Assembly (NCBI GenBank): GCA_014381825.1
Contig: JACNKX010000198.1
Span: 1 to 64,000, forward strand
From: Planctomycetota bacterium
GTDB lineage: Bacteria > Planctomycetota > Planctomycetia > Pirellulales > Pirellulaceae
DNA length: 64,000 bases
Direction: 5' to 3'
Shown: positions 1-64,000 of the stretch, piece after piece
Numbering within the stretch: the stretch's first letter is position 1
Layout: the number at the start of each line of letters is the position of its first letter
Translations under genes and position numbers: made by a program
The notes under the pieces: generated by a model
Seen by the model: only the letters and a program-made list of their open reading frames with translations
Databases searched by the model: none
What the model was told of the DNA's origin: nothing

Positions 1-2
1 TG

Positions 3-374
3 CACAAATGGAGCGGCGAGGTTCGCCAACTCGTCGAACAGGTGAAGCCGGGCGACCTCAGCGGTCCAACGACGGCACGGTTGGCCGACTTACAAGAACG
101 CATTTGCGTATCGGAGCGTCGGGCGACCGAAGTTCGCGAGGAAGTGCTGGCCTTCAGTCGCAAGATCGTTGACCAGCAAGAGGTCACGAAGGCGATGACC
201 GTCTTCGAGCCACTGTGGGAATCGCTGACGCCGCGTGAACAGACGCGAGTGATTCAACTTCTCGTCCAATGTGTCGACTACAACGGGTCGACAGGCAAAG
301 TCAAAATCACGTTTCATCCGTCAGGCATCAAGACACTGTCCGAGGGATCGTCCGAACAGGAGGACGCCGCATGA
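3..374 (+). CDS. Serine recombinase, C-terminal end (partial)
   Basis: The frame is open from the left edge of the window, so only the last ~123 residues of the protein are present. What remains is a charged, helical, coiled-coil-like stretch (ERRATEVREEVLAFSRKI) followed by WESLTPREQTRVIQLLVQ and VDYNGSTGKVKITFHPSGI. This arrangement is the usual tail of the large serine recombinases, which carry DNA-cutting activity at the N-terminus and a long coiled-coil C-terminal region; the catalytic domain lies outside the window. The stop overlaps the next gene by ATGA at 371-374, so the two are probably translationally coupled and belong to one mobile element. Family assignment rests on the tail only. 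Confidence 0.75.
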   Translation, partial: HKWSGEVRQLVEQVKPGDLSGPTTARLADLQERICVSERRATEVREEVLAFSRKIVDQQEVTKAMTVFEPLWESLTPREQTRVIQLLVQCVDYNGSTGKVKITFHPSGIKTLSEGSSEQEDAA

Positions 375-823
375 TTCAGCCCATTACCATCGAACGCGAC
401 GTTCACTTTCATCGCTGCGGCAAAGGCCGCAAAGAGATTGTCGAAGGGACAACTCCTGAACCGTCCGAATTTCCGCCTGGCCGCGTGCCGCGAGTCTCCC
501 GACTTATGGCGTTGGCGATTCGTTTCGAACAGCTTCTCGATGACGGCGACGTGGCCGACTACGCGGAGCTGGCACGGCTTGGGCAAGTGACCCGAGCCCG
601 GATCACTCAGATCATGAACCTGCGAGTCTTGGCTCCCGATATCCAGGAAGCGATCTTGTTTCTGCCCCGCACGCATGAAGGCCGCGACCCTATTCACTTG
701 CGTCAGCTTCAGGCGATCGCGCTCGTCCCGGACTGGCGCAAACAACGACGCCTGTGGCAGGAATTACTGACCGAAAACGGCGTCGCAACTGACCTTCAAA
801 ATGAGAGTTATGACAATCTCTAA
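371..823 (+). CDS. Small HTH protein coupled to recombinase
   Basis: A protein of 150 residues whose ATG overlaps the recombinase stop (ATGA), which fixes the start despite an open frame further upstream. The centre reads LARLGQVTRARITQIMNL, a helix-turn-helix resembling the KorB/ParB-type HTH, followed by APDIQEAILFLP. The N-terminus (MIQPITIERDVHFHRCGKG) and C-terminus (DWRKQRRLWQELL) are not recognised as named domains. It probably binds DNA and could act as accessory factor or regulator for the recombinase; that role is inferred only from the coupling. There is no sign of a membrane segment. Confidence 0.75.
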   Translation: MIQPITIERDVHFHRCGKGRKEIVEGTTPEPSEFPPGRVPRVSRLMALAIRFEQLLDDGDVADYAELARLGQVTRARITQIMNLRVLAPDIQEAILFLPRTHEGRDPIHLRQLQAIALVPDWRKQRRLWQELLTENGVATDLQNESYDNL

Positions 824-1098
824 AAAAACATTTCGCGGGGGTTGAATCCGCAATTTCCGACGCTATCATAGGCCTACGAACACTTGATAAACATACGTTC
901 ACTATCTCACTTCCGGTGCCGGGACTGACGGGCTCCGGGGATTTCTGCGGCTCACCCCGATCTAACGCCGCGCAACCTGCCAGGTTGATCCGCCAACTGC
1001 CGTTTGGCAAACGCAGACGCTCTGTTGAGCTTGCGTAGCAGTGGCAATTCCCGACAAGACCATCGAAGGCGAACACGTCCCGCACCGGCGTATAGTAT
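824..1098. other. Non-coding end of mobile element
   Basis: No gene is supported here. The stretch separates the recombinase/HTH pair from a decayed cytochrome gene on the other strand, and probably contains the right junction of the mobile element. I found no clear terminal inverted repeat. Reading frames present are short and show no recognisable protein. Confidence 0.4.
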
Positions 1099-1745
1099 TT
1101 ACTTGACGCTACACAGTTCTGGGACCGCGCCGGTCACCCAATCCAAGTACAGACGACGGATCAACGCAGTTCGTTCTGCGGGGGGTGATGGTTTGATTCT
1201 CTATCGCCGCAGTCGACGCGGCACGAAATGATCGATTTCGTTCCGCATAAATCCCGGTTCTGAGAAAGGCGGAACTGCAGGCCTGAGAGACGCTTTGAAC
1301 GCCCAGTGATCTCGCGGATCTGCGTCCGGTTCTTCATCGGCGAGTGAATTCGCTCCTTGCTGTATCCAGCAAAACAGTAACTCGATCAGCTGATTGGTAA
1401 GAGGCTCTCCCACGGGTGGCATACGTTCGTCTTCATCTTCCGATGTCACTCGCTCGACCAGCAGGCTCGTCAGGGGTTGTCCACTGACAATCGCCTCGCC
1501 GCTGTCGCCACCCGTACGAATGAACGCACCCGTATCCAGTCGAAGGTTTGCCTGTTGCTCCCTTCCACCGTGGCAAGCGTAGCAGCGGACTCTCACAAAA
1601 GCGGTTTAATGTCTCGCTGGTAATCTGCTAAATCATCATCGGCTCGCGACGCCGTCCTGGCGATGACCATGCTGGCCATCATAGACAGAAATACCATCAT
1701 AGACAGAAATAGTAGTGTATAGCGAGTGAGTATTTGTAATCGCAT
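1099..1745 (-). pseudogene. Decayed PSCyt1/DUF1549 gene, 5' part
   Basis: Translated from ATG at 1745, the minus strand gives a signal peptide and then DDDLADYQRDIKPLL, the usual start of a mature planctomycete cytochrome c (PSCyt1). TGA follows at 1593-1595. Shifting frame in the A4 run near 1597-1600 restores RCYACHGG (CxxCH heme motif), RMPPVGEPL and CWIQQGA, as expected for the family. A TAG at 1201-1203 stops this frame, but the same frame then continues as IKPSPPAERTALIRRLYLD, the known start of a DUF1549 region, before losing resemblance near 1099. Thus one frameshift, one nonsense codon and a missing 3' end. Loss of the 3' end next to a recombinase element suggests damage by insertion. 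Confidence 0.8.
1676..1711. repeat. Perfect 18-bp tandem duplication
   Basis: CCATCATAGACAGAAATA occurs twice without a gap. It lies in the signal-peptide region of the decayed cytochrome gene and reads as FLSMMV/FLSMMA on the minus strand, so it keeps frame and lengthens the hydrophobic segment by six residues. Confidence 0.9.
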
Positions 1746-1947
1746 CGATCGGGGAACTATCGACGATTCGCAAGTCGAACTCTCTTCATGGCGTTGAGCC
1801 TAAAACTTATCCAGATTCGCGATATCGCGATTATAACACGCTAAGCCCGCCCGCCTCTATCGCGGGCGATCAAAGGCCGTCAAGCGCTGCGTGAGCCGGT
1901 CGATTGAAGTAAGCTAGGGGCCGACGCTTCGCCCACGGAGATTGCTT

Positions 1948-4908
1948 GTGTTACGATCCGCGACCCTTTGCCTGATATTCGCTTCGACCTTGCTCGCCGA
2001 CGATCTGCCGCGCGGTGTCGTGAACACCCAGAACCCGGACGATGTTTCGCTCACGCCGCAGGAGTCGCTCGCGCGAATTACCGTGCCCGATGGCTTTCAC
2101 GTGACGCTGTTCGCGGGCGAGCCGGATGTACGGCGACCAATCGCATTTGATTTCGATGATCGAGGCCGGTTGTGGGTCGTCGAGAACTACTCGCATCCAA
2201 AGTGGAAGGCAGACAACGCAACAGATCGCATCATCATTCTGGAAGACACCGATCACGACGGCCAGTTCGACAAGCGAAAGATCTTTTGGGACAAAGGACG
2301 CTATCTCACCGGGATCGCGTTTGGGCACGGCGGAGTTTGGATCGCGAACACGCCCGAGCTGAGCTTCATCCCCGATCGCGATCGAGACGACAAGCCAGAC
2401 TCCGAACCAGTCGTCGTGCTCGACGGCTTTCAGATTTCGATCAACAACGTGCTGAACAACTTTCATTGGGGGCCGGACGGTTGGCTGTATGGAGCAATCG
2501 GTTTGTCTGATCCATCGCTGGTCGGCAAGCCCGGCACACCTGACGAGCAGCGCGTCAAGATCGCTCGCGGCATTTGGCGTTTCCATCCGCTGCGGCACAA
2601 CTTCGAAGTCGTTGCCCAAGGGATGGTGAACCCGTGGGGAGCCGACTTCAACGAGTATGGCGATTTGTTCACGGCCAACACCGTGACCGCTCATCTGTGG
2701 CATATCGTGCCCGGGATGTATTGCCAAGGCCGCGCGAAGGAGGACAACCCGTACGTCTATCGCCGCATCCAATCGATCGCGAATCATTTGCATTGGGGCG
2801 GCGGTCAGTGGACGAGTTCGCGGAGTGGCGAGCAGCATTCGGTCGCCGGCGGCGGGCACGCTCATTGCGGCGGCATGGTATACCTCGGCGACAATTGGCC
2901 CGACGAGTATCGCGGCAAGTTCTTTACGAGCAACTTGCATGGCAATCGCATCAACTGTGACGAGCTGGTTCCGAATCGATCGACCTACGTCGGCGTTCAC
3001 GACAAAGATGTGCTGTTCACGAATGACCCTTGGTTCCGCGGGATGTCATTGAAATACGGGCCGGACGGCGGCGTCTACGTATCGGACTGGCACGACTTCG
3101 GCGAGTGCCATGATAGCGATGGCGGTCACCGAACCAGCGGCCGGATTTATAAAATTGTGTGCGGCGAGCCGGAGAAGCGGGCACTTGACTTGAACACGCT
3201 GAGCAATGCAGAACTCGTGGACCTGCATCTGCATCCGAATGAGTGGTTCGTCCGGCACGCCCGGCGGATCTTGCATGAGCGTGCTGCTGGGCAAGACATG
3301 CAAGACGTTCGTGACCGATTGGAAGAGCTCTCCGAAGACAAGGACGAGATGGTCCATTTGCGAGTTGCTTGGACCATGTTTGTCGTTTCGGACCAAAAGG
3401 CGTTCAAATCCGTACTCACACTTCTAATGCACCATGACAGCGAGCATGTGCGCCGAATGGCGATTCGATTGTTGGTTGACGATGGCGACCCGAATCGGGA
3501 AGGACTCGAAACCATGTTCCGCCTGGCGCAACATGCTACGCCCAAAATTCGGCTGGCGATCGCCTTGGCATTGCAGCGGATACAGCCCAAACATCGCATG
3601 CCCATAGCGGCAAGGCTGATGGCGCACGCTGAGGATGTCGAGGATCCATACATCCCACTGATGATCTGGTACGCCATCGAGCCGCTGGTCGAGTCGGACG
3701 AGACTGCTGCGTTGGAACTAGCTGTCAACGCACAGATCCCGCTGCTGCGACGGTTCATCGCTCGCCGCGCGATCGATCAAGAGTCGCCGGCTCTCGACGA
3801 AGTCGTTCTCGCGGCGAAGACGAGCGAGGACCAGCGCGTCCGCCTCGACCTTCTGCAAGGGATACACGACGCTTTGGAAACGCGAGGCGCTACGAAACCG
3901 CCGCCAAGTTGGGGCGAGTTGTACTCGCACGCGGCGAGCAGTTCACTCGCCGAGTTGCGATCCGTCGCAGTTCGGCTGGCGACGATCTTCGGTGACAAGG
4001 ATGCCATCGCGGAACTGCGTGAGATGATACGAGATCGCGAGGCAGAGCCTGCGAAACGCCTCGCATCGCTGCAGGCTTTGTTGAAGGTGAAGGGTGGAGT
4101 GCCCGTCCCGATGTTGCACGAGTTGGCGGCAGCACCGTCGGGCCTTCGTCGTGATGCGATCCAAGCGCTGATCGTTCGCAGCGATGATGCAACTTCCGAC
4201 GTCTTGCTCGACAGTTATGAAGCGCTAAACGCTCGCGAACGACAAGACGCGATCAGCGTGCTTGCGACAAGAAACGATTTCGCGAACAAGCTGCTTGACG
4301 CGATCGAGGATTCATCGATCGATCACAAGGATGTCTCGGCGTTTACCCTGCAACAGCTTCAAGCGTTCAACGACGCGACGATCAAGAAGCGTGTTGAAGC
4401 GCTTTGGCCTCGCGACTCGCGAGTGGGCAAGAAGTCGGATGAAATCGCACGTTACAAGCGGACGATGAATTCGGACTATCTGGCCGCCGGCGATGCCAGT
4501 GCGGGGCGAGGCGTCTTTGCAAAGACGTGCGCGAAGTGCCACACGCTGTTTGGCGAGGGAGGCAACGTCGGTCCTGATCTCACCGGCTCGGGTCGCCAGA
4601 AGCTCGATTATGTCTTGAGCAATCTGATTGATCCGAGCGCAATCATCGACCCGAAATATCGGCTGACGAACATCTTCACTGCTGACGGGCGAATCCTGAG
4701 CGGCTTCATTGTGCATCAAGATGACAGCGATCTAGTGCTGCGGACCCAGGAGGCCGAAGTGCGGCTGGCAATGAAAGACATCGACGAGTTCAACACTTCG
4801 AATAAATCGATGATGCCCGAGGGGATGCTCCGCGCGTTCACCAACGATCAGATCCGCGACTTGGTCGTCTACCTCGCCAGTCCGCAGCAGATCCCACTCG
4901 CCGAGTAG
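1948..4908 (+). CDS. PVC-type membrane-bound dehydrogenase with heme domain
   Basis: An exported protein of about 986 residues. GTG at 1948 is preferred because GGAG at 1937-1940 sits 7 bases upstream; TTG at 1942 would be too close. After the signal peptide (LRSATLCLIFASTLLADD), residues ~45-410 form a sugar-dehydrogenase-like beta-propeller (FDFDDRGRLWVVENYSHP, FHWGPDGWLYGAIG, KYGPDGGVYVSDWHD). Residues ~430-830 are HEAT-like helical repeats. The end holds the Pirellula/Verrucomicrobium-type heme domain: CAKCH at ~4526-4540, GGNVGPDLTG, and MMPEGML as a possible axial Met. The family is thought to oxidise an unknown substrate and pass electrons to the attached cytochrome; the substrate cannot be read from sequence. 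The gene stands alone. Confidence 0.9.
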   Translation: MLRSATLCLIFASTLLADDLPRGVVNTQNPDDVSLTPQESLARITVPDGFHVTLFAGEPDVRRPIAFDFDDRGRLWVVENYSHPKWKADNATDRIIILEDTDHDGQFDKRKIFWDKGRYLTGIAFGHGGVWIANTPELSFIPDRDRDDKPDSEPVVVLDGFQISINNVLNNFHWGPDGWLYGAIGLSDPSLVGKPGTPDEQRVKIARGIWRFHPLRHNFEVVAQGMVNPWGADFNEYGDLFTANTVTAHLWHIVPGMYCQGRAKEDNPYVYRRIQSIANHLHWGGGQWTSSRSGEQHSVAGGGHAHCGGMVYLGDNWPDEYRGKFFTSNLHGNRINCDELVPNRSTYVGVHDKDVLFTNDPWFRGMSLKYGPDGGVYVSDWHDFGECHDSDGGHRTSGRIYKIVCGEPEKRALDLNTLSNAELVDLHLHPNEWFVRHARRILHERAAGQDMQDVRDRLEELSEDKDEMVHLRVAWTMFVVSDQKAFKSVLTLLMHHDSEHVRRMAIRLLVDDGDPNREGLETMFRLAQHATPKIRLAIALALQRIQPKHRMPIAARLMAHAEDVEDPYIPLMIWYAIEPLVESDETAALELAVNAQIPLLRRFIARRAIDQESPALDEVVLAAKTSEDQRVRLDLLQGIHDALETRGATKPPPSWGELYSHAASSSLAELRSVAVRLATIFGDKDAIAELREMIRDREAEPAKRLASLQALLKVKGGVPVPMLHELAAAPSGLRRDAIQALIVRSDDATSDVLLDSYEALNARERQDAISVLATRNDFANKLLDAIEDSSIDHKDVSAFTLQQLQAFNDATIKKRVEALWPRDSRVGKKSDEIARYKRTMNSDYLAAGDASAGRGVFAKTCAKCHTLFGEGGNVGPDLTGSGRQKLDYVLSNLIDPSAIIDPKYRLTNIFTADGRILSGFIVHQDDSDLVLRTQEAEVRLAMKDIDEFNTSNKSMMPEGMLRAFTNDQIRDLVVYLASPQQIPLAE

Positions 4909-5240
4909 ATCTCCTCCGCCGAAAGTGATTCTTCGAGTGGGTTCGAATTACACACTATGTTGCGGAACACTATTCAACCGTTCCGACTAGTCGTTTGTCG
5001 ACGCACTCCGTGGCTCGCGGGAATGTTTGCCTAGAGTGCCTTGGTCGCGACATCCAGCATAGCTTGGCGACATGAGGTCAGTACGCCGGTCGCGGTCAAA
5101 CGGGGAAGTTACTCTTGAGCCATCCTTCTGAAATTGCGGCAGATTGTATTCTAGTTCCGAGATCTTCGCAGAGACTTTCGCTGCAGGCTACCAAACCGTG
5201 GTATTGCTCAACCCGAAAATCTTGCTTTGACGAAAAACGA
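4909..5240. other. Intergenic, no gene seen
   Basis: Region between two convergent genes (dehydrogenase on plus, protease on minus). No coding frame is supported. At 5050-5060 the string ACATCCAGCAT occurs, which is also present in the left arm of the large hairpin at 6068-6102. Confidence 0.4.
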
Positions 5241-5957
5241 TCACAGCAGATCGCGAGCCAAATTGTAACCGACGGTGAAGATCGCGGCATCAACCAACAA
5301 GTGGCTGAGCCAAGGCCCGTAAAGCGACTCGCTTTTCTGATAGATCCACGCCCACACAGCGCCACCAATCGCTACGGCTGCGGAAAACAGATACGTCGCT
5401 GGTGATGTCCAACCAAAGTAAACGGCCAACACAATCACGTGGTGAGCCATGAAGCCGAGGCTCGAAATTGCGATTGCGGTCGGCAGACTGGCGAACTCCT
5501 TAAGTCGACGGAAGACGAACCAACGCCAGTAATACTCTTCCATGAGCGAATGGATAAACGCATAGAAGAGCGAGGCAGCAATGTACTTGGGGAGCGTGTT
5601 CAGTCCGATCCCGATGATTTTTTCGCGGATCGCCTCACCCGATTGATCGAAAAATCCGATCGGTTTAAGCCACAACAAGGCCACCGCCAGCATCGCCGCT
5701 GCGACGAGCAGACCAAATCCGAACCCTGCGCCAATCCCGCGCCATGTCGGGCACGGACAACTGACCTTCTCACGCATCACGAAGAATACCCAGACGGCTG
5801 GAAACGCGAACTGAATGACTTTTCCGATTGCAGCTGCGCCTCCCTGTAGCGACGATGGTTGCCCGGCGAGAACGACAAAGTAAGCAAGTGTGACGATGGT
5901 CGGAAAGATGATCGCGAACGTCGTTGCCGCTAAGTTCGCCCGAGAGGATACTGCCAT
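5241..5957 (-). CDS. CPBP-family intramembrane glutamic protease
   Basis: A 238-residue membrane protein with about six to eight hydrophobic segments. The CPBP (CAAX protease/bacteriocin-processing, 'Abi') motifs are present: EEYYWR at residues 140-145, with the paired glutamates and Arg; GFMAHH with His172-173 inside a hydrophobic helix; and LSHLLVDAAIF (His219, Asp223) near the C-terminus. Members cleave within or next to the membrane. It lies downstream of the giant secreted-protein gene on the same strand, separated by a 15-bp hairpin, so co-transcription is not certain. A role in handling that exported protein is possible but only inferred from position. The ATG at 5957 begins MAVSSRANLAATTFAII, a first membrane segment. 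Confidence 0.85.
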   Translation of the reverse strand: MAVSSRANLAATTFAIIFPTIVTLAYFVVLAGQPSSLQGGAAAIGKVIQFAFPAVWVFFVMREKVSCPCPTWRGIGAGFGFGLLVAAAMLAVALLWLKPIGFFDQSGEAIREKIIGIGLNTLPKYIAASLFYAFIHSLMEEYYWRWFVFRRLKEFASLPTAIAISSLGFMAHHVIVLAVYFGWTSPATYLFSAAVAIGGAVWAWIYQKSESLYGPWLSHLLVDAAIFTVGYNLARDLL

Positions 5958-6067
5958 TGCTTCAAGACTCTCGTAGGCCAGGATCTGGCACCAGGGCGGT
6001 CGCTATACAAGGATCCACCGCCACCAGATCGTGAAGATTCGTTGATTGACGCGAGCATCGTAGCACA

Positions 6068-6102
6068 TCCAGCATGGCCTTGCTAATCAAGGCCATGCTG
6101 GA
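6068..6102 (-). terminator. Perfect 15-bp hairpin after giant gene
   Basis: TCCAGCATGGCCTTG, a 5-base loop, then the exact reverse complement. It begins 13 bases after the stop of the giant gene. There is no T-run on either side, so it may be a terminator of the non-U type or an RNA-stabilising stem rather than a classical intrinsic terminator. Confidence 0.6.
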
Positions 6103-6114
6103 CGCCCGCGTAAG

Positions 6115-9100
6115 CTACGAGGTCCAATCGTCGTCTTCGCCGAAGATTTCATCACCGACATCGGTTGCGTCATTCAGCGTGTCTTGGGCGAGAAGATCAT
6201 AGACATCGGCGTCGGCGAACTCGATTCGTTCATTGCCTGCCGTGGCGAGTGCTGTCTCGTAAGCAAGTCGATAGACGTCGATATCGACTCCCGTGGTTTC
6301 AACGAGACTGCTGAGTCGTGATCGCAGCTGTTGAGTCGACTCAGCCGTTTCTCCCTGGAGGATGTAGCTTGCCAATGCCTCGGCGTAGCCAGATCCTTGC
6401 TCGTTACTCGTTTGTTCCGACGTCGTCGCCAGAAGGCTAGATGCAACAATCGAGCGGGCACCAATCACGCCGCCTTCACCTTCACCTTGATTAGCTGGGT
6501 CGTTGAGGTGGTTAATGACCAACAATGCGTCGATTGGCGAAATGTCTCCATCGCAGTTCGTGTCGTAGAACGGTGGAGGTGTATTCGGCGGCAGCGGTGG
6601 ATTTGGCAGCGTTCGGGCGCCGACGAGATTAAGACTATTAATAACTAGCAACGCGTCCAATGGAGTAACGAACCCATCGTTGTTCACGTCGAGGTTATTA
6701 AACGGATTACACCAGGGGGAAGGTGGCCGTGGCGAGAGCGTGATCGTGACTGTCGCAACCGACGGGCCACCGTTACCGTCATCCACGATGTAAGTGAATG
6801 AATCTTGCGACGTATTGCTTCCATCGTGGCGATAGATAAACGTGCCGTCTGCATTCAACGTGAACGAACTGGCGTGTTGTGGCTGTGAATCGATGAAGAC
6901 GGACAGTGTATCGTTAGAATCGACATCGGTATCGTTCGCCAAGACGCCGTCATCATTGAACAAGGTTGGTGTGAGTGTGCCGTCGGCGTCTGTTGTCGTG
7001 AAAGTGCTTCCCTGGACGGCCGCATATCCATCATCGATCGCATTCGGTGCATCGTTTCGACCCTTGACGGTGATCGATGCATTTGCCCCGGCCGTGCCGC
7101 CATTGCCATCGCTGATTGTATAGCTGAATACTTCAACAACTTGGTCGCCAACACTCAAATCCTCGTACCGACCATTGGGCGAGAACGTGATACGGTTACT
7201 GGTGTCGAGCGTCGCCGTTCCACCACGCACGCCAACGGAGACAGGCGTGCCCGGCGAAATCGGATTACCGTTGATTTCGGTAACAGTCAGATTCTGCGGG
7301 TCAATGTCACTATCATTGCTGAGTACTTGAATGACGATCGATTGATCCTCGAAAGTCATTTGCGAGTCATCTTGAGCGATCGGATCATTGTTCGGACCGG
7401 TGATCGTCACGGTAACGACCGCCGTGTCTTGGCCACCGTTTCCGTCGCTGACGGTGTACAGGAACGTATCCGTTGCTGTTTCGCCGGCCATTAAGAAATT
7501 GAATTGGTTATTCGGACTATAAACAAAGACTCTGCTGTTGTCTGGTTGAATGACTAGGCCGACGTCACCGATCGTGCCAACCGTGTTGGGGGAACCGATG
7601 CTCAACACGTCTTTATCCGGGTCGCTATCATTGACGATAGCGTCGATGGTTACGCCCAGCAGATCATCTTTGGCAACTGTCGCCGAGTCCGCGCCAGCCG
7701 TTGGGGCATCGTTCACGCCTGTGACTGCAATTGTTACCGTGACATCTGTAGAAGATCCTCCGTTTCCATCCGACGCAGTATAGGTAAACGTGTCGTCTTG
7801 CATCGCACCGACGCCAAGCATCTGAAGCTCTGCAGAACCTGTCGGATCGTACGTTACGTCCCCTGTCGTGGTGACCGAAACAGTCGCACCCGATACAGAC
7901 GTCGCATCAAATCTGGATACTGACAACGAATCAAGATCCACGTCGGTGTCATTGCCCAAGACATTCAGTCCGGTAAAGGGCGTATCCTCGTCCGTTGCGC
8001 CCGAATCCGTAACACCCACTGGTACGTCGTTAACCGCGTTGACGATCACGATGAACGTGTCAGTAACAACGTTTTGGAAGCTGTCTTGAGCCTGGACGGT
8101 AATCGTCGCTTGGCCGTTTTGATCTGGTGCGACAGCTAGGCTGATCACAGGGCCGGTAAATGGATTTGGCGTAACATCCACCAAAGTCGGATTGTTGTTT
8201 GATGCCAGGCTGTACGTGAGCGTGTCACCGTTTGTGGCAACGTCTACATCAGCAAAGGCCGATGAAATGTCGATGGAAATAGTTGGGCCGTCTTCGTTAA
8301 ACGGAACGTCTGGCAACGGTGCCGCGACAAACGGATTGTCATTGACAGCCCCGACAACCACCGCGAACGTGTCCGTAACCGTCAAGCCGCCTTGGTCCCG
8401 TGCCTCGACTGTAATGTTCGCGGTCCCGTTTTGATCCGCAAGGAAGTTTAGCGTCAGCTCTGTGCCAGCGAGCGTTGGCGTCAAGAGCGACGGATTGTCG
8501 TTCGAGACAATTCGCAGTGTGAGGTGATCGGCATTTCCGTTGGTGATGTCCACGTCGCCGAAGATGCCGATCAAGTTGACTGGCGTTGCAGGATCATCTT
8601 CCAACGCTGGCACATCGTTAATGGGAGCGAGTACCGTCGGCGTGACATTCGTGATAACGCGGACCTGATAGTCTTCGACTTCGCCATCCGAAGCCAAGCC
8701 CGTCGGTTGAAGCCCTCCGTCGGTACTCAATCGGAATCGAGCTGAAGTAAAGCCAAGATTCGCGTCTGCTGGAGTTGCAATCGAAAGGGTGTTGAGGCCG
8801 GCGTTAACCGGTTGGCTGGCAAAGACCTGTTCGCCGTCGTCGACCCAGTCACCATCTTGGTTGAAGTCAACCCATGCGTCGAGCAAACCATCGTTCGATG
8901 CCGTGACCACGACTTGCGTGTCGACCGTTCGGATTAGGCCACCCTCGAAGACGACACCGTCTTCGTCGTCACCATCCAAACTGATTAAGCCATTGCCAAC
9001 GTGCGTCGCTGAGAGGGCGAGACTCTGCGACTCGATCGCGGCAACAATCGCGTTCGCAAGTTGATCGGGCGTGCTTGCGGGCGTAAAGGTCACGCCAGTT

Positions 9101-12100
9101 CGTCCCGAAGTGATTCCATTGCTCAGCGTTGGATTGTCAAATTCAAACGTTACCGCATTAGCACCGTCGCTAATGACGAACGAGTCGCCATCGGCCATAT
9201 TCGCGCCGCTCAGCGATTGAATGCCGCTTGGCAGCCGATCCAATAACTGCAAACCGCTTTGCGTGAGATTCAGAGCATGGCTTGACGGCCCATCAATGTG
9301 AATGCGTCCGTCACCCAGGCTTGTCGCGACAAAACCCGGAGCGAAGTTGCTGTTCGTGATTGCCGTGAGAACAGCCGTAGCGACATCGTCTGTCAAAAAC
9401 TGTGTCAACGTGATGGAACCGGATGTGTCTAGCTTTTTCGATGAATCCGTGCCATCAAGGGACAACATAACGCGTCCGTCACCGAGGTTTTGCGGCGACA
9501 AGCCGAGACCTGCACTCGCGATCACGTTAGCAACGACACCTGCGATGTCGGCCTGCGTGCTGAGATTCGCGAACGTGACGACGCTGTTTCCCGGAGTCGT
9601 GTTACCGTTCGAGTCAAACTCGAAGATCACATCGGGTGCTCCCAGGCCCAAGTTGATCGCAAACGCATCGCCGTCAGCAATTCCGCCCTGAGTCCCGCCG
9701 GCGGTCGGCACTTGGATCGTGTGTTTGTAAGTCAGATTGATCGGCGTATTTCCTATCGCAACATTGTTGTCAAAATCAAACTCGAAGTTGATAACTTTTG
9801 ATCCGTCAGTCACCGAGAACGTCTCACCGTCGGCAACACCGTCGGCTTCACCAAACGCGGCCAAGTTTGCTGCAGAGACGTCGATCAAATGCTCGTTGGT
9901 CGAGCGTGGATCAATGACGCCATTACCGAGATAGATGGGCGACAGCGGGGGATCGAGCGGAGCGTTGGCAATCGCCGAGATGATGCCAGCTGCCAATTCG
10001 TCCAGCGTTTGCGGACGAGTTCCGACGGCTAGCGAAGGCGTTAAGGTTGTGTCAACCGAATGAGACGAATTGCTTCCGTCTAGAATGACGATGCCGTTAC
10101 CCGGATGATCTGGCGTAAGGCCCAGCGAGGAAACTCCGGCGACCGCAGCCACAATTGCGTCGGCCACCGAGTCCTGACTGCCAAGGCCCGCGACGGTTAC
10201 TGGAGTATTTCCAATCGTAACCGAACTGTCGGAGTCGAACTCGAAGACTGCGTTAGCGCCGAACGAGCTGTTACGGATCGTGAAGGTCTCGCCATCTGCG
10301 ACACCGCCCGGAGCGCTGCCAGCCGTCGGTACGAGCAAAGTAAAGTTGTCCACGATGTTGATCGTCGGATTGCCGGGTACGGAGACACCGTTTGAATCGA
10401 ATTCAAACGTCACGACACGATTACCGTCACCAATCTGGAACGTTTGTCCGTCGGACAGCCCTGCCTGCGTCAAGCTCGGGGCAGCCGATAGATCCAACGT
10501 CGGTTTGGGACCGCGAAGCCGTAATGCACCGCCGCCCAGATCTTCCGGTGTTAGGCTCAACGACGAAGCGTTACGAATTGCGGTCGAGAGCCCCAGAGCG
10601 ATATCTTCCGGACTGCTGAATCTAGTAAACACGACTCGTACATTACCCGTAGTCGCGAACCCGTTGCTATCAAACTCGAATCGAATAGGTACGTTCGACC
10701 CCTTTTGAATTGTGAATGTGTCACCATCGGCAATGTCCGCGCCACCGTTAGGCGGCGATTCAATAACGAAGGGTGCCGAGTTCGACTGCGTCAACGTCGT
10801 ACCGGAGAAATCAAATGAATAGTTGATGTCGCCGAAATCAATTATGCCATTGCCTTCATCGGTCGGATTCAACGCCAGCTGAGAAACACTGGCAATTGTC
10901 GATCGGATCTGTGTGACAATATCTTGCTGCGTACTCGTCGAGGCGTAATTGATCAGGAAGTTGCCTGGAGCGACGTTGCCGTCGCTGTCGAGTTCAAACG
11001 TTGCCTGCACCGAACCGCTATTGATGGTGAACTGTTCACCTTCGGTGACAACTCGTCCACCGAACAGCGGCGCGACCAATCGCAAACCAGCAGTTGGTGT
11101 TTGAATCACAGATTCGATACCTGGGGCCTGCAACTCGTAGGCGGGAACTCCCAATGTGCGTAATGAAGCGTTCAGCGTATCGATACCGTGCGTCGCCTTG
11201 CCACCGATGTTGACGACTCCCCCACCCAGATTCGTCGGACTCAATCCCACAAGTTGCGTTCCCTGCGTCGGCGAAACGGACTGGATAGCCGTTACGATCG
11301 CGGATGCGACTTGGTCCAGCGTACTTCCTGTCGTAAACGGCACGGCGACGTTGTTGCCGGCGACGGTCGTGCCAGTTCCGATGTCGTCGAACTGGAATGT
11401 GACGGCCTGGTTAGTTGTGTTATCTGTAATCGTAAACGTATCGCTTTCCGTGACACCTGCGACACTGGTGAGAGAGGGTGCATCGGACGCATCTAATACT
11501 TGGCTTGAGGTAACTCCGAGTACGACCCTACCATTGCCTGAGTTCGTCGGTGAAAGGCTCAAGCCTTCATTGACGATGCTGGAAATAATTGCGTTTGCGA
11601 TGTCGTTTTGCGAACCAGGAGTCAGGCTGACCGCAACGTTTGTCGGCCGAGTGTTGCCGTCGCTGTCGAACTCAAACGTGATCGTGCGAGTCGCATCGCC
11701 AACGATCAAGGTGTCGCCATCGGCGACGCCACCAATTCCGCTACCGGTGACAGGCACTTGTAAGCCCGTTGGAATCTGTACGGCAAACGGAGCAGGTGAC
11801 GGTGTCAACGGCAGAAGATTGCTGAGTGTCAGATCAATAAAGGCATCGCCGTCGTCACCGGAGGCGACGGAGTTAGGTTGGCCGTCGGTTTCTGCATCAA
11901 CTCGAGTTCCAAGAATCAGACCGTTACTGATGACGTGAACGGCACCGTTGCTGCCTGCCAGCGTTTGGAACGACGGATCTCCGGCATCACCGTAATCGAG
12001 AGCGACGTCGCCGAGAATGATCGTGAATTGAGTCTCACCGGTCAGTTGGTTTGGCTTCAGGTCATTTGTCGCCAAGTCCTTGATCGCCGGCATAAACGCG

Positions 12101-15100
12101 ATGTTACCCGACGTTGTTGCAAGGAAGTTAGCCGTGGCGGTTACGTTGCGTGCTTCGTCGACGACAACGGTTGCGCCACCGCCAAGATTGGCGGTCACGT
12201 CGACTCGCGACAGCGGATCGTTGTTAATCGCGTTGTTCAACGCAACGGCAGCGTCGCTCGCAGAAAATTCAGCGGACGGCACGAACGGAATTGCAACGGC
12301 AGCGTTGTCGCCTGGTGTTCCAAGGATGGACAGATGAACCATCTGTTGCGAGTTGGCGAAACTGACTAAATGACTGGCCGTGCCGCCAATATCGATCGTA
12401 CCCAATCCGTTGTGCACCGAAGTCAATCCCAATCCCGCGGACAACAGCACTGGCACCATCGTATTGGCGATATCGCTCGCGTTGCTCGTGTCGCCGAACA
12501 CGATAATGATGTTGCCTGCTGTTTGGACGCCGTCGCGATCCAACTCGAACGTCACGGTATTGAGCGGGAAGCCGTTGTTGTCAACAAGTGAAATCTCGAA
12601 CGTTTCGCCATCGCGAATACCGCCAGATACACCGGTCTGATTTAGATTCGTCCCTACTGTATCCCATAAGTGCGACAAGCTGTTCGCGTCAGGTTCGCCA
12701 GCATCGAGCAGACCATTCCCAAGAGCCAGCATCTGCTGGAGCGGATCGAGACCGACATTCGAGCTGTTGACAACCGCGATGATGGTATTTCCGAGTTGGT
12801 CAGCGTTGTCATTTTCACTGAAGGCAATGCGAATTCGACCTGGAGTGACGATACCCGGTGCCTGGTCGCTGTCGAATTCAAACGTCGTCAGGGAAACGCC
12901 ATCGTCAATCGTAAAGAACTGACCATCCGCGATTCCCGTTTGTTGAACGCTCGGGCTATTCGAGGTATCGATCACATGGAACACCGTGTCGAGATCGAGA
13001 TCGCCGCCGCCAAGATTGATGGGCGTAATACCGATGTTCGATCCTGCGATGGCAACCGCCATCGAATTAGTGACTTGATTGCGATCACTGCCGGCGGCGA
13101 ATGGAATCCGCACGTTACCTGCCACAACCGACGAATCACTGTCGAACTCGAAGGTGGCACTATTCCCGGAACGATCTCGAATCGCAAATGTCTCGCCGTC
13201 CGCGATCGATGCTCCGCCACTCTGGGGAACGATCAAGTGCAATCCGCCATCAGGGACTTGAATTCGTAGCGATGCACTCTTCGTTTGCAGACCATACGCT
13301 TGGCTCACACCGGGAAGCCCTGATTGCGAGAGATTGCTCAGCGTCGTGCGAACGATGTGCTGAGGCGTGCCGCGAAGCTGGACTAGACCGTCGCCGAGAT
13401 GGTTGGCCTGCAGGGACCCTGCAGCGTCAATGGCACCATCCGAAATCGCTTGATTCACGGCGGTGGTCAGAATATCAGAGATCTCCTCGTGCGTTTGACT
13501 GGTCTGAAACTGGATGGGCCGCGTATTCGGGCGAGTTAGGCCGTCGGTGTCGAATTCGAACCGTACGGTGTTAACTCCGTCACCAATCGAAAACGTGTCT
13601 CCATCGGCAACTCCGCCCGCAACGCCGACTGAAGTCAACGAAGTACGACCGCCACCGGTGGTGGGCAACGTAACCTGATGGACGTTACGTGTCCCAAAGT
13701 GAATTTGTCCTAGTCCCAAGTTGACCGGTGCAAGTCCCAGATCGGCATCCGCCAAGGCGTTAACGATCGAGATAGCAATCTCGTCTTGCGTCGAAACGCT
13801 GGTAAAGGAAATCGGGACGTTCGCTCCGTTGAACGCACCGTCTTTATCGAACTCGAAAGTTACAGTTCGCAGGCCAAGTAGGGCATCATTGAAATCGATA
13901 GTGAATGTTCCACCGTCACGAATGCCACCCAAGCGACCACCCTCTTCGGGCACTTGAACCGTAAACGTTTGCGGCACGTGCAGAATGTGACCGCTATCAA
14001 ATTCGTAGCGATCGATGCGAGGTTGGAAATCACCGATCAAGATTGCATCACCGTCGTTGATCTCGTCTCCTGCCGGAGTCGTGATCACGAAGCGATCCGT
14101 GTTGTTCAGGGTAATCGTATAGAGGCTGTCGGGAGTCCAAATGCCGGAGAGTGGGGTCAACTTGATGATGTCGCTCGTCGCGTTATAGCTGAACGAGTAA
14201 TCGACACCGTCTTGCAAGACAACGCCGTCCCGTTTGACGACGACAGCATTCGTCACGACTGTGTTGTCATCGACACCCAGTCCATCTGTCGGATCAGCAG
14301 GTTCGACACCATCGACCAAACGAATCTCGAAGCTTGAACCGACAATGCCTTGCCCAAGCTGAACGATCGACACTTCGTTGCTGCGAAGATCAACGCCATC
14401 GGCATCGTTGTCCGCGGGTTGAGTGATGTTGGCGGTAGGACCAGCGAAGTCAGCGCGATCAATGGCACCACGATCCGTAAAGACATCTTCGCCAAAGCCG
14501 GAAGCAGTTTCGACGTTCGGATCGTCGACACGCTTCTGCCCTGTCACGTCATTGCCCGGAGCCAAGATCGGCGATGGTGAGATCCCAAGCGGGTCGCGAA
14601 CCCGTACGAGATCTGCTCGATCAAGCAATGATCCGACGGAGTTGTCGATCGCATTCGAGCAAGGTTGCAGATAGAAATTCTCGTTCACAGCATCGACGAA
14701 CAGAACATTCGGGTCGTGCAGATCCGTATTGCAATTTGGACCGTTCGGCAACGCTGTCGCATCGGGATTACTCAAGTTGATCGCAAAGTCTTCGGAGGCA
14801 ACACCGCTGATCGTCGTCGAGGCATTTCCTTGATAGATCTGACCGCCAACAACCGTCAGACTCTCCGAGAGACCGTCTGGAATAACGCTGATCCCGGTGT
14901 CAAAGTTCGCGACGATGTTGTTCAAGATCGTCGGTGCGGCAAAGTCGTCGATGAGAATTCCGATATCCGCAGATTGCGTTCGAGGAACTAGAGTTCCGCT
15001 CACGCCGAAGAGCGTGTTGTTCACGATTCGACCGAAGGGCACAGACCCTACCTGCTCGGAGGTCGGTCGAGTGTTGCCACTGAAGTGAATGGCTCCCTGT

Positions 15101-18100
15101 TGTCCGCCAAAGATTACATTGTTCTCAATCACCACTCCCGGCACGATGCCGGCCGTATTCAGTTCAAGCAGGTTCCGTCCTGGCAAGACTGGAACGGGCG
15201 CTGCGTTGGCGGCGCTGGCAACGGTCACGGTGGACGTACTGGAGGACGTACTGGTTCCAGTCGTGCTCGTGATGGTCGTTGATGTCGTGGTTGTGCCGTT
15301 CGAGTTGACGGTCCTTGTTACATCAGTCGTGGTCGTCGTATTGCCAACCGTTGTCGTTGTGGTCGTCGTTGTGCCACGAGCGGGGGCATCGACGGTGATG
15401 CCAAATTGTTCGGAGTTGGCAATCCGATTCGCTTCGATCAGAATCTGCCCTTGCTCGCGGAACAAGTTGCTGTCGCCTGGATCGTCAAAGACGACAAAGT
15501 CTGCCGCACTGACAGCACCAAAAGTCAGCTCAAGTTGGTAGAAGCCAGTTCCGCCGTCGATACCGCTTCCTTCGATATTTGGATCGTAGTCGCGGTTGTT
15601 GAAACCACTGACTCCAACAAAGTAAGTTCCGGATGCCGGGGCTGTGAAATCAAGATATGAGTCAGTAAATACGCGTCGAGATGTTTCCCCCGGAGCGATG
15701 CGGTCATCGCTAAGAGCCAACGGATTGCCGAAGATGTCGAACACTCGCAGCATCGAATCCAAACTCGAACCGATTTCTTCCGCATCAATATCGATGCGAA
15801 TCGTTTCGCCGCGGAACAATTGAATTCGGAATAGGTCAACGTCCAAGCCCCGTTCGATTGGATGACGTTGGTTGTCGCCGATGGCTCCTGACGCTAGGAA
15901 ACTCGGCGAGTTACGACCGACGATGCCAGTCTCGGTGGCTTCCGCCAAGAAGTCATTCGTTTCGTCGACATCCGTGCCATGCACGGTCAAGTGAGCTGGA
16001 CCGTATACGTTAACTCGGTTCGTTGTTGTGACTGTTGGAGTGCCCGATCCAATCAAAGTACCATCGCCCAGACCCGCTGAGAGATCAGGCAGGACCGCTT
16101 GGACGGTCGTCGAGTTGATTGCGTCACGAATCGTTCGCGCTAAGTCGTTATTCGTACCTGCGGGCGTGAACGGCACTGGGTGTCGTCCCGTCAGAATTCC
16201 GTCCCCAATCGTTGTGTCGTCGTATTCAAACGTGACGCTATCAATCCCGTTACTGAGTACAAACGTTTGGCCGTCATAGATGTTTGCACCAGGCTGGGCA
16301 ATAATCGTCAGGCCTTGCGACAAACGATCGTTGGTATCAATGCTGCGTACCAATCCGGCTCGCGTTGAACCAGCACTCGTCACACCGTAGTCCGTCGATT
16401 TACGAACTTCGACTTGATAAGGGCCTGTCAGAATCTGATTGCCAGACAAATCAGGGTTGGCGACGAAGCCTGCGTTCGTGGACGCACCAGTCGCCATTTC
16501 GCCACGTTCGGCGAAACCAATGATAATGTCGTCGATGTAGATGCCTTCGTGGATATTGTCGAATCCACGCGCGGCAGTACCTGGACTGTTCACATTCGGA
16601 AGGGGACGATGATCTGAAACATTTGCGAACTGATCGCCTTGCAGAGCGCCATCAAATCCCAACGGTCCCCTGTCGCCGATCGTATGCCCGATAATACGGA
16701 CCAGATCCTCCTCCTGCTTCACGACGTTTCCGAGCACGCGTCGATTCAGCGCTGACACACCGAATTGCGAGAAGCCTTGGATGAAAGTTACGTCTGATGG
16801 CAGGCCGGTCTGATGCGTGAACGTCACGACATTCTCAGTGCGACCAGCGACCGTGCGGACGGCAGCATCGATCTCAAGACTGATCGACAGACTTGGCGCC
16901 GTATTGTTCACGGCGCTTGCAACGGCTACCGCGACGTCAGCCCCCTGGAATTGAGACGACGGTGAGAACACAATCGGCACGCGGGGCGATTGACTGGCAA
17001 CAAGTCCGTCTTGCGTCAAGTTCGCCGTGCCGGATGTATCAAGCACGTGGTTCTCATTACCGCCAAAGTCGATGGCACCAAGTTTGTCGCCAAAGGTTCG
17101 AGGAAACAGATTTCCAACGTTATTGCGAAGTGTCGTGACGATTGACTGCGTGACTTCGGTTGTCGACTGATCGGTTGTGAATGGAACGACAAAATTGCCT
17201 ACGGTCGTCATCGCATCGTTATCGAATTCGAAGACAATCGGAGCGCCAGTCACCGTCACGGTAAAGGTTTCGCCGTCGGCAATCGGGCCACCCTGCCCGG
17301 ACTGAGATAGGCCGACGGGCCCACTCTGACCTGGTGCGGGTGTTTGCGAGAACTCAGTATTCAACTGATGTTGCGCTGTACCGCCCAAATGAATCTTTCC
17401 GTCGCCCAGGTATCTCGGTGTCAAACCAACGCCAGCATCGGCGATTGCGTTGATAATGGCACCCGCCAACTGATCGGTGGTACCCAGATTCTGAGACGTA
17501 GGTGATGCATTCAAGCTAATCGAAACGTTCGAGGGTGAGTTGGCACTATCAAGATCGAACTCAAAGATGACTTGTGGATTGACACCATCTCGGATAACGA
17601 AACTTGTCAGATTACTATCGACCAACGCTCCGGCTTTGCCAGTTTGTGTCACATGACCACGAATGCCGACATTCGTGTCATTGGTAACTAGCGCGGTATT
17701 CGCAAAGCCGCCAATTTCGATACCTGATGGTCCGTCGATGAGCGTCGGGAGAAGCGTGTTCAAGGTCGCAGCAATTTGGGTAATGATTCGGTTCGCAACT
17801 TGCGTAGCATCATCGCTGGCAACGAACGCGATCCGAGTATTTGCGGCGTTGAAGCTGCCGTCGGAATCCAACTCGAAGGTGGTTGGAGGGACGAAGTCGA
17901 GTGGATCGGCATCAACCGTGAATGTCTCGCCGTCTGCGACACCCCCGAGTCCGGCACCCGCCGCAGGAATTTGAAATGCGAAGGGTCCTGTTCGAATCAG
18001 ACTGGTGGCAACTGGTAGCGTTAGCGAAGCTCCGGTCCCGCCTAAATCGATATTGCCTTCGCCACCGAACTTCGTTGGCGAAAGAGCAAGTTGCGGTCGG

Positions 18101-21100
18101 GTGGCAATTGCGTCCAAAATAGATAACGCAACTCGATCGGCGCTGTCCGTATCGGTGAAGAACACCGGCACGTGTTGGATACCGTTTGCGTCTACTCCAA
18201 CATTGCCTTCGCTATCGAACTCGAAAACCAACCCGGGGATAATATCGGTTACATCATCGTCCAGGAGGAAAGTGTCTCCGTCAACAATGCCGCCAGTCAT
18301 TCCACCGGCATCCGGCACGTGCAGTCGGAGTGCTTCAGGCAGCGTGAGCGTCAAAGTTTCTGGAACGGTAATCGAGACAGCTGGGTGAACGCCCGTTTCC
18401 GAGATCGGCTGAGTAACGTTGTTGCCTTCGCTCAACTCGATGCGTGGGCCGGGGAGGCCTGCAATTCGGAGTCGGGTGCCGTTAGCCAAGGCAGCAGTAC
18501 GTTGAAGATCGATTCCGAGATCCGTAACGAGATCAACAGGGAACGGATCGAAACCAGGCGTTGGTCGGTTCAGTGCCGTGAGCATCGCACTAGCAACTTG
18601 CGCCTGGGTGAAGTTCGGGGTGATGGCTATACGGCGATGCGTGTTGCCATTGGCGTCGGTCCCAACGCCAAATCCTTTGTCGAACTCAAACGTGACGCTG
18701 TTGCCACCGTCGGTAATCGTAAATGTTGCACCATCACGAATCCCACCGAGTTCAAGATTCCCGCCTGCGGCAGGGATCTCGAGGGTGAACGGTGTCGATG
18801 AAGTTCGCGTCAGCCCGCTTCCAGGGGTGACGGAAAGAATCTGACCGAAGCGACCGCCAAGTTGGACCATTCCGCCGTCGAGGGCGAGTGGTACCAAGCC
18901 AAGATTTGCGCTATTAGGATTCGCAGCCACGGCGTTCGAGATGGCCCGCGCCAACGTACTCGCCGAAGCATTATCTGGAATAGCAATTGCTGTGTTGCCA
19001 GCAGCTACCGTAGGGAACCCGAACGGATCGTTCAGATGATCCTTATCGAACTCGAATACTAACGGCAGTTGGCTCAGATCGTTCGGATCCTCGATTGTGA
19101 ACGTGACACCATCTTGGATACCGCCGAACGTTTCATTGCTGCCCGCTGGTGGAACCTGGAGGAGAAATCCACTGTCGAATTCAAATGTTACGGGAGCGTT
19201 GACATTATCTTCCAACACGAAAGTATCGCCGTCGAAAATATCCAGGCCGAAGCTTGCGACAATCTGTGGATCAAAGAACAATTGTTCTAAGACACCGTCG
19301 ATGGCCGTCGCGACTTGCGTGCGAGACATTCCCGAATGAATTATCGCAGGAACATTGTCAATCGTGACACCAGCGCTGCCTTCCACGAGTAATTGTGCGA
19401 CCGCGCCGGCACTTATCTGAACATCGACTGCTCCTTCAAGATTGATTCGGTTCGCATCCAAGTTTGCGTGATTGTTTAAGTGCGGCGTAACGCTGGCACC
19501 GAGTGTACTCAATCGAATCGCCTGGGCTATCTGTTCCGCGACGTCTGCCGGGCTTTGCAGCGGATCAACGAAGATCGGAATGTTGCCTTGTGGGATCAGT
19601 GGCGAGTTACCCGGATTGAAAGTGTTGCCACCAAGCTGAACACCGTTTCCGATCAGCGTATCAATCGTCGCATCGATCGTGAGCGTGGGATGCAAATTGA
19701 TCGCGGCGGCAACTCGAATTGCAACTTCGTCCGCCGTATCGGTTGGCAAGAAGCCGATCAGCGAATTGCCTGGGGCGACACCAGGCGTTCCCGTTTGGGT
19801 TGCATTGACAGTGCCGGACATGTCGATGGTGTGCGACGCACCGATGGTCCCACCGACATGGACGATGCCTCCGCCAACGGTGACCGGAGTCAGGCCAGTC
19901 AGCAAAGTTGCTGTGACAGCTTGTTCGATCGCAAGGACAATTGCGTCGGCAATTTGGTCGGCGTCGTTGCCAGCTGTGATCGTGACCGCGCGATTGCTGC
20001 CAACGACGGCAGTATCGAAGTCAAACTCAAACGTAACCAAATCGTTCGTCTGATTGTCACGGATCGTGAATGTCTCGCCGTCCGTGATCGCTGTAGCGCC
20101 AGCTGCAGGTACCGTCAATATGAAGGGAAGAACATTCGACTGACTCAGGCTACTCGTCCCCGCACTGACTGTATGGCTGAGCGTTCCCTGCAACTGGAAC
20201 AAACCGCCACCCAGGTTGAGCGGCAGAATGTCTGGTGTTGGGAATTGGCTTTGAATCGCGTTCAAGACACGGTTCGCGACGTCGTCAGCAGATTTTGGCG
20301 TTGTCGTCTGAGTCAGGAACACAGATCCACCCGTGCTCAGAACGTGCGCCTCAGTCGTATCTCGCAAAACAACCGCACCATTGCCGTCGTTCGTTGGGAC
20401 GACATTAAGGTTGGCCTGCTGAACGACACTTGCAATCAGATTGGCGACATCATCTTGCGACAGGTTTGCCGCTTGCTGCGCCGCGCTGGGTGTTAACGAG
20501 ACATCGACTAAGTGATTCGGAGTGATGCCTAACAACCGCACCAGCCCATTGCCACCATCGACCGGTGTCAATCCGAGGGACGCACCGCCGATCGCCGCGA
20601 TAACACGTTGAGTCAGCACGCTTTGCGTTGTGAAGTTATCGAAAACAATTGGGATATTGCCAGCCGTTGTGTTTCCCGTGCTATCAAACTCGAAAATGAC
20701 AGGCGGAATGAGGTCATTGAAATCTGGGTCAATCGAGAATGTATCTCCGTCGACAACGCCACCGAATCCGCCGCCTGCTGCGGGAAGAAGAATCTCGATA
20801 GGATTCTGAATATTGATCGCGACCGTGCCGGGATTCGTAACGCCGTCGCGGTCGAATTCGAACAAGACGAGACTGTTACCGTCGTCGAGCGAGAACTGGT
20901 CGCCATCGATCAGCCCCGCCGCACCGCTTGCCGGAACGAGAATAGTTAGGTCGTCGGTAATATTAATCTGAGTGGCTAACGGGTCGAACAAGATGCCATC
21001 ATTGTCGAATTCAAAGATCACATCGCCGCTACCGTTACCATTATTTAGAACAAACGTCTCGCCATCGGAGATCAGGTTCGACGCTGGCAATTGGACGAGG

Positions 21101-24100
21101 AATCCGCTGTCGAACTCGAACTGGACGGACGCTGCTCCCTGGCCGACCGTAAACGTGTCGCCCTCGGCCAGCGAAGCTCCGTCAGGCGTGATGATACTTT
21201 GCGGGAAGTCATTGTTGTCGACAAACTCAAAGACCGCAGTTTGGCCATTGGCATCGGTAATAGTGAGCGTTTCACGAGCAGGGATCGCCGAACCGGAAGG
21301 TGTAACGACCGTCAGTCCGGAATCAAACTCGATCGTCCGATTGTCAATCACAAACGTCTCGCCGTCGTCGATGTAAACGCCATCGACGGCTCGCAATTCG
21401 GTCCCCGTCGTAAAGACCGAGCCAACGTTCATTTCGCCAGCAGTCGTAAAATCGAAACGTAACCGCAAGTTCTCGCGGCCCGCATACTCGTCTAACGGAA
21501 TGCGAACTTGGCGCCAGTCGGCCGTAGACCGGAAGTCAAACGTCGGTTGCACTTCAAATTGGCTGATGTCGTTCAGCTCGTCGGTAATACCGCCACGGCC
21601 ATCGTCGAACTCATCGTTCGTACTGAGCAACTGCCAATTTCCATTATCATCGGCGACGAATACTCGAAACGAGTCTCGCACGAGCGGATCGTTGGGATTA
21701 AACGGTTCGAAGTCTTTGTTTTCGGTGGCCGCATAGTAGTTGAAATACAGGACAGGCCTGTCGGCGGCGGTGTATCCCGTCAAGTCGAATTCGTTACTCA
21801 CCAAACTGCCATAGGCACCACCAGGGAAATCATATCCCCGCGGAGTACCGTTGCCGGTCCCTTGGCCGAAGGCGAAGCTATTCCGCCCGTCTTCGACGGT
21901 ATTCGGCAGGCTACCCGAAGTACGGCTGCGATCGAAAGCCGGATTAACGCCGTGTCCGGGTGCCAGCTGTTGCTCGCTGACGAAAATTGGATCGCGGTTT
22001 GCATTTGCGATCCCAAGTCGCACGTCCACTTCAGTCGGAGTCTGGAAGCTTGGCAGCGAATCGGTGACATGGAACAGGTTGCTGTCGAGCGTCGAGAACT
22101 CCAGGCCGCTGACGTTCGTCAGGCCAGTCGACACGAACGTCTCGCCATCGAGGAAGATCGCTTGGAGTTCACCGCCAGTCGTTCCCTCAAGGCCAGGCGT
22201 CGGAACGTTGAACGCATAGAGTCGCCCTTGGACGTCGATGGCGAACAGCATATTCGAGAACGCACCATTCTCAACATTAGGAGGACCAGCCGTAAGCCCA
22301 GCAAATTGAATTCCAACTAAATCATCGGCAGAATTGCGAACATACGTGGTAGTCGCACCTGTGGTAAGACTGCGGTCGAAGCGAGGGCTCGCTGATGTCG
22401 GATCGTTGACAACGTAAAAGCCGCCGTTGTCGCTCACTACATAAAGCGTATCGTTGACCTCGGCGATGCCCGTGACTCGACCGCCAGGTCCTTCTCCCGC
22501 GGTTACAAACGGAGCATCCACAATAGCGACACCTTGGCTGAGTGTCACAAACTCTTCGAGCGTCGTGGCGTTGATCGTTGGGCCTAAGACCGAATTGATG
22601 GCGTTCGCGATATTCCTGGGTACTTCGCCCGACACGATCAGTGCTTGCACGCCGACCAGGATTGTGTCTTCCGCCGTATCACTTGCCAACGCTTCGATAC
22701 GTTCACTTCCGGGTGCGACTCCAGGAGCACTTCCAAGTTCCAGCCACAATTGTTGGCCGTTGACTTGGATACCACTGACGTCGATCATTTGCGCTCCGTG
22801 GAAGTTGATACGTGCAAAAGCACCACCCGCTGTGTAATCGGGATGGGCCGAGACTGCGGCCGTGATGTCACGAGCGATCTGATCAGCCGTCAAGTCATTG
22901 TTCAAGGCATCAAACGTAAACTCTTGTGTTTGAATTAACGCATCCACGACCAATCTAGTAAGCGGGGCCGTTCCCGGTGTGTAAATATTCTGCGCGACGG
23001 ATGCGGGAGCAAGTCCGTTAACAACGACCTTGTCTCCAACAACTTCTGCGGTCGCTGTAAGGTCATGGAGGCTCACAATGACCGATTCGCTCGCGGCATT
23101 GCCGAAGCCTCGCTGAGCGCGAACGGATCTTGGATCGTTCGCGAGATTCGAGCGATTTTGAATCGCAAGTAGAAGTTCATTCGCGTTGGTCGTCGCAGCA
23201 CTTGGTGGAATGACGACCGTTACGATGTTCGCCCCTTGCACTACTCGGGCTGAACCGCCCCGTGTGAAAGGAACCAGAATGCAAGTTGATCCGGCTGGAT
23301 AGTTCGTATTCGTGCAGTCGGGATCTGGGGTGCCCGCGAAACCGGGTGGTGTCGGATTAATCGAGATAGTGCCAGCGGGTGCACTGGCAGCGGTTTGATC
23401 ATCCCATTCGAAGACATAAAGAACACCGCTGTCGTCAACAACGTTAAAGAAACCATCTCGAATACCTGAGCCATCCGGAGTCGGGATGACCTGGGGAGCG
23501 GCACTCGCGGCGTTGATCGCGTTGGCGATTTCCTGCGCTATTGCATCAGCACTGAAAGTTGACGAAGGAAGGAAGGGAACGGCGACATGCGGGCGAGTTA
23601 CCGTCGGAGGTTCAACAACTCCGGGCGATCCGATGACAATGAGACTCGGAGCATTCGTCGTTGAAAGTACCGGAACGGGAGCGGCCAATCTCGGATCATG
23701 AACGGCGACCTTTCCATCTTCAAGGAACAGCGACGTGAATCCAAGGAAGGCCCCGTTAATTTGCGCGGCGACATTGGCAGCGATCTGATCGGTGGTTAGC
23801 GCTCGAGCGGCGTTGATGATCGAACCTGCACCGGAAGTGTTGCCGTCTGTATCGAACTCGAAGTTGCGAGTGAACGTCCCGTTCGAGACGCTGAAAATTT
23901 CGCCATCACCGATCGGTTGTTGCTGACCAACCTGAGTCAGGCTGATGCTTTGTGACGTATCCAAAGATTCGATGCCGGTGACACCGAGGTGTACGAAACC
24001 GTTGCCTTGGTTGCTGGGACTCAACGTCGGAATCGCCGTCGAGATCGCTGCCACAATTTGGTCCGCCACCTGATTCTGACTGCTTCGGCCACCAACGTTG

Positions 24101-27100
24101 ATCGCAATATTCCCAGGAGCAACTCCGTTGCTAAGGTCGGTACTCTCAATTTCGAACTGTAAAGGTGGATTAGCGTCACTAGTATTGGCGTCGATCGTGA
24201 AAATCTCGCCATCGCTCAGCACGCGTCCGCCACCGAACGGCACTTCGATTCCAAAGGTCTGGGGCACTTGCAACACATAACCGCTCTCGAACTCGAAAGT
24301 AACCGGCACACCTTGTGTACTGCGAGTGTCGATTTGGAACGTCATCCCATCGGCAAAGTTACTTCCGTCACCTGCTTGCAGGACCGGTGCCTCGCCGTTG
24401 TCTCCCTCGACTCGAATACCCGGCGATGCTTGAGGAACGGAACCATCAAATTGATCCGCATTTCCAAAGCTAACTGTCGCACCGACTTGTCCGAACTGGC
24501 CATTGAGATCAGCGGTCGGATCAACGAGCGTGAGACGTCCCGAATTCGGACTGACAAAGGCCTGAACGTCTAGGGCCGAAGCATTAATCGCCGTTGCGAG
24601 TGCGGTCACAATCGCGTCAGGTTGAAACGCCGCAGTGAATGGAACTGCAACGTTCGGTGCCGTGACCGCGTCTCCATCGAGAAGCTCGAAATTGATGCTG
24701 AGACCAAGGGCGTCGCGAACCTGAACGATCGTCCGACTTCGGATAAAGCTGCCATCGGACACAACCGCGATGACCGGTCCCGTATTCAGCTGAAACAAAG
24801 TGTCATCCAAGAAGAAAAAGTTTCCGTCTCGAATGGTGACGCCGTCTTGGCCGTCGACGAGCTGTTGAACTTCAAATCCGAAATCAAACTCAAACGTTGT
24901 CGACGCACCCCGATCAAGCACCGAAAGCGACGTGCCGTCGACAATGTTGAAGACGGTATCTAGTTCCTGCGTATTTGGATCGCGGACCTGGATTGTTGCG
25001 TCTTCGGTCACGATGCGAGGACTGGTCAACAATTCACCGCGCTCGCGGATGTTGGTTCCCGCTTGATCCCAAAATCGGTCTAAGAACGGCGGAGGATCGA
25101 TGTCTTGGCGGTCGAAGAGGATTGGATTCCCTATCGTCGTTGACACGGGCTGTCCAAAATTCGGAGCGGTTTGATCAGCAATGAACTGGTAGAGAATATT
25201 GTCAAAACGTGTCGGGCCGTTTGGCAGCGGATTGGTGTTAAAGCCTCGATCACCAACCGCGAATCCGCCAAAGCCGATATTCTCCGCAAACGCTATTGCA
25301 TTGAACTGAATGCCATCACCGATACGCGCGGGAATGGGGTGCGTTATTATCGAGTTCGGCGGGGACGCCGTGCTCGCCGGATCTATCTCGTAGGTGATGA
25401 TCCCATCGTCAGCAATCACGGTCGCGACGCCCGTCGCGGGATCGATCTCCAGAAAGAATCCTGAATTCGCATCGAACGGACTATTCGGATCGGTTTCGTT
25501 GAGCCCAACCGAATAAGCGTAGATCAATCCGTTCGGATGAATCGCGAAGTCCCGGATTTCGAAGTCGAGGTCATCGCCGGCGAATGTCTCTTGAGTTCCA
25601 GTGAACGGATCGACGATGGTTAGGTCGTACGAGTCGTTCCCGAACGTTTCAAACGGACTCCGTAGCGTACTCACGAACAGACTGACGTCTCCCAAGTGGA
25701 ACTCGACCTTACTTTGATTGTCCAGCAGAACGGGAATCTGCGGATTGTCCGCCGTACCGATGAAGTTCGGAATTCCGTTGCCCGTAATATGGTCCTCGGC
25801 GATGCGCCGAGTTGAATCAACGGGTTCCAGTCGCAGGTCGGGATTAATCGGACTTCGCCGAAAGAACTGTTCCAGTTGAGCTGGCATCGTGGCGTCGCTC
25901 GACACGGCAAGGAAATACGTCCCAGGAGGCATTTCGACGGAACCAATGAATGGGTCCGATCCGCCAACCGTTCCTCGAGATAGGTCATCGATTTGCGAAG
26001 TCCCTGGTTTGCCGGGTCGGTCGTCCCCGATGTTGCCTTCACGACTTGTAAGAATCAGTCGTCCATTTACATCAAAGACTGACATGACGGTGTTGGCCCG
26101 TGCCAAACCGTCGGCATAGTCAATGTCGAAGACGACTTCCAAGGTGGAAGGACTGAGGCGGACGTTTTGGAAGTTGATGTTGAATTGGAAGAAATCAACG
26201 TCAGTCCTGGCTGCTAAATCACCCGCGATCCCCATCGCTGCGCGGTCGATTGCGACTAAATTTCCAAGAACCTGAGCGTTCGCTGTCGAGTCATTGTTCG
26301 CTCCCGAAACTTCCACCGATTCGCCAAGCAAAGGCGAGTGAATCGGCTGCCCAATGATTTCGATTCCGGTTTCGGCGAACGAAATATTCGAGTGCCGAAC
26401 CGTCGAGCCAGGTGTCTCGTCAACTTCGCGAAGCCGAATTTGAAGCTGATACGCACCCGACGTCAAGCCACCGTCCAACCTGTCGAGATCGCCGCTGCTA
26501 CTGCGAACTCGAATGTGATAGGTGTTGGACGATCCCAACGCTCCGGGCAGGATAACTCGCATACCGGGATCGCGAGGGTTCGTCGAGTAGAAGTCTTCAC
26601 CCTCGAAGGGTGGTTGCTTTTGCATTAAACGAGCGATGCCGCCAAGTAACGTCGACTCCGTCAATTCAGCATCGGATAGATTCGCGGACGTCCGTCGTTC
26701 GGGAGCGAGATCGTTATTCTCGTTTAACGATTCGAAGTAGGAATTGTCAGACCTCGCGATTACCGTGCCATCGGCATCAATCAGTTCGAGAACCGAATCC
26801 AAAGCATGGGTGGTGCGATCCACATCGAACCAGACCTCGGTTCCGGCATCACCGGTGAAGCTGTAAATGTCATAGTCTTGGCGGTCGTTCAAGAACCCTT
26901 GAACCTCGAATCCAAGGCGTCGGTTCTCGTCGCCACCCTTTTCGAATGGAGCTAGTTGCCCAAGGAACTGAGCGCTGGCGGTCGTCGCATTCGTTCCCGG
27001 GGAGATGACTTCTCGTGGCTCCAGTTCTGTTGTCGCCTGGACATTGCGATCGTGGCTGTACTGTTCCAGCACGATGCCTTGCCACTCGCCAGGACGACCT

Positions 27101-30100
27101 GCGTTCCCCAGCGAAACATCACCCGAAAGCGTGAGTACGGCGAGGAACATAGAGTTGTTGGTGCCTGTGTTCGCCAAGTCGAGGCGGACTTGCGTCGCGC
27201 CGGAAGGGATGAACGGGCTCAAATCATAGAGTTCATCATCGGGCGATTGATTGGACGTTGGCAAAATAGGATTTGCAGTTGTATCACCCACGCCACCGAC
27301 GGTGATGAAAGTGCCTGGCGTCGGAGGCGTCAGAAGCGCCGTGTCGTCAGCGCCGCCAGCAGAACTCGTCAGTCGAGTGCCGTTGACGTCGATCTGACCT
27401 GTGCCGGGAAGGACTGGATCACTGAACGACATGCCGACTGCCAATTCGGCAACGAAGTTCGGATCGTTCGGGTTGGCAGGTTGAGCAAAGTTCAGTGTGT
27501 TGGTCAACGGAGCACCCCCCGTCAATCCTCCATCGAGAACCATGACCGTTCGTTGAGGCAGCGTCGGATCTGAATAGATGATTGTCAGACTGACACCCTC
27601 GACATTGTTCGGCAAGCCCGTCGAAGTCTCGTCGACCGTAAACGTGAAGTTTGGTCCCGGTCCGAGCAACACCGATTGAGCCACGATATTCGTGACATCG
27701 ATTCTCCCAGTCTCAAAGTTGACGTTGTTCGAATCGTCAACATTCGACAAATACGAGATCGGCAACAACTGCCCATTGAATCGAATGGATTGCGGGCGGA
27801 ATGCGGGCGGAGCGGGGAATGTCGTCGTCGTACCGTTTCGCGTGGCCACATGCAACAACGCCAACTCAACGGTCGCACCCACTGGAACTAGCCCATCGAG
27901 GATGCCGGTACCATTTGTTCCAACTGCATCTGTCGAAACGCCCAACTGGCCCGCAAGGGTCGCTGCAATGCCCGAATCAGGCTGAAGTAACTGTAAGCTA
28001 TTGCCGACGTCTTGCGTCTGAACTTGAACATCGCCGCGCGGATCGAAACCAGCGCCGATCGTATCATCATTCAGCGACGTCAGAACAACTGGGGACTTTG
28101 GTTGCCCGATCACTTGAATCGCACCGCCAATGCGGTCCTCGATCTCCAGCGGACGACCGATCGCTCGAAAGCCAGCCTGATCGGGAACTGACGGATCATT
28201 GCCATTGCGATCCTCGCTGAGCAATTTCACAACAAGGCTCGATGTCGGATTACTTTCCAATCGCAAGCCACCAAAAGTGTGAAGATCAGGGACATAGATT
28301 GTGTCTTGCACGACATGCACAATATCCGTGTCATCCCAGACGCTCTGGGTCGTCAAAGTTTGGCCACGAACCAACATTCCATTGATCGAGTTGTCCGCGA
28401 GACGGTTGTTAAAGACAAGCGGTCCTTGGTTGTCGCGGAAGCCCTCTAGGCGATCGATCAATCCTGTCGTTCGTCCCGAGTCGCGATTCAAATCGGAATT
28501 CAACGCGTTCACGTTGATGTTGATCGCAGCGGCATCGTTGTCGCGGATGATGTTGTCGATGATGACCGGCTGGGCACCACGAATGAAGATGGTTCCGGCC
28601 TCGTTGAAACCACGTCCGAAACGCCCTGGATTCGTCGCGGCTCCTTGGCCGCCAAGGCCTTCGGCATTGTTTTCAAACACCGAGTTCGCGACACGTGCCT
28701 CGGCTTGGTGAATCTCCAACACGTTAAATGCATTGAACGTTCCTTCGACACGCGTCACGCCGCCACCGAACGAAAACAATGCATGATCGATGTTGGCGCT
28801 GGAGTACTCGCCCAGCATTACGCCGCCCCAGTCACCTGGAGTTGCTTCATTGTTCGAGCCGACAGAACTCGCGCCGTCGTTAGCCGTATCGAAAGTCCCA
28901 CCCGCACCGTAACGATCATCAAGCAGGCTCGTGAATTTGATCTCAAGCCCTTCTTGTCCTTCGGCGATGAACTGCGCTCCAATCCCAGTTTCGATCCGAG
29001 CTCCATCGAGCTTGACGACGATCGAAGGGTCGATCGCCAACCGAGCATCAAAGCGGGGCCGCAATGAAGCACCGGTGTCCTCGAGAATCGCGCCCTGTGT
29101 CGTCCCGTCATCCAAAAAGGTCGTCGTGGTGGCATCGAGCCGAGCGACCAATTCGTAGTCCCCAGCAGGTCGCAGTCGGTACAGATTGCGAGCAATATCC
29201 ATGCCGGTTGCAATCGGCAACTGTGACAATGCAACTGACTGCTCAATTGCTTGCGGAGCACCAGCGAGCGTCACGCCTGCCGTCCGCTCGGATGCTGGGC
29301 CTTCGTTCCCGAGCGTGTCGATGAACGTCACGCGATAGTCGTAAGTTCCCGTCGCCAGGATTCCCCCGACCACCGGTACCAGGGCAACTGGTGATACCTG
29401 CGGGGCACTGGCTCGTGGATCACTCAACGATCCGCCGCGAGTCGTACCATCATCGACGTACGTCGTCGATGTGCCGTTCAACTGAGTTACGAGTTCGTAA
29501 CTTCCGTCGGGACGGCTACGGTATAAGTTTCGAGCCACAAAGTCGCCTGCGACTTCGGGCAATTGTGCAAGGCGAATCGATCGCGTTCCAACTCCGGCAG
29601 TGACGTCTGGTGTCGCGTCCGATACCGGTCCTTCGTTGCCCTGAATGTCAAGGAATGTCAGGCGATAGTTGTACGTGTCAGCGAGCAACGTGCCGCCGGC
29701 GATAGGCGTCTGCGTGATCAGACCAATCGTTGGCGCTTGAGGTTCCAGCAACAATCCGCCCGGTGTGCCTTGAATCTGCAAGTTTTCGCCGAACACATGC
29801 ACGATGTCGGTATCATCAAAGCGACCAGAAACGGTCATCGGTCGGATCGTGTTACCGGCAGGTGTCTGAATGCGGACGAACAAGCCATTGACGCTGTTTG
29901 CGGTCACCGCATTCTTGTAGACATCGGGACCAACTCGATCGTAGTCGGACGTGAACGAGAAGTTTTGATGACGCGGAGCATGAAAGTTCGTCTCTTCAAA
30001 GCTGTTCGGACTCGCCGAGATCGCAGCGTCGGCACTGCGCGAGATCGAGTTGAACGCAACCGTCGGTCGCGTATCGATGATGTGGATCGGCGTGACGACT

Positions 30101-33100
30101 TGAGCGAGGGAGTTGATGACGACGTTACCGCCACCATATCGAATGTCGGCATTGTTCACATAGTTCAGGAAGATGCCTTCTTCGTCGTAGACAAAGTTTC
30201 CGTCAGCTCGATCGTTGTCATCGCGGAAGAGCAAACCGCCCCAATCACCTGGCAACGGTGTCGTTGCGAACGAAAATGTGTCCGTGCCAATCGACTCGTC
30301 GTGGAACGACGTGAAGAATACGTTGTTCTCTGGCGTACCGAGAACCTGCAGCGCCCCGGCGCTTCGATCGATTCCAGGCGCCGAGCTACCGACGCCAACC
30401 CTCGCGCGACGCAACTTAAACACCGCTCCTTCATCGACCATCATGGTCACACCGCGCGGAATCTCCAGCGTTGTGCCGTCGCGCAACGGCTGCCCAAGGT
30501 TATTGAAGCCGATCTCGTAGGCGACGCGATCGGTGAGCGTATTGTTGTCGCCATCCGCGTCGTTTCCAACGACTCGGATAATGTCACCTTCGTGCGAGAC
30601 GCCAATGGCGCTAACCGTTGCCGTGCTGGCGAGATTCCCAAACGGATTCGCCAAAGTACCGTCAGGATTCTGCGGCGCGGTCTTATCAACAAAGATCGTG
30701 CGTCCGCCAAGTTCAATCCCCGCGAAACCGCTGCTCAGTGCGATGCTTCTCTCACCGGTCAACGTTGCCTTGGCTCCAAATGCGGTCACATTCACCAGGA
30801 AGCCTGGCTCGACGTTGATGACGTCTGCGATGCGTTGAGCAATCCCTGAAGCCGTCGCGCCATTCACGTCGATTTGACGATTCCCCGGAGTGACAGTCCC
30901 CGTGAGATTAATTTCGAAGCGGCGGATAGTTCCTTGCCCATCCGTCAAAGTGATGACCTGACCGTCGACAAATCCCGACGCGCCCGCCAGAACGTTGAGG
31001 ACCCGATTCTCCTGTTGCGTCTCGAACCAGAAGTTGTAAACACCTCCTGGGATTCCATCAGCGTCCCCGTCCAAAGGCGTGCGGGTCGTCAGCCGTGTGT
31101 TCTCTTCGCCATTCAGACGCTCGCCGGTAAGATCAAAATTATCCGCATCGATGATGCTAAACTCGGCGTCTCCGCGGAAGTTCAGCCTCAGGTCGTAAAC
31201 GCCTTCACTCGTGCCACCGATGCCGGTGTCTTCGATGATCGGATCGTAGTCGTCATTGCCACTGGCCGAAACTCCAATGTAGTAGGTGCCGGCCGTTAGC
31301 TCGACTTCGATAAACGAGTCGTTGCTGTAGTAGTCGTCGTTGCGAGCGATAAGCTCTCGTCCAACAATGGCGCCGTTCTCGTCGATGATCTCGTGATACA
31401 GATTCAACGTCGTGTCAAGCTGGCTCGCATTTGCCAGGCGTTCGGCAAACGTCTCCGCGGTAAAGATTCCTGCGCCGCCCGCTGGTACATCGACCGTGAA
31501 CTTATAAAGGTCGATATCCTTGCTTTCAGGACGGAAGATTCGCTGCAGGTGAACGATGTCGTGATCGCCTGGAAAGATCGGTTCGACGGTATTATCGAAA
31601 ACCTGCTCGGTGTCGGTACTCGTCACCGTCAGTGCGGGCAATTCTTGCGCGTTACCGATACCGAAGAGCCGCTCGATTCCATCGAACACGCTCCGGAACC
31701 ACGATTGGCGATTCGCTTCGTCACTTAAACCGTACTGATCGTTCCAGTTTACGGCATTGTCCAATACGATGGTAAGTCGTCTGTCGGCACCTGGGCCGTC
31801 AACGACATCCGTAAAGCCAATACGAACATCGATGCCACCGAGCGCAGCCGGAGTCAGGGAGATCGGAATTGATCGCAAATCACCCGTCGCGACGATGATT
31901 GCGTTGGTATCGGATTCATCAACTGTTTCAAGGAACTGAACGCCCGCAGTCTGGCTGATTATCTCAAACGCTTCGCGGGCGCGCTGCTGCTGAGTATTCG
32001 TGATCAGATTGAAGGCAAGTTGCTGGCCGCCTTGATTGTCCGGAATCGATCCGTAAACATTGCGGAAAATGTACTTGACGGTCGTGATGCCAGCCGTCGT
32101 ATCTTTGCCGTTATTCTCGATGTGTTCATCGCCAACACCGCTGTCCGAGATCTCTCGATGGCCCGGCTCTTCACTCGATCCTGGGAAGTCCAGCGGGTAA
32201 ACCTGGGTATCGATCTGAGAGGAAAGCAAAATGCCTTGGGTTGTCAGCTTCAAGGCTGTCCCGCCGCCTGCCAACGTGACGTCGCGGTCGTTCGACAATC
32301 GAACTAAATTGCCAATCGATGCAGCGGAGACGTTGAAGCTCGATGTCGCTGCCGCATTATTCACTTCGCCAACAAGAGCCGTTGTAATGGCATCTCGCGT
32401 ATCGCTTGCGACAAAGAAAATCGGGATGTTCCCGACCGCTGGCGCACCGAACGTCCCAACAAACTCGAACGTTTGTGATACACCGTTGTTGTCGACGATC
32501 GTTACCGTTTGTCCATCGCTGAGGTCCGCACCAGAACCAACAACGTCGAGGACAGATCCTGTATCAAAGACGTTGTTCAAATCTGTTGCGGTATCGAAAC
32601 TCGAACCGAGACCACCGAGCTTAACGCTGAAGTGATTCTGGACTGTGTTTGCAATCGCCTCGCCAGCGTTGCCGCTGTCGATCGATGCAAACATCAAAGC
32701 TCGCGAACGGCCATCGGCGTTGATCGCGTCGACCAAGTCCTGGGCAGTACTCTCGTTTCCAACATTAGTATTTAGATCAACGGTCACTTGGTTCCCGCGA
32801 ACCGTGACTAGCGGAGTACTTACGCCGCCGTGATCGCTCTTCGTCACGTCGATGCGAATCGCGCTGCCGAATTGCTCAGCCGTCAGTTCGTCACTCTGGA
32901 ATCGAACAATGACGTTGCCGGACGAGTTGAAATCCGACGTCGCTTCAACGTTCAATCCGACGGCGACGGGTGTCGCAGGTTGTGCCTCGTCGGTCCCGAC
33001 TCGCAGTCGCATTACGCCTGGACCGACGGGTGTTTGGAACTCGTGCTCACCGGTTCCGGCATCCGCAACAGAGACGGGACCACTGTCGGGATGCGTTGCC

Positions 33101-34803
33101 AGCTGAAACGTATCGGGAGTCCGATCGACAACGAAGTAATCAACACCAGGAAGCAAACCGTTAGGCAACCCACTGGTGGAAGTCACTCGAACCACATCTC
33201 CATCGACCAAGCGGTGCGACGGGCTCGTGATTACGTTCGTCGCCGTATCGACGATGAAGTTGCCCGAACGCTGCAATTGCTCAAGCGGCGCGGCAAACGT
33301 CAGAACGGCCGAATCCGTCGCGGGATCATACTGAACAGAGGTCGGAACGAATACGTCGTCGTCTGTATTTTCGACGGTCTCACGTGTAAAGAACAGTTTG
33401 TAGAAGTTGGGGTTTTCTGCGCTAGTGACGAACGAGTCCTGCCCTCGCGCCACGCCGGCGATACCCGTACTGAGCGTGACGGTCGAGTCTCCGGTTAGCG
33501 TCACGCGACTGCCCGTGGCAACGGCACTGATCTCGAACCCTGGCGTATTGTTGACGGCGTCGGCCAAAGCCAAAGCCATCTGATCCGGCGTGCTCGTCGC
33601 ACTGAACGTCACCCGCCGAGCGACGTTGCTCACCAACGAGTTGTCGCTGTCGAATTCGAAAGCTTCCAGCCCACCTAATCCATTGTTGATGTTAACCGTG
33701 TCGCCGTCTTGGAAAGTCGGGCCGGTAAAGACGACGTCCGGAGCGAACAGATCATCGTCGTCGAAGTAGACGACCAACTGATCACGAGCCTGTACCAAAT
33801 CTCCTGCCGCAGTTCGAGTTACCGGTTGCGGCACGACGGAGCGAATTTGCGGAGCCAGATCTAATTCAAAAAAGATCGGCGGAACATCTTGGCCATCGTC
33901 GATTCCATCTTCCGTCAAATCCCCGACGGCGCATCCGGCAAAGATCCGACCGTTCACGTTGTAAGTGCATCCTCGATCCGTGCTGCGTAAAGCGAGCAAT
34001 GGATGCTCGCCAAACACATCGATGCGATACAGATCGTCGGGCAACGTATCAGCAAAGCGAACGATGATTTCGTTCTCGTTGGGTGCCGCCGCCGGGCCAA
34101 GGAAGCCGGGTTGAATGACGATGTCATTTGCCCCCGACAACGTGACCGTCGGGATTTGAGGCTCGCTCGCGTTACTCGTTGCCAAGATTTGGTCGGGGTT
34201 GCCAGAGACGATTTCGGCGAAGACTAAGGCACTCGAATTGATATCTGTGTTGAGCGCGTTGATGAGATCGAGCGCCGTTGTTTCGTTGAACGGATTCGTA
34301 TTCAAACGACCCGACATCGAGTTGCCGTTGACGGTGATTGTCGGCGCGCCTGGCGCGCCTTGATTGCTCTTTGTCAGATCCAGCGTGATCCCGTTCTGGT
34401 CTTCGCCCAGCCGGACAGCGGTCAAGCGAATGACGACCGCGCCACTGGTTCCCAGATCAGATATTGCCGTCGCCGGCGCAAACTCACCGTCGCTAGCAGA
34501 TCTCGTGATCTGAATCCGCCCCGGATTGTTGCGCAAATCGTCCGCCGAGAATCGCTGGTTCTCGTCGAACTTAAAAAGTAGCTCTTGTGGAGCCACGTTG
34601 CGAACGTCGGTTCGATCAAGCCGTAACAAGGCATCGTTGTTCGGTTGAATACCGATCAACTGGGGACCGACTGCCAGCAGCTCGCGCCGTTCCAGAGCCT
34701 CCAACAACATTTTGCGTTGCTGGTTGCGCTGTAACGAGTTGCGCCGCTTTTTGCGGGATCCCTCGTGACTTGAAAATGACGAACGGTTACGTCGGATAGA
34801 CAT
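6115..34803 (-). CDS. Giant 9,562-aa exported multidomain protein
   Basis: One open frame of 28.7 kb. GAGG lies 8 bases before the ATG at 34803. A basic N-terminus (RRNRSS..SRKKRRNS) leads to LEALERRELLA at residues 34-44, the planctomycete LEPR-XLL export motif. Approximate layout: matrixin-like region without zinc ligands 914-1051; PPC-like domains near 1091-1210, 2640-2800, 2860-2980 and 6315-6425; beta-helix-like stretches near 1440-1570, 1920-2170 and 6535-6685; a two-copy ~110-aa repeat at 1684-1911; F-E-F-D modules in three main arrays (3300-3975, 4487-6205, 6938-8602) plus three N-terminal copies; Thr/Ser linker 6472-6532; GEVED-like 8635-8718; cadherin-like repeats 8722-9362; dockerin I 9365-9435; an acidic tail ending GEDDDWTS. 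It is probably displayed at or released from the cell surface, with an adhesive or structural role. No catalytic domain with intact residues was found. Confidence 0.93.
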   Translation of the reverse strand: MSIRRNRSSFSSHEGSRKKRRNSLQRNQQRKMLLEALERRELLAVGPQLIGIQPNNDALLRLDRTDVRNVAPQELLFKFDENQRFSADDLRNNPGRIQITRSASDGEFAPATAISDLGTSGAVVIRLTAVRLGEDQNGITLDLTKSNQGAPGAPTITVNGNSMSGRLNTNPFNETTALDLINALNTDINSSALVFAEIVSGNPDQILATSNASEPQIPTVTLSGANDIVIQPGFLGPAAAPNENEIIVRFADTLPDDLYRIDVFGEHPLLALRSTDRGCTYNVNGRIFAGCAVGDLTEDGIDDGQDVPPIFFELDLAPQIRSVVPQPVTRTAAGDLVQARDQLVVYFDDDDLFAPDVVFTGPTFQDGDTVNINNGLGGLEAFEFDSDNSLVSNVARRVTFSATSTPDQMALALADAVNNTPGFEISAVATGSRVTLTGDSTVTLSTGIAGVARGQDSFVTSAENPNFYKLFFTRETVENTDDDVFVPTSVQYDPATDSAVLTFAAPLEQLQRSGNFIVDTATNVITSPSHRLVDGDVVRVTSTSGLPNGLLPGVDYFVVDRTPDTFQLATHPDSGPVSVADAGTGEHEFQTPVGPGVMRLRVGTDEAQPATPVAVGLNVEATSDFNSSGNVIVRFQSDELTAEQFGSAIRIDVTKSDHGGVSTPLVTVRGNQVTVDLNTNVGNESTAQDLVDAINADGRSRALMFASIDSGNAGEAIANTVQNHFSVKLGGLGSSFDTATDLNNVFDTGSVLDVVGSGADLSDGQTVTIVDNNGVSQTFEFVGTFGAPAVGNIPIFFVASDTRDAITTALVGEVNNAAATSSFNVSAASIGNLVRLSNDRDVTLAGGGTALKLTTQGILLSSQIDTQVYPLDFPGSSEEPGHREISDSGVGDEHIENNGKDTTAGITTVKYIFRNVYGSIPDNQGGQQLAFNLITNTQQQRAREAFEIISQTAGVQFLETVDESDTNAIIVATGDLRSIPISLTPAALGGIDVRIGFTDVVDGPGADRRLTIVLDNAVNWNDQYGLSDEANRQSWFRSVFDGIERLFGIGNAQELPALTVTSTDTEQVFDNTVEPIFPGDHDIVHLQRIFRPESKDIDLYKFTVDVPAGGAGIFTAETFAERLANASQLDTTLNLYHEIIDENGAIVGRELIARNDDYYSNDSFIEVELTAGTYYIGVSASGNDDYDPIIEDTGIGGTSEGVYDLRLNFRGDAEFSIIDADNFDLTGERLNGEENTRLTTRTPLDGDADGIPGGVYNFWFETQQENRVLNVLAGASGFVDGQVITLTDGQGTIRRFEINLTGTVTPGNRQIDVNGATASGIAQRIADVINVEPGFLVNVTAFGAKATLTGERSIALSSGFAGIELGGRTIFVDKTAPQNPDGTLANPFGNLASTATVSAIGVSHEGDIIRVVGNDADGDNNTLTDRVAYEIGFNNLGQPLRDGTTLEIPRGVTMMVDEGAVFKLRRARVGVGSSAPGIDRSAGALQVLGTPENNVFFTSFHDESIGTDTFSFATTPLPGDWGGLLFRDDNDRADGNFVYDEEGIFLNYVNNADIRYGGGNVVINSLAQVVTPIHIIDTRPTVAFNSISRSADAAISASPNSFEETNFHAPRHQNFSFTSDYDRVGPDVYKNAVTANSVNGLFVRIQTPAGNTIRPMTVSGRFDDTDIVHVFGENLQIQGTPGGLLLEPQAPTIGLITQTPIAGGTLLADTYNYRLTFLDIQGNEGPVSDATPDVTAGVGTRSIRLAQLPEVAGDFVARNLYRSRPDGSYELVTQLNGTSTTYVDDGTTRGGSLSDPRASAPQVSPVALVPVVGGILATGTYDYRVTFIDTLGNEGPASERTAGVTLAGAPQAIEQSVALSQLPIATGMDIARNLYRLRPAGDYELVARLDATTTTFLDDGTTQGAILEDTGASLRPRFDARLAIDPSIVVKLDGARIETGIGAQFIAEGQEGLEIKFTSLLDDRYGAGGTFDTANDGASSVGSNNEATPGDWGGVMLGEYSSANIDHALFSFGGGVTRVEGTFNAFNVLEIHQAEARVANSVFENNAEGLGGQGAATNPGRFGRGFNEAGTIFIRGAQPVIIDNIIRDNDAAAININVNALNSDLNRDSGRTTGLIDRLEGFRDNQGPLVFNNRLADNSINGMLVRGQTLTTQSVWDDTDIVHVVQDTIYVPDLHTFGGLRLESNPTSSLVVKLLSEDRNGNDPSVPDQAGFRAIGRPLEIEDRIGGAIQVIGQPKSPVVLTSLNDDTIGAGFDPRGDVQVQTQDVGNSLQLLQPDSGIAATLAGQLGVSTDAVGTNGTGILDGLVPVGATVELALLHVATRNGTTTTFPAPPAFRPQSIRFNGQLLPISYLSNVDDSNNVNFETGRIDVTNIVAQSVLLGPGPNFTFTVDETSTGLPNNVEGVSLTIIYSDPTLPQRTVMVLDGGLTGGAPLTNTLNFAQPANPNDPNFVAELAVGMSFSDPVLPGTGQIDVNGTRLTSSAGGADDTALLTPPTPGTFITVGGVGDTTANPILPTSNQSPDDELYDLSPFIPSGATQVRLDLANTGTNNSMFLAVLTLSGDVSLGNAGRPGEWQGIVLEQYSHDRNVQATTELEPREVISPGTNATTASAQFLGQLAPFEKGGDENRRLGFEVQGFLNDRQDYDIYSFTGDAGTEVWFDVDRTTHALDSVLELIDADGTVIARSDNSYFESLNENNDLAPERRTSANLSDAELTESTLLGGIARLMQKQPPFEGEDFYSTNPRDPGMRVILPGALGSSNTYHIRVRSSSGDLDRLDGGLTSGAYQLQIRLREVDETPGSTVRHSNISFAETGIEIIGQPIHSPLLGESVEVSGANNDSTANAQVLGNLVAIDRAAMGIAGDLAARTDVDFFQFNINFQNVRLSPSTLEVVFDIDYADGLARANTVMSVFDVNGRLILTSREGNIGDDRPGKPGTSQIDDLSRGTVGGSDPFIGSVEMPPGTYFLAVSSDATMPAQLEQFFRRSPINPDLRLEPVDSTRRIAEDHITGNGIPNFIGTADNPQIPVLLDNQSKVEFHLGDVSLFVSTLRSPFETFGNDSYDLTIVDPFTGTQETFAGDDLDFEIRDFAIHPNGLIYAYSVGLNETDPNSPFDANSGFFLEIDPATGVATVIADDGIITYEIDPASTASPPNSIITHPIPARIGDGIQFNAIAFAENIGFGGFAVGDRGFNTNPLPNGPTRFDNILYQFIADQTAPNFGQPVSTTIGNPILFDRQDIDPPPFLDRFWDQAGTNIRERGELLTSPRIVTEDATIQVRDPNTQELDTVFNIVDGTSLSVLDRGASTTFEFDFGFEVQQLVDGQDGVTIRDGNFFFLDDTLFQLNTGPVIAVVSDGSFIRSRTIVQVRDALGLSINFELLDGDAVTAPNVAVPFTAAFQPDAIVTALATAINASALDVQAFVSPNSGRLTLVDPTADLNGQFGQVGATVSFGNADQFDGSVPQASPGIRVEGDNGEAPVLQAGDGSNFADGMTFQIDTRSTQGVPVTFEFESGYVLQVPQTFGIEVPFGGGRVLSDGEIFTIDANTSDANPPLQFEIESTDLSNGVAPGNIAINVGGRSSQNQVADQIVAAISTAIPTLSPSNQGNGFVHLGVTGIESLDTSQSISLTQVGQQQPIGDGEIFSVSNGTFTRNFEFDTDGNTSGAGSIINAARALTTDQIAANVAAQINGAFLGFTSLFLEDGKVAVHDPRLAAPVPVLSTTNAPSLIVIGSPGVVEPPTVTRPHVAVPFLPSSTFSADAIAQEIANAINAASAAPQVIPTPDGSGIRDGFFNVVDDSGVLYVFEWDDQTAASAPAGTISINPTPPGFAGTPDPDCTNTNYPAGSTCILVPFTRGGSARVVQGANIVTVVIPPSAATTNANELLLAIQNRSNLANDPRSVRAQRGFGNAASESVIVSLHDLTATAEVVGDKVVVNGLAPASVAQNIYTPGTAPLTRLVVDALIQTQEFTFDALNNDLTADQIARDITAAVSAHPDYTAGGAFARINFHGAQMIDVSGIQVNGQQLWLELGSAPGVAPGSERIEALASDTAEDTILVGVQALIVSGEVPRNIANAINSVLGPTINATTLEEFVTLSQGVAIVDAPFVTAGEGPGGRVTGIAEVNDTLYVVSDNGGFYVVNDPTSASPRFDRSLTTGATTTYVRNSADDLVGIQFAGLTAGPPNVENGAFSNMLFAIDVQGRLYAFNVPTPGLEGTTGGELQAIFLDGETFVSTGLTNVSGLEFSTLDSNLFHVTDSLPSFQTPTEVDVRLGIANANRDPIFVSEQQLAPGHGVNPAFDRSRTSGSLPNTVEDGRNSFAFGQGTGNGTPRGYDFPGGAYGSLVSNEFDLTGYTAADRPVLYFNYYAATENKDFEPFNPNDPLVRDSFRVFVADDNGNWQLLSTNDEFDDGRGGITDELNDISQFEVQPTFDFRSTADWRQVRIPLDEYAGRENLRLRFDFTTAGEMNVGSVFTTGTELRAVDGVYIDDGETFVIDNRTIEFDSGLTVVTPSGSAIPARETLTITDANGQTAVFEFVDNNDFPQSIITPDGASLAEGDTFTVGQGAASVQFEFDSGFLVQLPASNLISDGETFVLNNGNGSGDVIFEFDNDGILFDPLATQINITDDLTILVPASGAAGLIDGDQFSLDDGNSLVLFEFDRDGVTNPGTVAINIQNPIEILLPAAGGGFGGVVDGDTFSIDPDFNDLIPPVIFEFDSTGNTTAGNIPIVFDNFTTQSVLTQRVIAAIGGASLGLTPVDGGNGLVRLLGITPNHLVDVSLTPSAAQQAANLSQDDVANLIASVVQQANLNVVPTNDGNGAVVLRDTTEAHVLSTGGSVFLTQTTTPKSADDVANRVLNAIQSQFPTPDILPLNLGGGLFQLQGTLSHTVSAGTSSLSQSNVLPFILTVPAAGATAITDGETFTIRDNQTNDLVTFEFDFDTAVVGSNRAVTITAGNDADQIADAIVLAIEQAVTATLLTGLTPVTVGGGIVHVGGTIGASHTIDMSGTVNATQTGTPGVAPGNSLIGFLPTDTADEVAIRVAAAINLHPTLTIDATIDTLIGNGVQLGGNTFNPGNSPLIPQGNIPIFVDPLQSPADVAEQIAQAIRLSTLGASVTPHLNNHANLDANRINLEGAVDVQISAGAVAQLLVEGSAGVTIDNVPAIIHSGMSRTQVATAIDGVLEQLFFDPQIVASFGLDIFDGDTFVLEDNVNAPVTFEFDSGFLLQVPPAGSNETFGGIQDGVTFTIEDPNDLSQLPLVFEFDKDHLNDPFGFPTVAAGNTAIAIPDNASASTLARAISNAVAANPNSANLGLVPLALDGGMVQLGGRFGQILSVTPGSGLTRTSSTPFTLEIPAAGGNLELGGIRDGATFTITDGGNSVTFEFDKGFGVGTDANGNTHRRIAITPNFTQAQVASAMLTALNRPTPGFDPFPVDLVTDLGIDLQRTAALANGTRLRIAGLPGPRIELSEGNNVTQPISETGVHPAVSITVPETLTLTLPEALRLHVPDAGGMTGGIVDGDTFLLDDDVTDIIPGLVFEFDSEGNVGVDANGIQHVPVFFTDTDSADRVALSILDAIATRPQLALSPTKFGGEGNIDLGGTGASLTLPVATSLIRTGPFAFQIPAAGAGLGGVADGETFTVDADPLDFVPPTTFELDSDGSFNAANTRIAFVASDDATQVANRIITQIAATLNTLLPTLIDGPSGIEIGGFANTALVTNDTNVGIRGHVTQTGKAGALVDSNLTSFVIRDGVNPQVIFEFDLDSANSPSNVSISLNASPTSQNLGTTDQLAGAIINAIADAGVGLTPRYLGDGKIHLGGTAQHQLNTEFSQTPAPGQSGPVGLSQSGQGGPIADGETFTVTVTGAPIVFEFDNDAMTTVGNFVVPFTTDQSTTEVTQSIVTTLRNNVGNLFPRTFGDKLGAIDFGGNENHVLDTSGTANLTQDGLVASQSPRVPIVFSPSSQFQGADVAVAVASAVNNTAPSLSISLEIDAAVRTVAGRTENVVTFTHQTGLPSDVTFIQGFSQFGVSALNRRVLGNVVKQEEDLVRIIGHTIGDRGPLGFDGALQGDQFANVSDHRPLPNVNSPGTAARGFDNIHEGIYIDDIIIGFAERGEMATGASTNAGFVANPDLSGNQILTGPYQVEVRKSTDYGVTSAGSTRAGLVRSIDTNDRLSQGLTIIAQPGANIYDGQTFVLSNGIDSVTFEYDDTTIGDGILTGRHPVPFTPAGTNNDLARTIRDAINSTTVQAVLPDLSAGLGDGTLIGSGTPTVTTTNRVNVYGPAHLTVHGTDVDETNDFLAEATETGIVGRNSPSFLASGAIGDNQRHPIERGLDVDLFRIQLFRGETIRIDIDAEEIGSSLDSMLRVFDIFGNPLALSDDRIAPGETSRRVFTDSYLDFTAPASGTYFVGVSGFNNRDYDPNIEGSGIDGGTGFYQLELTFGAVSAADFVVFDDPGDSNLFREQGQILIEANRIANSEQFGITVDAPARGTTTTTTTTVGNTTTTTDVTRTVNSNGTTTTSTTITSTTGTSTSSSTSTVTVASAANAAPVPVLPGRNLLELNTAGIVPGVVIENNVIFGGQQGAIHFSGNTRPTSEQVGSVPFGRIVNNTLFGVSGTLVPRTQSADIGILIDDFAAPTILNNIVANFDTGISVIPDGLSESLTVVGGQIYQGNASTTISGVASEDFAINLSNPDATALPNGPNCNTDLHDPNVLFVDAVNENFYLQPCSNAIDNSVGSLLDRADLVRVRDPLGISPSPILAPGNDVTGQKRVDDPNVETASGFGEDVFTDRGAIDRADFAGPTANITQPADNDADGVDLRSNEVSIVQLGQGIVGSSFEIRLVDGVEPADPTDGLGVDDNTVVTNAVVVKRDGVVLQDGVDYSFSYNATSDIIKLTPLSGIWTPDSLYTITLNNTDRFVITTPAGDEINDGDAILIGDFQPRIDRYEFDSGHILHVPQTFTVQVPEEGGRLGGIRDGGTFTIDFNDALLGLRTVTFEFDKDGAFNGANVPISFTSVSTQDEIAISIVNALADADLGLAPVNLGLGQIHFGTRNVHQVTLPTTGGGRTSLTSVGVAGGVADGDTFSIGDGVNTVRFEFDTDGLTRPNTRPIQFQTSQTHEEISDILTTAVNQAISDGAIDAAGSLQANHLGDGLVQLRGTPQHIVRTTLSNLSQSGLPGVSQAYGLQTKSASLRIQVPDGGLHLIVPQSGGASIADGETFAIRDRSGNSATFEFDSDSSVVAGNVRIPFAAGSDRNQVTNSMAVAIAGSNIGITPINLGGGDLDLDTVFHVIDTSNSPSVQQTGIADGQFFTIDDGVSLTTFEFDSDQAPGIVTPGRIRIAFSENDNADQLGNTIIAVVNSSNVGLDPLQQMLALGNGLLDAGEPDANSLSHLWDTVGTNLNQTGVSGGIRDGETFEISLVDNNGFPLNTVTFELDRDGVQTAGNIIIVFGDTSNASDIANTMVPVLLSAGLGLTSVHNGLGTIDIGGTASHLVSFANSQQMVHLSILGTPGDNAAVAIPFVPSAEFSASDAAVALNNAINNDPLSRVDVTANLGGGATVVVDEARNVTATANFLATTSGNIAFMPAIKDLATNDLKPNQLTGETQFTIILGDVALDYGDAGDPSFQTLAGSNGAVHVISNGLILGTRVDAETDGQPNSVASGDDGDAFIDLTLSNLLPLTPSPAPFAVQIPTGLQVPVTGSGIGGVADGDTLIVGDATRTITFEFDSDGNTRPTNVAVSLTPGSQNDIANAIISSIVNEGLSLSPTNSGNGRVVLGVTSSQVLDASDAPSLTSVAGVTESDTFTITDNTTNQAVTFQFDDIGTGTTVAGNNVAVPFTTGSTLDQVASAIVTAIQSVSPTQGTQLVGLSPTNLGGGVVNIGGKATHGIDTLNASLRTLGVPAYELQAPGIESVIQTPTAGLRLVAPLFGGRVVTEGEQFTINSGSVQATFELDSDGNVAPGNFLINYASTSTQQDIVTQIRSTIASVSQLALNPTDEGNGIIDFGDINYSFDFSGTTLTQSNSAPFVIESPPNGGADIADGDTFTIQKGSNVPIRFEFDSNGFATTGNVRVVFTRFSSPEDIALGLSTAIRNASSLSLTPEDLGGGALRLRGPKPTLDLSAAPSLTQAGLSDGQTFQIGDGNRVVTFEFDSNGVSVPGNPTINIVDNFTLLVPTAGSAPGGVADGETFTIRNSSFGANAVFEFDSDSSVTIGNTPVTVAGLGSQDSVADAIVAAVAGVSSLGLTPDHPGNGIVILDGSNSSHSVDTTLTPSLAVGTRPQTLDELAAGIISAIANAPLDPPLSPIYLGNGVIDPRSTNEHLIDVSAANLAAFGEADGVADGETFSVTDGSKVINFEFDFDNNVAIGNTPINLTYKHTIQVPTAGGTQGGIADGDAFAINLGLGAPDVIFEFDSNGNTTPGNSVVTFANLSTQADIAGVVANVIASAGLGLSPQNLGDGRVMLSLDGTDSSKKLDTSGSITLTQFLTDDVATAVLTAITNSNFAPGFVATSLGDGRIHIDGPSSHALNLTQSGLQLLDRLPSGIQSLSGANMADGDSFVISDGANAVTFEFDNPTLSNGITSGRTGVTFTPASTPDQLANAIVAAIESQSLALSATHVGNGLISLDGDDEDGVVFEGGLIRTVDTQVVVTASNDGLLDAWVDFNQDGDWVDDGEQVFASQPVNAGLNTLSIATPADANLGFTSARFRLSTDGGLQPTGLASDGEVEDYQVRVITNVTPTVLAPINDVPALEDDPATPVNLIGIFGDVDITNGNADHLTLRIVSNDNPSLLTPTLAGTELTLNFLADQNGTANITVEARDQGGLTVTDTFAVVVGAVNDNPFVAAPLPDVPFNEDGPTISIDISSAFADVDVATNGDTLTYSLASNNNPTLVDVTPNPFTGPVISLAVAPDQNGQATITVQAQDSFQNVVTDTFIVIVNAVNDVPVGVTDSGATDEDTPFTGLNVLGNDTDVDLDSLSVSRFDATSVSGATVSVTTTGDVTYDPTGSAELQMLGVGAMQDDTFTYTASDGNGGSSTDVTVTIAVTGVNDAPTAGADSATVAKDDLLGVTIDAIVNDSDPDKDVLSIGSPNTVGTIGDVGLVIQPDNSRVFVYSPNNQFNFLMAGETATDTFLYTVSDGNGGQDTAVVTVTITGPNNDPIAQDDSQMTFEDQSIVIQVLSNDSDIDPQNLTVTEINGNPISPGTPVSVGVRGGTATLDTSNRITFSPNGRYEDLSVGDQVVEVFSYTISDGNGGTAGANASITVKGRNDAPNAIDDGYAAVQGSTFTTTDADGTLTPTLFNDDGVLANDTDVDSNDTLSVFIDSQPQHASSFTLNADGTFIYRHDGSNTSQDSFTYIVDDGNGGPSVATVTITLSPRPPSPWCNPFNNLDVNNDGFVTPLDALLVINSLNLVGARTLPNPPLPPNTPPPFYDTNCDGDISPIDALLVINHLNDPANQGEGEGGVIGARSIVASSLLATTSEQTSNEQGSGYAEALASYILQGETAESTQQLRSRLSSLVETTGVDIDVYRLAYETALATAGNERIEFADADVYDLLAQDTLNDATDVGDEIFGEDDDWTS
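6499..6711 (-). other. Dockerin type I region of giant protein
   Basis: Two calcium-loop repeats are visible: DVNNDGFVTPLDALLVIN and DTNCDGDISPIDALLVIN, each with the spaced Asp/Asn ligands and following helix. In planctomycetes dockerin-like ends are common on large secreted proteins that lack a cellulosome; a partner cohesin is not seen in this window. Confidence 0.9.
6720..8640 (-). other. Cadherin-like/Ig-fold repeat block of giant protein
   Basis: Six to seven beta-sandwich repeats of about 95-105 residues. Recurring features are NDAPxAxxD starts, VLxNDxDxD (NVLGNDTDVD, QVLSNDSDID, VLANDTDVD) and FTYxxSDGNGG ends. These are calcium-binding style sequences of tandem cadherin/VCBS-type repeats. 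Just before them (about 8650-8900) is a GEVED-type domain: AWVDFNQDGDWVDDGEQVF and the motif GEVEDYQV. Confidence 0.85.
9000..13990 (-). repeat. F-E-F-D module array A (about 15 cores)
   Basis: Tandem ~85-110-aa modules in the giant protein with the pattern xDGxTFxIxDG-(x)n-VTFEFDSDG-x4-GNxxIxF-x-T-x-DQIAxxIxxAI-x-LGLxPxNLGxGxVxLGG-x-H-x-D-x-S-x-LTQxG. Copies differ widely in sequence but keep the F-E-F-D core, the helix with DxxAxxI, and LGLxP. I do not recognise this module as a named domain. Confidence 0.8.
15210..15390 (-). other. Thr/Ser-rich linker of giant protein
   Basis: About 60 residues made almost entirely of T, S, N and V (for example GTTTTTTTTVGNTTTT). It sits between a PPC-like domain and a beta-helix-like stretch and interrupts the F-E-F-D arrays. 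The plus strand is correspondingly GT-rich with GTCGTCGTTGT-type repeats, a likely site of slippage. Confidence 0.8.
16190..21345 (-). repeat. F-E-F-D module array B (about 15 cores)
   Basis: Second array of the same module. Several copies here stop right after the core and continue as LLQVPPAG or LVQLPA before the next xDGxTFxI start, giving short half-modules mixed with full ones. Linkers of the form PAAGGxxGGxxDGxTF are frequent. Confidence 0.8.
22880..24905 (-). repeat. F-E-F-D module array C (about 7 cores, degenerate)
   Basis: Third block, with more divergent cores (FEWD, FTFD, FELL, FEIE, FEFE). Three further isolated copies lie nearer the N-terminus, at about 30.8, 32.4 and 33.6 kb, giving roughly 40 cores in the whole protein by my manual count. 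Confidence 0.7.
29070..29750 (-). repeat. Two-copy ~110-aa tandem repeat in giant protein
   Basis: Two adjacent units share YxYRxTFxDxxGNEGPxS, then RNLYRxRPxGxYELVxxL and TTxxDDGTTxG. The pattern looks like a fibronectin-III-type beta-sandwich fused to a second strand-rich segment. The copies are close enough to indicate a fairly recent internal duplication. Confidence 0.8.
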
Positions 34804-35326
34804 ACACCAAGCCTCAGAAAAGTTGCAGGTGCCTTTGGAGGCAAAAGCCAGAAACCGTGGGTGTTACATATGGATTACGATGCACCCCGCGCCCACATCG
34901 GCCAGTGGAACCGGTTTCAGCGAGACGTAAAAAACGCGTAAACTCATTTATTCTATGGGATTCTAGCGATTATAGTTGCTCAAGAAGGTGTTGCAAGAAA
35001 ACGGATGGGGCACCAATCGTTTTTGCCTAACTTGCCAACATTCGCGCCGATTGGATCGGCTGAGGCCACTTGTGCCGCTGGTGGTTGGCGATGATCGCCC
35101 GTTCGTTTAGTCCATTAAATCCACCCACAAGAGGAGTTTTATCGGTTGGCTTCAGTCTATTTGACTCGGCGACGGCAGGAATAGTTCCGTCTCGCCCCGC
35201 TGTGCCCCATTTCGATAATCCGGGGTTTGACCCATTGCTCGCACCAGGGAGAGGACAGTCCGTCGAGTAAGATATAGGAGTCGTCGCTGATAAAAATGCC
35301 CTTTTAAACCGCAGCTAGGAAGATCG
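34804..35326. other. Divergent intergenic region, giant gene / apbE
   Basis: Contains the promoters for the giant gene (minus) and the flavin transferase gene (plus). A ribosome site GAGG lies 8 bases before the giant gene's ATG. I cannot assign -35/-10 boxes with confidence, and no gene or RNA is seen. Confidence 0.4.
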
Positions 35327-36325
35327 ATGTTCTGTTGGCTACTCTGCTTGACCGCCACGACGGCGGTGCCACCCGAGCCGCTGAGCCGCTTTGAGGCGAC
35401 TCAGTCTCAGATGGGGACGGATATCGTGATTGTCGTGTATTCCCCGACGGAAGAGCTTGCCCACAACGCATTTGCAGCGGGCTTTGGCCGAATCGCGACG
35501 ATAAATCGCGTGATGAGCGATTATGAGCCCAGTAGCGAACTCAGCAGACTGTCTCGAGCGGCTCCGACCGAGAGGCCAATGTCCGTTAGTAAGGATTTGT
35601 TTCTGGTTCTGTTGGCTGCGGAATCCCTCAGCCGCAGAACGAACGGAGCATTCGATGTCACGGTCGGACCACTCACGAAACTCTGGCGTCGAGCTCGTCG
35701 ACGGTCCGAATATCCCGCAGAAAACTTACTTGAGGCGGCTTCCGCGGCCACGGGATATCGGAATTTGAAGCTCGATCCACGAACACAGACAGCCGAGCTC
35801 GTGCTACCGAAAATGCGGCTGGACCTTGGCGGAATCGCCAAGGGATTCGCGGGGGATGAGGCGTTGCGATCGATGGCAGAGTTGGGTGTGACGCGCGCCA
35901 TCGTCAATGCTGGTGGAGATGTTGTCGCGGGGGAAGCCCCTCCTGACGAGGCCGGATGGCGAGTTGGTATCGCCTCGTTGGAACGCGATGCGCCACCCAC
36001 TCGCTTCATTCGAGTGGCGAATGCGGCCGTAGCGACCTCGGGAGACATCTGGCAGTCCGTCGAGATCGACGGAACTCGCTACTCACATATTCTGAATCCA
36101 AGAACTGGCCTCGGACTAACCACGCGGAGCAGCGTCACGATAATCGCACCGACCGGTATTGTGGCTGACAGTCTCGCATCGGCCGTGAGCGTCCTGGGGC
36201 CGAAATCGGGAATCAAACTAGTGGAGGAAACCACCGCGACCGAGGCATTAATCTTGATTCAGGGAGAAGTCGGCGTAAGGGCGCATCAATCAAGCAGCTT
36301 CGACGAGCTACTCGATTCTGAGTGA
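35327..36325 (+). CDS. apbE: FAD:protein FMN transferase (ApbE-like)
   Basis: A protein of 332 residues, the usual family length. ApbE enzymes attach FMN from FAD to Thr/Ser of partner proteins such as NqrB/NqrC/RnfG in a Mg-dependent reaction, outside the cytoplasm. Visible motifs: the N-terminal QMGTDIVIVVYS, GAFDVTVGPL at 107-116, DLGGIAKGFAGD at 166-177, NAGGDVVAGE near 195-203, HILNPRTG at 254-261, and ADSLASAVSVLG at 280-291, the metal/nucleotide-binding end. The short hydrophobic N-terminus (MFCWLLCLTATTA) fits an export signal. No flavoprotein target gene lies next to it. A hairpin at 36354-36379 follows the stop. Confidence 0.92.
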   Translation: MFCWLLCLTATTAVPPEPLSRFEATQSQMGTDIVIVVYSPTEELAHNAFAAGFGRIATINRVMSDYEPSSELSRLSRAAPTERPMSVSKDLFLVLLAAESLSRRTNGAFDVTVGPLTKLWRRARRRSEYPAENLLEAASAATGYRNLKLDPRTQTAELVLPKMRLDLGGIAKGFAGDEALRSMAELGVTRAIVNAGGDVVAGEAPPDEAGWRVGIASLERDAPPTRFIRVANAAVATSGDIWQSVEIDGTRYSHILNPRTGLGLTTRSSVTIIAPTGIVADSLASAVSVLGPKSGIKLVEETTATEALILIQGEVGVRAHQSSSFDELLDSE

Positions 36326-36353
36326 GCGGGAATTGTTGCTTTGCCAGCGGAAG

Positions 36354-36379
36354 ACGCCGACGATTCGAGCCGTCGGCGT
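36354..36379. terminator. Bidirectional hairpin between convergent genes
   Basis: ACGCCGACG, an 8-base loop, then CGTCGGCGT: a perfect 9-bp stem between the apbE stop and the convergent stop at 36429. A few T residues follow on the plus strand. Position and symmetry suit a shared terminator. Confidence 0.6.
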
Positions 36380-36428
36380 TGTTCAATCCAAGTTCGGGTC
36401 TGGCAGATTCATTGCCGTCGAGCGTTTC

Positions 36429-37652
36429 TTACCGTCGTCCCACCATGAACGACCCATTGTCCGCCACATTGAACAGGGGACGATAGTAGTCGTTGCCATA
36501 AGCGGAGCGAGCGCCGGGGTACCACACGAGGCTCATCGCAACATTCCACGACTCCTCAGCATGCCCGCGGCCGACCGTACCCGTGGCTTGCTCGGGAACG
36601 AGATAGGCAAAACCACCTTGCAACGCCCAGTCACAACTCAGCGGTAAGTGTAAGTCCGCACCGATCAAACCATCGCTATCACCTGTCCATCCGGCGTAGA
36701 GTCGGCTATTTGCACCTTCGAGCCCGTCGAAGTGATGGCGGTAGAAGAATGCGTACAAGTTCGTCGGCTCAAACGTCTCTGTAACGGCCGCCGCCCCATT
36801 CGAGAAAGTCGATAATTGCGTGTCTTCCTCGGTACTGGCGCTGAACCAGAATCCAAGTTCATGTAAACACGGAAACACCCAGCTCAATTCGCCACGGAGT
36901 TGGGCCAAACTTGTGTTGGCATACCAGTCGTCTGATAGGTAGTCGAACACAAGGCCACCTTGCAGGCCCCAATCAACTCGACGAAAGAGACCGCCAGTCA
37001 AAAACAACTGATGTCGAGTCTCGTCAGTAAACTCCGCCCCTGAAAGATTGCTCTGTGTGGCCTGCAGGCCGATCTGCGTTCCGAGTGCCCCGAAACAGGG
37101 AACTGGCGCTCCCCAGTTGAATCCTTCGTGAAATCCGAAGCTCCCGGTCTCACCTCGATTGACAGGCCCTGTGAATCCGTGAACGCCAGCAAACACCTCG
37201 AAGTTATCGATGCAAATGGTTGGGCACGGAATCGAAAAGCACTGAAAGCAGCCAGACCCACCGCAACAATCGCCACCAACAATGGCTCCCTTGCCACCAC
37301 CTTCGAATATAATGTCGCCTTCGTAAATCACATCGCCCTCGATCAGCTCTTGGCCGATAATGTTGGTCTCGGTGAACTGCTCTTGTCGCGGCGTAATGAC
37401 GCTACGGTGATCGCTCGCCAGTTGGTGGGTTACCCCTTCATATCCCGTCGGTCGAAGTGGCGACACGTCCGAGGTGGACGTATGAGACGCTGGGTGAACA
37501 GCCGTGGCAGGGGATTGTGTCGCCGCGGATCCTTGTCGGGCCCGGCGCAACGGATTCTCAGACTCAGCTCGAGCAATCTCGGGCGCGACGAGCAACACCG
37601 CCGTTAGGCTTATCGCAACAAAACCGCCGAAACGGTGCGGTAACATGTTCAT
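36429..37652 (-). CDS. Exported beta-barrel-like protein, planctomycete family
   Basis: A protein of 407 residues with a signal peptide (HRFGGFVAISLTAVLLVAPEIARAE); GAGG lies 7 bases before the ATG. After a low-complexity Ser/Pro/Thr stretch comes a Cys cluster, CCGGSGCFQCFSIPCPTIC, then a long region of alternating strands rich in aromatic residues and Gly (LEVFAGVHGF-like FEVFAGVHGFTGPVNRG, GLQGGLVFDYLSDDWY, RLYAGWTGDSDGLIGADL) that resembles an outer-membrane beta-barrel. The C-terminus ends in SFMVGRR. I recognise the general pattern from planctomycete outer-membrane-type proteins of unknown function (possibly the DUF6666 family), but the function is unknown. Confidence 0.75.
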   Translation of the reverse strand: MNMLPHRFGGFVAISLTAVLLVAPEIARAESENPLRRARQGSAATQSPATAVHPASHTSTSDVSPLRPTGYEGVTHQLASDHRSVITPRQEQFTETNIIGQELIEGDVIYEGDIIFEGGGKGAIVGGDCCGGSGCFQCFSIPCPTICIDNFEVFAGVHGFTGPVNRGETGSFGFHEGFNWGAPVPCFGALGTQIGLQATQSNLSGAEFTDETRHQLFLTGGLFRRVDWGLQGGLVFDYLSDDWYANTSLAQLRGELSWVFPCLHELGFWFSASTEEDTQLSTFSNGAAAVTETFEPTNLYAFFYRHHFDGLEGANSRLYAGWTGDSDGLIGADLHLPLSCDWALQGGFAYLVPEQATGTVGRGHAEESWNVAMSLVWYPGARSAYGNDYYRPLFNVADNGSFMVGRR

Positions 37653-37821
37653 GATCCGTCCTCTACGTGGCTACAGCGAGGTCCAGCACCAAACCGGAAT
37701 CTCTTCGTAGCCAACGTATCGGACATGACCTAACCGGAACTTCCGTTAAAATCGGAATAATCCGCAAACTTTACCACGGTAACTCATAGTTACGCTCGTC
37801 GCATGTGCTAGCGATCTCGCG

Positions 37822-38496
37822 CTAAGGCCTTTCGACCTTTATCCCTCGCAGCTGGATGTTGTCCCAGTCGCCCGTATCGTCGAACGAGCCGATACCAACT
37901 CGTCCCCAGCTGAACGTCTTGTTGCTGGCAGTCATTACAGGCGATTCCATATCATCATAGAAGATTTGAATCGAGCCTGATTTCGTATCGCGTGTGATCC
38001 GCACATGATGCCATTGTTCATCCCAATCGGTACCGGGTGTGGTCTTCGTCGAGATCTTTGTCCGAGGCGCATCGTTGACGATGAAGATCTGGTTGGCGTG
38101 ATCGTCCGTCTTCTTGCCAAGATGCACGTAGTAAAAGTGCGCGGGATTTTGGTACCCAAAAAACAGGCAAACGTCTCGGTGACCGTAGTCTTTATGGGTA
38201 CTCAGCACGTCTGCATCTAGAACGAAGTCACTAACGCTGATGTCCTTCAGCAGGGCAATGTTGTAGGGACTTCGATGCGGAGGTTCGTACTTGCTCCGCT
38301 TTTCGAACTGGCTGTAGACGTGGCCTTTGTCCGTCTCTTTGACCTTCCAAGCCTTCGCGTCCGTCGGCTCCCACTGCTTCGCGCCGCTCTCGAAGTCCTC
38401 GTCGATGACCATGGGCAACGTATCTCTCGCGGTCAAGTCACCACGATTCAGAAGGAGGAATGTCGCGATCATTACGCCGTTTGCAATTCGTCTCAT
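37822..38496 (-). CDS. Exported concanavalin-fold (DUF1080-like) protein
   Basis: ATG at 38496 is chosen because AAGGAG lies 8 bases upstream; an earlier frame start would run into the ribosome site. The 224-residue product starts with a signal peptide (MRRIANGVMIATFLLL). The rest, for example DEDFESGAKQWEPTD, DFVLDADVLSTHKDYGHRD, FFGYQNPAHFYYVHLG, WHHVRITRDTKSGSIQIF, FSWGRVGIGSFDDTGDWDN, is the beta-sandwich pattern of the laminarin/lectin-like fold found in the 3-keto-disaccharide hydrolase (DUF1080) group. A role in binding or cleaving a carbohydrate outside the cytoplasm is likely from the fold; catalytic residues cannot be named. Confidence 0.75.
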   Translation of the reverse strand: MRRIANGVMIATFLLLNRGDLTARDTLPMVIDEDFESGAKQWEPTDAKAWKVKETDKGHVYSQFEKRSKYEPPHRSPYNIALLKDISVSDFVLDADVLSTHKDYGHRDVCLFFGYQNPAHFYYVHLGKKTDDHANQIFIVNDAPRTKISTKTTPGTDWDEQWHHVRITRDTKSGSIQIFYDDMESPVMTASNKTFSWGRVGIGSFDDTGDWDNIQLRGIKVERP

Positions 38497-38729
38497 CTCC
38501 ATCACTCCTTCAATAAGAATGGATAGCTCGTAGGGTAATTGGGCCAATCTTTAGAGGCTTCGATTCGCGATGTCGAACGACAGCGTAACCTACCTCGAAA
38601 ACCAAATCCACGTGTACGGCGTCTCACTACGTGACAGCCCGAGTGCATTTGCACACGAAGTCCTCACTCAACCCCTTTCTACCAATCCTTGTCAGGCGCG
38701 GATAAAGGCTCATTTCCCAAGGAGTAGCA

Positions 38730-39935
38730 ATGATGCGACGACAGAATGTTTCGGTGTTGCTGGTGGCGTTGGCGGCATGTTTCGCCACGGCCAATACGGC
38801 GTCCGCGCGTATCAAGCTAATTACGCTTCCCGTCAGGGAACGAGTCGAAATTCAGCTTGACAATGCTAATGCCACACTGGTTGAAGAAGAACGAATTGTG
38901 CCTCTCGTCAAGGGTGTCAATCAAGTCGATTTCTCTTGGGCGAACACACAGATCGATCCCGATACAATCCTGTTTCGCGTGTTGCCGCGACCTGACGGCA
39001 AGGCGGCGGCATTGGACGTAAAAGTACTCTCGGTCAGTTATCCGCCCAACGAAAACGCACTCGTATGGCAAGTCGCAGCAGGCGGTTCTGGTTCTGCTCG
39101 AGTACGAATCAGCTATCTGCTGGGAAACTTGACCAAGAGTTTCAACTATCGCGCCGTGGCTGATCACGACGAGAGGACGCTGGTGCTTTCGCAGTACATT
39201 CGCTTGCAAAATTTCGCGAACGAAGCGTTTGGTTCGACCGGGCTGTGGGCGGGCTTCGGACCTCGCTTCCTCAAGGCCATCGGCATCAACGAGACCAAGC
39301 AGATGCTGATGGAAAAATACGAGAAAGTTCCCGTCAAAAAGACCTACACAGCGGACGCAACAGAGTTTGGCTATTTGGATCGCCCGAAGAACAAGCTGAC
39401 CGTCCCGATGCACTACGTCTTGACGAATAACAAGGCGAATAAGCTAGGGCAGGCACCACTGCAATTTGGAAAGGTTCGTATCTTTCAGGACGATGGTCGC
39501 GGCTCGACCGCCTTCATCGGCGAAGACTGGGGGAAGTTCACCCCGCTGGACGACGAAATGCGGTTGTACGTTGGTACAGCGCAAGACGTCGTTGTCGTTC
39601 GCACGATCGACAAGAACGAACAAAAGCGAGTTGCGGGAAATCTCTACAACCGCGAAGTCATCGTCAAATTCGAGATCGAGAACTTCAAGGATCGCGCCAT
39701 CGCGCTAGACGTGTCGGAAAGCGTGCGTGCGATTCGTAACGAGGTGGCCGGCGACACGGGCCGCGACGTCGAGTGGGAGATCGGGGCAGAAACGACATTT
39801 CCCGGTGGGCTTGATAAGTCGCGTAGTACTTTCGACAAGATCGTTCTGCATGCCAACTTGGACGCTCGCGGTGCCGATGGAACTGCCAAAAAGATCGTTC
39901 ACAAGTTGCACGTGATTATCAAAAACGAATGGTAA
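38730..39935 (+). CDS. DUF4139-like exported protein 1
   Basis: A 401-residue protein with a signal peptide (MMRRQNVSVLLVALAACFATANTASA). AAGGAG precedes ATGATG; either ATG may serve. It has the layout of the two genes behind it: VKGVNQVDFSWANTQIDPDTI near the N-terminus, WQVAAGGSGSARVRISYL, RVADHDERTLVLSQYIRL in the middle, then GKVRIFQDDGRGSTAFIGED and RNREVIVKFEIENF-like strands at the end. This resembles the DUF4139/mucoidy-inhibitor type domain. It is shorter and more divergent than the next two and lacks their central insertion. First gene of a three-gene cluster; the gap to gene 2 is 22 bases. Function unknown. Confidence 0.75.
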   Translation: MMRRQNVSVLLVALAACFATANTASARIKLITLPVRERVEIQLDNANATLVEEERIVPLVKGVNQVDFSWANTQIDPDTILFRVLPRPDGKAAALDVKVLSVSYPPNENALVWQVAAGGSGSARVRISYLLGNLTKSFNYRAVADHDERTLVLSQYIRLQNFANEAFGSTGLWAGFGPRFLKAIGINETKQMLMEKYEKVPVKKTYTADATEFGYLDRPKNKLTVPMHYVLTNNKANKLGQAPLQFGKVRIFQDDGRGSTAFIGEDWGKFTPLDDEMRLYVGTAQDVVVVRTIDKNEQKRVAGNLYNREVIVKFEIENFKDRAIALDVSESVRAIRNEVAGDTGRDVEWEIGAETTFPGGLDKSRSTFDKIVLHANLDARGADGTAKKIVHKLHVIIKNEW

Positions 39936-39957
39936 ACCGGCCACCGCCAGGAAAGAG

Positions 39958-41382
39958 ATGAATATGCGACTCATTACTTCATTCGCGATGGCGCTGTTGA
40001 TCGTAGTGTTGGCAGCAACGCTGCAAGCCAAGAACGTCGACCTCGCGACCGTTCCCGATCGCGACACCGTGCAATTGACCATTTACAACTCGGAAGATAT
40101 CACCTTGGTCCGCGAAACTCGCAAGGTGAGTTTCAACCAGGGCGGCAACCCGCTGCAGTTCAGTTGGGCGAATACACTGATCGATCCCACGTCAGTACAA
40201 CTGCGATTCTTGACTCAGCCCGATAAGCTCGAAGTGCTCGATACCACGTTCCCGCACGACAAGCCGCAGATGCTGTACTGGAACGTGCAGAGCGAGATTG
40301 ACGGCGAAGCGACGATCGAAATCACCTACTTCACCAGCGGAATTCGCTGGTCGGCCGATTACGTCTTGGTCGCTGATCAGGAAGAAACGCAGGTTGGCTT
40401 TGAAGGGTTTGTCCGCGTGTTCAACGACTCAGGGGAAGAGTACGAGAACGCCCAAGTGCGACTTGTGGTGGGCAAAATCAATCTCGTGGAAAAGATAGCC
40501 CAGCTGGCACGCGTGCCAATCACCGCGGTTGCGGAAATGGAGGAGGCAACAAAAGCAAGGCTACAACTGCAAGCGACACGTAGATTTTTTGACGCTCCCG
40601 CTAGTGGGCCAGTTGCGGCAGATGCCAGTTCACCCACTCCAAAAGATGTCATTAAAGAAGGGCTGAGCGAATACTTTATTTACACGATCGAAGGAACCGA
40701 AACGATCGCCAACGGTTGGTCGAAACGAATGCGGAGTCTCAAGCCCGTCGAAGTACCGCTTAAGATTCAGTACCGCTACCGCGAGGCCGAATACGGCCAG
40801 CAACTTGTCCGAATGTATCTGATGCGGAATGACAACGCGTCGAAGCTGGGAACGACACCCCTGCCTGATGGAACCGTACGAGTGTTTCGCGACAACGGCC
40901 GTGACGGATTGAGCTTCCTGGTAGCACAGCCGATCAACTACATCGCCATCGGCGACAAGATCGAGTTGCATCTGGGGCCAGATCCGGAAGTCATGTTCGA
41001 ATTGATCAAGTTAAAGGTATGGCGCGACAACATTTGGATGCAAGTCAAAGGCACGAACCTGTATCGCCGTGTTGATCAGCCCGACGTGGAGATCGAAGTA
41101 CGAAGCTCCGTGGTCGGCTGGAGCGACCGCACAATCTTCGCACAACGTGTGCGCAACTATTCGGCTAAGCCAATCGACTTGGAGGTGCGGCGCTCGTTCG
41201 ACGGACATGCTGTCTTTCGCAGTCTGCTAACTACTGCTGAGTACGACTTTCGCACTGTGCAATACACCGCGGTCGTGCCGCCCGGCGAGCAGTCGGACCT
41301 GCTTTACGAGTTGCTTGTTCACCAGGGCCGTAACGCGAAGCAAAACAACCTTACCATTGAGAAAGCCGAGATCACCCCATGA
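39958..41382 (+). CDS. DUF4139-like exported protein 2
   Basis: A 474-residue protein with a signal peptide (ITSFAMALLIVVLAATLQA) and an AAGAGATG ribosome/start region. Motifs: VPDRDTVQLTIYNSEDITLV, LQFSWANTLIDPTSVQL, IEITYFTSGIRWSADYVLV, EGLSEYFIYTIEGTETIANG and GTVRVFRDNGRDGLSFLVAQ. These match the DUF4139 beta-sandwich pattern (xYxxxxxxWxPxYxL and a late GxVxVFxDxG). The central part (~200-225) holds a variable AETMEE.. to ..SPTPKD segment. Its stop overlaps the next gene by ATGA, indicating translational coupling. It is clearly a paralogue of the next gene, with whole stretches identical. Function unknown; likely periplasmic or surface. Confidence 0.8.
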   Translation: MNMRLITSFAMALLIVVLAATLQAKNVDLATVPDRDTVQLTIYNSEDITLVRETRKVSFNQGGNPLQFSWANTLIDPTSVQLRFLTQPDKLEVLDTTFPHDKPQMLYWNVQSEIDGEATIEITYFTSGIRWSADYVLVADQEETQVGFEGFVRVFNDSGEEYENAQVRLVVGKINLVEKIAQLARVPITAVAEMEEATKARLQLQATRRFFDAPASGPVAADASSPTPKDVIKEGLSEYFIYTIEGTETIANGWSKRMRSLKPVEVPLKIQYRYREAEYGQQLVRMYLMRNDNASKLGTTPLPDGTVRVFRDNGRDGLSFLVAQPINYIAIGDKIELHLGPDPEVMFELIKLKVWRDNIWMQVKGTNLYRRVDQPDVEIEVRSSVVGWSDRTIFAQRVRNYSAKPIDLEVRRSFDGHAVFRSLLTTAEYDFRTVQYTAVVPPGEQSDLLYELLVHQGRNAKQNNLTIEKAEITP

Positions 41383-42803
41383 TGCGACCAGCGATTTGCA
41401 ACACGCTCGCCGTCTGGTTGATCTTGACGGCGTGTTCGGCGGCGATCGTACGAGCGGAGAATGTTGATCTGTCAACCGTTCCCGATCGCGATACCGTTCA
41501 ATTGACGATTTACAATTCGGAAGATCTCACGCTCGTTCGCGAGACCCGCAAGATCAGCTTCAAGCGCGGCCTCAACCCGCTGCAATTCAGCTGGGCCAAC
41601 ACGCTGATCGATCCGACATCCGTCGAACTACGTTTTCTGACGCACGCGGACGAACTCGACGTACTCGATACAACGTTTCCGCATGACAAGCCACAAATGC
41701 TGTACTGGAACGTCGGGAGCGAATTCGAGGGCGAGGTGACAATCGAGATCACGTACTTTACTAGCGGTATCCGCTGGTCGGCTGACTATGTACTCGTGAC
41801 CAATCGTGACGAAACCAAAGTCGCATTCGAAGGATTCGTCCGTGTCTTTAACAGTTCAGGCGAGAAATATGAAGACGCGCAAGTCCGGCTAGTCGTAGGC
41901 AAGATTAACCTTGTCGAAAAGATTGCCCAACTCGCCCGAATATCGGTGGATGATGTCAGCCTGCTGAGCAAAAAAGTCGGCGACCGCTTAAAGAGAGATG
42001 CCGCTAAAGAGGTGATGTTTGGAGACGCTCTGCGTGTCGGTGGACTGGGTGGCGGAGGTGCTCGTGAGGAAAAGCAAATCATCAAAGAGGGGCTCAGTGA
42101 ATACTTCATCTTCACCATTGAAGGGACCGAGACGATCGCAAACGGTTGGTCGAAGCGAATGCGGAGCCTGAAGCCGGTCGACGTACCGCTGAAGATCCAG
42201 TATCGCTATCGCGAAGCCGAGTACGGCAAACAACTTGTTCGCATGTATCTGATGCGAAACGACCAAAAGTCAGAACTAGGTACCACGCCCTTGCCCGACG
42301 GTATGGTTCGCGTCTTCCGCGACAACGGTCGCGACGGACTCAGCTTCCTCGTCGCCCGAGCGATTAAGTACATCCCAATCGGCGACAAGATCGAGTTGAA
42401 CCTTGGTGCCGACTCTGAAGTCAGCTTCGACTTGGTGAAGGGGCGCGTTTGGCGAAGCCACATCTGGATCAAACTCGACGGCGCGAACGTGTTGCGTCGC
42501 GTCGACGATGGCAAACTCGCTGTAGACATCCGTGGTTCTGTCGCAGGCTGGGATGAACACAACTATTTCATCCAGCACGTTCGCAATTTCACCAATAAAC
42601 CGATCGAGTTGGAGATTCGTCGATTACTCCCTGGCCACATTGTTTGTCGCAATGCACTTGGAGCAAAGTTGCACGACTACCAGACCATCCAGATGACCGC
42701 AAAAGTAAATGCCGGACAGCGCGCCGAACTTCGATACGAAGTGGTTCAGCACATGGGACGGAACGAGAAGCAGGCTAACTTGAAGCTTGTCGACGTTCGA
42801 TGA
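41379..42803 (+). CDS. DUF4139-like exported protein 3
   Basis: Also 474 residues, coupled by ATGA to the previous gene. A signal peptide (LAVWLILTACSAAIVRA) is followed by NVDLSTVPDRDTVQLTIYNS, almost identical to gene 2. Long stretches are shared, including YFTSGIRWSADYVLV, QVRLVVGKINLVEKIAQLAR and GTETIANGWSKRMRSLKPV. The variable middle here is VSLLSKKVGDRLKRDAAKEV and GGLGGGGAREEKQ. The C-terminus (GRNEKQANLKLVDVR) differs slightly. The high similarity points to tandem duplication with selection to keep both products. A joint structure built from the three proteins is possible but only inferred. Confidence 0.8.
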   Translation: MMRPAICNTLAVWLILTACSAAIVRAENVDLSTVPDRDTVQLTIYNSEDLTLVRETRKISFKRGLNPLQFSWANTLIDPTSVELRFLTHADELDVLDTTFPHDKPQMLYWNVGSEFEGEVTIEITYFTSGIRWSADYVLVTNRDETKVAFEGFVRVFNSSGEKYEDAQVRLVVGKINLVEKIAQLARISVDDVSLLSKKVGDRLKRDAAKEVMFGDALRVGGLGGGGAREEKQIIKEGLSEYFIFTIEGTETIANGWSKRMRSLKPVDVPLKIQYRYREAEYGKQLVRMYLMRNDQKSELGTTPLPDGMVRVFRDNGRDGLSFLVARAIKYIPIGDKIELNLGADSEVSFDLVKGRVWRSHIWIKLDGANVLRRVDDGKLAVDIRGSVAGWDEHNYFIQHVRNFTNKPIELEIRRLLPGHIVCRNALGAKLHDYQTIQMTAKVNAGQRAELRYEVVQHMGRNEKQANLKLVDVR

Positions 42804-43163
42804 ATCTGGTCGACATTTCTCACACTGAACGCGGCTAAGGCTGCCAGAAGTTACGCCCGCTCGAACGTCGCGACCGTTGACCATGTCGGGCCAGGAGTTG
42901 GACAGAGTCGCAGGAATTGGGGCCACTCTGACTTGCAGAACATTCTTGGACGATCGAGCTAAGCTGAGGGGCTGTGCGGCAAATAGGGTACTGGCGGCAA
43001 CTCTGCCGATCGTTGCGAGTTTAGCAGTCGATCTGGAAGTTCTATTTATTCGGGCCGTGCCGGTTCGATCAATTCTATCGGTGAAGAATATTAGGTCCCA
43101 GCGTTGATGCACCAGGGTGAGGTACGCGTCGCGGGGATTAGCCCACGAATCGGAGATTCAAGG
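42804..43163. other. Intergenic, leader of QKG-repeat gene
   Basis: No gene supported. It should hold the terminator of the DUF4139-like cluster and the promoter of the next gene. The last bases carry GGAG at 43152-43155. I see no strong hairpin. Confidence 0.4.
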
Positions 43164-44003
43164 ATGAAGTTTGCAAAGATTACCCTCAGCTTGTTAGCCG
43201 TCGCGCTGCTAGCGGCGGCACCGAACTCTGTGTTCGCGGGACGCGGATTGCTCGATGGTGGCTGTGGTTGTGCCACTCAAAAGTCTTGTGGATGCGCGGC
43301 TCAAAAGTCGTGCGGCTGCGCAACGCAAAAGGGCGGACACATCGCTCAGAAGGGCAGTATATTCCAGAAGGGCAGCATCTTTCAGAAGGGACATGTCCAT
43401 CAAAAGGGTGCCGTTGTTCAGAAGGGCGGCATCGCACAGAAAGGATGCGGTTCGAGCAAAGGCGGTGGTTGTGGAAGTTGCTCAATCTGTCTTCCACGAA
43501 TTCTACCTGCTCTGTTGCATGGAATTGATTCGGTTCTGAACAAAGTTTTCTGCTGCAATCACTGTGGTTCATCGAAGGGTTGTGGTTGTGCCACGCAAAA
43601 AGGCGGTGTCCATCAAAAAGGCCACGTCTTCCAAAAAGGGCATGTCACACAGAAGGGTGGGAGCTGTGGTTGCGGAGCGACGCACAAAGGACCTAGCGAT
43701 CCGTTCGTCGACGACCTTCAACCGCCGCCAATTCCCGCTTCAGACGCCGACGCCCGACTTCGCACGCGTCGTGAAACTGCGAGGCCTGTTAGCCAAAGCA
43801 CGATCCGGCGCCCGACTCGATCGGTCATTAAGACAGCATCGGCAGTGACTCGCGAGCCGCGAGCTTTGCCAGCGGAACTCGTCTTGCCGATCGAAAAGCG
43901 GCGTGAAGTGAAGACCGTCGTGCAGCCGAATACAGGTTCGGTCATCCGCACGAGCGCGACAACGACAAGCGGATTGATCGTCCCAACGAATCCGCTTCGC
44001 TAG
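43164..44003 (+). CDS. Secreted Cys/Gly protein with QKG hexarepeats
   Basis: ATG at 43164 is selected because GGAG lies 8 bases upstream and a clean signal peptide follows (MKFAKITLSLLAVALLAAAP, cleavage near NSVFAG). The 279-residue product has three parts: residues 34-57 with CGCATQKS-type Cys-Gly units; two arrays of xxxQKG hexarepeats (about 58-94 and 140-165, units such as SIFQKG, HVHQKG, HVFQKG) split by a cysteine-containing segment, ICLPRILPALLHGIDSVLNK then VFCCNHCG; and a Pro/Arg/Thr-rich tail. Regular Lys in a Cys-rich secreted protein suggests cross-linking, metal or nucleic-acid or polysaccharide contact. I do not know a named family. Stands alone, convergent with the next gene. 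Confidence 0.8.
   Translation: MKFAKITLSLLAVALLAAAPNSVFAGRGLLDGGCGCATQKSCGCAAQKSCGCATQKGGHIAQKGSIFQKGSIFQKGHVHQKGAVVQKGGIAQKGCGSSKGGGCGSCSICLPRILPALLHGIDSVLNKVFCCNHCGSSKGCGCATQKGGVHQKGHVFQKGHVTQKGGSCGCGATHKGPSDPFVDDLQPPPIPASDADARLRTRRETARPVSQSTIRRPTRSVIKTASAVTREPRALPAELVLPIEKRREVKTVVQPNTGSVIRTSATTTSGLIVPTNPLR
43263..43658 (+). repeat. Coding hexarepeats (xxxQKG) in two arrays
   Basis: About twelve units with CAGAAGGGC/CAAAAGGGC-type DNA cores encoding Q-K-G. The first array has SIFQKG twice in a row. DNA of units differs mainly at third positions, so the repeats are maintained at protein level rather than being freshly copied DNA. Confidence 0.8.
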
Positions 44004-44027
44004 GTCAGAACGAGCCTGACGATGCGA

Positions 44028-45170
44028 TCAGGCATTGAGAGCTTGATCGAGGTCATCGCGAAGATCTTCAAATGCTTCGAGACCGACCGAGATCCGGATC
44101 AGTTCATCGCGAATCCCGTGAGACAGCCGGTCGGCGGCGTCGTAACTCGCATGCGACATCGCCGCTGGCTGTTCGATTAAGGACTCGACGGCTCCTAAGC
44201 TAACTGCCAGCTGAAACAGCTTCGTCGATTCGGCGACTCGTTTTGTCTTTGCGAAGTCGCCGACCACCTCGAAGCTCAACATCGCGCCATAGCCACCATT
44301 CATTTGCCCCGTCGCGACTTCGTGCCCGGGGTGAGACGACAGGCCTGGATAGAGAACTCGTTGGATGCGTGAATCAGATTCGAGAAACTCGGCCAGCCGT
44401 TGTGCCGTGCGACATTGCTCTCGAACACGCAACTCCAAAGTCTTTAATCCCCGTGACATCAGAAACGACTCGAACGGCCCCATCACCGCTCCCGTCGCGT
44501 TTTGGATGAAATACAACCGGTCGTACAGCTCTCTCTCTGACACGACGATGGCTCCGCCAAGCGCATCGCTATGCCCACCGAGATACTTCGTCGCCGAATG
44601 CATGACAATGTCGATGCCAAGTTCCAGTGGCCGCGTCAACACCGGCGTGGCGAATGTGTTGTCGATGGCCGTGAGAACGCCATGTCGCTTCGCAATTTCG
44701 ACACACGCTTTCAAGTCCGTGATCGACATCAACGGATTTCCCGGCGATTCGAGCCACAGCAATTTCGTTTGTGGAGTAATGGCGCGTTCGAACTCGTCGA
44801 GGTCGCCCGTTGAGGTCAACGATACCGAAACCCCTGTCCGATTCACAATCTTGTGGAGGAGCCGATAGGTCCCCCCGTAAATGTCCGACCCCGCGACGAT
44901 GTGGTCACCCGATTCGAGGAGCATCGTCACGCAGTGGGTCGCCGCCATGCCGGATGAGAACGCGAGAGCGGCAGTGCCCGACTCGAGCGATGCCAGTGTT
45001 TGTTCGAGGTTTTTCCGCGTGGGATTCCCGCTCCGCGCGTAGTCGAACTCGCGCCACTCTCCGGCATGGTGTTGGACGTACGTCGTTGCCATGTGAATCG
45101 GTGGCACCACCGCGCCCGTTTGCTCGTCTCGCTCATTTCCGACGTGGATAGCTCGCGTGCGGAACTTCAT
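44028..45170 (-). CDS. Cystathionine gamma-lyase/beta-lyase-type PLP enzyme
   Basis: A 380-residue protein with the full Cys/Met-metabolism PLP fold. Motifs: TRAIHVGNERDEQTGAVVPP, YARSGNPTRKNLEQTLASLE (phosphate-binding Tyr/Arg), FSSGMAATHCV, WLESPGNPLMSITDL, DNTFATP with the cofactor Asp, and HSATKYLGGHSDALGG with the Schiff-base lysine. The C-terminal SLGAVESLIEQPAAMSHAS is also conserved. Such enzymes cleave or form cystathionine in trans-sulfuration. The order relative to the next gene (coupled by ATGA at 45167-45170) supports cysteine/methionine interconversion. Lyase versus synthase cannot be settled from motifs alone. A weak GCCTGA/TCAGGC hairpin overlaps its stop, convergent with the QKG gene. 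Confidence 0.85.
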   Translation of the reverse strand: MKFRTRAIHVGNERDEQTGAVVPPIHMATTYVQHHAGEWREFDYARSGNPTRKNLEQTLASLESGTAALAFSSGMAATHCVTMLLESGDHIVAGSDIYGGTYRLLHKIVNRTGVSVSLTSTGDLDEFERAITPQTKLLWLESPGNPLMSITDLKACVEIAKRHGVLTAIDNTFATPVLTRPLELGIDIVMHSATKYLGGHSDALGGAIVVSERELYDRLYFIQNATGAVMGPFESFLMSRGLKTLELRVREQCRTAQRLAEFLESDSRIQRVLYPGLSSHPGHEVATGQMNGGYGAMLSFEVVGDFAKTKRVAESTKLFQLAVSLGAVESLIEQPAAMSHASYDAADRLSHGIRDELIRISVGLEAFEDLRDDLDQALNA

Positions 45171-46387
45171 GCTCGTAACGCCTGCTCAAGGTCCGCAATC
45201 AAGTCGTCAGCATTTTCGATGCCGCACGAGTAGCGAATCATGTTATCGGGAATGCCGAATTGCCGCCGCTCTTCCGGCGTGCATTCGTAGTAGCTCATCA
45301 CTAAAGGCTGTTCAATCAACGACTCGACGCCACCCAAGCTTGGTGCGATCCGCGGAATCGTCACGGCATCAACGATGTTCGCCGTAGCTCGCCAATCCGC
45401 ATCTTTCACGAGGAACGTGACCAAACCGCCGAAACCTCGCATCGTTCGTCGAGCAACTTCGTGGTAAGGGTGCGACTCGAGTCCCGGATAGTAGACGCTT
45501 TCGATCCGAGGGTGTTTGGCGAGAAACTCAGCTATCGCTTGGCCGTTCGCGTTCTGTCGCTGCGTTCGCAGCCCGAACGTCTTGATTCCACGTTCCAGCA
45601 AATAGATGTTGTGCGCCGAACTGATCGCGCCCATGATGCCACGCAAGTTGCGAACTGGCTCCATTTGTTCTTTCGAACCAATGATGACGCCGGCCAGCAG
45701 GTCGTTATGACCGGCCAGATACTTCGTTGCGGAATGCAGAACATAATCAACGCCATATTCTAACGGTCGAACATTGTACGGCGTCGCCAGCGTTGCGTCG
45801 ATCAGTGTCTCGACGCCGCGACGTTTTCCAATCGCCGCGAATCGTTCCAGATCGACAATGCTCAGATGCGGGTTCGTTGGCGATTCGCTGACGAGCAACT
45901 TCGTGCGATCGTTAACCGCCGCTTCCATGGCGTCGTAGTCGCACGCCTTCACTTGGCGGGTGACAACACCGTAACGCGACAAATGCTTCGAGCAAAACTC
46001 GCGGCTGCGATGATAACACTCGTCGAAGAAGACGACCTCATCACCCGCGTTCAATTTCGCCATCAACAGCCCAACGATCGCGGCCATTCCGCTCGCGAAC
46101 AGCAAGGCTTCTTCGCCGCCTTCGAGTTCAGCGAGCTTTCGCTCGACGACTTTCTCGCCAGGGTTGCCATAACGACCATACTCTTCGCGAGGCTGCTTCT
46201 CTTCGATGTAATCGATGATCGCTTGCGTGTTCGGAAACGTGAACGTCGAGGCACATATGATAGGATCGGTAATCGAATCCGCAAGCTTTTGATGAGCTTC
46301 CCCAGCATGGACGGCGAGAGTTGACTCACCGCGACGCCTCGGTTGAGGACCAGTCTCTTGCGAATCGGACGATAAGCGAGTTTGCAT
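45167..46387 (-). CDS. Cystathionine gamma-synthase-like PLP enzyme
   Basis: The start at 46387 has GGAG seven bases upstream; an open frame continues 15 codons further but without a site. The 406-residue protein resembles plant-type cystathionine gamma-synthase: STFTFPNTQAIIDYIE, YGRYGNPGEKVVERKLAELE, FASGMAAIVGLLMAKL, SESPTNPHLSIVDLE, DATLATPYN, HSATKYLAGHNDLLAG (PLP lysine) and the late GIPDNMIRYSCGIENADDL. It would condense cysteine with an activated homoserine to give cystathionine. It is the first gene of a two-gene operon with the next enzyme. A leader of more than 70 bases contains an intrinsic terminator at 46461-46500, so expression may be attenuated. Confidence 0.82.
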   Translation of the reverse strand: MQTRLSSDSQETGPQPRRRGESTLAVHAGEAHQKLADSITDPIICASTFTFPNTQAIIDYIEEKQPREEYGRYGNPGEKVVERKLAELEGGEEALLFASGMAAIVGLLMAKLNAGDEVVFFDECYHRSREFCSKHLSRYGVVTRQVKACDYDAMEAAVNDRTKLLVSESPTNPHLSIVDLERFAAIGKRRGVETLIDATLATPYNVRPLEYGVDYVLHSATKYLAGHNDLLAGVIIGSKEQMEPVRNLRGIMGAISSAHNIYLLERGIKTFGLRTQRQNANGQAIAEFLAKHPRIESVYYPGLESHPYHEVARRTMRGFGGLVTFLVKDADWRATANIVDAVTIPRIAPSLGGVESLIEQPLVMSYYECTPEERRQFGIPDNMIRYSCGIENADDLIADLEQALRA

Positions 46388-46460
46388 AGCGAGGCTCCGA
46401 AGTGCTACTCTTTCAGTCGCACAAGGACTCACGATCGCGTTGGCAAATTAAGCGGCCAAT

Positions 46461-46500
46461 AAAAAACGCCGCGTTGCCAACGAAACTGGCGAACTGCGGC
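46461..46500 (-). terminator. Intrinsic terminator in leader of trans-sulfuration operon
   Basis: On the minus strand a stem GCCGC...GCGGC with inner GCCA/TGGC pairing (46468-46500) is followed directly by a run of six T (46461-46466). It lies about 75 bases before the synthase start, so it would end transcripts that begin further upstream. This is typical for attenuators and riboswitch expression platforms. It could also simply end a short RNA. Confidence 0.6.
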
Positions 46501-46714
46501 GGTTCAATGGCTCTTTAGCAGTTAAGGCTGCAATCGGCCGCAAATCCCTGTGACGAATGTATTGTAGTAGTGCTTCCAGAGACAAGCAACTACGCAAATC
46601 AGAATATCGTTGGAAAGTTGGTAGTTGATTCCCTACGCTGCGACCGCGAAGATCGGCGTATCCAATGCCTGAGAGATTCAAATTGGCAATCACTTTCCTC
46701 CTGCGTTTTACCTT
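46501..46714 (-). promoter_or_regulatory. Putative leader RNA of trans-sulfuration operon
   Basis: Shared by divergent genes. On the minus strand 46666-46680 reads TGAATCTCTCAGGCA, the 3' signature of glycine riboswitch aptamers, followed by GGATACGCC. The matching GGAGAG arm is not seen upstream, so the aptamer is incomplete or the match is chance. Together with the terminator downstream this is a candidate regulatory leader only. Confidence 0.25.
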
Positions 46715-49174
46715 ATGCAATCCTTTCGACCATTATTCCGCTACTCGACGTGTCTGGCATCGAGTTCCGTTTTCCTAATTTGCATCGCAAATCATGCCTT
46801 CGTTCTAGGGGCCGGTGCCAATTGGGTAACGCCGGCGCTTTATCGGGCAATTGTTCGTGTGCCGGGGACCCATCTTCGCAACGGTAGGGCTGTCGACGAG
46901 TTTCCAGTTCAGCTACACATTGACTTCGCAAAGGAACTCGCTTCAATCGTTTCGAATTCCCGGCCAGACATCGCTTCGATCCAGGTGACGCAGTACATGC
47001 CAACAGACGGGACCGGGGTCGAGTCGAATCGATACTTATATGCGAAGAGCAAGTTCGACCACGCGTTTCGTTGGTACGACGACGCGATCCCGTACGAGTT
47101 CCCGGAGTTCGTCGGTGCGGTCTCGCGAACCAAAGGGAAGGTTGTCCGAACTTCGCGCACGCGCGGCGGCTACTTCTTCAACGCTATTGGCGAGTGGAAT
47201 TCGGGCAAGCTCGCGTGGCTTCACCAGCAACGAGAAAACCGCGGCGCGTACTACGCAATCTACTTCGATCTTCTGCCTCGTGACGAGTCGCCTTCGGAAG
47301 TTCCTCCGCGCGGTTGGATCGGAGATGGAATGCCGAGATGCGATATCGAGGGGACGACAACCATGGGAGCTGACCACTGTCGCGTTGAAGTCGATGACTG
47401 GAATGATGACGGCTTGGTTGATCTCATCGTTGGCGAGAACTACGGTCACGTATTCTGGTGGCCAAATCGTGGCACGCGAAGTGAACCGAGTTTTCCGTAT
47501 TGCAAGTTCGTCATGGGCGCTGACGGTTTACCGCTCGACGCTGGCATGATCGCCGCTCCAAAAGTTGTCGATTGGGACAACGATGGCGCGAAAGATCTAC
47601 TGGTAGGTACGGAATGGAACCGAATCTTGTACTACCGCAACGAAGGAACCAACGCGGATCGGCGGATGGCATATCAAGGGCCGGTGCAAATTGACGGCGA
47701 GCCGATGGAACTACCGATTCGACCGCTGACGCGCGGCAACGAAGAGGTTTTTCGACGTGACTACTACCCCGTGCTGGACACCGTCGATTGGGACAACGAT
47801 GGTGACATCGATTTGTTTGCGGGCGGGTACATCACAGGCCAGATCTTTCGTTACGAAAACACCGGAATGACCGAGAACGGAACGCCTCGGCTTCGCTATC
47901 GCGCGCCAGTAGAAACCGACGGCCACCCGATTAATGTTGGACATTGGTGTGCCTCGCCTTGCTTGGCTGATCTTGATGCTGACGGAGATCTCGACCTCCT
48001 GTCAGGCAACATGCCGATGTACGAAACGGCGGACGAGCGAGCGAAACAAACGCATGACTTTCTCATCTACTACGAAAATGCCAGTTCCGCGACGCAGAGT
48101 CGATTCGTGCAGAAGGCGTTACCGGCGATAGGCAACTTTCCGCGGATTCGATTGGCGACGCCACGTGTGTTCGATTGGGACGCCGATGGCGATCTTGATT
48201 TGGTTGTCAGCTCGCGAGAGAACTTGTTCCTGTACGAGAACGAAGGTTCGCCGTCAGCACCTCGATTCCGCTTGCATTCGCGGCCCGTCCCAAGTCGCTG
48301 GGGTATCTCGTCGCTTGGGGTTGATCAGTTTCTCGATTGGAACAAAGATGGCCGAGCCGACTTGGTCAATAACTATCAGGTACGACTGAATGCCGGAGTT
48401 GGCAATCCTTATCGCTGGGATCAACCAACTTCGGCGTTGCCAGTCGGTGACTACATCGCGCATCCTTCTGGTATCGGCGATGACTGGTTTTGGCCGTATC
48501 TGTCGGACTTCAACAAGGATCGTCGTTACGACGTTCTGTTTGGCGACTGGCACGGTCACATCTGGTTTCATCGGAATCAGTCGACCACCGATGCACGTAA
48601 ATTCGATCTCATCGGAGAACGCCTCACACTAACGAACGGTGACCTTGTCACAGTTGGTCCGATTGGAATCGATCCCACAAAGAGCTTTGCGGCATTGCAG
48701 GGAGCCCGCACAGTTTTTACGGTCTCTGACTTCAATCGCGACGGTCTGGTGGATCTCGTTATTGGCGACACGTACGGCAAAGTTCGTTATTTTGAAAATG
48801 TTGGTGCGCTCGATGCTCCACGCTTCGCCGCTCCCACCGAGTTAGGCGACTTAGGTATACGTTTGCTTGTTGATGCTACCGATTGGAACCGAGACGGCTG
48901 GCCTGACGTTGTTGCGGGAGCGGCCAACGGCAAGGTCCGCGTTTTTTTAAACGACGGTCGCCCGAATCCAGCCTCCTTTTCTGAAGGGTTCGATCCGAAG
49001 TTGCCGCCCATCGCGCAGCCTCGTGTGATGATGGTCGATATCAACGAGGACGGAGACGAAGATCTGTTCTTGCCAAGCACGCAAGGTTCGTGCTTTGTCG
49101 AGAGATCATTTCTCGAAAACGGCTATGTCGAAGCGGCCTTGCTCAAGGTCGAAAAGCATCCTGACGCCAACTGA
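46715..49174 (+). CDS. Secreted VCBS/FG-GAP beta-propeller protein
   Basis: An 819-residue protein with a signal peptide (YSTCLASSSVFLICIANHAF). Residues ~30-190 form an N-terminal domain of unknown type containing RTRGGYFFNAIGEWNSGK. From ~210 ten DxNxDGxxDLxxG-type motifs recur at intervals of roughly 40-70 residues, such as DDWNDDGLVDLIVG, VDWDNDGAKDLLVG, ADLDADGDLDLLSG, SDFNRDGLVDLVIG and TDWNRDGWPDVVAG. These are the calcium loops of FG-GAP/VCBS repeats that build integrin-like propellers. Likely function is binding at the outside of the cell; no enzyme domain was recognised. The start has no strong ribosome site. Genes on both sides are on the opposite strand or tRNA, so it appears monocistronic. 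Confidence 0.85.
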   Translation: MQSFRPLFRYSTCLASSSVFLICIANHAFVLGAGANWVTPALYRAIVRVPGTHLRNGRAVDEFPVQLHIDFAKELASIVSNSRPDIASIQVTQYMPTDGTGVESNRYLYAKSKFDHAFRWYDDAIPYEFPEFVGAVSRTKGKVVRTSRTRGGYFFNAIGEWNSGKLAWLHQQRENRGAYYAIYFDLLPRDESPSEVPPRGWIGDGMPRCDIEGTTTMGADHCRVEVDDWNDDGLVDLIVGENYGHVFWWPNRGTRSEPSFPYCKFVMGADGLPLDAGMIAAPKVVDWDNDGAKDLLVGTEWNRILYYRNEGTNADRRMAYQGPVQIDGEPMELPIRPLTRGNEEVFRRDYYPVLDTVDWDNDGDIDLFAGGYITGQIFRYENTGMTENGTPRLRYRAPVETDGHPINVGHWCASPCLADLDADGDLDLLSGNMPMYETADERAKQTHDFLIYYENASSATQSRFVQKALPAIGNFPRIRLATPRVFDWDADGDLDLVVSSRENLFLYENEGSPSAPRFRLHSRPVPSRWGISSLGVDQFLDWNKDGRADLVNNYQVRLNAGVGNPYRWDQPTSALPVGDYIAHPSGIGDDWFWPYLSDFNKDRRYDVLFGDWHGHIWFHRNQSTTDARKFDLIGERLTLTNGDLVTVGPIGIDPTKSFAALQGARTVFTVSDFNRDGLVDLVIGDTYGKVRYFENVGALDAPRFAAPTELGDLGIRLLVDATDWNRDGWPDVVAGAANGKVRVFLNDGRPNPASFSEGFDPKLPPIAQPRVMMVDINEDGDEDLFLPSTQGSCFVERSFLENGYVEAALLKVEKHPDAN

Positions 49175-49736
49175 TGCGTGACTAGGTACGCTCTGCTGAG
49201 AACGAACACCGTGTTGAGGACTATAGCAGGGGTCGAGGACTAGCAGGGCCGCGAGCTGTCGAACGCGCGGCTATTGCTGGCGATCAAAAACACTGCCCGC
49301 AGCCGGCGATCGCGAATGCTCCACCCTATGGCTCCACTACGCGCTGCCTCGGTCATCTCGCGCACCAACGCGATCCGAAGTGCCACATCAGCGTCGGAGG
49401 TGTTCGGAGTGTTTGGGGGGGGCGTCATGAGGAAATGCTCAGAGTCGTGAAACAGTGGGGTGTGTGGAAACTGTTGCAGTGCCAAACTAGCCTCGGTGAT
49501 TGTAGCAGCCACACCCCGTACAGCCACCAATAACTCAGCTCTTTTGCATGGCAACGCAAGCTATTCGTCCCACACAAGAGATTGACACTTAACTCTGGGC
49601 GGTATAGCAGCGTGTTGCGAAATGACCAGCAACGAAATTGCAGCGGGATGTCCGCCTATCTGGAATCGCGGTCGCGATTCGCGGGGGTAGACAGAAAACG
49701 CGTTTTTGTATTAATCTTAGTCCTTCAAAGCCACGA
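49175..49736. other. Intergenic, island edge
   Basis: Left border of the accessory strip, just before tRNA-Arg(TCG). A 62-codon minus-strand frame (about 49240-49428, beginning MTPPPNTPNTSDADVALRIA) exists but has no ribosome site or known relatives, so I do not call it. The tRNA promoter should be near 49680-49730. Confidence 0.4.
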
Positions 49737-49810
49737 GCGCCCGTGGCGCAACTGGATAGCGCATCGGTCTTCGGAACCGAGGGTTATAGGTTCGAATCCT
49801 ATCGGGCGTG
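49737..49810 (+). tRNA. tRNA-Arg (anticodon TCG)
   Basis: Cloverleaf folds completely: acceptor GCGCCCG/CGGGCGT (one G-T end pair), D-arm GCGC/GCGC, anticodon stem TCGGT/ACCGA with loop CTTCGGA, T-arm ATAGG-TTCGAAT-CCTAT, discriminator G. CCA is not encoded. Anticodon TCG reads CGA. Confidence 0.95.
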
Positions 49811-49825
49811 CTTATTGACTTTGCA

Positions 49826-50491
49826 TTAAACCCCGGTTTTCTCCTGGGTTTTTGCATTTCTTGGCTTCAACGTGCTTTCACATCTGACACAAATCTGACA
49901 CGGCAGGGCTCTTGAATGGGCCTTGCATCGCTGGGGTCTCGCAAGCGGCTGTGAGAACGGCGAGTGAGTCAACACTTGCTCGCGAAGTTCGTCGCTGAGC
50001 AACGCGGTCTCGTTTGGGAACACGATTGTTCCCCAAAGGGCCCGTGAGAAAAATCGAGGTGGTGCATCTCCACCTCCGCCGCTACCAGTTGGAGCCTCAA
50101 ACCTTTCCCGACAGAATCGCCAGATGTTTTGACTGTGGCCTACTGCGACACCTGTGGCCCCGAATCCGTGAGAGCAGAGGCCAAGAGGGCCCGCATAGCC
50201 GTGTAGCACGGGTTTTCCTGTGCAGGCAAGCGTTAGCCCGCAGGCCAAAGAGCGATACACATCGTCTTCATCAGAAGGCAGCCGCTCCGCCGGGAACTCG
50301 AATGCGTAATACCAGCCATCACATTCTAGAGCTGTAGCATTGGAAAGAACAGATTCTATCGTGACCGCCGAACCTGTTACTGATGAGCCAAGAAAGACTG
50401 TGGCGTAAGTTGGTTTGCCCGTAGCATCACCGACTGCCTTAGTGCCACCGCTCACAGTCGAGTCGTTTGCTATTACTCGTGTTATGAGCAT
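49826..50491 (-). CDS. Conserved-looking protein of unknown function
   Basis: A protein of ~221 residues taken from ATG 50491 (a TTG four codons upstream is the alternative). It is rich in Gly and aromatic residues and carries YRSLACGLTLACTGKPVLHG, GFGATGVAVGHSQNIWRFCRE, SGGGGDAPPRFFSRALWGTI and ELREQVLTHSPFSQPLA. The well-ordered composition, codon pattern and the S-G-G-G-G-D-A-P-P-R-F-F segment look like real coding sequence, similar to small planctomycete proteins found near integrated elements. No membrane segment or enzyme motif. It begins immediately inside the tRNA-Arg gene on the opposite strand. I cannot assign a function. Confidence 0.6.
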   Translation of the reverse strand: MLITRVIANDSTVSGGTKAVGDATGKPTYATVFLGSSVTGSAVTIESVLSNATALECDGWYYAFEFPAERLPSDEDDVYRSLACGLTLACTGKPVLHGYAGPLGLCSHGFGATGVAVGHSQNIWRFCRERFEAPTGSGGGGDAPPRFFSRALWGTIVFPNETALLSDELREQVLTHSPFSQPLARPQRCKAHSRALPCQICVRCESTLKPRNAKTQEKTGV

Positions 50492-50583
50492 TGCTGATGG
50501 CAACGTGGTTGCTCAGCGTTGCACAACCGCCCTGTATGTCCAATAGTCTGTACCACGAGTTGGAGCATACATAGAATTTGGTC

Positions 50584-51063
50584 ATGCCTGTGGTCATGAC
50601 CAAACGCGATGAGGAGCTACTTGAAACGCTAACTCTCAAGGTGCATCTCTTCACGCTACTACAAGCGGCGACTGCTTGGTGGGGTACTGGACCACAAGCG
50701 ATAAGGAACGCTCGTGAGAGGCTCGGCAAGTTAAGTACGGCAGGACTGGTTGAGCGAAGTCAGGTGAATCTGTTTCCCATGCTATCGCTCAATACGCCAG
50801 AGGTGAGCTGGACTCCTGGTGGGTCCATGCCGCAATTCGGTCCCATCGCTTATCGATTTCAGAAGCGATGGGACGCGGCGATGCGCCTGGAGACGGTCTA
50901 CATCGCCACTCGCAAAGCGGCAAACCAATTCGGCGGATTTGGAGGCAAGTTCAAGCATCGCACGCAGCTCACGCATGACGTGCATGTTACTGAGATTTAC
51001 TTGCGACTGAACGAAAGAGACATCGGGCCTGGGATCATTGTAACGACAGACGAGGCGGTGTGA
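50584..51063 (+). CDS. Replication-relaxation-like protein, probably truncated
   Basis: ATG at 50584 or 50596; no clear ribosome site. About 160 residues. The N-terminal HLFTLLQAATAWW then NARERLGKLSTAGLVERSQV looks like a winged-helix/HTH domain as in the replication-relaxation proteins of plasmids and islands. The middle VYIATRKAANQFGGFGGKF and THDVHVTEIYLRL also fit that group. Full-length relatives are normally longer, and the frame ends at GIIVTTDEAV with a stop, whereas another frame just after it continues as FLEEGHQESAKRKHSV before stopping. A frameshifted or cut-off gene is therefore likely. It is divergent from the hypothetical gene before it. Confidence 0.5.
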   Translation: MPVVMTKRDEELLETLTLKVHLFTLLQAATAWWGTGPQAIRNARERLGKLSTAGLVERSQVNLFPMLSLNTPEVSWTPGGSMPQFGPIAYRFQKRWDAAMRLETVYIATRKAANQFGGFGGKFKHRTQLTHDVHVTEIYLRLNERDIGPGIIVTTDEAV

Positions 51064-51456
51064 AGAAATATTTTTGGAAGAAGGCCACCAGGAGTCTGCT
51101 AAAAGAAAGCACTCGGTGTGATATTTGCTTTGCGTTGGTCTTGGTGGGCACGTGCTACACTTTCTCTTCATTCCATCCGGCCTCATGAACGCGGGGCGAA
51201 GGCCGAACGGGATGAAGGGAAAGGAAGCACTCGCTTACTCGCCAGAGAAACTGTTTCGTGTTCGAGGGGGGGAAGGTGTGCGGCGAACGCCGCACGCGAT
51301 TGCTCCAGCAGTTGCATCATATGCACTCGTAGACAGCCCATCGGTATCGCTGTCCGAGGTCGCTTCGGCCGAGGCGTGACTACGCGTGTTTTTTGACCAT
51401 CTTCGTGCCGTTGTGGTATCCTTGTAAGGAACGACTCACTTGGGGAGACTTCCATT
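51064..51456. other. Intergenic with short inverted repeats
   Basis: No convincing gene. At 51278-51295 the palindrome GTGCGGCG-AA-CGCCGCAC forms a compact hairpin, possibly a terminator for the preceding remnant. The TA operon promoter must lie near its right end. Confidence 0.4.
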
Positions 51457-51705
51457 ATGGCAACCCTAGAACAACTTGATAGCTTTCATCAGTTCGCCGC
51501 AGAACAACTCGACAATGGCGGTGCCGACCTGACCATTGATGAACTGTTCAGTCGTTGGCGGATGGATAATCCTACACCCTCCGAACGTGACGAAGTTAAC
51601 GCCATCATTCGGCGAGGGCTCGAAGATATCGCCGCCGGTCGCAGTCGCGATGCCGATGAGGTAACTGAGGAACTGCGAGTCAAGCACGGCATCCCTTCTG
51701 AATGA
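51457..51705 (+). CDS. Type II antitoxin (ParD/RelB-like)
   Basis: An 82-residue acidic protein. GGGGAG lies about 10 bases before the ATG. The C-terminal half (EVNAIIRRGLEDIAAGRSRD, then ADEVTEELRVKHGIPSE) matches the toxin-wrapping tail of ParD-type antitoxins, which end in xxLDEFxxxxRxxHxLP-like patterns. It overlaps the toxin gene by ATGA, the usual operon form for such pairs. Antitoxins generally repress their own promoter; a binding site could be in the preceding gap. Identity is inferred from order, size and motif. Confidence 0.75.
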   Translation: MATLEQLDSFHQFAAEQLDNGGADLTIDELFSRWRMDNPTPSERDEVNAIIRRGLEDIAAGRSRDADEVTEELRVKHGIPSE

Positions 51706-52037
51706 GTTTTCACGTAGTTCTACAACCGCGGGCCGAATATGACCTAGATGCGATTCTAACTCACTTGAAGAAGGAATCTCTTCAAGGTGCGGCAAGTTGG
51801 TTTCGAGCATGGCGTCATGCGGTCTCGCTCTTGGAACGTCAAGCTGACATTTATGGTTCAGCACCCGAAGACGCTGACCACGAGCCTTTCATCCAACAAA
51901 CGTTGTTTAAGACCCGTAGCGGAAGATACTATCGAGCAATCTACACGTTGATTGACCAGACAGTTTACGTGCTGCACGTTCGTGGCCACGGACAAGACCT
52001 CGTTGAACCTGACGAACTAACGCTACCTCACGGATAA
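51702..52037 (+). CDS. Type II toxin (RelE/ParE-like)
   Basis: A 111-residue protein coupled to the antitoxin by ATGA. The core reads FHVVLQPRAEYDLDAILTHL, with the usual start xVxxxPxAExDLxxI; the end reads FKTRSGRYYRAIYTLIDQTV then YVLHVRGHGQDLV, as in ParE/RelE proteins where a late HVRHG-like segment closes the fold. Members attack gyrase or cut ribosome-bound mRNA; the target cannot be told from sequence. The tail (EPDELTLPHG) is shared by planctomycete versions. Its end overlaps the 3' end of the next, opposite-strand gene by ten bases. Confidence 0.8.
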   Translation: MSFHVVLQPRAEYDLDAILTHLKKESLQGAASWFRAWRHAVSLLERQADIYGSAPEDADHEPFIQQTLFKTRSGRYYRAIYTLIDQTVYVLHVRGHGQDLVEPDELTLPHG

Positions 52038-52426
52038 GATGGTTCGACTAGCCCAAATAGTTCCTTTGGGTCTGCTGAATTTTGGACAATCGTTGTAGTA
52101 CGAAAACGCTCAGGAAGTCTAATCCCAAGTTGACTTTCAATTCTATCGCAAAGTCTGTTTCCTTCTCCGGGATGGAGTCTTCCGTGAAGTTCCCAAATTG
52201 CATGGAGTGCGAGCCCAGCATCGCCAGAGGCAATTTGGGACTGTAAATCCTTGAACTCGGCCTCTTCAACAGAGAGTTTACGCTCTAGCCCAAGATGGCC
52301 TGAATCTGTTGACAGCCGCCGACCATGAGTTCCAATTTCTGCGGCTAGTATGTCTGTCTCGTGGATGAGTCCTTGCCGTGCCCAAACAAACAGTAGAAAG
52401 AAAAGTGTAACCTTGAAACTTGACAT
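52028..52426 (-). CDS. Small exported protein of unknown function
   Basis: ATG at 52426 with GGAG seven bases upstream; 132 residues. Starts with a signal or anchor segment (MSSFKVTLFFLLFVWARQGL). The rest is hydrophilic and partly helical (KLSVEEAEFKDLQSQIASGD, HAIWELHGRLHP, ESQLGIRLPERF). Not recognised as a named family. It partly faces the toxin stop, so the two transcripts converge. Its upstream region is joined to a broken HTH gene, suggesting it came with the rearranged piece. Confidence 0.5.
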   Translation of the reverse strand: MSSFKVTLFFLLFVWARQGLIHETDILAAEIGTHGRRLSTDSGHLGLERKLSVEEAEFKDLQSQIASGDAGLALHAIWELHGRLHPGEGNRLCDRIESQLGIRLPERFRTTTIVQNSADPKELFGLVEPSYP

Positions 52427-52487
52427 GACGCTTCTCCAGCTTCGGAGCGGCTCGCAAGAACAACAGCTTGTCCGAAGTTGTTCCGCC

Positions 52488-52661
52488 ATTCAATCGCCCC
52501 GCAATTGTTGCAGCGGATGGCCACGCGATGCAGTACTCAGATTTGGGGCTGAGCAGGTCGAGGACGACCTGTATGGCCAGCTTGACTTCCGGGTCGATGT
52601 GCTGAGCAGCTCTGATCTTGCGGAGTGCTTTATTGCGTCGGGTTCCGTTCGTTTGTGACAT
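52488..52661 (-). pseudogene. Truncated HTH (replication/regulatory) gene
   Basis: From ATG 52661: MSQTNGTRRNKALRKIRAAQ, then DPEVKLAIQVVLDLLSPKSE, ending in WPSAATIAGRLN. This is the opening of a family of HTH proteins common on planctomycete islands, in which the helix normally continues with GxSRRTVxRxL. Here the reading turns abruptly into unrelated sequence just after the first HTH helix, at the region that becomes the leader of the next gene. The gene is thus a 58-codon remnant. Confidence 0.6.
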
Positions 52662-53873
<1,212 letters not shown>

Positions 53874-54101
53874 AATTCGTTTGAGATCAGCGGCGACGCG
53901 TTCTCGAATCGGTTCGCCAGTGATGGCAGAATCTACGTTAGCAACAACGACGGCACGACGTTTGTAGCTCAGGCCGGTCCCAAGTTCCGTCTGCTTGCCA
54001 AGAATAATTTGGGCGAGAGAATCACTGCGTCGCCCGCGATCACGGGTGACTGGCTGATCATTCGGACGGACTCGCGGCTCTATTGCATTGGCAAACAGTA
54101 A
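53874..54101 (+). pseudogene. C-terminal fragment of PQQ-like beta-propeller
   Basis: The last ~75 residues of a PQQ/BamB-like propeller remain: SGDAFSNRFASDGRIYVSNN, DGTTFVAQAGPKFRLLA, ERITASPAITGDWLIIRTDS, LYCIGKQ. Full-length proteins of this kind are exported and 400 residues or longer. The upstream frame (to about 53643) does not resemble propeller blades, so the gene is cut. Its terminator hairpin at 54107-54130 is still intact. Confidence 0.7.
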
Positions 54102-54106
54102 TGCAA

Positions 54107-54130
54107 GAAGCCGACGATCTCGTCGGCTTC
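54107..54130. terminator. Shared terminator hairpin
   Basis: GAAGCCGACGA and TCGTCGGCTTC form a near-perfect stem (10 bp, 4-base loop) between the propeller remnant and the convergent cold-shock gene. Confidence 0.65.
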
Positions 54131-54156
54131 CTGTATCGTGTTTGAAGCTATCTGGT

Positions 54157-54354
54157 TCAGATTAGCTTCACGTTTTCGGCACATGGCCCCTGCCGTCCTT
54201 CTCCTTCGGTGTATGACACTTGGTTGCCTTCCTGCAGTTCCTCGAAGGTCACACCTTCGAGGGCCGAGTTGTGGAAGAACAAATCTTTGTCTGTTCCGGT
54301 GTCGATGAATCCAAAGCCCTTGTCCATCAGTCTCTTGATCTTACCTTCAGCCAT
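54157..54354 (-). CDS. Cold-shock protein (CspA family)
   Basis: ATG at 54354 starts MAEGKIKRLMDKGFGFIDTG; the earlier in-frame start would add six residues not found in the family. The 65-residue product has RNP1 (KGFGFI, residues 12-17) and RNP2 (DLFFHNSAL). It lacks the long acidic loops of some relatives, but QEGNQVSYTEGEGRQGPCAE fits. Such proteins bind single-stranded RNA and DNA and keep mRNA open at low temperature. GAGGA lies about 11 bases upstream. The 5' side carries a 7-bp inverted repeat, AACATGG/CCATGTT (54401-54430), which could form a leader hairpin, a common feature of cold-shock mRNAs. Confidence 0.9.
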   Translation of the reverse strand: MAEGKIKRLMDKGFGFIDTGTDKDLFFHNSALEGVTFEELQEGNQVSYTEGEGRQGPCAENVKLI

Positions 54355-54400
54355 GTTGTCCAACTTCCTCAAAAAGTATCTTTGCGGTGACGCCTAAACC

Positions 54401-54430
54401 AACATGGTTAACTTGCTCAACCGCCATGTT
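54401..54430 (-). promoter_or_regulatory. Inverted repeat upstream of cold-shock gene
   Basis: AACATGG ... CCATGTT with a 16-base spacer, about 47 bases before the cold-shock start. May be a leader hairpin or an operator; short enough to be chance. Confidence 0.25.
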
Positions 54431-54521
54431 TAGATTGTATGCCATCGATTGCGTGACAGCGATAGCCGGGGTTCGAACCGCCTCAATTATCGTCGAGCGT
54501 CGCTACCGCGAGAAAACAATG

Positions 54522-55043
54522 TTAGTTCCCAGCGTCGCCTTCGCCAAGCGGCGTATCGGAAGCCTTCGACGACACAATACGAACATCAATTTCCCCCACT
54601 TTGTCGCATACGTCCAATACGGCGATGATGTGTTTGGCCGGACATTCAGAATCGGCGGTGATACGGAACAAAAATGTATTGCCTGATTCATCTTTGAATT
54701 TAACCAGCCGCGGCCTCAACTCGTCGAGGCCAATCATTTCGCTGGCGACGCTCATATTTCCTTCGCGATCAAGTTCCAGCAGGAAGCTGAGTCTGGGGCC
54801 TGGTGCAACGGGAGGACTGGTTGAAAGTTGTCGAATCCGGTCTATGACGGCTGCTTGGCGTGTCTCAGCAACCACTTGCTGCTCCACCGCGACAGCCTGC
54901 GATTGCTGACTCGACGCTTTCACGTAGAATAGCCCCGCACCGGCGACGGCAAGTACTCCGAGAATTACGACAACTAGTCCTACCACGAGGAGTGCGACCA
55001 ATGCTCCCGACGAACTGGATCGCTGATCTTGGTCGTATCCCAT
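54522..55043 (-). CDS. ExbD/TolR-like membrane-anchored protein A
   Basis: 173 residues; GAGGAG sits 7 bases before the ATG. N-terminus MGYDQDQRSSSSGALVALL leads into one transmembrane segment (VVGLVVVILGVLAVAGAGLF), followed by a Gln-rich helical stretch (SSQQSQAVAVEQQVVAETRQ) and a C-terminal ExbD-like domain (GLDELRPRLVKFKDESGNTF, ITADSECPAKHIIAVLDVCD, VGEIDVRIVSS). ExbD and TolR usually pair with ExbB or TolQ to use proton flow; no ExbB is in this window. The next gene is a close paralogue. Confidence 0.7.
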   Translation of the reverse strand: MGYDQDQRSSSSGALVALLVVGLVVVILGVLAVAGAGLFYVKASSQQSQAVAVEQQVVAETRQAAVIDRIRQLSTSPPVAPGPRLSFLLELDREGNMSVASEMIGLDELRPRLVKFKDESGNTFLFRITADSECPAKHIIAVLDVCDKVGEIDVRIVSSKASDTPLGEGDAGN

Positions 55044-55172
55044 GGCAAAACTCCTCTGGAGGGTGGTGGCTGCGATTCTTCTTTGAGTTGAATGTGTTGC
55101 TCGAACGATTGTATTCGCCCCGCAGGGCGGCCTATTGGTGCGGGTACTGCACCAGTTCCAGATTGCAGCCCT

Positions 55173-55937
55173 TTATTTCTCAATGGTCGGGTCGTCAATT
55201 GCACCCCAAGCGAGCCCGGTCGCTCCGATATAAGACTCCCGCGTCATAAACGTGAATCGCGTACCGGTGGCTCGGAATGCCGAGTCCTCCGGGAGTTCGG
55301 TCGGAGGCACTGTGATGGAAAGCGTTGCTCCGGCGTGTCGCTCAGGTGTAACGACTTTAAGGGTGATCACGTCATATGCGGAGAATGTCCCGTCTTCGAA
55401 GTGGTCCCATTCGGCGGCAGGTTCGTAGGACGCGACGGTTGCTGTCACTTGTACTACTGAATCCTCGGACGTTTTGATGCGGTAATCGACGTCGCCGACT
55501 TCGCCACAGACGTCCAGCACTGGAATGAAGTGTTTGACCGGGCATTCAAGATCGACATTGATCTGCACAGAATAAGCATTGCTCGTTTCATCCTTCAGCT
55601 TTGTGAGCTTCGCCTTCAGTTCGTCCAGATCGATCTTCTCGTCGTCAACGCTCGCGATGCCTTCACCGTCAATCTCTACCTCGAAGATGAGTCTCGGATC
55701 TGGCGTAGTCGCAACCCGAGACTGTTCCAACTGGGACATGGCCATCGTTCGCTGTGCCTCAGCAATCGCACGTTCCTCCATCGCGACAGCCTGTGCCTGC
55801 TGTGTTGACGCTCGAACCCAAAACACACCGACTCCAGCAATGGTAATGATTGCCAGAATGACGAGCACCAAGCCGACTCCGATCACGGCAACTAGCGTTC
55901 CCGACGAATTGGACCGTTGGTACTGGTCGTGTCCCAT
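55173..55937 (-). CDS. ExbD/TolR-like membrane-anchored protein B (extended)
   Basis: ATG at 55937 gives MGHDQYQRSNSSGTLVAVIG, matching protein A, with AGAGA upstream. 254 residues: one membrane segment, a Gln-rich helix (STQQAQAVAMEERAIAEAQR), then the same ExbD-like domain (DLDELKAKLTKLKDETSNAY, NVDLECPVKHFIPVLDVCGE, VGDVDYRIKTSED). Compared with protein A it carries an additional ~80-residue beta-rich C-terminal extension (TATVASYEPAAEWDHFEDGT, TLSITVPPTELPEDSAFRAT). The pair looks like a tandem duplication in which one copy was shortened or the other extended. Function unknown; anchored periplasmic domain likely. Confidence 0.7.
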   Translation of the reverse strand: MGHDQYQRSNSSGTLVAVIGVGLVLVILAIITIAGVGVFWVRASTQQAQAVAMEERAIAEAQRTMAMSQLEQSRVATTPDPRLIFEVEIDGEGIASVDDEKIDLDELKAKLTKLKDETSNAYSVQINVDLECPVKHFIPVLDVCGEVGDVDYRIKTSEDSVVQVTATVASYEPAAEWDHFEDGTFSAYDVITLKVVTPERHAGATLSITVPPTELPEDSAFRATGTRFTFMTRESYIGATGLAWGAIDDPTIEK

Positions 55938-56070
55938 GGTGGATCTCTGCTGAAACAGTGTCACTTCATTAGACTATGCATGATATCCCCATCGCGACAC
56001 TCCTCGCTGCAGTGGCGTACATTTCGTTAGACTGTGCTTACTCGTAGTCCATCTGGTCAGCCGCAAACCG

Positions 56071-56283
56071 CTACTGGTCATTGAAGTGATAAACGGCAGG
56101 TTCAACACTTTTGTCGAGTTCATACAGATGGGGCCATGCCTGCAATTCCGTGACACCGGGGTCTTCCTCCGCACTACCCAAGAAGGCAGCCAAATCTTGC
56201 TCGCGTGGGAGACGCATTAGTGTGGCGAACGGTGGCTGAATTGGCAGATCTCGCCCATCGTAAGGCCCACCTTGAAAACGCAT
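56071..56283 (-). CDS. Small hypothetical protein (YHF-ending)
   Basis: 70 residues, with GGAGGG 7 bases before the ATG, a strong site that supports real translation. Sequence begins MRFQGGPYDGRDLPIQPPFA, then LPREQDLAAFLGSAEEDPG and ends AVYHFNDQ. Short proteins with a QGGPYDGRxL start and a YHF end are common in planctomycetes and may bind small ligands; the function is not known to me. Confidence 0.65.
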   Translation of the reverse strand: MRFQGGPYDGRDLPIQPPFATLMRLPREQDLAAFLGSAEEDPGVTELQAWPHLYELDKSVEPAVYHFNDQ

Positions 56284-56332
56284 CGAATTTCCCTCCGAGG
56301 TTGATGGCTTGGTAGTGGATCATTGGAGAATA

Positions 56333-56701
56333 TCAGGTCTTCATTCGCAACACGGCAGCAACACATGCGAAGAGGTAAGCCAACGCGATACTTATCCACA
56401 CCAATCGTCCCCGTGAGCTAGTGGGAAACGCAATGGCCGTCCAGGCGATAACAATGATCGCTAGAAAGCCCACGATTCCAGCGAAGACAGGTGCGGCAAT
56501 CCAGCCGCCACCGGCAGACGAACCGAGACAGACGAAGAACGTGAGTACAAAGATGCTTGCAACCGTGAATTGTGGCTTAACATGAGCTTGTTGACGGTCC
56601 TTACGTTGGCTTGCGTCAAGCTCGTCCAGAATCAGTTGAGCTGCCTCGGCAAGATCGTCGGCGTCTACAAACCTCGTACCGTCACGATTGGAATCTGACA
56701 T
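56333..56701 (-). CDS. Small membrane protein of unknown function
   Basis: 122 residues. Hydrophilic N-terminus (RFVDADDLAEAAQLILDELD), then three hydrophobic segments: FTVASIFVLTFFVCLGSS, WIAAPVFAGIVGFLAIIVIA and VWISIALAYLFACVAAVL. It starts at ATG 56701 with a weak site (GAGCGA). Not recognised as a named family. It sits next to the YHF protein with a 49-base gap, so they may share a transcript. Confidence 0.6.
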   Translation of the reverse strand: MSDSNRDGTRFVDADDLAEAAQLILDELDASQRKDRQQAHVKPQFTVASIFVLTFFVCLGSSAGGGWIAAPVFAGIVGFLAIIVIAWTAIAFPTSSRGRLVWISIALAYLFACVAAVLRMKT

Positions 56702-56955
56702 GAGACTGTTCGCTCGAAAGCAACGACCTTTTCGGGGTAACGACAGAGCATCGAGATGTTGTGGACGTGGCCAGTTTGTCGGCCAGCACCCAGAGTTGTA
56801 TCAATGATGAAAGAGTGCTCACTCTTGGATATCTTACCACGATTCAGCAAGACTGCTTGTGTCTTGCTGCGTCTGAGTGTGAGCTGTTGCGAAACAAGTA
56901 GGATCGGTTTCAAACCATTGTGCCGAATATACTTGCCGAGGCAATTCGACTCGTT

Positions 56956-57000
56956 CTTCGGCTTCGTCTCCGAAGGTTATAGGTTCGAACCCTGTCGGGA
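56956..57000 (+). pseudogene. 3' half of a tRNA-Arg-like gene
   Basis: A CTTCGG/CCGAAG stem with an 8-base loop is followed by GGTTATAGGTTCGAAC and a full T-arm (ATAGG-TTCGAAC-CCTGT), then CGGGA. The D-arm and 5' acceptor half are missing. The T-arm core GGTTATAGGTTCGAA is identical to that in tRNA-Arg(TCG) at 49.8 kb. This looks like an attachment-site remnant at the right end of the accessory strip. Confidence 0.6.
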
Positions 57001-57047
57001 AAACTAGAAGCAATGTTGGACGAGAATCGAGTTGAATGCGACGTGGT

Positions 57048-58850
57048 TTACTCGATCTCGATCGTCGGAGCGGCGATGAAACGGTTCAACACTTCGGTCG
57101 TTTCTTGGTTCCAGATGACGACCTCGCCCTTGAAGCCGGATGCGGCTACTAGAGGGCGGCTATTGCTCGCGTCGATGGCGAAAAGATGGTCGTGGTGACC
57201 GTCGTACGTGCGTTGAGCGGAAACCTTGTCGACATCAAAGACAGCGTTTGGACCTGCAATCGAAAACTGCTTGACTTGACCGCTCGCAGACGCCGCCAAG
57301 AGATGGTCACCGCTCCGATGAATCGAAAAGACCGGACCGGGGAAGTCATGGCGGATGAGGTCGACTGAGTACTCTTTGGCGAAACGAGCCTCCATGTCGG
57401 CGGCGGTGCCGTCTTCGTCACGAACGGTTACTGGGTTCCAACCATGAAAGTGTTGGCCCTCGCCGCCGGACCAGATGCGACGTGAATTCGGCTCGGATTG
57501 CACCCCGAACAAACGATGGAGGCCGGCGAGCGGACCAAACTCGCGGCGGTGCCCTTTGTAAGTTGTGAAGAGCTGTCCGTCCAAACGGGCGAACACTTTT
57601 ACAGTCCGATCCATCGACGACGAGACAACGAACTCGCTACCGGATAGCTCCATGGGCCACGTTTCGTGCAAATTGGTCAGGTACTCGATGATCTCCGCGT
57701 GCGATCGCAATGAATCGCCGGAAAACGTCTCGCGTTCGACCTTGTAAGTTTTGCCGATCCCGGTGATCGTGATCTTGGTCAGTGACTCGGCGATTGGTGG
57801 AACGCCCTTCGTCACCGCGACAGTTTCAAGTTCCCAGTTCGCTTCCCGAACGATGAAGCTGCTGTCGGCGAAGTCCCAATGTTGCTGAATGTGTGAACCG
57901 CTCTTCGATTCGTACTCATTGAGCGTGAACAGCGCATGAGCGCTTGCGTTGGAGACTCTTTGCTCGGCGAATCGATAATCCGTCACATCAACTGCTGTTA
58001 CCCAATTGACGTGTTGTGTCGTGCGCCATGATTCCTGGCGATTGGTCATGTCGTAGGCTCGGACGGAATTGTCCGCGCCGCTGGCGATCAGCGAACGAGC
58101 ATCGCCGGTGAACGCAAGGTCGAGTACGAGATCTTCCCAGACGGCAAGCACTTCATGATTGCTCGCGGGTTGTTCGGTCGCGGCGAGATTGTCGACATCA
58201 ACGAGTCGAATCTCTCCGTATTCACCCGGAGCACCACCCCCGATGGCGAGTGTCCGACCGTCGGGCGTGTATTCAATACACTGGATTCGCTGGGGCAATC
58301 CCGTGATTCGCTGCTTCAGTTTACCGGACTCAACATCCCAAACGAGGAGTTCGTGCCAGCCACCCGTAAACAGTGACTTGCCATCGAGCGAGAACTTGAT
58401 CGCAAAGACTGGGATCGGTACGCGATACACCTCGGGAGGAGGCGGGTGTTCGCGCGGAGGAAGCAGGGTGACGATGCGGTCGGACTTGTTTGGCCCGTCG
58501 AAGGTGGCACCTTGTTCGATCCACTGTTTGAACAATTCAATCTCTTCGGTCTGCAACGCATCGTCTTTTTGTGGCATCCGAAGATCGTCGTCTGGGTCGG
58601 TCAGTTTCTCAAATAAATAACTGTCATTGGGATTGCCCGCGACGATTGGTATCTCACCGCTCTCACCGGCTTTGAGGAACAACTCGAACGTGTGTAAGGC
58701 GTAGCGTCCTTCGGTCTTTCGATTGTCGTGGCATCCCAGGCATCGTTGAGCCAGGATGGGCGCGAGCTGGCGTCTGAAGCTGATCTCCGCGCCGAAGCCG
58801 GTCGCGGGCAAGCACAGAGTTATGACAAGGAGGCTTCGCATGTCTGGCAT
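57048..58850 (-). CDS. PSCyt1 cytochrome fused to WD40 repeats
   Basis: A 600-residue exported protein (signal MRSLLVITLCLPATGFGA). The mature start ISFRRQLAPILAQRCLGCHD holds the CxxCH heme motif, followed by the planctomycete cytochrome signature (RYALHTFELFLKAGESG, MPQKDDALQTEEIELFKQWI). From ~150 a WD40-type propeller begins (VYRVPIPVFAIKFSLDGKSL, LLVWDVESGKLKQR, YTPDGRTLAIGGG) and continues to the C-terminus with VVIWNQETTEVLNRFIA. It begins directly after the stop of the DUF1549/DUF1553 gene (TGA then ATG with no gap), so it is the third gene of that operon. Function unknown; propeller and heme suggest binding plus electron transfer. Confidence 0.87.
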   Translation of the reverse strand: MPDMRSLLVITLCLPATGFGAEISFRRQLAPILAQRCLGCHDNRKTEGRYALHTFELFLKAGESGEIPIVAGNPNDSYLFEKLTDPDDDLRMPQKDDALQTEEIELFKQWIEQGATFDGPNKSDRIVTLLPPREHPPPPEVYRVPIPVFAIKFSLDGKSLFTGGWHELLVWDVESGKLKQRITGLPQRIQCIEYTPDGRTLAIGGGAPGEYGEIRLVDVDNLAATEQPASNHEVLAVWEDLVLDLAFTGDARSLIASGADNSVRAYDMTNRQESWRTTQHVNWVTAVDVTDYRFAEQRVSNASAHALFTLNEYESKSGSHIQQHWDFADSSFIVREANWELETVAVTKGVPPIAESLTKITITGIGKTYKVERETFSGDSLRSHAEIIEYLTNLHETWPMELSGSEFVVSSSMDRTVKVFARLDGQLFTTYKGHRREFGPLAGLHRLFGVQSEPNSRRIWSGGEGQHFHGWNPVTVRDEDGTAADMEARFAKEYSVDLIRHDFPGPVFSIHRSGDHLLAASASGQVKQFSIAGPNAVFDVDKVSAQRTYDGHHDHLFAIDASNSRPLVAASGFKGEVVIWNQETTEVLNRFIAAPTIEIE

Positions 58851-61415
58851 TCAGTGCTGGAACATGAACTCGTTTGTGTTTACTAACGCCCAGACAAGGT
58901 CTTCAATCGCTTCACCTCGATTGTCTGCAGCTTCGAGATGTTTCCGGATCTCGGTTCGTTCTTGCTCTCGTGATGGTCGACCCAATGCGCTCAAGTAAAC
59001 TTGCTCCGCCAACTCCTCGTCGAGAAGAGGGGCCAATCGCACTTGGGCACGCTTTACGAGCTTGCGAACTAATTCGCTGTTCATGAGTTGAAGCGTTTGG
59101 TCCAGACTTGCTTCGGAGCGGCGTTCGCAGACACAAGCTGTGACGCGTTCCGGTTGGCCAAACGCCCTTAGGAACGTCGTTAGGTGTGGATACGGCTGTT
59201 GAGTCATGTAGTACGAACTGAGTTGTTGTCGTGCCGCATCGTGCCCTTTCACTGCTTCCTCCCGAGTTGCGGCGTCTAAGTCGTCGCGGGCCAGTTCGAT
59301 TTTCGCATCGGCGAGTTCCTGTTCGAGCTGCTGGAACCGATCGTCGCCGTCGCAAAACCGCGTGATCGCGTCTTGAAGCTGCTCGGCCGAAAGGAGCCGG
59401 ACTCGAGCATGTGAGAACAGTTCGTCATCCGTTTCGTTGAACTTGATTGCATCGGAGCTGCGTTGATAAGTCTGGCTATTGAGAATGGTTCGGGTGATTT
59501 CTTTGCGATCAAACCCGGACTTCGCGAAATCCTGGGCAAGAGCATCTAGCAGCTCGACGTTGACGGGCGGATTGGACGACCGGAAGTCGTCGACCGGCTC
59601 TACCAAACCTCGCCCCATCAGGTGAGACCAGATCCGATTAACCGCCACGCGGGCGAAGTACGCATTGTCCGGCGATGTTAGCCACCGAACGAATGCAACG
59701 CGATTGTCCTCTTCGGGCGATCGATGGACGTTCGTCGGCCATGGCGGCTGTTCGATGCCAGTGCGCGGATTACTCATCGCGCGTCCGGGCATCAGGCCGA
59801 TCGTGACGTCACTGCCTGGTGCGGGAAGCTTCTTCTTCTCGCCTCCCAAAGTTCGCTCAATTTCGTGAAACGCCGACGCGATCTGATAGTAGTTGTCTTG
59901 TGTCCAGCTTTCATAAGGATGGTTGTGGCACTGGGCACACATGATTCGCGAGCCCATGAAAACCTGGGCAACGGACTCAGTCACCATTTTCGTGTCGCTA
60001 GTCACTCGAAAGAAGTTTGCAGGCTGGACTTCAGATGTGTCGCCCGCAGCGGTCAGTAATTTGGTGACGAATTGATCGTAGGGCTCGTTCGTTTCGATCG
60101 ATTCGAAGACCCAGCGGCTGTAAGCCGTCGCCTGCTCAGGCGAAAGAACCGTCTGGTTGATTCGCAATAGGTCCGCCATCTTCAAGCCCCAGAAACGGGC
60201 GTATTCCGGCGAATCGAGGAAGCGTTCGATCAGCTTCTCGCGTTTGTCGCACGCATCATCCGCTAGGAACTCTGTCACTTCATTTGGAGTCGGCAATAAA
60301 CCTCGTACATCAAGCGAAAGGCGACGCAGGAATGTTGCGTCGTCGCAACTGCCGGACGGCTGATACTGTAGCTGTCGCAGCTTCTGGTTTACCAAGCGGT
60401 CGACGTAATTGTGTTCCGGCGCGTCCTTCCACTCGAACCCCGCAACGTCCTGAACGAACGTAAAATATGCTGACGCGATGTCGTCGAGGTATCGCACAAC
60501 GACCGCGGTCTGTCCTCGACCGTGGCCCGTCACAAGCCCAGCGGGGTCCACGCTCGCGATGGCATCGTTCGAGAGGGTGAATGTGGCAATTCGAGTGACA
60601 TCGCGCGTGCTACCATCTGAAAAATAAGCGACGACGCGCATCTGCTGTTGGCCGGAACCATCGGCTAAGCGAATCACTCGGCGTCTTGGCTCGAGGTCGA
60701 CTTTCACGCACACGGGGAAGTCCGGAGGATCGATCTTGCAGCCTTCATAAATCCACTGACGTAAGATCGAGTACGGTTCGTCGTCTGTTCGCAGTCGCTT
60801 TCCGCCGCCATGCGGAATGCGCAACGTTGGCTTCTTTAGCAACAAGCTCTGTTCCGGCACAAGCGGCTCGGTGAAACGAACGAACGATCCGCGTACTAAG
60901 CTACGTTCGTCTAGCTTCGAGTCGAATGCGTTCAGCGAGAGTTCCAACGCCCCGCGCCCATTCGGCTTGCCGTGGCAAGAACCGCTATTGCAGCCTTGCT
61001 TCGTCAGGATCGCTAGAGTCTCCCAGCGGAAAGACACTGGCTGCGGTTCGGCGACTTGAGACACCGTGATCTTGATTCGTGCCTGTAACTCACCGACGCG
61101 AACGTCGATCGAGTCCTGCCCGTTTTGCTTTGATCGGGCATAGCCTTCGTCAATACTGACAACATCGGATTCACTGAAAGTTGCCTCTCGCGTTAGATCA
61201 ACTACATGGCCGTTCGACGCGACGCCCGTAACGAGGAGTTGTGCTGTCGCTCGCTGGCCGGCGAGAGTCATTTGCGTGGGAGTTACTTCGATTCGCTCGA
61301 ATCGTTCATCGTCGGCGCTGGAGGTTGTGGCCATCAGGCCGAGGAACAGTAGTGCATTCGCAAGCGGTTTCGCCATGCTTCGCACTTTCGGTCGTCGATC
61401 CATCGCGCCGTTCAT
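58851..61415 (-). CDS. Exported DUF1549/DUF1553 protein with Ig-like and cytochrome-like parts
   Basis: The start at 61415 overlaps the DUF1501 stop by ATGA, the reason for choosing it over frames reaching 61652. The 854-residue protein has a signal region (MAKPLANALLFLGLMATTSSA), a Big2-like domain, CNSGSCHGKPNGRGALELSL (CxxxxCH, a cytochrome-like site), a second Big2-like part (RDVTRIATFTLSNDAIASVD), DUF1549 (RRLSLDVRGLLPTPNEVTEF, YARFWGLKMADLLRINQ), MCAQCHNHPYESW, and DUF1553 (RVAVNRIWSHLMGRGLVEPV, LLDALAQDFAKSGFDRKEIT). DUF1549/1553 proteins are typical of planctomycetes and often occur with DUF1501, as here. Activity is not established. Confidence 0.9.
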   Translation of the reverse strand: MNGAMDRRPKVRSMAKPLANALLFLGLMATTSSADDERFERIEVTPTQMTLAGQRATAQLLVTGVASNGHVVDLTREATFSESDVVSIDEGYARSKQNGQDSIDVRVGELQARIKITVSQVAEPQPVSFRWETLAILTKQGCNSGSCHGKPNGRGALELSLNAFDSKLDERSLVRGSFVRFTEPLVPEQSLLLKKPTLRIPHGGGKRLRTDDEPYSILRQWIYEGCKIDPPDFPVCVKVDLEPRRRVIRLADGSGQQQMRVVAYFSDGSTRDVTRIATFTLSNDAIASVDPAGLVTGHGRGQTAVVVRYLDDIASAYFTFVQDVAGFEWKDAPEHNYVDRLVNQKLRQLQYQPSGSCDDATFLRRLSLDVRGLLPTPNEVTEFLADDACDKREKLIERFLDSPEYARFWGLKMADLLRINQTVLSPEQATAYSRWVFESIETNEPYDQFVTKLLTAAGDTSEVQPANFFRVTSDTKMVTESVAQVFMGSRIMCAQCHNHPYESWTQDNYYQIASAFHEIERTLGGEKKKLPAPGSDVTIGLMPGRAMSNPRTGIEQPPWPTNVHRSPEEDNRVAFVRWLTSPDNAYFARVAVNRIWSHLMGRGLVEPVDDFRSSNPPVNVELLDALAQDFAKSGFDRKEITRTILNSQTYQRSSDAIKFNETDDELFSHARVRLLSAEQLQDAITRFCDGDDRFQQLEQELADAKIELARDDLDAATREEAVKGHDAARQQLSSYYMTQQPYPHLTTFLRAFGQPERVTACVCERRSEASLDQTLQLMNSELVRKLVKRAQVRLAPLLDEELAEQVYLSALGRPSREQERTEIRKHLEAADNRGEAIEDLVWALVNTNEFMFQH

Positions 61416-62809
61416 CCGAAAACCTCCGGAATTGCGCGACCACCTTTTGCCAGAAAGATCGGTCGGTCTTCGGGGGTAAAGATTGGTTCCTCGACATCGA
61501 TGCCAAGCTTCGCAAAAACGGTGGCTCCATAGTCTTCGACGGTATAAGCCATCGGGCTGATAACATAGGCGCCGTCCTTGTCCGTCTCGCCGACGACTTG
61601 CCCCTGGGGCACGCCGGCACCGGCAAACGCAATCGAGAAGGCATGCACCCAATGATCGCGTCCCTGGCGTTCGTTGATCTTAGGTGTGCGACCGAACTCG
61701 GTCACGAAACACACGAGCGTGTCGGCCAGTAAGCCTCGCTGATCCATATCAGTGATCAGCCCCGAGAAGGCCCAGTCGGTGCTCGGCATCATCGGCCAAG
61801 TTCCAATGCCCCAGCGACCTGCGCCAGCCCCGCCACCTTTGATATTCGTGTTGTTGTCGGAGTAGATGGCGTCGTGATGATCCCAATTCATATTACTGCC
61901 GCCGGGCCAGAGTTTGCCGTCGGAAGGCCATTGTGTGTTAATCGTCACAAATCGAACGCCCGATTCGATCAGCTTCCGTCCGAGCATATAGAGGTCACCG
62001 CGGTGCGTTCGATCAGCTTCGTTGGGATGATACAGTTGCTTGACGTGATCCGGTTCGCCAGCCACATCGAAAGCTGCCAGCGTTGCTGGATTCGTCAACA
62101 TGTCTTCGGCCTGCGCCGCAAACTCTTCCATCGCTCGTACGTCGCGTTTGCCCTCGCCAAGTAGACCAATATTCAGGTTCGCTAACAGATCGCGTCGAAC
62201 CTGAAATCGATCGGGAGCGATTCCTTCGAGCTTCAGGCCCGAGACTTTGCCGTGTCGGATTTTGAACGCTTTGTGACTTGCCGGGAGGAAGCCGAGCCGA
62301 GACTCTTTGGATTGCTCGCCGGACCCTTCCAGCACGTAGGCAGGCAAGTGACGAGCGGTCGTGCCAAGTTGTTGCGAAACGACGGCCCCGATGTCCGGTA
62401 TCGTGACCGGCCCAGTCGGATCGGAGCCGGAAAAAATGTACTGCGATCCCAACGGATGCGAATTACCGATGTTTGGCTTCGGCTGGCGCATACAGCGAAC
62501 GATCGTCAACTTGTCTGCGACCTTTGCGGTACGCGTCAGCAACTCGGTGAATTGCACGCCGGGCACCGACGTGGCAATCGCCTTGAAGGGCGATCGGTGA
62601 ACTGGATTCGCGTCCGGCTTGGGATCCCACGTATCCGTATGCGACACGCCACCTTGCTCGAAGATGACGAGTACGCTCTTCGCCCGAACTGCGTGAGCGT
62701 ACTTAGCGATCGCGGTATTGACCGACGAAGCCGCGCGAAGACCCGCGAGGCCGCCCATCGATATGCCGATGAAACTGCGGCGATCGAGATGGCGGTGTGC
62801 GTTGATCAT
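61412..62809 (-). CDS. DUF1501 protein with Tat-type start
   Basis: 465 residues. The N-terminus LDRRSFIGISMGGLAGLRAA is a Tat-like twin-arginine signal. The rest follows the DUF1501 pattern related to alkaline phosphatase/sulfatase folds: VLVIFEQGGVSHTDTWDPKP (metal-binding-type Asp), IVRCMRQPKPNIGNSHPLGS, GVRFVTINTQWPSDGKLWP, TLVCFVTEFGRTPKINERQG, DHWVHAFSIAFAGAG. First complete gene of the three-gene operon, followed by the coupled DUF1549/1553 gene. No Shine-Dalgarno is seen; translation may depend on the small upstream ORF whose frame would overlap its ATG. Confidence 0.9.
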   Translation of the reverse strand: MINAHRHLDRRSFIGISMGGLAGLRAASSVNTAIAKYAHAVRAKSVLVIFEQGGVSHTDTWDPKPDANPVHRSPFKAIATSVPGVQFTELLTRTAKVADKLTIVRCMRQPKPNIGNSHPLGSQYIFSGSDPTGPVTIPDIGAVVSQQLGTTARHLPAYVLEGSGEQSKESRLGFLPASHKAFKIRHGKVSGLKLEGIAPDRFQVRRDLLANLNIGLLGEGKRDVRAMEEFAAQAEDMLTNPATLAAFDVAGEPDHVKQLYHPNEADRTHRGDLYMLGRKLIESGVRFVTINTQWPSDGKLWPGGSNMNWDHHDAIYSDNNTNIKGGGAGAGRWGIGTWPMMPSTDWAFSGLITDMDQRGLLADTLVCFVTEFGRTPKINERQGRDHWVHAFSIAFAGAGVPQGQVVGETDKDGAYVISPMAYTVEDYGATVFAKLGIDVEEPIFTPEDRPIFLAKGGRAIPEVFG

Positions 62810-63066
62810 TGTTGAGTTTGGTTGACTGGAGTTTGAGCGTGGCGAGGCAGAGGCCGATTCCGGGTGGGGCCTTCAGTATAGCTCAAGGCAGCCTTTTGCG
62901 CGATAGCGACGTGTCTACCACGGCAGTACGAACAAACCAAAGTTCTTAGAAAACAGCACTCACCAGGACATGATCGTGCCTCACGAGCGGCGTCGAGTTC
63001 TCGCGGCAGAATTACGAGCAGAAACAGCGCGGTGGCCAGCTAGTGAATCCAATTCAGTCGACGCAT
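62807..63066 (-). pseudogene. Small exported Cys-rich ORF interrupted by TAG
   Basis: ATG at 63066 has AGAGAGG about 7 bases upstream. The frame reads MRRLNWIH, TAG at 63040-63042, then LATALFLLVILPRELDAARE, CPGECCFLRTLVCSYCRGRH and on to a TGA that overlaps the DUF1501 ATG (ATGA). With the stop read through it would be an ~85-residue protein with a signal peptide and a CxxxCC...CxxC cluster. Either it is a recent nonsense mutation or a short remnant; translation coupling with DUF1501 would be lost. Confidence 0.5.
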
Positions 63067-63104
63067 GACGAAACCTCTCTTGGAGGCTGGCAGTCTTCTG
63101 CGGA

Positions 63105-64000
63105 TTACAAACGGGCAAAAACTTTTTGAAGGTAGGCGAAGTCATCCGTCGTGAGCTTGATGCACTCGTCTACGGGGCGCCGGTATTCGGTGTGGAGCGT
63201 GTAGAATCCGCGGTAGCCGGCTTGATGAATCGTGCTGACGAAATCCGGGATGGGGGCGATGCCGTCTTCCAATCGGCAGTAGTCGGTGTGCCAAGTCTGC
63301 TGGCCGAGTTCATCGCGTTCATCTCGATGCCACTGAAAGTTCTTTAAGGCAACGAGCGACATCCACGGTTTAAGGAGATCGATCGCCTGCCGCCAACCGC
63401 CTGCTCCGCCTGTAATCGTCATGTGATAAGAGTCGAGATATGCGCCGATGCGGTCCGGCGGCATCTCGCGGATGAGATCGTAGAGCATGAACCCGCTCGA
63501 CGGGATCGTCGACCCAGAATGCAGGTGCATACAGGGGCGGACGCCGTACTTCGTGGTTAGCTTGACAACGGCATCCAACTGGCGCCGCACGTCGTCCAAC
63601 CGTTCAGCGAGATTCCCAAACTGGCCGACGGGATAGTAGCCAAGTTTGATCCGCTCAATGCCCAGCTTCTGGCAGGTCGCCACGATTTCTTCGGCATACC
63701 GATTCGGGGCCGTAATGCCAGTCGTGAGCATCATGATTTCGAGGCCATGTTCGCGAACTGCTGTCACTGCCTTGGGGAGTTCGCTCTTGGCGTCCTGCGG
63801 ATCGATGTGTCCGCCAGGACGCACCGTCAAATCGAGTCCATCGACTCCAATCCGCTTAAAGATCTTGCAGACCTCGGGAATCGGAAGCGACTGGAAGTGC
63901 TCGGTGTAAATGCATACCTTGGGCCCTAACCTTGGCACCGCTTCTCTGGCCTGCAATTTAATCGCGGCGGTCGCTATACCCGACGCGACCGCCAGTCGCA
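63105..64000 (-). CDS. Exported TIM-barrel (sugar isomerase/epimerase-like), partial
   Basis: The frame is open to the window edge, where it reads RLAVASGIATAAIKLQAREA, the end of a signal peptide, so the start lies outside. The mature part is a xylose isomerase-like TIM barrel: CIYTEHFQSLPIPEVCKIFK, GVDGLDLTVRPGGHIDPQDA, LGIERIKLGYYPVGQFGNL, GVRPCMHLHSGSTIPSSGFM, IGAYLDSYHMTITGGAGGW, GYRGFYTLHTEYRRPVDECI. These have the usual metal-site spacing (His, Asp and Glu near strand ends). Substrate unknown; many exported planctomycete versions act on sugars. It is on the same strand as the DUF1501 operon and may be its first gene. Confidence 0.82.
   Translation of the reverse strand, partial: RLAVASGIATAAIKLQAREAVPRLGPKVCIYTEHFQSLPIPEVCKIFKRIGVDGLDLTVRPGGHIDPQDAKSELPKAVTAVREHGLEIMMLTTGITAPNRYAEEIVATCQKLGIERIKLGYYPVGQFGNLAERLDDVRRQLDAVVKLTTKYGVRPCMHLHSGSTIPSSGFMLYDLIREMPPDRIGAYLDSYHMTITGGAGGWRQAIDLLKPWMSLVALKNFQWHRDERDELGQQTWHTDYCRLEDGIAPIPDFVSTIHQAGYRGFYTLHTEYRRPVDECIKLTTDDFAYLQKVFARL

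Follow-up and report, generated by a model that had tools for sequence, protein, structure and literature searches.

The locus and its FEFD modules

The window, the whole stretch of DNA that was analysed, comprises 64,000 nucleotides from a Planctomycetota bacterium. A continuous reading frame of 9,562 aa on the reverse strand holds every copy of a recurrent motif, the FEFD module (Table 1). The frame starts with a motif resembling PF07595 (planctomycete extracellular protein), under the cut-off at 17.9 vs 25.5 bits, and further contains GEVED, tandem-95/cadherin-like repeats and a C-terminal dockerin (Dockerin_1, 49 vs a cut-off of 22.9). The same layout, with small differences, was found in three other assemblies (G002:C84, L088; G018:C251, L090; and, compared for part of the protein only, G001:C727, L089) and is therefore not an artefact of one bin. 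In all three orthologs the deep nest is retained, as are units B1 and B2. In L090 one C-half was read as a module instead; a weak C-half at aa 3730 was found in the window only.

Modules with a profile start ≤15 and end ≥50 were counted as complete or largely complete, using a profile built from the modules. Above 5 bits, the window protein contains 27 of these, 8 lone N-halves (the DGxTF...FEFDSDG hairpin) and 7 lone C-halves (the DQIA helix to LTQxG). The original prediction of about 40 copies was confirmed as to recurrence: 35 cores exceed 5 bits, and further weak N-halves (by eye or at 2–4 bits) bring the total near 40, but 8 of the 35 are N-halves and not whole modules. The predicted 15, 15 and 7 cores in three arrays are close to the about 14 (aa 4479–6010), 15 (aa 6893–8622) and 6 (aa 3288–4100) counted here. 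Three isolated copies exist as well, but at 30721–33711, outside the range proposed for them, and one more lies inside it (15970–16278). Chance origin of the matches was excluded. Matches above 6 bits in 35 ORFs (190,013 aa) numbered 400 with the N-half profile, vs 1 when sequences were reversed and 0 when they were block-shuffled; the C-half profile gave 327 vs 0 and 2, and the whole-module profile 520 above 4 bits vs 5 and 1.

Table 1. Features of the giant reading frame, with window positions
Feature	Position	Strand	Content or evidence
Giant ORF, 9,562 aa	6115..34803	-	single frame holding every FEFD module
Isolated module, aa 365-456	33436..33711	-	module profile
Isolated module, aa 762-859	32227..32520	-	module profile
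Isolated module with truncated C-terminus, aa 1279-1361	30721..30969	-	module profile
Array P, aa 3288-4100	22504..24942	-	modules at aa 3357, 3530, 3632; lone N-half 3484; lone C-half 3730; weaker halves
Host domain J, left part (WRQVRIPLDEYAGRENLRLRFDFTTAGEMNVG)	21394..21786	-	without interruption in some relatives, likewise in two further giant ORFs of own genome
Deep nest, aa 4471-5186	19246..21393	-	N0 N1 N2 (A), N3 N4 (B), F, C4 C3 (B), F', C2 C1 C0 (A)
N4, N-half with strand 3, type B	20800..20910	-	module profile
F, innermost uninterrupted module of deep nest	20479..20754	-	module profile
C4, C-half, type B, closing N4	20296..20478	-	profile; alignment end points fit N4+C4 domain
Rest of array J, aa 5187-6010	16774..19245	-	type-A N-half, six tandem modules, weak type-A C-half (3.3 bits)
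Host domain J, right part (NIHEGIYIDDIIIGFAERGE)	16474..16701	-	comparison with relatives
Isolated module, aa 6176-6278	15970..16278	-	module profile
Ig-like host domain I, left part (GIWTPDSLYTITLNN)	14128..14346	-	anchor comparison
Array I, aa 6893-7570	12094..14127	-	type-A N-half by eye, five modules, weak type-A C-half (5.0 bits)
Ig-like host domain I, right part (IKDLATNDLKPNQLTGETQFTIIL)	11989..12093	-	anchor comparison
Array G, aa 7680-8622, within GEVED-linked host	8938..11766	-	four modules, two nested units of type B, one further module
Nested unit B1, aa 8108-8322	9838..10482	-	N-half, whole module inside, C-half; AlphaFold2 pLDDT 90.4, pTM 0.83
Nested unit B2, aa 8315-8522	9238..9861	-	module profile
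GEVED host, right part (DDEDGV...GEVEDY)	8659..8937	-	PF20009 59.3 bits, cut-off 24.4

Identity and predicted fold of the module

As predicted, the module is unrecognised: when the complete ORF was scanned, none of the Pfam or NCBIfam models attained its cut-off over the modules. The nearest Pfam family, Flagellin_IN (PF07196), reached 21.7 bits (cut-off 22.7) and matched 1 of 25 modules at E ≤ 1. Per-module NCBIfam matches were weak (E-values only), and the low-scoring names ACP_syn_III_C, DUF5585 and pyruvoyl-dependent arginine decarboxylase (E-values, not bits) were read as chance. Sequence searches of the PDB gave nothing convincing (one empty, another with a best E of 0.4). The other sequence searches covered cellular genomes within the phylum and 50,697 phage records; array G gave no tblastn match in the latter. 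The sequence profile phrog_165 matched 2 of 25 modules only, with a best E of 0.013.

AlphaFold2 modelled nested unit B1 with a mean pLDDT of 90.4 and a pTM of 0.83. The element order b-b-b-helix-b-b-b is the same in the inner and the outer module. This supports the small beta/alpha domain suggested earlier, and a fold common to the copies. In VIA-align, phage tail-sheath domain I was the best fold match (9cba, Z 10.7, 2.2 Å, 90 residues over the inner module 44–156), and 8kee_A aligned with the nested unit at Z 10.3 and 4.6 Å (155 residues over 19–211). Sheath models also matched at E 5.0e-4 in BFVD. Foldseek against the PDB gave nothing at E ≤ 0.001; VIA-align and BFVD are therefore the basis of the fold assignment. 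FliD (Z 5.2–7.1; 6iwy Z 7.1, 2.6 Å, 92 residues) and flagellin (up to 7.6, 9atl) matched more weakly, at Z values below 8 that may reflect mere common arrangement of elements. The models indicate that the FEFD module shares the fold of phage tail sheath domain I, a fold already known.

Split modules, host sites and the proposed nesting rule

Two fixed insertion loops were recognised in the module, A between strands 2 and 3 and B between strand 3 and the helix. Lone halves were paired in 80 ORFs, where 66 of 120 lone C-halves have a preceding lone N-half; shuffling labels within proteins gave an expectation of 45.3 (sd 3.8, maximum 59 in 2,000). With type limits that were chosen after the profile ends were known, and in ORFs that are not independent of one another, types agreed in 45 of 53 typed pairs under last-in-first-out (LIFO) pairing (27 AA, 18 BB; Fisher 3e-7) and disagreed in 8, whereas 30 of 54 agreed under first-in-first-out (FIFO) pairing (p 0.78); single-level pairs score equally under both. 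Without the window, from which the nesting idea itself was drawn, agreement was 39/47 under LIFO (2e-5) vs 28/48 under FIFO. When L091, L092 and L115 were left out as well, it was 30/37 (6e-4) vs 26/38 (p 0.23). An earlier, more redundant ORF set gave 55/61 vs 26/62.

A pair within a pair was present in 9 of the 80 ORFs. By profile, N- and C-halves were equal in number in nests of the window (4/4), L091 (4/4; by eye 5 N, 4 C), L135 (3/3), G001:C864 (4/4) and G016:C21 (3/3), and unbalanced in L130 (3 N/4 C), L115 (4/5), L151 (3/2) and an ORF of the own genome (4/3). Among lone C-halves 54 of 120 had no partner, and among lone N-halves 32 of 98. Motifs like the outermost N-half (N0) were rejected as the missing partners, accounting for only 10 of 45 partnerless lone C-halves (3.7 expected). 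Judged by order and type, the majority of halves look like the opening and closing pieces of modules that have other modules inserted in them, and they close last-in-first-out like brackets. The pattern is that of recursive domain insertion (A1-B1-C-B2-A2), as sequences and models suggest, though many halves are unpaired.

In the deepest nest of the window the order is A A B B (module) B B (module) A A, with one more, weak pair outside these, N0 and C0, both below threshold; nesting in this protein is about five layers deep. Its AlphaFold2 model was moderate (pLDDT 74.4, pTM 0.52; outermost levels 33–64). Some solved domains align with model residues 195–310, the inner module (8kee_A Z 10.0); others cover the next level outwards, from about 146 to 366 (9cc7_J residues 85–178, Z 9.5, 2.0 Å, 76 residues; 7ey7_s Z 7.2; 5fhy_A FliD Z 5.5). 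Judged from the first and last aligned residues, the ends of these single domains would fit the split outer module N4+C4 as one domain. Alignments A5 (7 rows after removal of L115, L130 and L135) and A6 were left unfolded because half-modules were misplaced. Relative to L088, dN/dS was 0.10 for lone N-halves, 0.09 for lone C-halves and 0.10 for whole modules; halves and modules are under similar purifying selection.

Comparison of anchors shows that three arrays sit inside three host domains with sites empty in relatives. The anchor distance at site J was 36–49 aa in 8 of 52 rows vs 1,640 in the window (L094 being a false anchor), with intermediates from empty to about 1,650 aa across rows. 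At the GEVED site it was 21–32 in 12 of 23 rows vs 980, and at the Ig-like site 3–14 in 16 of 63 rows vs 674, where larger distances are too short because some left anchors fall within an array. Some contigs are duplicated in these tables, L132 and L137 are alike, and the content of filled sites was looked at in part. One GEVED site is occupied by something else (371 aa, G034:C49 = L130), so this site is not specific to the FEFD module. The type-A N-half of array I was detected by profile in ortholog L090 only. The host of array P is possibly a beta-propeller; at the candidate site, two paralog rows measured 291–297 aa vs 982.

We consider it probable that the FEFD module is an insertable domain that spread within the giant proteins of planctomycetes, keeping the reading frame. 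It stands in tandem and would also enter loops of unrelated host domains and, recursively, its own loops A and B. An interrupted module would consist of an early N-half and a late C-half folding together around the intervening sequence, so that a nest closes last-in-first-out. The sequence order of the halves, the agreement of their types, host sites both vacant and occupied, and similar purifying selection on halves and modules have been shown; that split halves close to give the inner module's fold is predicted, with good support for one level.

Alternatively, N-hairpins and C-halves multiplied independently of each other and now combine through domain swapping or in some different order, the nest being an interdigitated stack. 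Unbalanced nests and the weak outer levels of the deep-nest model would suit this, and passages of PMC11515920 describe recursively inserted HABAS domains of RNA polymerase that are in some cases domain-swapped. We nevertheless hold it to be unlikely, since unit B1 was predicted with high confidence, alignment end points suit N4+C4 as one domain at 2.0 Å and types agree in LIFO order. An ordinary tandem array, with some copies decayed to N- or C-terminal fragments and a coincidental bracket order, seems less likely again: many modules do stand in tandem, and partnerless C-halves and unbalanced nests fit decay, but types agree under LIFO and not FIFO, selection on halves resembles that on whole modules, the deep nest, B1 and B2 persist in three orthologs, and the nested unit was predicted confidently. 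Giant secreted proteins are frequent calcium binders, and the Asp-rich FEFDSDG and DG motifs sit at either end of the first hairpin, but an adhesin repeat that binds calcium, of the RTX or cadherin/Ig type, is very improbable, since the 29 PF00353 (RTX) matches listed with E ≤ 0.001 from this genome are all on contigs other than the window's (C68), and cadherin/Ig models match elsewhere in the ORF, none at cut-off over the modules. Calcium binding by the module's own fold, which is of neither type, is possible.

If modules are inserted and nested as proposed, both ends of a nest would be adjacent on the host, and each nest would form a side arm off the main chain with an uninterrupted module at its tip. 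By analogy with sheath domain I and the flagellin/FliD head domains, which decorate tails and flagella, we infer a branched, spiky surface or adhesion protein; its export, side arms and adhesive role are likewise putative. That in planctomycetes the module is a self-inserting, mobile domain, repeatedly entering the loops of unrelated secreted domains and its own copies and building branched giant proteins with side arms that grow doll by doll, is conceivable but rather doubtful.

Relation to known nested domains

The module is a main building block of the giant proteins of planctomycetes and is unnamed in the family libraries searched. The original prediction had seen it as a small building-block domain and missed recursive nesting and insertion into other hosts. 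Domains nested in their own copies and in three other kinds of domain are a rare protein architecture; self-insertion of this recursive kind has been described for few proteins, among which RNA polymerase SI3 stands out. With multi-level nests in 9 of 80 ORFs, which come from several assemblies, and with the intermediates at site J, loop entry, folding of nested chains and protein branching become testable. A literature search that covered few subscription journals found nothing about the module, or about nested domains in the giant proteins of planctomycetes, which is weak evidence of novelty. Giant genes are frequent in the phylum, and those of organisms in general are described as coding for surface proteins or PKS/NRPS in most cases; the accessible part of that account names no such module or nesting (PMC5177795).

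Three known systems come close, as far as the available parts of their descriptions go. In FliD/HAP2, Head 1 is formed by two strands (80–101) and residues 231–273 and is interrupted by Head 2 (104–230), a loop insertion (PMC5072837) with the layout of one type-A nest. FliD/HAP2 and flagellin D2/D3 differ in having two levels in a flagellar protein, and the Flagellin_IN profile is under cut-off on the FEFD module. T4 gp18 is also nested (domain I 98–188, II 88–97 + 189–345, III 24–87 + 346–510; PMC3004832), and sheath domain I is the best fold match of the module; its nested domains, however, are described as different folds, in a sheath polymer and not a giant secreted protein. In SI3 of cyanobacterial RNA polymerase beta', the small HABAS domain is recursively inserted into its own copies, six levels deep (PMC13114784, PMC11515920). 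This resembles the FEFD nests in that a small domain is nested in copies of itself, but the domain is another one, in an intracellular enzyme, whereas the FEFD module occurs in several giant proteins per genome and in three host domains. Neither the fold nor recursive insertion is new; the family, the scale and the hosts appear to be.

Modules and half-modules of the giant protein

Residues are numbered from the ATG of the 9,562-aa open reading frame (ORF; window 6115-34803, minus strand); a stop-to-stop reading gives numbers higher by 20. A module profile was seeded with the modules of the window itself and then refined using relatives (n = 121 modules). Its consensus reads aDGetFtitdgtttvtFEFdsdgtvapgnvrIsftpsdtadqianaivaainsaglgLtptnlgngrvhlggtanhsldtsnssltqtgspg, with core residues kept at D2 (105/121), G3 (113/121), F17 (113/121) and E18 (116/121). 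At >5 bits, the window protein contained 27 modules that are complete or largely so, along with 8 lone N-halves and 7 lone C-halves. The recurring F-E-F-D module of the original prediction was borne out by these matches, which were almost absent from reversed and block-shuffled control sequences. The same layout was found again in three other assemblies, one with a partial gene only.

Whole-ORF scans with Pfam and NCBIfam gave no model above cut-off over the modules; the closest family per module was Flagellin_IN (21.7 bits on one module, cut-off 22.7). The top fold matches were to phage sheath domain I and to viral models that bear the names baseplate-J-like, at E 5.7e-11, and tail sheath, at E 5.0e-4; FliD and flagellin heads came next (Z 5-7.6).

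Lone N-halves comprise the first hairpin and lone C-halves the helix plus the last strands, in both cases with strand 3 present or absent. Since strand 3 accompanies either half, the module has two break points, between strands 2 and 3 (type A) and between strand 3 and the helix (type B). Type A required an N-half match end at profile position ≤27 or a C-half match start at 22-30 (from 19 in the first ORF set), and type B an end at ≥34 or a start at ≥35, with ends in between left untyped; these limits were fixed only after the profile ends of the matches were known. Compared with orthologs L088 and L089, dN/dS was 0.10 and 0.04 for lone N-halves, 0.09 and 0.10 for lone C-halves, and 0.10 and 0.09 for whole modules, respectively. 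Synonymous sites were saturated between the window and ortholog L090.

Pairing of half-modules

The deep nest (aa 4471-5186, by profile) reads A A B B [F] B B [F'] A A, i.e. 4 N-halves and 4 C-halves around the innermost module F and a second enclosed module F'. An extra outermost pair, N0 and C0, is sub-threshold and was read from the sequence beside paralogs. Type-A pairs appear to bracket tandem arrays as well.

Nests and enclosed arrays of the window protein, and solved domains aligned to the deep-nest model
Feature	Position	Strand	Details
Simple type-B nest	aa 8108-8322	minus	
Simple type-B nest	aa 8315-8522	minus	
Type-A pair around tandem array	aa 3484-3784		
Type-A pair around tandem array	aa 5190-6005		ends weak, by eye, or in ortholog L090 only
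Type-A pair around tandem array	aa 6913-7568		ends weak, by eye, or in ortholog L090 only
9cc7_J 85-178	model 146-365		Z 9.5, 2.0 A, 76 residues
7ey7_s 151-250	model 148-366		Z 7.2, 3.0 A, 88 residues
5fhy_A (FliD) 104-227	model 145-366		Z 5.5, 3.1 A, 91 residues
9b42_S 92-207	model 147-366		Z 4.4

In the first set (35 ORFs, many orthologous to each other), types matched in 55/61 typed pairs under last-in-first-out (LIFO) pairing (Fisher 7e-11) and in 26/62 under first-in-first-out (FIFO) pairing (p 0.31). Leaving aside genomes G001, G002 and G018 gave 24/29 (p 0.0013) vs 16/30 (p 1). The 80 ORFs of the second set came from the window, the own genome and 80 named loci, leaving out orthologs L088-L090. 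Here LIFO matched in 45/53 (odds ratio 40, p 3e-7; 13 pairs with an untyped end not counted) and FIFO in 30/54 (p 0.78). The window being the source of the nesting idea, the test was repeated without it (LIFO 39/47, p 2e-5, vs FIFO 28/48, p 0.55), and also without loci L091, L092 and L115 (30/37, p 6e-4, vs 26/38, p 0.23). The contrast is narrowed because single-level pairs score alike under both schemes.

Lone C-halves were paired in 66/120 cases in the 80 ORFs vs 45.3 +/- 3.8 with labels shuffled within proteins. The unpaired 54 C-halves and 32 N-halves are a genuine gap in the bracket reading; an outermost-N-half motif accounted for 10 of 45 tested unpaired C-halves (3.7 expected). A pair within a pair occurred in 9/80 ORFs. 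By profile (N/C), the window (4/4), L091 (4/4), L135 (3/3), G001:C864 (4/4) and G016:C21 (3/3) were balanced, and L130 (3/4), L115 (4/5), L151 (3/2) and one own-genome ORF (4/3) unbalanced. Counting a by-eye extra outermost N-half balances L130 and unbalances L091.

Predicted structures and host sites

A 215-aa nested unit (window 9838-10482) was modelled with AlphaFold2 from an alignment of 23 nested units of the window and related loci (mean pLDDT 90.4, pTM 0.83). The predicted outer N-half has strands at 14-18, 23-29 and 40-42, and the outer C-half, past the inserted module, a helix at 160-172 and strands at 183-186, 189-191 and 199-201. This element order is identical in the inner module (strands 66-71, 76-83, 93-96; helix 103-115; strands 125-128, 131-134, 141-144). 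The deep-nest model (716 aa, alignment of 7 rows) was moderate overall (pLDDT 74.4, pTM 0.52), with mostly 78-91 at residues 100-380 and the lowest values in the outermost levels. Many solved domains align to its inner module (e.g. residues 92-185 of 8kee_A over model residues 195-310, Z 10.0), whereas a second group spans ~145 to 366, the equivalent positions one level further out. From the first and last aligned residues, we read N4 and C4 as closing around F as one predicted domain of the same fold.

By anchor distance, three hosts have both empty and filled sites. Array J sits in a host domain with the parts ...LRLRFDFTTAGEMNVG and ...NIHEGIYIDDIIIGFAERGE; between these anchors there were 36-49 aa in 8/52 rows, including two other own-genome giant ORFs, and 118-519, 681-966 or 1,424-1,656 aa in the other rows, except L094 (false anchor). 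The GEVED-linked site measured 21-32 aa in 12/23 rows, 980 in the window, 122 in L135 (one module) and 238 in L145 (two modules). In L130 (G034:C49) it measured 371 aa and the filling is not an FEFD module, so the loop takes other inserts too; these ~370 aa, without a module-profile match, lie within L130:14182-19788. The Ig-like site measured 3-14 aa in 16/63 rows vs 674 in the window; here the left anchor of some rows lies within an array. Three loci titled Candidatus Kuenenia stuttgartiensis (L113, L126, L132) share their host domain with Pirellulales-type giant proteins and are possibly mislabelled or mixed bins.

Distribution, proposed role and precedents

Profile matches occurred in 36/60 genomes (own and relatives) and in 23/294 sampled across the phylum, own included. 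A distant family (f43) has 1-2 matches per genome, in ORFs of mostly ~1,800-1,850 aa; the one scanned carries kelch repeats. Another match is the single FEFD module of a FlgE-like flagellar hook protein (L171:1500-4382) from a planctomycete family other than the window's, which may connect the flagellar with the giant-protein versions. Contig C183 of the own genome (L073-L080) encodes five more module-bearing giant ORFs (6,272, 8,591, 11,105, 10,674 and 8,985 aa), the last four consecutive on one strand over ~119 kb; contig C78 (L001) has an open frame 18,780 aa long that matches PF00353 (RTX type).

The giant ORF carries a dockerin, GEVED and cadherin-like repeats, and its product is probably exported and surface-located. 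It may serve in adhesion or in a coat, and may bind calcium. It includes a Thr/Ser-rich low-complexity linker mid-protein (window 15220-15381, aa 6475-6528). The gene is flanked by a downstream Rce1-like gene (CAAX protease family) and an upstream ApbE-family gene on the opposite strand (window 5241-5957 and 35327-36325). Both chain ends of a nest would meet at its host; nests would thus be side arms outside the main-chain length, and from this topology the inner dolls would be shielded from force pulling on the main chain. In one nest (L091:8897-9721, L092:2-802), an Asp-rich stretch separates the N-half from the inner module; its repeated DxDxDGxxD-like motifs suggest calcium binding.

FliD is the most instructive precedent because Head 2 splits Head 1: Head 1 consists of two strands and a later part with Head 2 in between (PMC5072837). 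Recursion six levels deep has already been described for RNA polymerase SI3 (PMC13114784, PMC11515920).
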